Source: Phycisphaerae bacterium
GTDB lineage: Bacteria; Planctomycetota; Phycisphaerae; UBA1845; PWPN01
Length of the DNA stretch: 32,723 bases
Direction of reading: 5' to 3'
Assembly: GCA_016928855.1 (NCBI GenBank)
Contig: JAFGKA010000181.1
Coordinates: forward strand, 1 to 32,723
The translations under genes were made by a program, and so were the position numbers. The notes beneath the pieces are model-generated. The model was given only the letters and a program-made list of their open reading frames with translations. It had not been told where the DNA came from and did no database searches. This document shows positions 1-32,723 of the stretch, one piece after another. Within the stretch, counting starts at the first letter, position 1. Every line of letters begins with the position of its first letter.

Positions 1-3000
1 CGGCTGCTGATCGTGATCCATCACCTTGCTGTGGACGGTGTGTCGTGGCGCATTCTGCTCGAAGACCTATTTACGGCATACGGCCAGCTCGAAGCGCAGC
101 GCCCGGTCGAGTTGCCGGCGAAGACCACATCGTTTCGCGAATGGGCCCAGCGGCTCATCGAGCATGCCCGATCGGACGCGATGGAGGCGGAATCGCGATA
201 CTGGCTTGGCCTTGCGGAGGGTGCGGCCGACATGCTGCCGCTCGACCGTGAGGCCTGTCCGAACGACATGGCATCCGTTGAGACGGTTCGCGTCACGTTG
301 GACACGGACGAGACGCACGAGCTGTTGCACGAGGTGTCGGCCGCGTATCGGACACGGATCGACGAAGTGTTGCTGACGGCAGTGGTCCAGGCGTTCGGCG
401 AGTGGACCGGATGCGCGGCGCTCTGGCTGGATATCGAGGGTCACGGCCGTGAGGATCTGTTCGACGACGTCGATCTGGCTCGCACGGTCGGCTGGTTCAC
501 CACGATGTTTCCCGTGCGGTTCGACCTGAGCGACGCCGCGGGGCCGGGCGAAGCGATCAAGCATGTCAAGCAGCGGTGGCGCGACATCCCGCGCCACGGC
601 ATCGGTTTTGGCCTGCTGCGGTATCTACGGGGTGATGCGGAACTGGCCCAGCGGCTTGCGACGATCCGGCCGCAGGTGCGGTTCAACTACCTTGGCCAGC
701 TCGACGCCGGCATGCAGGGGTCGATGCCGCTCGCGATCGCGCCCGAATCGTTCGGCCCGCTTTCCGGATCGCGAAACACGCGGACGCACCTGTTGGACAT
801 CAACGCGGGCGTGACGGCCGGCCGGCTCGAGGTGGCCTGGACCTACAGCCGAAATCGGCATACGGTGGCGACGATCAATCGTCTTGCGGGCGCGTTTGTC
901 GACGCGCTGCGCACATTGATCGCCCATTGCCGTCGCCCCGATGTTGGCGGGTGCACGCCGTCGGACTTTCCGCTGGCGGCGCTCGATCAGGCCGCACTGG
1001 ATCAGCTCGTCGGCAACGGCCGGGCAATCGAAGACCTCTATCCGCTTTCACCGCTGCAGGCCGGTCTGTTGTTCCACAGCCGCTATGCGCCGGACTCGGC
1101 GGTGTACTTCTCGCAGTTCAGTTGCACGCTTGTCGGCGACTTCGATCCGGACGCGTATCGCGCCGCGTGGCAGCGGATCATCGATCGGCATCCGGTCTTG
1201 CGCACGAGCTTCACGTGGAAGCGCCTGAACGAACCACTACAGCTTGTCCATCGGCACGTACCGGTGGCGTGGACGCAGCATGATTGGCGTGACGTGCCGG
1301 CGGCTGAGCAGCCGGCCCGAATCGACGCATTCCTCGAAGCGGATCGGCAACGCGGCTTCGACCTCGACAAGCCGCCGCTGACGCGACTGGCGGTTCTGCG
1401 GCTCGCGGACGATGCGTGGCATATCGTCTCGACCAACCATCATCTGCTGCTCGACGGCTGGTCGTTGCCGATCATGATGACGGAGGTCATGGCGACGTAC
1501 GAAGGGCTTGTTCGGGGCCAGGAAGTTCCGTTGGATCCGCCCCGGCCGTATCGTGACTACATCCGGTGGCTGCGGGAGCAGGATCTTGCCGAGGCCGAAG
1601 CGTTCTGGCGCCGGATGCTCAAGGGCTTCGCGGCTCCGACGCCGTTGCCGGCGGCACGATCGGCCGGCGCTGTTGAGGCCGGGGCCATGGCTTCGTACAA
1701 CGGGCAGCTCTCCGAGGCAGCAACGGCGACGCTCGAGCAGTGGGCCCGTCGGCATCAGGTAACGCTCAATACGCTCGTGCAGGGCGCGTGGGCGATTCTG
1801 CTCAGCCGTTACAGCGGCGAGTCCGACATTGCGTTCGGCATGACCGTCTCCGGGCGATCCGTGCCGCTGGCGGGGATTGAAACGACGCCCGGCGTGTTCA
1901 TCAACACGTTGCCGGTGCGCGTGGCGGTCTCGGCCGATGTGGCGTTGCTGCCATGGCTGCATGCGCTGCAGTCGCAGCAGGCCGACCTGCGCCAGTTCGA
2001 GCACAGCCCGCTGGCGCAGGTGCAGCGGTGGAGCGATGTGCCGGCCGGGTTGCCGTTGTTCGAGAGCATCATCGTCTTTGAGAACTATCCTGTCGATCAG
2101 GCCCTGCGGCAGCGCGGTGCGAGCCTGGCGATTCGGGATGTGCGGCGGCATCTCGCCCGGACGAACTACCCGCTCGTGCTTGTCGTCGAGCCGGGCAAGT
2201 CGCTGCGATTCGAGATTGCGTACGACACCGGGCGTTTCGACGCGGCGACGATCGAGCGGTTGTTCGGTCATCTGCGGACACTCTTAGAGGCGATGACCGC
2301 CGACGGCGAGCCGTGTGTGGCTTCACTGCCGATGCTCACGCCACCGGAATATCAACAACTGATTGACGAATGGGGCCGCACGGCCGCGGCCGTCACGGCT
2401 TCGCACGACCGCGTGGCCGATGCAAATAGGGCGTGCATTCACCGTCGCTTCGAGGCGCAGGCCGCGCGGCGGCCCGACGCGGTGGCCGTAACCTGTGACG
2501 GCGAGCGCCTGTCGTACCGCCAGTTGAACGAGTGGGCCAATCGACTGGCCCACTACCTCGTGAGCGCCGGCGTCGGGCCGGAAACGCTCGTCGGCATCTG
2601 CCTCGAACGCTCACTCGACATGGTCGTTGCGATACTCGGCGTGATCAAGGCCGGTGGAGCATACGTGCCACTCGATCCGAGCTACCCGGCCGATCGACTT
2701 CAGTTCATGGTGGCCGACGCCCGGATGCCAGTCGTGGTCACCGTTGCGTCGCTCGCCGAGCGATTGTCGGCTCCCGGCGCCCGATGCGTGTGTCTGGACA
2801 CCGAAGCGGTGGCGATTGCTGCCTGTGTGAAGGTCGATCCGCCATCGGCTGTGGCGCCGGACAATGCGGCCTACGTGATCTATACGTCCGGCTCGACGGG
2901 CAAGCCCAAGGGCGTCGTCGTCACACATTGCAACGTCACCCGGCTTTTCGATGCGACCGAGGCATGGTTCGGCTTCGGCGCGGACGACGTATGGACGCTG

Positions 3001-5466
3001 TTCCATTCCTACGCTTTCGACTTCTCGGTCTGGGAGCTGTGGGGTGCCCTGTGTTACGGTGGGCGTCTGGTTGTCGTGCCGTTTGCCGTCAGCCGTTCGC
3101 CGGAGGCCTTCGCGGCACTGCTTCGAGCCGAAGGTGTGACCGTTCTGAATCAGACGCCGTCGGCGTTTGCAAGCCTGTTGCGTATTTCCGATGCGCTGCC
3201 CGCGCCGGCCGAGTCGGCGCTGCGCTTCGTGATCTTCGGCGGCGAGGCGCTCGACTTGCAAATGCTTCGCCCGTGGTTCGACCGCTACGGCGACGCACGG
3301 CCGCGAATGATCAACATGTACGGCATCACCGAGACGACCGTACACGTGACGTACCGTCCCATCACGCGGGCGGATCTTGACGCGGCCTCAGGCAGCATGA
3401 TCGGTCGGCCGATCCCCGATCTGCGGACGTACATCCTGGATGCTCATGGCCAGCCGGCGCCGGTGGGCGTGCCGGGTGAACTGCACGTCGGCGGCGCGGG
3501 GCTGGCACGCGGCTACCTCAATCGGCCGGACCTCACCACCGAGCGGTTCATCCCGAATCCGTTCCTTCGCCGCGACGGCGAGCGCCTGTACAAGACGGGC
3601 GATCTTTGCTGTTACCGGCCGGACGGCGATGTGGAGTACCTCGGTCGTATCGACGATCAGGTCAAGATCCGCGGCTTTCGCGTCGAACTCGGCGAGATTG
3701 AGACGGCGCTCGAGGAGCATCCGAACGTGCATGAGGCCGTCGTGCTCGCCCGGGCGACCGATACCGGCGAGAAGCGGCTGGTCGGTTACGTCGTTGCCGG
3801 CGACGACATTCCCGCCATCAGCGACTTGCGGCTGCGCCTCGCCGGGTGTCTGCCAGACTACATGGTGCCGTCTGCGTTCGTGTTCCTCGATGCGATTCCA
3901 CGACTGCCGAACGGCAAGATCGATCGAAAAGCCCTGCCGGCGCCCGACGCGGTACGGCCCGAGTTGACCGTCGGTTATGTTGCGCCGCGGAACGATCTGG
4001 AACGGTGCCTGGCCCAGGTGTGGTCGGCGGTGCTTGGCGTCGAACGCGTCGGCGTGATGGATGATTTCTTCGAACTTGGCGGCGATTCAATCGTGGCGGC
4101 CCGGCTCGTGTATCAGCTTGAAGAACACCTCGGCGAGGCCGTCTATCCGGTCGCGTTGTTTGAATCGCCGAACATCGCTGAACTGGCACAGTCGCTGGCG
4201 ACCGCCTATCCCGACACCATCACGGCCCGCTTCGGGACAGACGCGGTGCCCGTTGCCAGTGAGGTGGCGTCACCTGGTTTGCCCGGCTTCATGGCCCTTG
4301 CGGATCTGGCGGTCGAAGCGGTACTTGATCCCGCGATCCGGCCCGAAGCCGCCGCACGCGACGGCGGGCCGGCTACGGTGCTGCTGACCGGCGCGACCGG
4401 CTTCCTCGGCGCGTTCCTGCTGGCCGAGTGGCTTGAACAGACCACGGCCGAGGTGCACTGCCTCGTTCGCGCGGCCGATGATGACACTGCCGCCGCTCGT
4501 ATCGAGCGCACGCTTGAATCCTACGGAATCTGGAACGACGCGTTCCGGTCGCGCATCGTGCCCGTCGCTGGCGATCTGTCGAAGCCGCTTCTGGGGCTGT
4601 CGGCGGATCGGTTTGACGCGCTCGCTGAGACGCTCGACGTGATCGTACACAACGGCGCGTTGGTCAACTTCCTGCAGCCGTACGCGGCCCTGAAGACGCC
4701 GAATGTGCTCGGGACGCAGGAGGTCCTGCGCCTAGCTTGTCGTCACCACGCCAAGCCCGTGCACTACGTTTCGACGAGCTCGGTTTTCGCGACGCAGGAG
4801 CTGGCCGGCTGTGTCGTGTACGAAGCCGACAGCCCGGACAACATCGCCGGTTTGCGCGGCGGCTACGCGCAGAGCAAGTGGGTGGCCGAGAAGCTCGTAA
4901 CAATCGCCGAGGCCCGTGGTCTGCCTGTGGCGATCTACCGCCCGGGCCGCATCAGCGGTCACAGTCGGACCGGCGCATCCAACACGGACGACATGATGCT
5001 GCAACTGTTGCTCGGCTGTATCCGCATCGGTGCCGCGCCGGATCTCGACATGGAAGACGATATGGCGCCCGTGGATTACATCGCTCGTGCGATTGTCCAT
5101 TTCGCCTGCCGGTCGAACTCGTGTGGCAAGGCGTTCCATCTGGTCAATCCTCACCCGGTCCGTTGGGTGGATCTGCTCGAAGGGCTCGGTGCCTGCGGCT
5201 ACCCCGTGGCGTGCGTTTCGCTCGAACGGTGGCTCGATGCCTGGGGCGATGGCCAGGCCCCGGAACACCGCGCGTTTCAGCGAATGGCCCGGGCCTTCGT
5301 CGGTGCCGATCTGCCCCGCCTGCCACGCTTCGACTGCCGCAATACGCTTGACGGCCTTCGCGGAACGACGCTGAGTTGTCCGCCGGTCGACGCCGCACTT
5401 CTCAAGACGTATCTTGCCTACTGGACGCGCGCTGGTCTGCTGGAGCCGCCTACGGTTTCGGCCTGA
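1..5466 (+). CDS. NRPS C-terminal part: E-C-A(Thr)-PCP-thioester reductase (5' partial)
   Basis: The reading frame is open from base 1, so the start lies left of the window. The first domain is an epimerization domain, shown by HHLAVDGVSW (nt 19-48), IEGHGRE, VGWFTTMFPV and FNYLGQ. It makes the residue of the preceding, unseen module D-configured. A condensation domain starts near nt 1030 (YPLSPLQAGLLFHS, HHLLLDGW at 1438). The adenylation domain spans about 2430-3930, with YTSGSTGKPKG (2881), FDFSVWE (3016), NMYGITE (3313) and NGKIDRKALP (3910). Its specificity residues by alignment to GrsA are D-F-W-N-I-G-M-V-H, the established Thr code. The PCP serine is at 4087-4089 (LGGDS). From about 4370 there is a reductase domain of the NAD(P)H-dependent extended SDR type: TGATGFLG (4387), then Tyr 4864 and Lys 4876 in YAQSK. 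This domain releases the chain as an aldehyde or, after a second hydride transfer, an alcohol. The stop is 13 bp from the convergent thioesterase stop. Domain calls are strong; Thr is a prediction. Confidence 0.96.
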   Translation, partial: RLLIVIHHLAVDGVSWRILLEDLFTAYGQLEAQRPVELPAKTTSFREWAQRLIEHARSDAMEAESRYWLGLAEGAADMLPLDREACPNDMASVETVRVTLDTDETHELLHEVSAAYRTRIDEVLLTAVVQAFGEWTGCAALWLDIEGHGREDLFDDVDLARTVGWFTTMFPVRFDLSDAAGPGEAIKHVKQRWRDIPRHGIGFGLLRYLRGDAELAQRLATIRPQVRFNYLGQLDAGMQGSMPLAIAPESFGPLSGSRNTRTHLLDINAGVTAGRLEVAWTYSRNRHTVATINRLAGAFVDALRTLIAHCRRPDVGGCTPSDFPLAALDQAALDQLVGNGRAIEDLYPLSPLQAGLLFHSRYAPDSAVYFSQFSCTLVGDFDPDAYRAAWQRIIDRHPVLRTSFTWKRLNEPLQLVHRHVPVAWTQHDWRDVPAAEQPARIDAFLEADRQRGFDLDKPPLTRLAVLRLADDAWHIVSTNHHLLLDGWSLPIMMTEVMATYEGLVRGQEVPLDPPRPYRDYIRWLREQDLAEAEAFWRRMLKGFAAPTPLPAARSAGAVEAGAMASYNGQLSEAATATLEQWARRHQVTLNTLVQGAWAILLSRYSGESDIAFGMTVSGRSVPLAGIETTPGVFINTLPVRVAVSADVALLPWLHALQSQQADLRQFEHSPLAQVQRWSDVPAGLPLFESIIVFENYPVDQALRQRGASLAIRDVRRHLARTNYPLVLVVEPGKSLRFEIAYDTGRFDAATIERLFGHLRTLLEAMTADGEPCVASLPMLTPPEYQQLIDEWGRTAAAVTASHDRVADANRACIHRRFEAQAARRPDAVAVTCDGERLSYRQLNEWANRLAHYLVSAGVGPETLVGICLERSLDMVVAILGVIKAGGAYVPLDPSYPADRLQFMVADARMPVVVTVASLAERLSAPGARCVCLDTEAVAIAACVKVDPPSAVAPDNAAYVIYTSGSTGKPKGVVVTHCNVTRLFDATEAWFGFGADDVWTLFHSYAFDFSVWELWGALCYGGRLVVVPFAVSRSPEAFAALLRAEGVTVLNQTPSAFASLLRISDALPAPAESALRFVIFGGEALDLQMLRPWFDRYGDARPRMINMYGITETTVHVTYRPITRADLDAASGSMIGRPIPDLRTYILDAHGQPAPVGVPGELHVGGAGLARGYLNRPDLTTERFIPNPFLRRDGERLYKTGDLCCYRPDGDVEYLGRIDDQVKIRGFRVELGEIETALEEHPNVHEAVVLARATDTGEKRLVGYVVAGDDIPAISDLRLRLAGCLPDYMVPSAFVFLDAIPRLPNGKIDRKALPAPDAVRPELTVGYVAPRNDLERCLAQVWSAVLGVERVGVMDDFFELGGDSIVAARLVYQLEEHLGEAVYPVALFESPNIAELAQSLATAYPDTITARFGTDAVPVASEVASPGLPGFMALADLAVEAVLDPAIRPEAAARDGGPATVLLTGATGFLGAFLLAEWLEQTTAEVHCLVRAADDDTAAARIERTLESYGIWNDAFRSRIVPVAGDLSKPLLGLSADRFDALAETLDVIVHNGALVNFLQPYAALKTPNVLGTQEVLRLACRHHAKPVHYVSTSSVFATQELAGCVVYEADSPDNIAGLRGGYAQSKWVAEKLVTIAEARGLPVAIYRPGRISGHSRTGASNTDDMMLQLLLGCIRIGAAPDLDMEDDMAPVDYIARAIVHFACRSNSCGKAFHLVNPHPVRWVDLLEGLGACGYPVACVSLERWLDAWGDGQAPEHRAFQRMARAFVGADLPRLPRFDCRNTLDGLRGTTLSCPPVDAALLKTYLAYWTRAGLLEPPTVSA

Positions 5467-5479
5467 GTTCGCTGTGGGC

Positions 5480-6247
5480 CTATGGCTGGCCGGTCGGTGT
5501 GCATCGTGCCAGATCGTGCGCGAGTGCCTGGAGCAACAGCAGCCGATCCTCGTTCAGGAAGAAGTGTCCGCCCGGAAATATCCGCATCCGAAACGGTCCC
5601 GTCGTGTGTGCCCGCCACGCGGCGATATCCTCCTGGCCGACGGCCCAGTCCTTCGCGCCGCCGAACGCAGAGATCGGACAGGTCAACGGTTCCTCGGGCG
5701 TGTAGGTGTACGTATCGAGCAGCGTGAGATCCGCGCGCAGCACCGGCAGATAGAGCTTGAGCAGTTCCGCGTTTTGCAGCACCTCGGCCGGCATGCCGTC
5801 GTAGCGGACCGATAGCGCCTTGATGAACGCTTCGTCCGGCAGGTGATGGATCGGCGGGACCTGCACCAGTCGCTCCGGCGGCAGCACCGCGGCCAGGAAT
5901 ATGTGCGTTGGCTCCGGGCGGCCCTGCTGACGCAACCGCCGGGCCAACTCAAAGCTGAGCAGCCCGCCCATGCTGTGCCCGAAGAACGCGAACGGGATAT
6001 CCATGCAGGGTGCCAGCACCTCACCGAGCTTCGCCAGGAGCCGTGGTGCGTCGGTGTAGGCCGGTTCGCGGAGCCGGTTCTCCCGCCCGGGCAGTTGCAC
6101 GGGGCAGACATCCACATCAGCCGGCAACCCGCGAGCCCATGTGCGGTACGGCCCGGCCCCGCCGCCGGCAAACGGGAAGCAGAACAGGCGGATCCGGGCC
6201 TCCGGGTTCGGCTTGAGCGGCAGAAATCGGCTATCAAGTGGGTCCAT
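5480..6247 (-). CDS. type II (editing) thioesterase
   Basis: A 255-residue alpha/beta-hydrolase of the GrsT/TEII family. These cytosolic enzymes remove stalled or mis-primed acyl groups from carrier proteins of NRPS and PKS lines. Motifs: FCFPFAGGGAGPYRTW near the N-terminus, QLPGREN, the nucleophile elbow GHSMGG with Ser92, Asp200 in FGGAKDW, and His228 in FPGGH, which gives a complete Ser-Asp-His triad. The frame stays open to 6325, but ATG 6247 was chosen. It gives the family-typical N-terminus and has an AGGA ribosome-binding site at 6253-6256, 5 nt upstream. The gene lies between the NRPS (convergent) and PKS A (divergent), so it is transcribed alone. With two AT-less modules in the same cluster, clearing wrongly primed carriers may matter more than usual (inference). 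Confidence 0.95.
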   Translation of the reverse strand: MDPLDSRFLPLKPNPEARIRLFCFPFAGGGAGPYRTWARGLPADVDVCPVQLPGRENRLREPAYTDAPRLLAKLGEVLAPCMDIPFAFFGHSMGGLLSFELARRLRQQGRPEPTHIFLAAVLPPERLVQVPPIHHLPDEAFIKALSVRYDGMPAEVLQNAELLKLYLPVLRADLTLLDTYTYTPEEPLTCPISAFGGAKDWAVGQEDIAAWRAHTTGPFRMRIFPGGHFFLNEDRLLLLQALAHDLARCTPTGQP

Positions 6248-6721
6248 GTACGTCCTGTCAGAAACCGGGATTATCCCCTCCGTTCGGGGGGCGGGCAGTG
6301 TACCCCGCGCCCGGCACAAGGGCAAAATACGGCCTCCGCCCGGTCCGCCGAAGGGGCCGCTACGAGCAGTCGGGACGGGCAGGCCTGTGGGCCAGGGCGC
6401 GGAGGGGGCTGGCTGTGTCCGGCCCCCGTTGATCCTCCACCGCGGGCACGCCTCGGCAGCTCTGTGCCGGGGTGTATTTCATGCACTTTGCGGGCAGAAT
6501 CCCGGTTCCTTTGTGGCCGTCGTGCGGCTACAATGCGGCTTCACAAAATGAACGCGGTGTGCGGGCTTGGCGCGGCCCACGCCCGGAGACGGGCGAACAC
6601 TGGTAGCGGCACAGAGCGCGGATGCGATCGATGTTGTCGCGACGCCAGCTACGGTGGGGTACGTTATCCCCACACCGGCACATGGAGTACGGAAACGAAG
6701 CATGCGGACATCTCGGGACCC
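6248..6721. other. non-coding divergent intergenic region between thioesterase and PKS A
   Basis: About 470 bp between two divergent genes. A plus-strand frame stays open across it only because GC-rich DNA has few stop codons; no protein family signature is present in that frame. It holds the candidate thioesterase promoter (6297-6325). For PKS A there is a TACAAT -10-like hexamer at 6529-6534, without a good -35 at 16-18 bp. GGGATTATCCC near 6268 and a GGGGGC/GCCCCC pair (6404-6409 with 6422-6427) could base-pair, but both may be chance in this composition. No tRNA or small RNA gene was recognised. Confidence 0.6.
6297..6325 (-). promoter_or_regulatory. candidate sigma70-type promoter for the thioesterase
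   Basis: Read on the minus strand: TTGCCC (6325-6320), a 17-nt spacer, then TACACT (6302-6297). Each hexamer matches the consensus at 4 of 6 positions. The start of transcription would be about 40 nt before ATG 6247. This is moderate pattern evidence only. Confidence 0.35.
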
Positions 6722-9700
6722 ATGAGTAAGTTACATTTTCATGAAAGCGGGGAGGCCGAGCCGATTGCCGTCATCGGGATCGGTTGCCGATTCCCCGGGG
6801 CCGCCGACGTCGCGGCGTTCTGGCGATTGCTCCGCGACGGCCGTGACGCCATCACCGAGGTGCCCCCCGGCCGCTTCGATGCCGACTTCCTTGAATCCGC
6901 GCGGGTACCTGCGCGTCAGAAGGCGGCGCTGCGGTGGGGCGGCTTCGTCGACGGCGTCGATCAGTTCGATCCGTACTTCTTCGGCATCTCGCCGCGTGAG
7001 GCGGCCTTCATCGATCCGCAGCACCGCTTGCTTCTGGAAGCTGCTTGGGAAGCCCTGGAGGACGCCGGCCTGCCGCCGACCGGGCTTTCCGGCTCATCGA
7101 CGGGCGTCTTTGTCGGCTTGTCGTTCAACGACTATGAAGACTTGCTCTTCCGCCGGCATCGCCAACTCAATCTGCGCGTGACCTCCGGCGGAAGCCGCTT
7201 CAGCGCAGCCGGGCGTCTCTCGTTCTCTTTGAATCTCGAAGGCCCGAGCCTGATGACCGACACCGCCTGTTCCTCGTCGTTGACGGCGGTGCACTTGGCG
7301 TGTCAGAGCCTGCGGAATCGCGAGTGCACGCTGGCATTGGCCGGCGGCGTGAACCTGATCCTCCAGCCGCATGTCAATATCTGTCTGTCTCGCGGTGATG
7401 TGCTCGCGCCGGATGGCCACTGCAAGTTCGGCGATGCCCACGCTGACGGCTATGGGCGCAGCGAAGGTGTCGGCGTCGTCGTGCTCAAGCCTCTGGACGT
7501 GGCGTTGGCTGACGGCGACCCGATCTACGCCGTCATCCGGGGCAGTGCGGTCAATCACAAGGGCAATAAGGACGGCGGCATCGTCGCGCCCAGTCGCGAG
7601 AGCCTCGAACAGGTGATGCGGAGCGCTTTCGCCCAGGCCGGCCTCGCTCCCGCTTGTGCGCATTACATCGAGGCGCACGGCACCGGTACGGTCGTCGGTG
7701 ACCTGGCCGAGATCCCGGCGATTGGAGCCGTGGTGGCCGAAGGCCGACCCGCGGATCGGCCGTGCTGGATCGGTTCGGTCAAGACGAACATCGGTCATGC
7801 CGAATCAGCTTCCGGCATTGCCGCGTTGATCAAGGTTGCGCTGTGTTTCAAGCACGGGCAGATTCCGCCAAGCCTGCACTTCCACGAGCCTAATCCGGAG
7901 ATTCCGTGGGAGGCGCTGCCGGTGCGAATGATCACGCAGTCGCAGGCCTGGCCCGGCGAGCCTGGGCCGTTCTTCGTGGGAATCAACAACTTCGGGATCT
8001 CGGGCACCAATGCGCACGTCGTGCTGGCCTCGCCGCCGTTGCCGGCCGTTTCGCGCGAGTGCCGCGGGCCGCAGTTGCTGTGTCTTTCGGCCAGGACTGA
8101 GCCCGCGGTGCGCGCCTTGGCGGGGCAATACGCCGATCATCTTGAATCGCACGCGGACGTGTCGCTGGCGGATGTGTGCTTTATGGCGGGCGCGGGCCGT
8201 TCACATTTCGCGCACCGCGTGGCGGTCGTTGCTGATTCGATCGACCGCCTGCGCGACGCGCTGCGTTCATTCGCCGCGGGGCGTGCCGCGGAAGGGTGCG
8301 TCGGCGGAACAGCGGAGACCGCCGATTCGGGTGTTGCAGTTATGCCACGAATCGACGACCCGAATCGGGCATCGCAATTGACGGATCTCGCACGCGCGTA
8401 CGTGGGCGGCGCCACGCTGGACTGGGCCGCCGTGCAGGCGGGCGGGGTTGGGCGGTGTCACGGTCTGCCGACGTATCCGTTCGAGCGGCGGCGGTACTGG
8501 GTTTCGCCGGAGGCCCCGGTGCGATCGTCTGCACGAGAACCCGTGGTTCGATCCGAGTGGCTTTACGAGCTGCAGTGGGAGCCCCGCCGGCAGGCGAAGC
8601 GTGAGGCGGCACCGCCGGCGGCGGTGGCTGAACGCGTCGAAGGCGGTGCACGGCATCGTGACCTGACGGGCGCGATGGCCGTGTACGAATCACTCGTGCC
8701 CGAACTCGACGCCCTCAGCGTGGCGTACGTACTGGAGGCGTTCGAGGATCTCGGCTGGGCGCTGGTGATCGGCGAGCGTTTCTCGGTGGCGGAGCGGATC
8801 GAGCGGCTGGGCATCGTGCCGGCGCATCATCGGTTGTTCGCCCGGCTCGTTGGGATCCTGGCCGAAGCCGGGTTGGTTCGTGCTGCCGATGACACATGGC
8901 ATGTCGTTCGCGAGCCGGATTGGACGCAGGCCGAATCGCACCGCGCGGGCTTGCTGGAGATGTATCCGTCATGCAGTGCCGAATTCGACTTGCTCGGCCG
9001 ATGCGGCATACGGCTGGCGGATGTGTTGCGCGGCCGCTGCAGCCCGCTGGATCTGTTGTTTCCAAACGGCTCGTTGGCCGAACTCGAGACGTTCTATGAG
9101 CGGGCACCGTTCGCGCGGGCAGCGAACGGATTGGTTTGCGAGTCGCTTGCGCACATCCTTGCGGAATGGCCGGCCGATCGTCCGATCCGGATTCTGGAAC
9201 TTGGCGCCGGCACCGGGGCGACAACGGCGGGCGTATTGCCGATGGTGCCGGCCGGTCGGACGGAATATGTCTTTACTGACGTTTCCCCGCTGTTTGCGAA
9301 ACAGGCGCAGCGCAAGTTTGCCGCATGCGCATTTGTCGAATACGGCCTGCTCGACGTCGAGTGTGATCCGGCGACACAGGGCTTCGCGGAGCGCCAATTC
9401 GACGTCGTGCTCGCCGCGAATGTGCTGCATGCGACGGCGGATCTGCGGCAGACCCTGCGGCATGTGCGTTCGTTGGTGGCGCCTGGCGGCTGGCTGATGC
9501 TTTCGGAGGTTACCTCGCGGCCGCGCTGGGCAGACCTGATCTTTGGCCTGACCGAAGGCTGGTGGAAGTTCACGGATCACGATCTGCGGCCCGACTACCC
9601 ATTGTTGGATTCGGCGACGTGGTTGCGGGTGCTGGCTGAGACGAGTCTCAGCACGCCGGCGGCCGTGCGGGCCGGCAATGCGGCGTTTGACCAATCGGTC

Positions 9701-12700
9701 TTGTTGGCGCGGGCGGCGGCGGGCGAGAGTCGCCACTGGCTGTTCTTTGCCGATCAAGGCGGCGTGGCCGCGGCTACGGCGTCGCGTCTGCGCGAGCAGG
9801 GCGACGTGTGTACGCTGGTCCACGCGGCCGGGCAATGCCAAGACACCACAACCGACGAACGGACGATCGATCCCCACCGGTCCGAACAATACGATGCGCT
9901 CATGCAGGCGACGGCGGCGGGTTCTGCCGGGCCGGTACACGTTGCCTATTTCTGGGGCCTTGATGTGCCGTCGTCCGAAGAGCTCAACAGCGAATCGCTG
10001 GATGCCGCGTATGCGCTTGGCTGTTGTGGTGCGCTTCGCGCGATGCAGGCGATGCAGCGTTGCGAAGGGCCGCGCGCGGGTCGCCTGTGGCTCGTGACAC
10101 GCGGCGCGCAGGCCGTTCGTCGGGCCGAGCGGTTGTCCACGGCCCAGGCGCCCTTGTGGGGCTTCGGGCGTACCGTGGCGTTGGAGGAGCCGACGCGATG
10201 GGGGGGCCTGGTCGATCTGGACGCCGACGCGGTGGTGGAGATGAACGCGGCGGCGCTGGCGAGCGAACTGACCGCGCCGGATGGCGAGGACCAGACGGCC
10301 TGGCGTAACGGCCATCGCTTCGTGGCGAGGCTGCTCCCGCGCGAGGTGAAGCCGGCCGTCGCCGAGCCGCTGCGCCTCCGGGTCGATGCGAGTTACCTGA
10401 TCACCGGCGGGCTCGGGCGGCTCGGCCTGCTCGTGGCGCGGTGGCTGGTCGATTGTGGCGCACGCCACCTTGTGCTGATGCAACGAAGCGCGCCAACCGA
10501 CGCGGCCGGTGCCGTACTGCGTACATTCGAGGCGGCCGGCGTGCGTGTGCACGTCGTACAGGGCGACGTGGCCTGCACGGCAGACGTCGAGCGGCTATTC
10601 GACGAGATTCGTGGGAATCTGCCACCGTTGCGGGGCGTTGTGCACGCGGCCGGTGTGACGCGGTTCGATGCGCTGACCGATATGTCCGCCGAATCGCTGG
10701 AGGCCGTGCTGCGGCCCAAGTGTGCCGGCGCGTGGAACCTGCATCGGGCGACGCAGCGATGCGAGCTGGATTTCTTCGTACTGTTCTCTTCGGCGGCGGC
10801 GATCTGGGGTTCGCGGCACATGGCGCATTACGCGGCGGCGAATCACTTCCTCGACGCACTGGCACACGAGCGCCGTGCGAACGGCCTGCCGGCACTGAGT
10901 GTCAACTGGGCGCGGCTTTCCGAGCGCGGGATGCAGTCGGCCGAATTGGAGACGTCGCTGGCCCGTATCGGCATCGAGGCGATTCCGACCGAAGCGGCGT
11001 TCACGGTGCTGGGCGAGCTGATCCGCGAGAATGCAGTGCAGGCTATCTGCGCCGACGTCGATTGGGCGCGATTCAGGCCAGTCTTTCAGGCGAAGATGCG
11101 GCGGCCCTTGCTCGACCGCATCGTTGTTGCGCCGGCTGAAAGCGAGGCGGTGGCCGATGTGCCTGCGCCGGCGTTGAAGGAGTCCCTGGTGTTCGGCTCC
11201 ATGGCTGAACGGCGGTCAACGCTGGTTAACCACATTCGGGCCGAAGTGGCGGATGTGCTCGGATTCGACGAGGACCATCCCGTCGATGTGCGACGCGGAT
11301 TCTTCGAACTCGGCATGGATTCGCTGACGGCGGTCGAGCTGAAAGGCCGCCTGGAGAGGGCGACGGGGCAGACCTTCGCCTCGTCGTTGCTTTTCGAACA
11401 TTCAACGATCGAACAACTGGCAGATGCCATCGCGCAGGGACTGACCGGTGGGGATGTTGCTCCACGGATATCCGCGTCGCCCACCCGGTTCGCTGGCGAG
11501 GAGGGAGCGTCGGATTCAATCGCGATCATCGGCATGGGCTGTCGCTTCCCCGGTGGTGTGGCCGATCCGGACGCGTTCTGGGACTTGCTTCGGGCCGGTG
11601 GCGATGCGGTCGCTGAGATCACGCCACAGCGGTTGGCGCTCGGCGTCTTTGGCGACGCCAGCGCCGACACGCCAGGGGGGCAGCGGGGCGGTTTCCTGAC
11701 GGATATCGAATGGTTCGACGCCGATTTCTTCGGCATCGCGCCGCGCGAAGCGGCGCACATGGATCCCCAACAGCGTCTGTTACTCGAAGTGGGCTCAGAA
11801 GCGCTCGAACGCGCCGGCGTGGCGTCCGACACGCTTGCCGGAAGCCGAACGGGTGTGTTCATCGGCCTGACCGCGAACGACTATCGCCAGGTGTTGACGC
11901 GTGCCAGTCGGCCGGACGATCTGACCGGTCATGCGTTGATGGGCCACGCGCTCAACGCCGCGGCTGGGCGCTTATCCTACTTCCTCGGCCTGCACGGCCC
12001 GAGTTTGGTCGTAGATACCGCGTGTTCGTCGTCGCTGGTCGCGGTGCATCTCGCGTGTCAGAGCCTGCGGACCGGAGAATGCCGGATGGCATTGGCCGGC
12101 GGGGCGAATGTCATTCTCTCGTCGGACATGACCTCTGTGGCCTCGCGTACGAATCTGCTGTCGCCGGAAGGACGATGCAAGACCTTCGATGCGTCGGCCG
12201 ATGGGTTCGTGCGCAGCGAAGGCTGCGGTATTGTTGTGCTCAAACGACTGGCTGATGCTCTGGCCGACGGCGATGGGGTGCTGGCGATCATCTGTGGTTC
12301 GGCGGTTAATCAGGATGGGCCCAGCAGTGGATTCACCGTGCCGAATGGTGCGGCGCAACAGGCGTTGATCCGCGATGCGCTAGCCAATGCCCACGCCGAG
12401 CCTGCGCAGATCGGCTACGTCGAGGCGCACGGCACCGGCACATCGCTCGGCGATCCGATCGAGGTGCGGGCGCTTGCGGGCGTTTTCCGAGGCAGTCGGC
12501 CGGCGGATTGGCCACTGCACATCGGCTCGGTCAAGACGAATATCGGCCACGCCGAGTCTGCCGCCGGCATCGCCGGGCTGATGAAGGTTGTGCTGATGTT
12601 GCAGCACGGCGAGATTCCGCCGCACTTGCATCTGCGACAGGTAAACCCCGAAATCGATCTGGACGCGATGCCGGCAGTCGTTCCAACGACATGCACGCCG

Positions 12701-15700
12701 TGGCCGGTCGACGACAGGCCGCGACTGGCCGGCGTCAGCGCCTTCGGTGCCAGTGGGACGAATGCCCACGTAATCCTGGAACAAGCTCCATCGCTCGTCC
12801 CGGTTCCAGAGGGCAACCCGTCCGCTTCGGAACTGCTTTGCATTTCCGCGCGAACCGAGTCGGCGCTATGCGCCCTGGCCGGCCGTTACGCCATGTATCT
12901 CGAATGTCACCCGGACGTGCCGTTGGAGGCCATCTGCTTCACGGCGAACACCGGCCGGCGCCACTTCGAGCATCGGCTGGCGATCGTGGCAACTTCGCGC
13001 GATGATCTGCGCCAACGCCTTGCCGCATTTGCCGACGGGAAGGGTGGACCACAAGAGGCCGTAGGTCAGGTCAACAGCCTCGACGTCCACGGGCCGTTGC
13101 CTTGCGAGTCATGCGACCGTAAGAGGCACTTGGAACAAACGGCCGAAGCCTACGCTGCCGGCGCTTCAATCGACTGGTCATTGGTGTATGGCGATGCGCG
13201 GTTTCCGCGCGTCCCGCTGCCGACGTATCCATTCGAACGCGAGCGATTGTGGGTAGACGGCCTGCCGGTGGGGCAGTCGGTGCGGGGCGCGGGTCGCGCC
13301 GATGACGTGCACCCGTTGCTGGGACGACGGGTGCGATCCGCCTCGGGCGAGCACCGATTCCAGGCCGTGTTGAGACCTTCGCGGCCGGCGTATCTGGCGG
13401 ATCATCACGTCGGCGATCTGGCGCTGTTCCCCGCGGCCGGGTACGTCGAGATGGCGTTGGCAGCGGCTGGGCAGGTTTTCGCCGGGGATTCGGTCCAGGT
13501 CACGGGGCTTCGGCTGCACGCACCGCTGCCGCTGGAAGACGGCTCGGCGCGTGCGGTAGAGATGACTGTTCGCCCCCGCAGCCCGGATGAAGCGGATTTT
13601 GAGATTCGAAGCGTTGTCGCTGATGTACTGAACCATGGTGCCGCTTGGACGCTTCATGTGTCCGGCATGATCCGTTCGACACCGATGGATCTCGACGGTC
13701 CGCGCCATGTGTCCTATGCCGAGCGACGGGCAGATTGTCCGCAGACGCTTGCTGCCGATGCGTTCTATCGCGACCTCGACGCAAAGGGGCTGGGATTCGG
13801 TCCGGCATTTCGCGGGCTGCATCGCGTCTGGGTCGGCCACGGGCAGAGTCTGGCGCTGGTCAATCTGCCCGCATCGCTGCAACACGAGGCTGACGCGTAT
13901 CGGATCCATCCGGTGCTCCTGGATGCGTGCTGGCAGGCGGCCGGCGTACTGTTGCATGAGTCGCGTCACGGGGCAGAGGCCGTGCCTGTTGCGGTCGGCG
14001 TGGATGAATTCCGCCTGTTCGCCCCAGCCGGTCAACGGCTCTACAGCCACGTCGTTCGCCATGACGACAGTCAGGCTGAGTCCGATGAGGCGGTCTTCGA
14101 CGCGACTCTATTCACCGAGAGCGGCCGGATCATTGCAGAAACATGCGGGCTTCACTTGAAGTTCGTCGCCGCGCCGCGCGTCGAGTCCGCGGACGCCACG
14201 GATGTCAACGAGCTTCTGTACGCCGTGCAGTGGGAGCCGTCGGCCGCCACACCTTCTGCATCGTTGCCGGCAGGGCGGTGGCTGATCTTCGCGGACAAAG
14301 GCGGTGTCGCTGCCGCGCTGGCGACGCGCATGGAGGCGAGCGGATCGCGTGTGATCTGCGTGCGGCCCGGTCAACGGTACGGTCAGACAGGCGCAGGCGA
14401 ATGGGAGATCGATCCGGCGAAGCCCGATGACGTCGCGAGGCTGCTTGAGGAAATTGGCATTTCCAGCACCGACCCCATTGTTGGCGTCGTGTATCTATGG
14501 GCGATCGATCTGGCGGTGGAAGTAGAGCCGACGACGGTAACGCTCGAATCTGGCCAGGCGATGGTGTGCGGCGGTGCCCTGCACCTGGTGCAGGCGATGA
14601 TAAGCGCGAACCTGTCGCCGGTCGCCGGTCTGTGGTTGGCTACCCTCGCCGCCCAGTCGGTGGACGTGGAGTTCGGTCGGGCGAACGTGGCGCAGGCGCC
14701 GCTCTGGGGCTTCGGCCGCGTGCTTGCGTCGGAGCATCCCGAGTTGCACAGCCGGCTGATCGACCTCGACGCGGACCTTGACGCGGGCGTCGTGGCAGCC
14801 GCACTCGTGATGGCTCTGCGGGCCGATGATGGCGAAGATCAGGTCGCTCATCGTGCGGGGAACCGATACGTTGCGCGCTTGGTTCGCTCCGGACCCCCGG
14901 CGGTGCCGCGCGAGCCGACGTGCATGCGCGCCGACGGCACGTACCTCATTACGGGCGGCCTCGGCGGTCTCGGTCAGGCGGTCGCCCGCTGGCTCGTCGA
15001 ACGCGGCGCCCGTCACCTTGTACTGATGGGGCGTGGCGGTCCGTCGGAAGCCGCGCGGGACATGCTGCGCGAACTCGAAGCTGCCGGTGCCCATGTCCGG
15101 GTCCTGCGTGGCGACGTGGCTCGCGAGGCCGATGTGTGGCGAGTGCTGTCGGAGATCGGCGCGGCGATGCCGGCATTGTGCGGCGTCATCCATGCGGCGG
15201 GTGTGCTCGACGATGGCGTGCTCGTCCACCAGAGCTGGGAGCGGTTCGCGACGGTTATGGCGCCGAAAGTGTTTGGCGCGTGGAACCTGCATCGACTTAC
15301 GGCCGATCGACCGCTCGACTTCTTCGTCCTGTTCTCATCCGCCGTCGGCCTGCTCGGCTCGGCCGGCCAGGCGAATCATGCTGCTGCCTCGGTCTTCCTC
15401 GACGCGCTGGCTCAGTACCGCCGGAAGCAAGGCCTTCCCGCTCTGAGTTTGGACTGGGGTGCCTGGGGTGACGTCGGCGCGGTGGTCAACCAGGACGTGG
15501 GCGGCTGGATGGCGCGTCGCGGCGTCGGCATCATCGCGCCACAGCAGGCCCTGGCGGCCCTGGGGTACCTTATGCAGGCCGACAGCCCGCCGCAGGTTGG
15601 CGTGTTGCGGATCGACTGGCAGACATTTCTGGAACCGGTATCCTTGGGGGCGGGCTCGTCCCTGTTGCGCGGCCTGCGCGAGGCGGCTCCGAGCGTGCTC

Positions 15701-16156
15701 GCGGAAGCGGCGTGCCCGTCGGCGTTCCTGGAGCGTTTGCGTGCATCGCCCGCACGGCAGCGCAAGGAGTTGCTGCACGGCCACGTTCGGGCGATGACGG
15801 CGAAGGCGCTCGGTCTTGGCGCGGACCGGCCGATCGATCCGAAACGGCCCCTGAAGGAGATGGGGCTCGATTCGCTGCTGGCGATCGAGCTGCGCAAGGC
15901 GCTGGCGACGAGCCTGGACTGTACGTTACCGGCAACGTTGCTGTTCAACTGCCCAACGGTTGAGGCGTTGGGCGAACACCTGGCGGCGCTGTTGCTGAGG
16001 CCCGGTGCGGCGGAGCCCCCACCAGGGCCGGCGCTGCAACACCATGCGGCCGGCCAAAGCGTGCGGGCCGAGGAACTCGGGGCGCTGTCGGAAGCCGAAC
16101 TCGAGCGGCTCCTGATCGAGAAACTGAATGCCATGCAAGAGAGGCGGAGTGAATGA
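6722..16156 (+). CDS. PKS A: two modules, KS-[AT deleted]-cMT-KR-ACP and KS-[AT deleted]-DH-KR-ACP
   Basis: A 3144-residue type I PKS. ATG 6722 was chosen because the KS begins 12 residues later (EPIAVIGIGCRFPG). Module 1: KS residues 13-437 with Cys183, His319 and His359; no AT; C-methyltransferase with SAM motif ELGAGTG (826-832); KR from about 1222 with Tyr1370, Trp1362 (WGS) and no LDD, which is A-type; ACP Ser1534 (GMDSL). Module 2: KS from 1598 with Cys1768, His1903 and His1943; no AT; DH from 2197 with His2228 and Asp2401 (DACWQ); KR from 2741 with LDD (B-type) but His2886 where the catalytic Tyr is expected; ACP Ser3051. Between each KS and the downstream LPTYPFER motif there are about 130-150 residues of linker instead of about 430. 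There is no loading domain and no N-terminal docking helix. A short charged C-terminal helix precedes the 4-bp ATGA overlap with PKS B. By architecture, module 1 adds an alpha-methyl beta-hydroxy unit and module 2 an unbranched alkene. Confidence 0.96.
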   Translation: MSKLHFHESGEAEPIAVIGIGCRFPGAADVAAFWRLLRDGRDAITEVPPGRFDADFLESARVPARQKAALRWGGFVDGVDQFDPYFFGISPREAAFIDPQHRLLLEAAWEALEDAGLPPTGLSGSSTGVFVGLSFNDYEDLLFRRHRQLNLRVTSGGSRFSAAGRLSFSLNLEGPSLMTDTACSSSLTAVHLACQSLRNRECTLALAGGVNLILQPHVNICLSRGDVLAPDGHCKFGDAHADGYGRSEGVGVVVLKPLDVALADGDPIYAVIRGSAVNHKGNKDGGIVAPSRESLEQVMRSAFAQAGLAPACAHYIEAHGTGTVVGDLAEIPAIGAVVAEGRPADRPCWIGSVKTNIGHAESASGIAALIKVALCFKHGQIPPSLHFHEPNPEIPWEALPVRMITQSQAWPGEPGPFFVGINNFGISGTNAHVVLASPPLPAVSRECRGPQLLCLSARTEPAVRALAGQYADHLESHADVSLADVCFMAGAGRSHFAHRVAVVADSIDRLRDALRSFAAGRAAEGCVGGTAETADSGVAVMPRIDDPNRASQLTDLARAYVGGATLDWAAVQAGGVGRCHGLPTYPFERRRYWVSPEAPVRSSAREPVVRSEWLYELQWEPRRQAKREAAPPAAVAERVEGGARHRDLTGAMAVYESLVPELDALSVAYVLEAFEDLGWALVIGERFSVAERIERLGIVPAHHRLFARLVGILAEAGLVRAADDTWHVVREPDWTQAESHRAGLLEMYPSCSAEFDLLGRCGIRLADVLRGRCSPLDLLFPNGSLAELETFYERAPFARAANGLVCESLAHILAEWPADRPIRILELGAGTGATTAGVLPMVPAGRTEYVFTDVSPLFAKQAQRKFAACAFVEYGLLDVECDPATQGFAERQFDVVLAANVLHATADLRQTLRHVRSLVAPGGWLMLSEVTSRPRWADLIFGLTEGWWKFTDHDLRPDYPLLDSATWLRVLAETSLSTPAAVRAGNAAFDQSVLLARAAAGESRHWLFFADQGGVAAATASRLREQGDVCTLVHAAGQCQDTTTDERTIDPHRSEQYDALMQATAAGSAGPVHVAYFWGLDVPSSEELNSESLDAAYALGCCGALRAMQAMQRCEGPRAGRLWLVTRGAQAVRRAERLSTAQAPLWGFGRTVALEEPTRWGGLVDLDADAVVEMNAAALASELTAPDGEDQTAWRNGHRFVARLLPREVKPAVAEPLRLRVDASYLITGGLGRLGLLVARWLVDCGARHLVLMQRSAPTDAAGAVLRTFEAAGVRVHVVQGDVACTADVERLFDEIRGNLPPLRGVVHAAGVTRFDALTDMSAESLEAVLRPKCAGAWNLHRATQRCELDFFVLFSSAAAIWGSRHMAHYAAANHFLDALAHERRANGLPALSVNWARLSERGMQSAELETSLARIGIEAIPTEAAFTVLGELIRENAVQAICADVDWARFRPVFQAKMRRPLLDRIVVAPAESEAVADVPAPALKESLVFGSMAERRSTLVNHIRAEVADVLGFDEDHPVDVRRGFFELGMDSLTAVELKGRLERATGQTFASSLLFEHSTIEQLADAIAQGLTGGDVAPRISASPTRFAGEEGASDSIAIIGMGCRFPGGVADPDAFWDLLRAGGDAVAEITPQRLALGVFGDASADTPGGQRGGFLTDIEWFDADFFGIAPREAAHMDPQQRLLLEVGSEALERAGVASDTLAGSRTGVFIGLTANDYRQVLTRASRPDDLTGHALMGHALNAAAGRLSYFLGLHGPSLVVDTACSSSLVAVHLACQSLRTGECRMALAGGANVILSSDMTSVASRTNLLSPEGRCKTFDASADGFVRSEGCGIVVLKRLADALADGDGVLAIICGSAVNQDGPSSGFTVPNGAAQQALIRDALANAHAEPAQIGYVEAHGTGTSLGDPIEVRALAGVFRGSRPADWPLHIGSVKTNIGHAESAAGIAGLMKVVLMLQHGEIPPHLHLRQVNPEIDLDAMPAVVPTTCTPWPVDDRPRLAGVSAFGASGTNAHVILEQAPSLVPVPEGNPSASELLCISARTESALCALAGRYAMYLECHPDVPLEAICFTANTGRRHFEHRLAIVATSRDDLRQRLAAFADGKGGPQEAVGQVNSLDVHGPLPCESCDRKRHLEQTAEAYAAGASIDWSLVYGDARFPRVPLPTYPFERERLWVDGLPVGQSVRGAGRADDVHPLLGRRVRSASGEHRFQAVLRPSRPAYLADHHVGDLALFPAAGYVEMALAAAGQVFAGDSVQVTGLRLHAPLPLEDGSARAVEMTVRPRSPDEADFEIRSVVADVLNHGAAWTLHVSGMIRSTPMDLDGPRHVSYAERRADCPQTLAADAFYRDLDAKGLGFGPAFRGLHRVWVGHGQSLALVNLPASLQHEADAYRIHPVLLDACWQAAGVLLHESRHGAEAVPVAVGVDEFRLFAPAGQRLYSHVVRHDDSQAESDEAVFDATLFTESGRIIAETCGLHLKFVAAPRVESADATDVNELLYAVQWEPSAATPSASLPAGRWLIFADKGGVAAALATRMEASGSRVICVRPGQRYGQTGAGEWEIDPAKPDDVARLLEEIGISSTDPIVGVVYLWAIDLAVEVEPTTVTLESGQAMVCGGALHLVQAMISANLSPVAGLWLATLAAQSVDVEFGRANVAQAPLWGFGRVLASEHPELHSRLIDLDADLDAGVVAAALVMALRADDGEDQVAHRAGNRYVARLVRSGPPAVPREPTCMRADGTYLITGGLGGLGQAVARWLVERGARHLVLMGRGGPSEAARDMLRELEAAGAHVRVLRGDVAREADVWRVLSEIGAAMPALCGVIHAAGVLDDGVLVHQSWERFATVMAPKVFGAWNLHRLTADRPLDFFVLFSSAVGLLGSAGQANHAAASVFLDALAQYRRKQGLPALSLDWGAWGDVGAVVNQDVGGWMARRGVGIIAPQQALAALGYLMQADSPPQVGVLRIDWQTFLEPVSLGAGSSLLRGLREAAPSVLAEAACPSAFLERLRASPARQRKELLHGHVRAMTAKALGLGADRPIDPKRPLKEMGLDSLLAIELRKALATSLDCTLPATLLFNCPTVEALGEHLAALLLRPGAAEPPPGPALQHHAAGQSVRAEELGALSEAELERLLIEKLNAMQERRSE
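8077..8500 (+). other. AT-excised KS-to-KR linker, module 1 of PKS A
   Basis: The segment begins with the usual KS-AT linker (LCLSARTEPAVRALA, then RSHFAHRVAVVADS). It runs directly into the post-AT linker (LTDLARAYVGGATLDW, then LPTYPFERRRYW at residues 582-593). The roughly 300-residue AT core found in PKS B between the matching linkers (TGQGSQ, GHSIGE, HAFH) is absent. The join lies around 8281-8380. Confidence 0.9.
12832..13254 (+). other. AT-excised KS-to-DH linker, module 2 of PKS A
   Basis: The layout matches module 1. LLCISARTESALCALAGRY and HFEHRLAIVATS are followed by a join of about 33 residues (around 13039-13140), then EAYAAGASIDWSLV and LPTYPFERERLW (residues 2166-2177). No GHSxGE, TGQGSQ or HAFH is present. 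The join sequence differs from that of module 1. Confidence 0.9.
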
Positions 16157-19100
16157 GTTGTAGTCCATCCAAGAACGGCGACGAGCAATCTCCTCTGTTG
16201 CGGGCTTACCTCGCGATCGAGGCGCTGGAGAAACAGCTTGAGGCGACGCGCCGCGCCGGCAGTGAGCCGATCGCGATCGTTGGCATGGCATGCCGGTTCC
16301 CCGGCGGCGTGGCCGATCCGGAGGCGTTCTGGCGTCTGATGCGCGACGGGATCGACGCCGTCACGGAGGTGCCGCCGAGCCGGTGGGACGTCGACGCCTA
16401 CTACGATCCCGACCCTGACGCGGCTGGCAAGATGTACACCCGGCACATGAGCTATGTGCACGATATCGACCGCTTCGACGCGCCGTTCTTCGGCATCGCG
16501 CCACGCGAGGCAATCACGATGGACCCGCAGCAACGCCTCATGCTCGAGGTGGCCTGGGAGGCCCTTGAGCACGCGGGCCAGGCCCCCGACAAACTTGCGG
16601 GAACGAACACCGGCGTATTCATGGGTGTCGGCCACAACGATCATTCACGCCTGATGATCAAGTTCGACGATCCGGCCAGTGTCGAGTTGCACACGGGCTC
16701 GGGCAGCGCGTGCAGTATCGCCACGGGCCGCATCGCGTACACGCTGGGGCTGCGGGGTCCGACGATGTCCGTCGATACGGCGTGCTCTTCCGCGCTGGTC
16801 GTTACGCACCTTGCATGCCAGGCGCTGCGTGCCGGCGAGTGTGACGTCGCGCTGGCCGGCGGCGTCAACATCGTGCTGTCGCCGATCTCGACGATCATCG
16901 CGTGCAAGATGCGCATGCTCTCATCCGACGGCCACTGCAAGACCTTTGACGCGTCGGCGAACGGCTTCGTCCGCGGCGAGGGCTGCGGCATCGTCGTGCT
17001 CAAACGCCTGTCCGATGCCATCAAGAACCGCGATCGCATTCTCGCACTGATTCGCGGTTCCGCGGTCAATCAGGATGGTCGCAGCACGGGCCTGACCGTC
17101 CCGAACGGTCCGGCCCAGGAGGTGTTGATCCGGCGTGCACTGGCCGTCGCCGGGGTCGAGCCGGCGGATGTGGATTACATCGAGGCGCACGGCACGGGTA
17201 CGTCCTTGGGCGATCCGATCGAGTTGCAGGCGCTGGGCTCGGTCTTCTGCCAGCACCGCTCGAAGGACAAGCCGCTCCTCGTCGGGTCGGTCAAGACGAA
17301 CATTGGCCATCTGGAGACGGCGGCCGGCGCTGCGGGCCTGATCAAGGTCATCCTGGCGATGCAACATGGCGAAATCCCGCGGCACCTGCACTTCGAGACA
17401 CCGAACCCGCTCATCGACTGGGACGCCTGGCCGATCACCGTGCCGACCGAATCGGTGCCGTGGCCGGCGGGCCAGCAGCCCCGTCGTGCGGGGGTTAGCT
17501 CTTTCGGCTTCAGCGGAACCAACGCGCACCTCGTCGTCGAGGAAGCGCCCGAAATCGAAATCCCGGCCGCCGAGGTCGATCGTCCCGTGCATGTGCTGGC
17601 CCTTTCCGCGAAGACCGAACCGGCTTTGCGCGACATGGCCGGGCGCTATGCCGACTATTTCGCCGCGAATCCGGATGCTTGCTTGGCGGATGTCGGCTTC
17701 ACGGCTAATGCCGGCCGCTCGCATTTCGCGCATCGGCTGGCGATGGTCGCCGGTTCGGCCGCGGAGCTGCAAGGCCGCCTCGCCGCGTTTGCCGCCGGTG
17801 AGAAGGCCTCGGACCTCGTCGAAGGCCACTGCCCGGTTGGCCATCGGCCGAAGGTCGCGTTTCTGTTTACCGGCCAGGGCAGCCAATACGCCGGCATGGC
17901 GCGCGAGTTGTACGAAACCCAGCCGACGTTCCGCAAGATCCTCGACGAATGCGACGCTTACCTGCGGCCGCACCTGGATCGTCCGCTGCTCGCGTTACTG
18001 TTCGACAACGACGCGGAGCAGCACCTGCGCGAGACGGTCTATCAGCAGCCGGCGTTGTTTGCATTGGAGTACGCGTTGGCGTCGTTGTGGCGGGCGTGGG
18101 GCGTCGAGCCGGCCGCGTGTCTCGGGCACAGTATCGGCGAAGTTGCGGCGGCCTGTTTCGCGGGCGTCTTTACGCTGGCCGACGGCCTGGAATTGATTGC
18201 CGCACGTGCACGCCTGATGCACGGTTGCCCGGGCTCTGGCGCGATGGCGTCGGTGTTCGCCGACGCGGATCGGGTGGAGGCAGCGATCCGCGGCCAGTCC
18301 GGTGCCGTCACAATCGCGGCGTACAACGGACCGGAACACACGGTCATCTCGGGCGCCCCGAAGGCGGTTGAGGCCGTCCTGGCCGCACTGGCGGCCGACG
18401 GCGTCCGTGCGCAGGCGTTGCCTGTCTCGCATGCCTTCCATTCTGCGTTGATGGAACCGATGCTCGGCGAGTTCGAGCGCATCGTGGCGAAGGTGACCTA
18501 TCGCCCGGCGGAGGTGTCGCTGATCTCGAACGTGACCGGCAAGCTGGCCGCCGACGACGAAATCGGTTCGGCGGCGTACTGGTGCGACCACATCCGCCGC
18601 CCCGTTCGCTTTCTGGATGGGATGCGGGCGCTGGTGGACGAAGGTACGGGACTCTTTCTCGAAGTCGGTCCTGGTGCGACACTGCTCGGCATGGGCCGCC
18701 AATGTGTCGATCGCGGCGGTCGCGTATGGCTCAATTCCCTGCGCAAGGGCCAGTCCGACTGGAAGCAGATGCTGCAGAGCCTCACTCGCCTCTACACGCA
18801 GGGTGTGGACATCGATTGGGCCGGCTTTGACAGCGATTATCCGCGGCGTCGCCTGGCGCTGCCGACCTATCCGTTCCAGAGTGAACAGTACTGGATGGAA
18901 GCGTCGGAGGCTCGGCGAAAGGCGGGTTTGCAGACTTCACCAACCTCACGTCGCGTGTTGCATCCGTTGCTTGGGTGTCGGCTGCGATCCGCGCTGCGCG
19001 ACGTGCAGTTCGAGTCGGCCCTGACTGCAACGAGTCCGGAATTCCTCACCGACCACCGCGTTCATGGCATGGTGATCCTCGCCGGCGCAGCTTATCTCGA

Positions 19101-22100
19101 GATGGCCCTGGCCGCCGGTGCTGAAACGCAGGGCGATGGTCCGCTTGTCGTCGAGGACGTCTCGATCAACGAACCGCTCGTGTTCGAAGCCGATGCCGTG
19201 CGGACGGTCCAGTCGATCCTCCGGCCGCAGGAGTCGGGCGGGGCGCGGTTTGAGATTCTCAGCCTCGTATCCGCTCCGGATGGGGCCGATGAGAAATGGG
19301 CCCTGCACGCGGCGGGCCTCGTGCGCAGCGATGCCGGTGCGGCGATGGAACCCGAGCCGACGCTGCTCTCGGCACTGCGCAAGCGGTGTGTGACGCCCGT
19401 CGCCGTGGAGGACTACTACCAGCAGTTGAACGGCGCGGGCCTGGCGTTTGGCCCGCGATTCCGTGGTCTGGATGCCCTGTGGGCCGGCGAGAACGAATGC
19501 CTCGCGCGGATTCGCCTGCCCGAACCGCTCAACGTGGAGATGGGCGAGTATCGCGTGCATCCGGTGATGCTCGATTCGATGTTCCAGGCGCTCGGCGGCG
19601 CCAGTGCCGAGGGCGTCGAGCATGGCATCTTCATTCCGGTCGGCCTCGACCGCCTCCGCTGGCTCGGTACGCCAGGCGCCGAAATGTGGAGCCACGGTGT
19701 GCTGCGCAGCGGTGACGCCGCCGTCTCGGACATGGTTACCGTTGATGTACGGCTCTTCGACGAGTCCGGTCGGCCAGTGGTCGTGGTCGAGGGTCTGCGC
19801 CTCAAACGGGCGAGCCGCGAAGCTCTGATGCGGATCACGCAGAAGAGTCTTGCGGACTGGCTGTACGAGGTGCGATGGCAGCCGCGTCCACTCACGACTT
19901 TGGCCCAACCGGCGGCCCAGCTCCCAGCGCCGCAGGCGCTGGCCGGTGAGGTCGAGTCGCTGCTGGCGGCGCTGACCGTTGAGCACGGTTTGTCGATCTA
20001 TGCCGATCTGATCGTCAAGATGGATTCACTCAGTGTGGCGTACGTCCTCGAAGCGATGCAGTCGCTCGGATTCGCGCCGGCCGTCGGCGATCGCTTCTCG
20101 ACGGATGAACTGGCTGACAAACTGAGGGTGGCAACGATTCACCGGCGGCTGTTCGCCTCGATGTTGCGGATGCTGGCATCATCGGGCCTCCTTCGGGTGA
20201 CGGATGCCGGCTGGGAAGTGCGGCGCCGGCCGGCCGCGACGAATGCCCAGGCAACCTGGTCGAAGCTCATGGCCGACTTCCCCACGTGCAATGCGGAACT
20301 CGGCCTGCTCGGCCGATGCGCATCACGGCTGGCCGATGTCCTGCGGGGCAAGTGCGATTCGCTCGACCTGCTGTTCCCGAACGGGTCGGTCTCGCACCTC
20401 GAGCAGGTCTACGAGGGCTCGCCCTTCGCAAAGACGAGTAATCGGCTCGTCGGCGAGCTGCTTGGCCGGGCCATGGCCGCCACGCCGGCGGACCGCACAC
20501 TTCGCGTGCTGGAGATCGGTGCCGGTACCGGTGGTACGACAACATGTGCCCTGGAGCACCTGTCTCCGGATCGGACGGAATATGTCTTCAGTGACGTCTC
20601 TCCGCTGTTCCTCGCCCACGCGCGCCAGAAGTTCGCGGACCGGCCCTTCGTCCGGCACGAACTGCTCGACATCGAACGCGATCCGGCGTCGCAGGGCTTC
20701 GACCGCCAGCGGTTCGACGTGGTGCTCGCCGTTAACGTGCTGCACGCCACGCGGGACCTGCGCCAGACGCTCACGAACGTGCGACAGCTCCTCGCGCCGG
20801 GTGGCATGCTGATCCTGGTCGAGACAACGGCGCGCATGGCCTGGGCGGATCTGATCTTCGGGCTGACCGAGGGTTGGTGGCGTTTCGCCGATACCGACCT
20901 GCGCCCGGATCATGCGCTGCTGACGCGGCGCCAATGGCTGACGCTGCTGGCCGAAGCGGGTTTGACGGATCCAACCGCCGTGGGTGGGGCCGGCCGCGAG
21001 GATGAGAAATTCGAGCAGTCGCTGCTCGTCGCGCACAATTCCACAACGCCGACGGTGACGGGGCGCCCGGGCCACTGGCTGATTCTCGCCGACCGCGACG
21101 GCGTCGGCGCGGCGCTGGCAGACCGGCTGACCGCGGATGGAAGCACCTGCACGCTCGTGCACCCCGGCCAGACGTACGCGCCCGCCAACGGCCGGCCGTG
21201 GCAGATGAACCCAGCGAAGGCCGGACATTTCCAACGGCTCCTGCAGGATTTGCACGGCGCGGGACACACCGAGTTCGCGGGCATTGTGCACTTGTGGAGT
21301 CTCGACACACCGGCGCCGGATGAACTGACGCCCGCGTTGCTGGATGCAGCGCAGGTGCTTTCATGCGGGACGGCCCTGCATCTCGTCCAGGCGCTGGCGA
21401 AACGCGCCGATGCGGTTGGTCGTCTGTGGCTCGTGACGCGCGGTGCCCAGCCCGTCGAGATTGAGCCAACGGATCTGGCGGTAGCGCAAGCATCGCTGTG
21501 GGGGCTGGCTCGTGTGATTGCCCGCGAGCATCCGAACTTCCGCTGCACGCGCGTCGATCTCGACCCCTGGAGCGAATCAGATGCCTCTGCACAGTCACTT
21601 CTGGCGGAGATCGCGGCGGACGATTCCGAGGATCAGGTCGGCTTCCGCGGTGGTGATCGCCACGTGGCCCGGCTCGTGCGCAGCGAGGCGGATGCTCGCC
21701 GGTCGAAGCATGAGCTGGCGCTGCCCGCCGATGAGCCGTTCCGGCTCGAGATGGACAGCTACGGCGTGCTCGACAACCTCCGGTTTGTGCCGGTGGCCCG
21801 CCGTGCGCCCGGCCTGGGCGAGATCGAGATCCGTGTGGTGGCGACGGGGCTGAACTTCCTCGACGTACTGACCGCACTGGACATGTGCCCGACCGACCCC
21901 GGGCCGCTCGGCGGTGAATGTGCCGGCCGGGTGGTAGCCGTCGGCGAGGGTGTGACCAGCTTCCAGGTCGGTGACGAGGTCCTCGCGTTGGCGCCGGCCA
22001 GCTTCAGCATGTACGTCACCACGAATGCGCACATGGCCGTGCCCAAGCCGGCGGGGCTGTCGCCGGAAGAGGCGGTAACCATTCCGACCACGTTCTGGAC

Positions 22101-23961
22101 GGCGTACTACGGCCTGCATCATTTCGGTCGCATGGCGGCCGGCGACAAGGTGCTGATCCACGCCGCGGCCGGTGGCGTCGGGCTTGCGGCCGTACAGCTT
22201 GCACGGCATGCCGGAGCCGAGATCTATGCCACCGCGGGTAGTCCGCGCAAACGCCGTTTCTTGAAGTCGCTCGGCATCCAGCACGTGATGGATTCTCGCT
22301 CGCTTGATTTCGCCGACGAGATCATGCGGCTGACGAACAGGCGTGGCGTCGACATCGTCCTCAATTCGCTTGCCGGCGAATTCATCACGCGAAGCATGGC
22401 GGTGCTTGCGCCGAACGGTCGCTTTGTCGAGATCGGTAAGGCGGATATCTGGGACGAGGCCCGCATCGCCACCCTCAAGAACGGCATTTCCTACGACGTG
22501 GTTTACCTGGATCGGATGGCGGTCGCCGAACCCGAGGTGGTCGGACGCTATATGCGAAAGGTGATGGCGCTCGTCGCCGACGGTTCACTCAAGCCGTTGC
22601 CCGTCCGCGTGTACCCGATCACACAGGTTATCGAAGCGTTTCGCTACATGGCGCAGGCCCGCCACATCGGCAAGATCGTCATGACGCAGGACCCCGAGCG
22701 ATGCCAACCGGCCGCGCGGCTGCCTGACGCATTGCGGTCGGACGCGACGTATCTGATTACCGGCGGACTGACCGGCCTCGGCCTTGTCTTCGCGCGCTGG
22801 ATGGTCGATCGCGGAGCCCGCCACATCGTTTTGATGGGCCGGCGCAGCGCGTCGGACGAGGCAAAGGCGGCAATTGCAGAACTGCAACGCGACGGGGCCG
22901 AGGTGCGCGTTCTGCGAGGTGACGTGACTCGCGGCGAAGACGTCGAACGCATCTTCGCGGAAATCGAATCGGCGATGCCGCCCCTTCGCGGCATCATGCA
23001 TTCCGCTGGTGTCCTGGACGACGGCGTGCTCGTGAACCAGTCATGGGATCGATTCGCCAAGGTCCTCGGTCCCAAGGTTCGGGGGGCATGGCATCTGCAC
23101 ACGCGCACGATGGACACGCCGCTTGATTTCTTCATCCTGTTCTCGTCAGCGGCGGCACTGCTCGGCTCCGTGGCGCAGGGCAATCACGCGGCGGCCAACG
23201 CCTTCCTGGACGGCTTGGCGCATGCCCGGCGTGGGCGCGGGCGGTGTGGGCTGAGCATCAACTGGGGCCCGTGGGCCCAGACCGGTGCCGCCACCAAGGT
23301 CGGCGACGACGAAGTGCGCAAGTGGAAGGCTCAGGGTTTCGGCACGATCTCGATCGACAACGGCGTCGCGGCGTTTGACGAGTTGCTGCGCTCCGACCCG
23401 GTGCAGACGGCCGTCCTGCCGGTCGACTGGGCCCAGTTCGTGCGGCACTTCCCCGCGGGCGTCGAGCCGCGGATGTTCACGGATCTCGTCGGCCAGGCGC
23501 GTCAGGCGATCCGCCACGAGAAGCCGACCGAGACATACGACGCGTTCCGCCAGAAGCTGGCTTCGGCATCGGACGGCGAGCAACGGAATGTTCTGCTTCT
23601 CGGCTACGTGCAGGAGCAGACGGCCAAGGTCCTCGGCTTGGATCTCTCACGGGCGCCCGACCCGGGCCAGCATCTCAGCGAGCTTGGCCTGGATTCGCTG
23701 ATGGCTGTCGAACTCAAGAACAGCCTCGAACGAGGTGTGGGCCATTCGCTGCCGACGACGCTGGTCTTCGATTATCCGACGATCAGCGAACTGGCGACGT
23801 ATCTCAGCAGCCAGGCTCCGGCCGACGGGGCCACTGAGCCGCAGCCGCTGCAACTGGCGCATCACGGAACGCCCTTGCCGGAGGATGTGGACGGGCTCTC
23901 CGACGATCAGGTCGATGCCATGCTCGATCACATGCTCAAGGATGAAAACGCGACGGAGTGA
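16153..23961 (+). CDS. PKS B: fully reducing methylating module KS-AT-DH-cMT-ER-KR-ACP
   Basis: A 2602-residue single-module type I PKS. ATG 16153 overlaps the PKS A stop (ATGA) and has GGAG just upstream (16146-16149). Residues 15-35 form a docking-type helix (LLRAYLAIEALEKQLEAT). The KS has Cys211, His346 and His386. The AT spans about 570-860, with TGQGSQ, GHSIGE (Ser660) and HAFH (760-763); this combination indicates malonyl-CoA. The DH starts at 937 with His968 (DHRVHG) and Asp1141 (DSMFQ); the usual Pro of HxxxGxxxxP is Ala. The cMT has EIGAGTGG (1454-1461). The ER spans about 1860-2165 with NADPH motif AAAGGVG (2004-2010). The KR starts at 2200 with an LDD motif but His2345 in place of Tyr. 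The ACP serine is Ser2515. The C-terminus is a short acidic docking-like helix (LSDDQVDAMLDHML). There is no release domain, so the chain must pass to another protein, plausibly the NRPS. The module should add a saturated alpha-methyl two-carbon unit. Confidence 0.97.
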   Translation: MSCSPSKNGDEQSPLLRAYLAIEALEKQLEATRRAGSEPIAIVGMACRFPGGVADPEAFWRLMRDGIDAVTEVPPSRWDVDAYYDPDPDAAGKMYTRHMSYVHDIDRFDAPFFGIAPREAITMDPQQRLMLEVAWEALEHAGQAPDKLAGTNTGVFMGVGHNDHSRLMIKFDDPASVELHTGSGSACSIATGRIAYTLGLRGPTMSVDTACSSALVVTHLACQALRAGECDVALAGGVNIVLSPISTIIACKMRMLSSDGHCKTFDASANGFVRGEGCGIVVLKRLSDAIKNRDRILALIRGSAVNQDGRSTGLTVPNGPAQEVLIRRALAVAGVEPADVDYIEAHGTGTSLGDPIELQALGSVFCQHRSKDKPLLVGSVKTNIGHLETAAGAAGLIKVILAMQHGEIPRHLHFETPNPLIDWDAWPITVPTESVPWPAGQQPRRAGVSSFGFSGTNAHLVVEEAPEIEIPAAEVDRPVHVLALSAKTEPALRDMAGRYADYFAANPDACLADVGFTANAGRSHFAHRLAMVAGSAAELQGRLAAFAAGEKASDLVEGHCPVGHRPKVAFLFTGQGSQYAGMARELYETQPTFRKILDECDAYLRPHLDRPLLALLFDNDAEQHLRETVYQQPALFALEYALASLWRAWGVEPAACLGHSIGEVAAACFAGVFTLADGLELIAARARLMHGCPGSGAMASVFADADRVEAAIRGQSGAVTIAAYNGPEHTVISGAPKAVEAVLAALAADGVRAQALPVSHAFHSALMEPMLGEFERIVAKVTYRPAEVSLISNVTGKLAADDEIGSAAYWCDHIRRPVRFLDGMRALVDEGTGLFLEVGPGATLLGMGRQCVDRGGRVWLNSLRKGQSDWKQMLQSLTRLYTQGVDIDWAGFDSDYPRRRLALPTYPFQSEQYWMEASEARRKAGLQTSPTSRRVLHPLLGCRLRSALRDVQFESALTATSPEFLTDHRVHGMVILAGAAYLEMALAAGAETQGDGPLVVEDVSINEPLVFEADAVRTVQSILRPQESGGARFEILSLVSAPDGADEKWALHAAGLVRSDAGAAMEPEPTLLSALRKRCVTPVAVEDYYQQLNGAGLAFGPRFRGLDALWAGENECLARIRLPEPLNVEMGEYRVHPVMLDSMFQALGGASAEGVEHGIFIPVGLDRLRWLGTPGAEMWSHGVLRSGDAAVSDMVTVDVRLFDESGRPVVVVEGLRLKRASREALMRITQKSLADWLYEVRWQPRPLTTLAQPAAQLPAPQALAGEVESLLAALTVEHGLSIYADLIVKMDSLSVAYVLEAMQSLGFAPAVGDRFSTDELADKLRVATIHRRLFASMLRMLASSGLLRVTDAGWEVRRRPAATNAQATWSKLMADFPTCNAELGLLGRCASRLADVLRGKCDSLDLLFPNGSVSHLEQVYEGSPFAKTSNRLVGELLGRAMAATPADRTLRVLEIGAGTGGTTTCALEHLSPDRTEYVFSDVSPLFLAHARQKFADRPFVRHELLDIERDPASQGFDRQRFDVVLAVNVLHATRDLRQTLTNVRQLLAPGGMLILVETTARMAWADLIFGLTEGWWRFADTDLRPDHALLTRRQWLTLLAEAGLTDPTAVGGAGREDEKFEQSLLVAHNSTTPTVTGRPGHWLILADRDGVGAALADRLTADGSTCTLVHPGQTYAPANGRPWQMNPAKAGHFQRLLQDLHGAGHTEFAGIVHLWSLDTPAPDELTPALLDAAQVLSCGTALHLVQALAKRADAVGRLWLVTRGAQPVEIEPTDLAVAQASLWGLARVIAREHPNFRCTRVDLDPWSESDASAQSLLAEIAADDSEDQVGFRGGDRHVARLVRSEADARRSKHELALPADEPFRLEMDSYGVLDNLRFVPVARRAPGLGEIEIRVVATGLNFLDVLTALDMCPTDPGPLGGECAGRVVAVGEGVTSFQVGDEVLALAPASFSMYVTTNAHMAVPKPAGLSPEEAVTIPTTFWTAYYGLHHFGRMAAGDKVLIHAAAGGVGLAAVQLARHAGAEIYATAGSPRKRRFLKSLGIQHVMDSRSLDFADEIMRLTNRRGVDIVLNSLAGEFITRSMAVLAPNGRFVEIGKADIWDEARIATLKNGISYDVVYLDRMAVAEPEVVGRYMRKVMALVADGSLKPLPVRVYPITQVIEAFRYMAQARHIGKIVMTQDPERCQPAARLPDALRSDATYLITGGLTGLGLVFARWMVDRGARHIVLMGRRSASDEAKAAIAELQRDGAEVRVLRGDVTRGEDVERIFAEIESAMPPLRGIMHSAGVLDDGVLVNQSWDRFAKVLGPKVRGAWHLHTRTMDTPLDFFILFSSAAALLGSVAQGNHAAANAFLDGLAHARRGRGRCGLSINWGPWAQTGAATKVGDDEVRKWKAQGFGTISIDNGVAAFDELLRSDPVQTAVLPVDWAQFVRHFPAGVEPRMFTDLVGQARQAIRHEKPTETYDAFRQKLASASDGEQRNVLLLGYVQEQTAKVLGLDLSRAPDPGQHLSELGLDSLMAVELKNSLERGVGHSLPTTLVFDYPTISELATYLSSQAPADGATEPQPLQLAHHGTPLPEDVDGLSDDQVDAMLDHMLKDENATE

Positions 23962-23969
23962 CACCGTGC

Positions 23970-24809
23970 TTACGGCTGTCCGCGAAACGCCGCCAGCGTG
24001 CTCTGTGCGATTGGCCGGAGCAACGGTGGCCAGAGCCGATATAGCCACCACGCCAGCCAGGTCCGGAACGGGAAGATGATCAGGCCGCGGTTGCGCCGCA
24101 CACCGGCGAGAATCGCTTCGGCGGCCCGGGTGCAATCCATCATGCGTTCCGGTGGTACCGCGGCGTCGAGGCATGCCTGGAACACCTCGCGTGGTTCATC
24201 CCATCGCGGTTGGACGACCGCGGCCCGCTCAAAGATCCTCGATCGGACAAATCCCGGACAGACCACGCTGACGCGGACGCCGAGTTCCGCCGCCTCGCAT
24301 CGCAACGAGAGACTCAGGCCGACAATCGCGTGCTTGGCCGTGGAGTATGCCGTCATCACCGGTCCGGGTAACAGGCCGGCGATCGACGCTGTGTTGACGA
24401 TGTGACCGAAACCCTGGCGGAGCATGATCGGATAGGCGCTCATCGTTCCGTGAATCACGCCCCAGAGGTGAACGTCGAGAATACGCCGCCAGTGCTCGAG
24501 CGTCATGTCGCGCACCTCGGCGGCCAGGGCGACGCCCGCATTGTTGAACAGATAATCGAGTCGGCCGTGCTCGCGAACCGTGGCCTCGACGAGCGCCCGC
24601 ACGGCTTCGCCTTGCGTAACGTCAAGTGTGGCGGCCTGCGCCCGGCCGCCGGGGATGGCATCGGCAACCTGTTTGGCCCCGCTTTCATCGACGTCGGCCA
24701 CGACGACAGTTGCCCCGTGCCGTCCGAGCGCTTCGCAAAGCGCCCGCCCGATGCCCGACGCGCCGCCGGTGACTATTGCAACCGTATTCTGAAACGGGTT
24801 TCGACTCAT
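23970..24809 (-). CDS. classical short-chain dehydrogenase/reductase
   Basis: A 279-residue NAD(P)-dependent oxidoreductase with Rossmann motif TGGASGIG (14-21), NNAG (89-92), and catalytic Ser142, Tyr155 and Lys159 (YSTAK). The frame is open to GTG 24875, but ATG 24809 was chosen because the Rossmann strand then starts near residue 9, as is normal; neither start has a clear ribosome-binding site. After the core, the last 35 residues are unusually aromatic and hydrophobic (TWLAWWLYRLWPPLLRPI), which suggests peripheral membrane contact. It is the last gene of the recO-headed minus-strand group, and its stop lies 8 bp from the convergent PKS B stop. The substrate is unknown. Acting on the aldehyde released by the NRPS reductase is possible only by proximity. 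Confidence 0.93.
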   Translation of the reverse strand: MSRNPFQNTVAIVTGGASGIGRALCEALGRHGATVVVADVDESGAKQVADAIPGGRAQAATLDVTQGEAVRALVEATVREHGRLDYLFNNAGVALAAEVRDMTLEHWRRILDVHLWGVIHGTMSAYPIMLRQGFGHIVNTASIAGLLPGPVMTAYSTAKHAIVGLSLSLRCEAAELGVRVSVVCPGFVRSRIFERAAVVQPRWDEPREVFQACLDAAVPPERMMDCTRAAEAILAGVRRNRGLIIFPFRTWLAWWLYRLWPPLLRPIAQSTLAAFRGQP

Positions 24810-24908
24810 AGGAGCAGCATATTGGGTTAAAACGCAACGTGCGCCGGGCTCCGGCCGTCGAAGCTCAGCGGGCACTGGCGGCGCATTCGCCAGTGTCTCC
24901 GGTCGCCG

Positions 24909-26804
24909 TCAGTTCTCTGCCGGTGGTGTCTTGCCAACATTACGCAGCCACGCGACCGCATCTTCCGGCGCGTCCCAGACGCGGACGGTTTCGCCGACCG
25001 CTGGTGGCGTGAACGGTCGATACCCATACTCCGTCACGTGCAGCCACCGCAGCGACGCGTCTTCGAGCGGCACGCGGAACCGGAACGTGGCTTCCGCCGG
25101 TCGGCCGTCCGCCGTCACATTCGTGATCTCGATCGTGGCCGTCGTCAGTTCGACCGTCTCGCCAAGTTGCATCGGATGATCGGGACGGCGCAGGATCAGA
25201 TCAAGTCGCTGCAGCATGTAGCCAAACGAGAAGGGCGGCGCCCCCTGGCCATGATCTCGCGGGAATCCGGCCGGTGGCAGATAGCCCAGTGTCGGGCGCA
25301 CCACTAGCGTGCGGGCATCGGTCCGCGTCAGCGTTCCCGGCGCCGCCGACGGTAGAAGGCTGAGACTGCGCTCCGGCAACGGTTTGCCGGTGTACCGCCG
25401 CGACTGGATGAGAAACAGGTGGCTGTACCAGGAGATCGCGTTTACAACGACAACGGTTTGTTCCTCGATCTGGGCGTCCTGCGGAAACGTGGCGAAATAC
25501 TCGTTGAAGTATGTGCCGCTCTTCTGCATGTACATCGTGCTCACGGGAAAGAGAATGATGGCCACCACGACGTGCACCCCGATCAGCACCGGCGCGAACA
25601 CACGCACCAGCCCGCGGCGAACAGCCGACCGCGGCACCGGCAGCGTCCTGTGCGTCCACGCACCAAGCCACTGCGCTAACAGTCCCATCGCGCCCAGGCT
25701 AACGAACATGAGCAGTCGGTCGTTCGTTACCGTGGCGCATACGGGCACCACGCAGAGCACCATCCCCGCCGCCCAGAAGCGGGCGACCCGGTCCCGGGCC
25801 AGCAGCGGTGCGAGCAAGACGCTCAGCAGGGCCAGATACACGATTGCCCATCCCCAGTGCCACCAGAATGCGGACGCCGAGAGGAACAGGCTTGTGTCTG
25901 ATGACGGTACTCCCAACTGCGACAGCAAGAGGATCGGAGCGTTGCGTGCGAACTGCTCCGCAAACAGGACGGGATCGTGTAACGGCTCGATGTAGCCGCC
26001 TGAGGCGAACGCACCGTAGCCGAACATTTTGTAGCACGCAGCCCACGCCACGCCGACGAGCAGGCAGGGGACCATGGCCGCCAACCGTCGCCAGAGAGGT
26101 CCGCGATCGAGAAAGACTGCGTATGCAAGCAGATAGGCAAGTGCACAGAGCCCGGATTCCTTCGAGAGCAGCGATGCGGCCAGCGCCAGCGGTGCGAGTG
26201 CAGCGCCGGGTTTCCAGCCATCCTGTCGCCAGCGGTCGTACGCCAGCAGGCTCAGGCAGGTGAACAGCGCCGCCGACAATGTGCAGCGGTTGGCGATCCA
26301 GCCGACCGGCATCGCATGCCTGTAGTCGATGGCAAACAACAACGCCGCCAGCGCGGCGAACCACGCCGGCATCGCATGGCCCAGCACTCGCCGGTACAGC
26401 ATCGCGGCGGCGGCGATGAGAAGCGCGTACCACAGAAGACTCTGCAGATGCATCAGCCACGGCTGGTCCGGCCAGACGAGATAGTCGAGCATGTGCGTCA
26501 CCGCGGTCAGCGGGCGCAGGAAGATGATGCGGCATTCGGGATCGGCCCACCAGGGAATCCATCCGTAGTCCATCAGCGTGTGGTTGTAGTCGGCGTCCCC
26601 TACGAGGATCGTGTTCGGCTGCCACGGCGTGTCTTCGATGCCTGGCAGCGGACGCCGCCCGACGGTCAGCGCCCGCATCATGAGGTCGTCCGTGTTCAAG
26701 CCACCCCAAAGCCCCGGCAACGCCAGCAGCAGTCCCGCGAGCACCGGCACGAGCGGAAACCGTTGGCGAAGCATCCATTCACTGAAACGTTTCAGATGGT
26801 TCAT
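24909..26804 (-). CDS. multi-spanning GT-C-like membrane protein
   Basis: A 631-residue protein with about ten hydrophobic segments in its first 440 residues and a soluble C-terminal part of about 190 residues, probably extracytoplasmic. After the first helix comes LNTDD with Asp39-Asp40. The acidic pair in the first external loop is the hallmark of GT-C glycosyltransferases that use polyprenyl-phosphate sugars. FLRPLTAVTHMLDYLVW, WIANRCTLSAALF and LLSKESG resemble the PMT/TMTC-like branch. No TPR repeats are present. ATG 26804 overlaps the stop of the phosphopantetheinyl transferase gene (ATGA), which supports translational coupling. The frame upstream of it is an artefact of that gene. Family placement is by motif memory; the sugar donor and acceptor are unknown. 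Glycosylation of the cluster product is possible but unsupported beyond position. Confidence 0.85.
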   Translation of the reverse strand: MNHLKRFSEWMLRQRFPLVPVLAGLLLALPGLWGGLNTDDLMMRALTVGRRPLPGIEDTPWQPNTILVGDADYNHTLMDYGWIPWWADPECRIIFLRPLTAVTHMLDYLVWPDQPWLMHLQSLLWYALLIAAAAMLYRRVLGHAMPAWFAALAALLFAIDYRHAMPVGWIANRCTLSAALFTCLSLLAYDRWRQDGWKPGAALAPLALAASLLSKESGLCALAYLLAYAVFLDRGPLWRRLAAMVPCLLVGVAWAACYKMFGYGAFASGGYIEPLHDPVLFAEQFARNAPILLLSQLGVPSSDTSLFLSASAFWWHWGWAIVYLALLSVLLAPLLARDRVARFWAAGMVLCVVPVCATVTNDRLLMFVSLGAMGLLAQWLGAWTHRTLPVPRSAVRRGLVRVFAPVLIGVHVVVAIILFPVSTMYMQKSGTYFNEYFATFPQDAQIEEQTVVVVNAISWYSHLFLIQSRRYTGKPLPERSLSLLPSAAPGTLTRTDARTLVVRPTLGYLPPAGFPRDHGQGAPPFSFGYMLQRLDLILRRPDHPMQLGETVELTTATIEITNVTADGRPAEATFRFRVPLEDASLRWLHVTEYGYRPFTPPAVGETVRVWDAPEDAVAWLRNVGKTPPAEN

Positions 26805-27571
26805 ACGGTATCGAATCCCCCCGGTGGGATCATCTCCTGTATCGAAATCGCGAGCGGTCTGTCCGACGGGGCCCGAATCGCGACGGCGATCCGGTGTGGC
26901 CGGCTCGGTTGGAACCGCGCGAACTGCCAATCAGCGGCGGAATCCGTGACCGCGTCCATGAACACAATGCGGGCATTGTCGCGGGAATCGAACTCAAACG
27001 CGAATCCGTCCAGCGGAATCGAGAGGCCCAGCCCGCGCGCCTTCACATAGGCTTCCTTCAGTGTCCAGTACGCGAAGAACCGCTCTCGCTGTGCCGCACC
27101 GGAAAGCCGTTCGATCGCCTCGGCCTCCCGGGCCGCGAAGTACCGCCGTGCGAGTTCGGTCATGCTTACACGCCGGTTCACGTTCTCCACATCTACGCCG
27201 ACGTCGTGATTCCGCGTAACGGCACAGGTGGCCATCCCGCCGGTGTGGGACAGGTTGAATCGCAACCCGATACCCTCGGCGGGCCCGGCGATTTCCGGTT
27301 TGCCGTGGGCATCCTCAGTGAAGTTCCACGCCGCCGCCGCCACGCCGGCATAACGCGAAAGCACCACACGCACCAGCACGCGGGCGACGAGGAACAGGTC
27401 GCGATCCTTCTCGAAGACAAACCGGCGTTGTCGCGCGGTTTCTTCGTCCGACAGAATCGCCCGAAGGTGCTCCACGCTCGTCAGGCCGGCAACCCGTTCG
27501 GGGAACGCATACCAGACATGCACTTCGTCGGTGCCCAAGTCCAGCGGTCGAGATGTCCACGCCTCTGTCAT
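26801..27571 (-). CDS. Sfp-type 4'-phosphopantetheinyl transferase
   Basis: A 256-residue enzyme that moves the phosphopantetheine arm of CoA onto the conserved serine of ACP and PCP domains. It shows the Sfp-class motifs FNLSHTGG (105-112), GVDVE (125-129, with Mg-binding Asp127 and Glu129) and WTLKEAYVKARG (169-180, with Glu173 and Lys177). The length fits the two-lobed, monomeric Sfp class rather than the 120-residue AcpS class. It starts 18 bp after the recO stop and overlaps the membrane protein gene by 4 bp. It is the natural candidate to activate the three PKS ACPs and the NRPS PCP in this window, although it sits in a different, convergent transcription unit. The start has no strong ribosome-binding site, which is compatible with coupling to recO translation. 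Confidence 0.96.
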   Translation of the reverse strand: MTEAWTSRPLDLGTDEVHVWYAFPERVAGLTSVEHLRAILSDEETARQRRFVFEKDRDLFLVARVLVRVVLSRYAGVAAAAWNFTEDAHGKPEIAGPAEGIGLRFNLSHTGGMATCAVTRNHDVGVDVENVNRRVSMTELARRYFAAREAEAIERLSGAAQRERFFAYWTLKEAYVKARGLGLSIPLDGFAFEFDSRDNARIVFMDAVTDSAADWQFARFQPSRPHRIAVAIRAPSDRPLAISIQEMIPPGGFDTV

Positions 27572-27589
27572 GCGTCTATGAACCGGATG

Positions 27590-28315
27590 TTAGAGCTGGC
27601 CGACCACGTATGGACCTAGGCGGGAGGGTCGGCCCATCGCATAGGAAATCGCGTAATCCAACAGCGAAAACGCTTCCGCCGCGAGCGCGGTCGGTACATT
27701 TCGTTGTGTCAGCGCTACGGCCAACGGGGCCGTGATCCGTCGCTTCTCGACAACACTCGGCTCGCAGTCATGACAAACCAACCCTCCCTGTTCCGCCGAG
27801 AAATGCAGGAGCGCACGTGCGGACGTCGTTCGCTGACACGCGGCACACGCGTCAAACATCGGGAGCAAACCGACCGCCGTCAAGAGCACCAACTGAAATC
27901 GAATGACGGCGACAAGCGGATCGGTGTCCGTGCTCAGTGTCCGCAACAGCGTTACGAGGCCGTCGAAAAGCTCTGGATGCGGGTCACCCTCCTCGGTGAG
28001 CTGCGCTGTGATCTCGGCGGCGTACTGCCCGGCATAGAGATGCCGCAGCTTCGCGCGCAGGCCGAGAAACGCTTCGGTCTGTTTCCACTCGGTCAGTGTG
28101 CCGAGGCCGCCGTGCCCTTCAGTGTGCGTGAAGACGAGGTGTCCGCGTTCGAGCAGGTCGATGCCCGTGGCAAAGGCCTTCTTCGTGCCGCGCTTGATGC
28201 CCTTGGCGATCAGGCGCACCTGGCCGGACCCGCGTCCGAGGAACGCAAGCACCTGCGAGGTTTCCGCGTAGTCGAGTCGCCGGAGGACAACCGCATCATC
28301 CTTGTGCAGAGCCAT
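27590..28315 (-). CDS. recO: DNA repair protein RecO
   Basis: A 241-residue protein of the RecO family, which loads RecA onto SSB-coated single-stranded DNA with RecR in the RecFOR recombination pathway. The N-terminal OB-fold region contains DAVVLRRLDYAETSQVLAF and the family-typical LIAKGIKR. A helical region with YAAEITAQLTEEGDPHPELF follows. Four cysteines (157, 160, 181, 184; CAAC and CHDC) form the zinc site seen in most RecO proteins. ATG 28315 gives the usual short N-terminus; ATG 28327 in the same frame would add four residues. It is the first gene of the minus-strand group. A housekeeping repair gene here suggests that the biosynthetic cluster ends at about 24 kb, with only the phosphopantetheinyl transferase and possibly its neighbours functionally linked. 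Confidence 0.95.
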   Translation of the reverse strand: MALHKDDAVVLRRLDYAETSQVLAFLGRGSGQVRLIAKGIKRGTKKAFATGIDLLERGHLVFTHTEGHGGLGTLTEWKQTEAFLGLRAKLRHLYAGQYAAEITAQLTEEGDPHPELFDGLVTLLRTLSTDTDPLVAVIRFQLVLLTAVGLLPMFDACAACQRTTSARALLHFSAEQGGLVCHDCEPSVVEKRRITAPLAVALTQRNVPTALAAEAFSLLDYAISYAMGRPSRLGPYVVGQL

Positions 28316-28646
28316 CCCAGGTAGCATACGCGCCGGATGGCGGTGCGCAAAGGATTCGTCAGGCCTGGTGGCGCCCGTCCTATTCTGGATATCCGGGATC
28401 GGGTAATAGGCCCAGGATTGTCACCGGCAGCCGTTGCGGTATGATTGGTTTGCGGGTCAATGCCGAGCCAGGACAACTCGTCCAGTGCATTTCTTACTGC
28501 AGGGCACAATGAGGCTACGGCGTCTTCCTTTTGTCAGGGGCCTCGCGTGGAGGCGAACGGATAGTTGGCCCGCTGGCGTCTTTCGGATCGCGTGGCAGCC
28601 TGACGGCGACATCGGCAGCCTGCGACGCGCGGGAGAGGACCACGCC
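28316..28646. other. non-coding divergent region between recO and the hybrid kinase
   Basis: About 330 bp. It contains a good plus-strand promoter candidate (28418-28445) and the kinase ribosome-binding site. The plus frame is open from 28434, but the residues before 28647 show no domain and the start at 28647 is far better supported. No convincing minus-strand promoter for recO was found. Confidence 0.6.
28418..28445 (+). promoter_or_regulatory. candidate sigma70-type promoter for the hybrid kinase
   Basis: TTGTCA (28418-28423), a 16-nt spacer, TATGAT (28440-28445). Each hexamer matches the consensus at 5 of 6 positions. It would give a leader of about 195 nt before ATG 28647. Confidence 0.5.
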
Positions 28647-30728
28647 ATGACTGACCGGCCCTTGGCCACCATCCTGACGATCGATGATGAGGCGGTCATT
28701 CGCCAGAGCATCAGCCTGTTTCTCGAAAACCACGGCTACGCCGTGTTGAGTGCAGGCGACGGGAGATCCGGCCTGGAGGTATTCCGAAACGAGAAGCCGG
28801 ACGTCGTCCTGGTGGACCTTCGGATGCCCGAGATGGACGGCCTCGACGTACTCGATGTCCTTGCGAAGGAACGCCCGGATACGCCGGCGATTGTCGTTTC
28901 CGGGACCGGCATGATCGCCGATGCCGTCGGAGCACTCCGTCGCGGCGCCTGGGATTACCTCCTCAAGCCGATCGAGGATATGGCCGTCCTTCTGCATGCC
29001 GTGGAGCGGGTCCTTGAGCGGTCCCGCCTCATACGCGAGAACCAGGCTTATCAGCAGGATCTCGAAGAGCAGGTGGCCAAACGGACCGCGCGGCTCGAAG
29101 CCACGAATCGCGAGCTTGCCCATGAGATCGAGGTACGCGAGCAGGCCGAAGCCGCACTCCGCAAGAGTGAGAAGCTTCTCAGTAAGGCCGAGGAGATCGC
29201 GCATCTCGGCAGTTGGGAAATGGATTTGCGCTCGGATCGTTTGAGTTGGTCCGCTGAGCTGTACCGGCTGTTCGGCCTGGATCCGAAGACGGCTTCGCTC
29301 GCTCCGGAACAGATGCTCGATCGTATTCATCCGGAGGATCGTGCCTACTACAGCCACTTGATGGAGTTGGTGAAGACCGAGGGCAGCGTGGAGTTTGAGT
29401 ACCGTCTTGTGCAACCTGATGGCACCATACGGTGGGTGTGGGGACAAGCGGAAACCTCGTGCGACGAGGCAGGTGAACTCGCCCGCGTATACGGCACCAT
29501 GCAGGACATCACGGATCGCAAGAGGGCCGAGGAGGAGAAGGTGGAGCTGCAGAAACAATTGCATCAGGCTCAGAAGATGGAGGCGATTGGTCAGTTGGCC
29601 GGTGGCGTGGCCCATGATTTCAACAACATGCTGACCGTGATCGTGGGCAACGCCCAGTTCCTTCGCAGGAAGGTCGCCGACGACGAAGCCAGCCGAACTT
29701 CGCTCGAGATGATCGAAAACGCCGTCCAGCAGGCGGCCGGCGTGACGCGGTCGCTGCTGACGTTCGGCCGCAAATTGCCGACGGAGAAGAAGCCGGTGAA
29801 TCTGTGCAGGCTTATCGACGAATCCACCCGCATGCTGCGGCGGGTGCTGCCGGCTTCCGTCGAACTCGTAACGGAGATTTGCACTGAGCCGCCGATCTGG
29901 GTGAGTGCCGATCCGACGCAGTTGCAGCAGGTCTTAATGAATCTTGCCATCAATGCCCGCGACGCGATGCCGGCCGGGGGAACGTTGCGTGTGCAGATCG
30001 CACCGGCAGGCCCCGACGATGTGGGTGAACTGGCCGAGGCCGTCACACCCGCAGCGTCATTCGTCCGCTGGGTTGTCAGTGATACCGGCACAGGGTTTTC
30101 TCCGGAGGCACAGTCGCACCTGTTTGAACCCTTCTTCACCACCAAGCCTCGCGGACAGGGCACGGGCCTCGGCCTCTCGATTATCCATGGGATCGTCAAG
30201 GACCATGGAGGCCGGGTCGAGGTCCATTCCGAGCCGGGACACGGGGCGACGTTCATGATGGTTCTGCCCTGCATCGAGCCGACGTCGGTGGAGGAACCGG
30301 CCGGCGCGCCAACGGACGTGGCGCGCGGTTCCGGCGAGATGATCCTCCTGGCCGAGGATGACAAATACGTGCGTGCCATCATGGTATCAACGTTGCGGAT
30401 GCTCGGCTACAACCTGCTTTGTGTCGAAGATGGGCCGGCCGCGATCGAAGCGTACCAGCGCAACAGACGACGCATTCGCTTGTTCATCTTCGATCTGGAC
30501 CTGCCCGGGCGCAGCGGACTCGCTTGTCTGCGGGAGATTCGAGCCGACAGTGTCGACACCCCCGCCATCCTGGTCACGGGGGACGTCGAAATGGACCTCA
30601 CCGAGGAGTGCGATCACCACACGCATCTGTTGCGGAAGCCGTTTCCGATGGCCGAGTTGGGGCAATGGGTCGACCGCCTCCTCCGCGAGCGCCGAGAGGG
30701 GCAGGTCGATGTGTCCTCCATCCCGTGA
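28647..30728 (+). CDS. cytosolic hybrid sensor histidine kinase REC-PAS-HisKA-HATPase-REC
   Basis: A 693-residue two-component protein with no membrane segment. Domains in order: receiver 1 (residues 8-120, phospho-acceptor Asp57 in VDLRMPEMDG, Lys107); a coiled coil (about 125-180); a PAS domain (about 185-305, LGSWEMDL to DITDRKRAEEE); HisKA with phospho-acceptor His323 in GVAHDFNN; HATPase with NLAINARDAM and DTGTGFSPEA; and receiver 2 (about 565-685, Asp616 in FDLDLPGRSG, KPFP). The HDFNN motif marks the kinase subfamily common in sensory hybrids with PAS domains. ATG 28647 was chosen for its strong ribosome-binding site (GGGAGAGGA, 28631-28639), 7 nt upstream. The N-terminal receiver suggests that it is driven by another kinase rather than by a ligand alone. 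No cognate DNA-binding regulator is adjacent, and a link to the biosynthetic cluster is not shown. Confidence 0.95.
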   Translation: MTDRPLATILTIDDEAVIRQSISLFLENHGYAVLSAGDGRSGLEVFRNEKPDVVLVDLRMPEMDGLDVLDVLAKERPDTPAIVVSGTGMIADAVGALRRGAWDYLLKPIEDMAVLLHAVERVLERSRLIRENQAYQQDLEEQVAKRTARLEATNRELAHEIEVREQAEAALRKSEKLLSKAEEIAHLGSWEMDLRSDRLSWSAELYRLFGLDPKTASLAPEQMLDRIHPEDRAYYSHLMELVKTEGSVEFEYRLVQPDGTIRWVWGQAETSCDEAGELARVYGTMQDITDRKRAEEEKVELQKQLHQAQKMEAIGQLAGGVAHDFNNMLTVIVGNAQFLRRKVADDEASRTSLEMIENAVQQAAGVTRSLLTFGRKLPTEKKPVNLCRLIDESTRMLRRVLPASVELVTEICTEPPIWVSADPTQLQQVLMNLAINARDAMPAGGTLRVQIAPAGPDDVGELAEAVTPAASFVRWVVSDTGTGFSPEAQSHLFEPFFTTKPRGQGTGLGLSIIHGIVKDHGGRVEVHSEPGHGATFMMVLPCIEPTSVEEPAGAPTDVARGSGEMILLAEDDKYVRAIMVSTLRMLGYNLLCVEDGPAAIEAYQRNRRRIRLFIFDLDLPGRSGLACLREIRADSVDTPAILVTGDVEMDLTEECDHHTHLLRKPFPMAELGQWVDRLLRERREGQVDVSSIP

Positions 30729-30750
30729 TGGAACGACTCCGCGTTGTTCG

Positions 30751-31350
30751 TCAATCGGAGCGGTGCTCTTGGGTTGAGCGCGGGCCTGCGTCAGGACGCA
30801 CGTCGCTCGGGGAATGCGCTTCCAGTAGGGGCATCTCTCTGCCATCACCCGGATGCGAACTCTCGCCGATCGCGTCCTTTCCGCTGCACGTGCCGTCTCC
30901 GGTCTTCGATGCGGATGCGCTGACGTGGCGACTGTCTCCGTTCTGTAGCCATTCAGCGCCAGGGGCCGTTCCGGACGGTGGGTATTCCGAAGGCTCACCA
31001 CGAAGGGCGTCGCAGTCCGATGACGCGGGAGGGGCTTGCCCATCGAACGCTGGCCGGACGGTCGCTTCGTCGTGCGGGGAAGCGCGTTTCCATCCGCGGG
31101 ATCGATTCACCCTGCGATCGGCCGGTTTCGTGCTCGCGCTGTCGGTGCACGATTCGACCGACACATTTGGGATGTCGAGGGAAAGCAGGTCAATGTCGTC
31201 AAGTTTCGCACGGGCCTCGCGCATTCGGCGTGCGTGGCGCGGCGAGGACGTTCGCGCCGCCGCCCGTTGGGAATGTTGAGCGCTCGCCTCACATGCGCTG
31301 GCCAGGAGCACTGCTGCAGCCACGGTAGACACTGTCCGCAACGTCCTCAT
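30751..31350 (-). CDS. small secreted protein of unknown function
   Basis: A 199-residue protein not recognised as any family. The first 25 residues look like a signal peptide: basic MRTLRT, hydrophobic VAAAVLLASA, then EASA as a type I signal peptidase site. The cysteine in LLASAC could instead be a weak lipobox, although Ala at -3 is atypical. ATG 31350 has AGAAGG at 31360-31355, 4 nt upstream, and is preferred to the in-frame codon at 31383. The mature part is rich in Ser, Arg, Asp, Pro and Ala, with a few cysteines and little predicted order. The gene converges on the hybrid kinase with 22 bp between stops. It could be a spurious frame in GC-rich DNA; the ribosome-binding site together with the signal peptide is the reason to keep it. 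Confidence 0.55.
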   Translation of the reverse strand: MRTLRTVSTVAAAVLLASACEASAQHSQRAAARTSSPRHARRMREARAKLDDIDLLSLDIPNVSVESCTDSASTKPADRRVNRSRGWKRASPHDEATVRPAFDGQAPPASSDCDALRGEPSEYPPSGTAPGAEWLQNGDSRHVSASASKTGDGTCSGKDAIGESSHPGDGREMPLLEAHSPSDVRPDAGPRSTQEHRSD

Positions 31351-31616
31351 AACACCTTCTGTCTGAGCCCGGTGATTCTTCACGTGATGTCCGCCTTGTC
31401 TTCGCCCGCCGGCCCTTGGCGAGTTGATTTCAGGGCCGTTGGCGGCAGATTGCGTCTCGGTCCGCGCCGACCGACAATTCCTGTGTCTTCACTATCGGCT
31501 TGTACGGGAGGAACTTTGGGAGGGAATCGAAGGGATGCCATGATGATGGGCAAATCCATATTTCCGACGCGCCTTTGCGGGGAACGGACCGTCCAACGGG
31601 GTGTCTGGCGACCTTC

Positions 31617-31645
31617 TTGACGCAGCGGTGCCGTTCCAGTATAAA
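31617..31645 (+). promoter_or_regulatory. sigma70-type promoter of feoAB
   Basis: TTGACG (31617-31622, 5 of 6 to consensus), exactly 17 nt, TATAAA (31640-31645, 5 of 6). It is the best promoter match in the window and stands out in AT content from its surroundings. The predicted transcription start is near 31652. Confidence 0.75.
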
Positions 31646-31653
31646 AGGGCAAT

Positions 31654-31668
31654 TGAGACTCAGTCTCA
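31654..31668 (+). promoter_or_regulatory. perfect 7-1-7 palindrome, candidate Fur-family operator
   Basis: TGAGACT-C-AGTCTCA is a perfect inverted repeat with a single central base, the 7-1-7 geometry of Fur boxes (compare TGATAATnATTATCA). It lies 8 bp after the -10 hexamer and covers the expected start site, an ideal position for an iron-responsive repressor of feoAB. The half-site differs from the enterobacterial consensus, so a DtxR-type or other metal regulator is also possible. Confidence 0.65.
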
Positions 31669-31672
31669 GTTT

Positions 31673-31748
31673 CCGGCCTGCCGATGAAGGGAAGGGAGCT
31701 GGGCCGTTCGCCGCCCGGAGGGATACGGCGACGGGGGCTGCAGGCCGG
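31673..31748 (+). promoter_or_regulatory. nested hairpin in the feoA leader
   Basis: CCGGCCTGC (31673-31681) pairs perfectly with GCAGGCCGG (31740-31748). Inside it, CCGT-t-CGCCG (31704-31713) pairs with CGGCG-ACGG (31726-31734) with one bulged T, and AGC (31697-31699) can pair with GCT (31737-31739). The left side leaves a purine-rich bulge, GAAGGGAAGGG. It lies in the transcribed leader, 54 nt before feoA. It may be regulatory RNA or chance pairing in GC-rich DNA. Confidence 0.4.
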
Positions 31749-31802
31749 GCAAATGAATGAGCCAGCCATGGATTCAAGCCAAAGGATCATAGAGGTGTGT
31801 AG

Positions 31803-32051
31803 GTGGTGAAACGGACGCTGAACGAGTTGGATGCCGGCCAATCCGCAACGGTTACTCGCATCGCCGGCCGGGGGGCGATTCGGCAGCGCCTCATGGATAT
31901 GGGTGTCATGCGTGGCACGCAGGTGCGTGTCGAGCGCCGGGCACCACTGGGTGACCCGATTCAGATTGCCATCAAAGGCTACTATCTTGCCATCCGAAGT
32001 GCCGAGGCGCAGTTCATCGAGATCGAGAATGCCCCGAACGTCAGTGGATGA
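31803..32051 (+). CDS. feoA: ferrous iron transport protein A
   Basis: An 82-residue SH3-like cytosolic protein that supports FeoB-mediated ferrous iron uptake. Family features are LNELDAGQSATVTRIAG, RQRLMDMGVMRGTQV and PLGDPIQIAIKGYYLAIRSAEA, which cover the full FeoA domain at normal length. Translation starts at GTG 31803 or the next codon, GTG 31806, with GAGGTG at 31792-31797 as the ribosome-binding site. No in-frame ATG is available upstream. A short upstream frame ends in TGA at 31807-31809, overlapping the second GTG. The gene is followed without a gap by feoB. The near-consensus promoter with its operator-like palindrome suggests iron-responsive control. Confidence 0.95.
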   Translation: MVKRTLNELDAGQSATVTRIAGRGAIRQRLMDMGVMRGTQVRVERRAPLGDPIQIAIKGYYLAIRSAEAQFIEIENAPNVSG

Positions 32052-32723
32052 TTCCGCCGGCCCTGAAAGCCCGCTGGAACCGTCCAGTGTGACGCCCGCT
32101 GTTGCGATCGCCATGTCGCGTTTGTCCGATGCCGCTGGACGGCCGGGCAAGCTCATTGTAGCGCTCGCGGGCAATCCCAATGCCGGTAAGACCTCCGTCT
32201 TCAACCGGCTGACCGGGGCGACCCAAAGCGTCGGGAACTACCCCGGCGTGACGGTCGAGCAGAAGGTCGGCAAGGTATCGCACGGCGGCTACGAGCTTTC
32301 CATCGTGGATCTGCCGGGGACGTATTCGCTGACCGCCTATTCTCTGGAAGAAGTCATTGCCCGCAACTTCATCGTCGACTCCAGCCCTGGCGCGGTCGTC
32401 GATGTGGTCGACGCCTCGAATCTCGAACGCAACCTCTACCTCATGGTCCAGCTCATGGAAATGCGCTGTCCGCTCGTGATTGCGCTGAACATGGTGGACA
32501 AGGCCAAGCGGCGGGGCCTGACGATCGACACGGATCGCATGGCCGCGCTGCTGGGCGTGCCGGTCGTCGCGACGGTCGGGAACCGGGGTATCGGGACCGG
32601 CGAACTCCTCGACGCGATTGTGGCCATGTCGCGTGCGCCGGGCCAGGGGAGGCCTCGGCCCGTGAGCTACGGCCACGAGGTTGAGAACGAGATTCTGAAG
32701 CTCGCGGCTGTCATCGAGACGGA
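32044..32723 (+). CDS. feoB: ferrous iron transporter B, N-terminal G domain (3' partial)
   Basis: The frame is open to the window edge, so only the N-terminal cytosolic G domain of the FeoB permease is seen; the transmembrane channel lies beyond it. G-motifs: G1 AGNPNAGKTS (about 32164), the NYPGVTVE switch region with the G2 Thr, G3 DLPGTYS, G4 NMVD and a G5-like TVGNRGIG. YSLEEVIARNFI and VVDASNLERNLYL are typical of the family. The start is uncertain: GTG 32044 overlaps feoA by 8 bp and would couple the genes, while GTG 32089 or ATG 32113 in the same frame would give a shorter leader before the G1 motif. It forms an operon with feoA. Confidence 0.95.
   Translation, partial: MDDSAGPESPLEPSSVTPAVAIAMSRLSDAAGRPGKLIVALAGNPNAGKTSVFNRLTGATQSVGNYPGVTVEQKVGKVSHGGYELSIVDLPGTYSLTAYSLEEVIARNFIVDSSPGAVVDVVDASNLERNLYLMVQLMEMRCPLVIALNMVDKAKRRGLTIDTDRMAALLGVPVVATVGNRGIGTGELLDAIVAMSRAPGQGRPRPVSYGHEVENEILKLAAVIET

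Follow-up and report, generated by a model that had tools for sequence, protein, structure and literature searches.

The window, by which we mean the whole stretch of 32,723 nucleotides analysed here, is an entire contig (C281) in an assembly of 606 contigs (G000). It carries the only copy of RecO in that assembly, and on the strength of this single copy and its 39-52% identity to the proteins of family and order members we take the contig to belong to the genome and not to be an obvious contaminant. No 16S gene was found in the assembly; PF07596, a family typical of Planctomycetota, scored twice here, once above the cut-off, and in none of 14 controls, which does no more than suggest that phylum. 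The first open reading frame (1-5466, forward strand) begins at the contig edge and stays open over 1821 codons. Its Pfam domains included: Condensation, in two stretches of which one is a partial E domain (6.8e-153), AMP-binding (2.5e-97), PP-binding (6.2e-14) and NAD_binding_4 (1e-73), and these matches are far above chance. RNA folding at the 3' end of the gene gave no signal above that of shuffled sequences. The domains, the motifs and the neighbouring genes are collected in Table 1.

Table 1. Features of the window, with the positions of the domains, the reductase residues and the neighbouring genes.
Feature	Position	Strand	Evidence
E domain, C-terminal part, HHLAVDGVSW	1..1020	+	PF00668 partial; TIGR01720
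C domain of the terminal module, HHLLLDGW	1030..2400	+	PF00668; motif
A-PCP-R, end of the E-C-A-PCP-R gene	2449-5463	+	
A2 adenylation domain, DFWNIGMVHK	2449..3936	+	PF00501 2.5e-97; code via alignment
PCP, FFELGGDS	3976..4200	+	PF00550; LGGDS carrier site
R domain including stop	4366..5466	+	PF07993; TIGR01746; phmmer to MxaA 4u7w
R motifs	TGATGFLG 4387-4410; YVST 4765; GGYAQSK 4858-4878	+	alignment
R catalytic codons	Thr 4774; Tyr 4864; Lys 4876	+	alignment
Gly at the CAR-Asp998 position	4945	+	alignment
Stand-alone type II thioesterase, convergent	5480..6265	-	PF00975 1.9e-46
PKS KS-(no AT)-cMT-KR-ACP-KS-(no AT)-DH-KR-ACP	6722..16156	+	Pfam; phmmer architecture
PKS KS-AT-DH-cMT-ER-KR-ACP	16153..23961	+	Pfam; phmmer architecture
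Short-chain dehydrogenase (SDR)	23970..24815	-	PF00106 9.7e-53
4'-phosphopantetheinyl transferase	26801..27571	-	PF01648 5.6e-20; HetI-like score below cut-off

The original prediction had placed a terminal module with a threonine code at 2430-5466, and the position and the code were both recovered: the A-PCP-R module was found there, and the alignment gave the ten-residue code of A2, the Lys517 position included, as D-F-W-N-I-G-M-V-H-K. This code was assigned to Thr for A5 of the zeamine cluster (PMC3547906) and a survey that covered 2051 A domains (PMC12283262) lists it among the Thr-type codes and also ties it to Thr that is N-methylated or altered in another way; a domain search of the Thr module returned no methyltransferase domain. 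Given the identity to a published Thr code, and as far as sequence allows the preference of an A domain to be checked, A2 very probably activates Thr. The expected succession of a PCP and a full thioester reductase with TGATGFLG and YxxxK was borne out by Pfam, TIGR01746 and the alignment. The C domain of the terminal module lies directly after the E domain and carries the motif YPLSPLQxGLLFH, which marks D-accepting C domains. It is probably D-accepting itself, and together with the E domain motif this supports the prediction of a D-residue before Thr.

The terminal module that had been noted is real, but it is only the tail of a two-module NRPS, the rest of which lies on another contig, C303 (4410 bp; L026). 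C303 finishes with 87 bases that match the start of the window exactly, and in a search of the whole assembly this overlap occurred at these contig ends and nowhere else. The join falls within the E domain, with PF00668 positions 2-158 on C303 and 133-440 in the window. The join is almost certainly correct, a wrong one being a small risk in an assembly of so many contigs. The joined NRPS (3072 residues, start MQDERPE) consists of two complete modules in the order C-A1-PCP-E-C-A2(Thr)-PCP-R, with LGGDS preserved in each of the PCPs, HHLAVDGV in the E domain and HHLLLDGW in the second C domain; in the motif of the first C domain, HHIAIDFW, the usual Gly after the Asp is replaced. The code of A1 was aligned as DAENIGTIIK, for which the literature searched held no published match; it has Glu239, which is common in Arg codes and found in some Orn codes (PMC12283262), and a basic residue 1 is our weak guess on that ground. 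Just upstream of the NRPS start on C303 (L026 3877-4410, reverse strand), the end of a frame holds a degenerate AMP-binding fragment that is truncated, scores below the cut-off (24.6 bits), lacks the YGPTE motif, the C-terminal subdomain and a PCP, and is apparently a decayed module or the product of a frameshift. A search with the upstream end of C303 yielded no further contig that could be attached.

The R domain scored well above the cut-offs of both the thioester reductase model TIGR01746 (362.3 versus 213.35 bits) and PF07993 (248 versus 20.1 bits). We aligned it with four solved R domains, those of MxaA, 8v1x, a CAR and the mycobacterial Nrp, and found the NADPH motif and the Thr/Tyr/Lys triad intact in a position C-terminal to the PCP; the catalytic Tyr, for whose loss we looked in particular, is present in GGYAQSK and aligned with that of the solved structures. 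Among solved structures the best match was MxaA (4u7w; phmmer, E 6.7e-104), with 49% identity across 350 columns, and the clade around MxaA was weakly supported in the R-domain tree. The gate position (SrCAR Asp998) is occupied by Gly in the window, MxaA and Nrp, and by Asp in three CARs. Gahloth et al. are said to have found in 2017 that an Asp-to-Gly change at this position lets a CAR take the aldehyde on to the alcohol. It is very likely that the R domain releases the product by reduction. Two other assignments of the protein were considered and rejected: a carboxylic acid reductase (NF041592, 229.7 bits versus a cut-off of 1300; C and E domains precede A-PCP-R) and an aureusimine synthetase AusA (NF047350, 622.8 versus 2500 bits; the NRPS starts with C and not with A-PCP).

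The first of the two PKS genes downstream likely starts at the ATG at 6722, and the listed ORF start at 5843 is not the gene start. Both modules of its product lack an AT and keep remnants of the KS-AT linker, and the next protein has a malonyl-type AT in cis, recognised by its GHSIGE and HAFH motifs; judged by their domains, the two proteins form a line that mixes AT in cis and in trans. One further full-length AT was found in the assembly, on contig C231, and other places gave no more than two partial matches. C231 also carries an SDR and a condensation-like protein, and its locus L027 (1-8386) is a second, separate type I PKS (KS-AT) that is open to the contig end. The KR of PKS module 1 has YAAAN, and the corresponding catalytic Tyr regions of modules 2 and 3 (window 15377 and 23185) read NHAAAS and NHAAAN, with His compared to the usual YAAAN. 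The SDR next to the PKS genes possibly tailors the released aldehyde or alcohol.

Since a C domain opens the NRPS, residue 1 should be acylated, and the PKS was the only acyl source seen on C303 and the window contig. The most likely donor to the N-terminal C domain is the PKS protein encoded at 16153..23961. We infer this transfer from the gene content and not from colinearity, as the PKS genes come after that of the NRPS, and another upstream donor protein could exist because the upstream end of C303 begins in the degenerate A-domain fragment; support for a PKS that feeds such an NRPS comes from a Pelomonas cluster, in which the same order is colinear. All in all, the PKS would probably feed the NRPS. 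In the assembly model that we propose, the N-terminal C domain would join a methyl-branched polyketide, most likely made by the two downstream PKS proteins, to residue 1, the E domain would invert residue 1, and the second C domain would couple the D-residue to the L-Thr carried by the final PCP. The R domain would then bind NADPH and reduce the thioester by means of its Thr, Tyr and Lys to an acyl-D-Xaa-L-threoninal, and a second hydride transfer by the same domain would probably turn the threoninal into threoninol. For this release chemistry and architecture together, with the alcohol as the likelier end, we put the probability at roughly 0.65.

With the triad intact and MxaA as the closest relative, the threoninal or threoninol release that had been predicted is supported as far as reductive release is concerned, and of its two products the alcohol is the likelier one. 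Threoninol is favoured over threoninal, at odds of about two to one, by the nearness to MxaA, the Gly at the gate, the naming of myxalamid among primary-alcohol products (PMC2835699) and the [2+2]-electron enzymes that mycobacterial NRPS R domains are according to a title (Chhabra 2012, cited in PMC11659414). The preference is not decisive, given the weak MxaA clade, the statement that it is unexplained or unexplored why some R domains release an aldehyde and others an alcohol (PMC2835699), and the over-reduction that is possible even by the R domain of a CAR (PMC10168641). A chemistry without any reduction, in which a redox-inactive R* domain of the same fold family and location cyclises the chain in a Dieckmann-type reaction to a tetramic acid, is extremely improbable: TGATGFLG and the Thr/Tyr/Lys triad align with those of MxaA, Nrp, the CAR and 8v1x, and the reaction needs a beta-ketoacyl group beside the last residue, whereas it is an amino acid that precedes Thr here.

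Retention of the aldehyde, as an acyl-D-Xaa-threoninal that is either a free electrophile or a cyclic imine formed with a side-chain amine that a basic residue 1 would supply, is doubtful. The free form would arise if the R domain stopped after one hydride transfer, and it could inhibit a protease or the proteasome; this is an unlikely outcome, as the closest characterised relative, MxaA, yields an alcohol (PMC2835699), the gate Gly is the same as in MxaA and Nrp, the nearby SDR could reduce a freed aldehyde, and neither a protease target nor a resistance gene was identified. Protease inhibition would need the free aldehyde, while MxaA, as the closest R domain that has been characterised, and the Gly at the gate both speak for the alcohol; with an alcohol as the product, the putative role as a protease inhibitor loses likelihood. 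A released aldehyde goes on to an imine in the nostocyclopeptides. The same happens in tilivalline (PMC7586950), and Glu239 in the A1 code, a residue shared with many Arg and some Orn codes (PMC12283262), would fit a basic residue 1 that traps the aldehyde intramolecularly; such a trapping is nevertheless improbable, because the A1 code is the one that went unmatched in the literature searched, no cyclisation enzyme was seen and a dipeptide aldehyde would give a small ring.

Across the phylum, 19 of 392 genomes had an R domain of this kind at E <= 1e-35, counting the genome of the window, and among 200 closer relatives only 1 other had one (E <= 1e-40). The combination of a D-residue with threoninal, which had been put forward as uncommon, is so only in part: the D context is not very rare, and Thr as the reduced residue was unmatched in a small survey. 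The order E-C-A-T-R is also present in L062 and in the Burkholderiales loci L024 and L025, where the A domains are degenerate; the Thr code was read in none of the seven other readable terminal A domains of the phylum loci. The open papers searched did not contain a threonine-aldehyde product class, and they yielded nothing relevant on threoninal or threoninol with nonribosomal synthesis. The release chemistry is already known, and it is the substrate combination that is new to the sources checked. Very probably the product ends in a threonine alcohol or aldehyde and not in an acid, which would make it a small N-acyl-D-Xaa-threoninol or -threoninal from an uncultured lineage. The R domain of the window offers a case on which the Gly/Asp gate position could be examined as a predictor of alcohol versus aldehyde, and a threonine aldehyde, if it were kept, would be an unusual electrophile.

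The system shares with MxaA (4u7w) the freeing of a PKS-NRPS hybrid product by an R domain, the catalytic residues and the gate Gly, and differs from it by its pair of NRPS modules, which an E domain separates, and by an end in Thr; the MxaA product ends in alaninol joined straight to the polyketide. The nearest named R-domain relatives in the contigs searched (41-46% identical) are found in PKS-NRPS clusters of Pelomonas, Mitsuaria and Variovorax (L023, L024, L025 and L072), with the order PKS, C-A*-T-E, C-A*-T-R, of which L023 reaches only T-R. The cluster of Pelomonas sp. BJYL3 reads FAAL-ACP, KS-AT-DH-KR-ACP, DH-KR-ACP, C-A*-T-E, C-A*-T-R, and the last three of these proteins are present in Variovorax. 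The A domains of these clusters are degenerate, with a stand-alone AMP ligase nearby, whereas those of the window synthetase are intact. At the Pelomonas/Variovorax loci (L024 6902-11347 and L025 7292-11278 with the genes upstream of each; L072 4987-6489) both NRPS modules keep C, T, E and R, and Pfam did not recognise their A domains in L024 and matched no more than a short N-terminal piece in L025. Upstream in Pelomonas there are a stand-alone AMP ligase and an FAAL-ACP, so it is possible that these modules are loaded in trans.

Within the phylum, the NRPS of genome G214 (L062) ends in T-E-C-A-T-R like that of the window, but has three modules and a terminal code, DTEDIGTIVK, that is not the one for Thr. 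The zeamine NRPS (Zmn16/17) has in A5 a code identical to that of A2 and assigned to Thr (PMC3547906), and there a Val module and a PKS come next instead of an R domain. Aureusimine synthetases of the AusA type and the ATRed of X. indica also release their product by an R domain, in their case as an aldehyde (PMC7586950). Their first residue keeps a free amine that closes a pyrazinone or pyrazine, whereas the first residue of the window synthetase is by implication acylated, which argues against a pyrazinone route of the AusA type.
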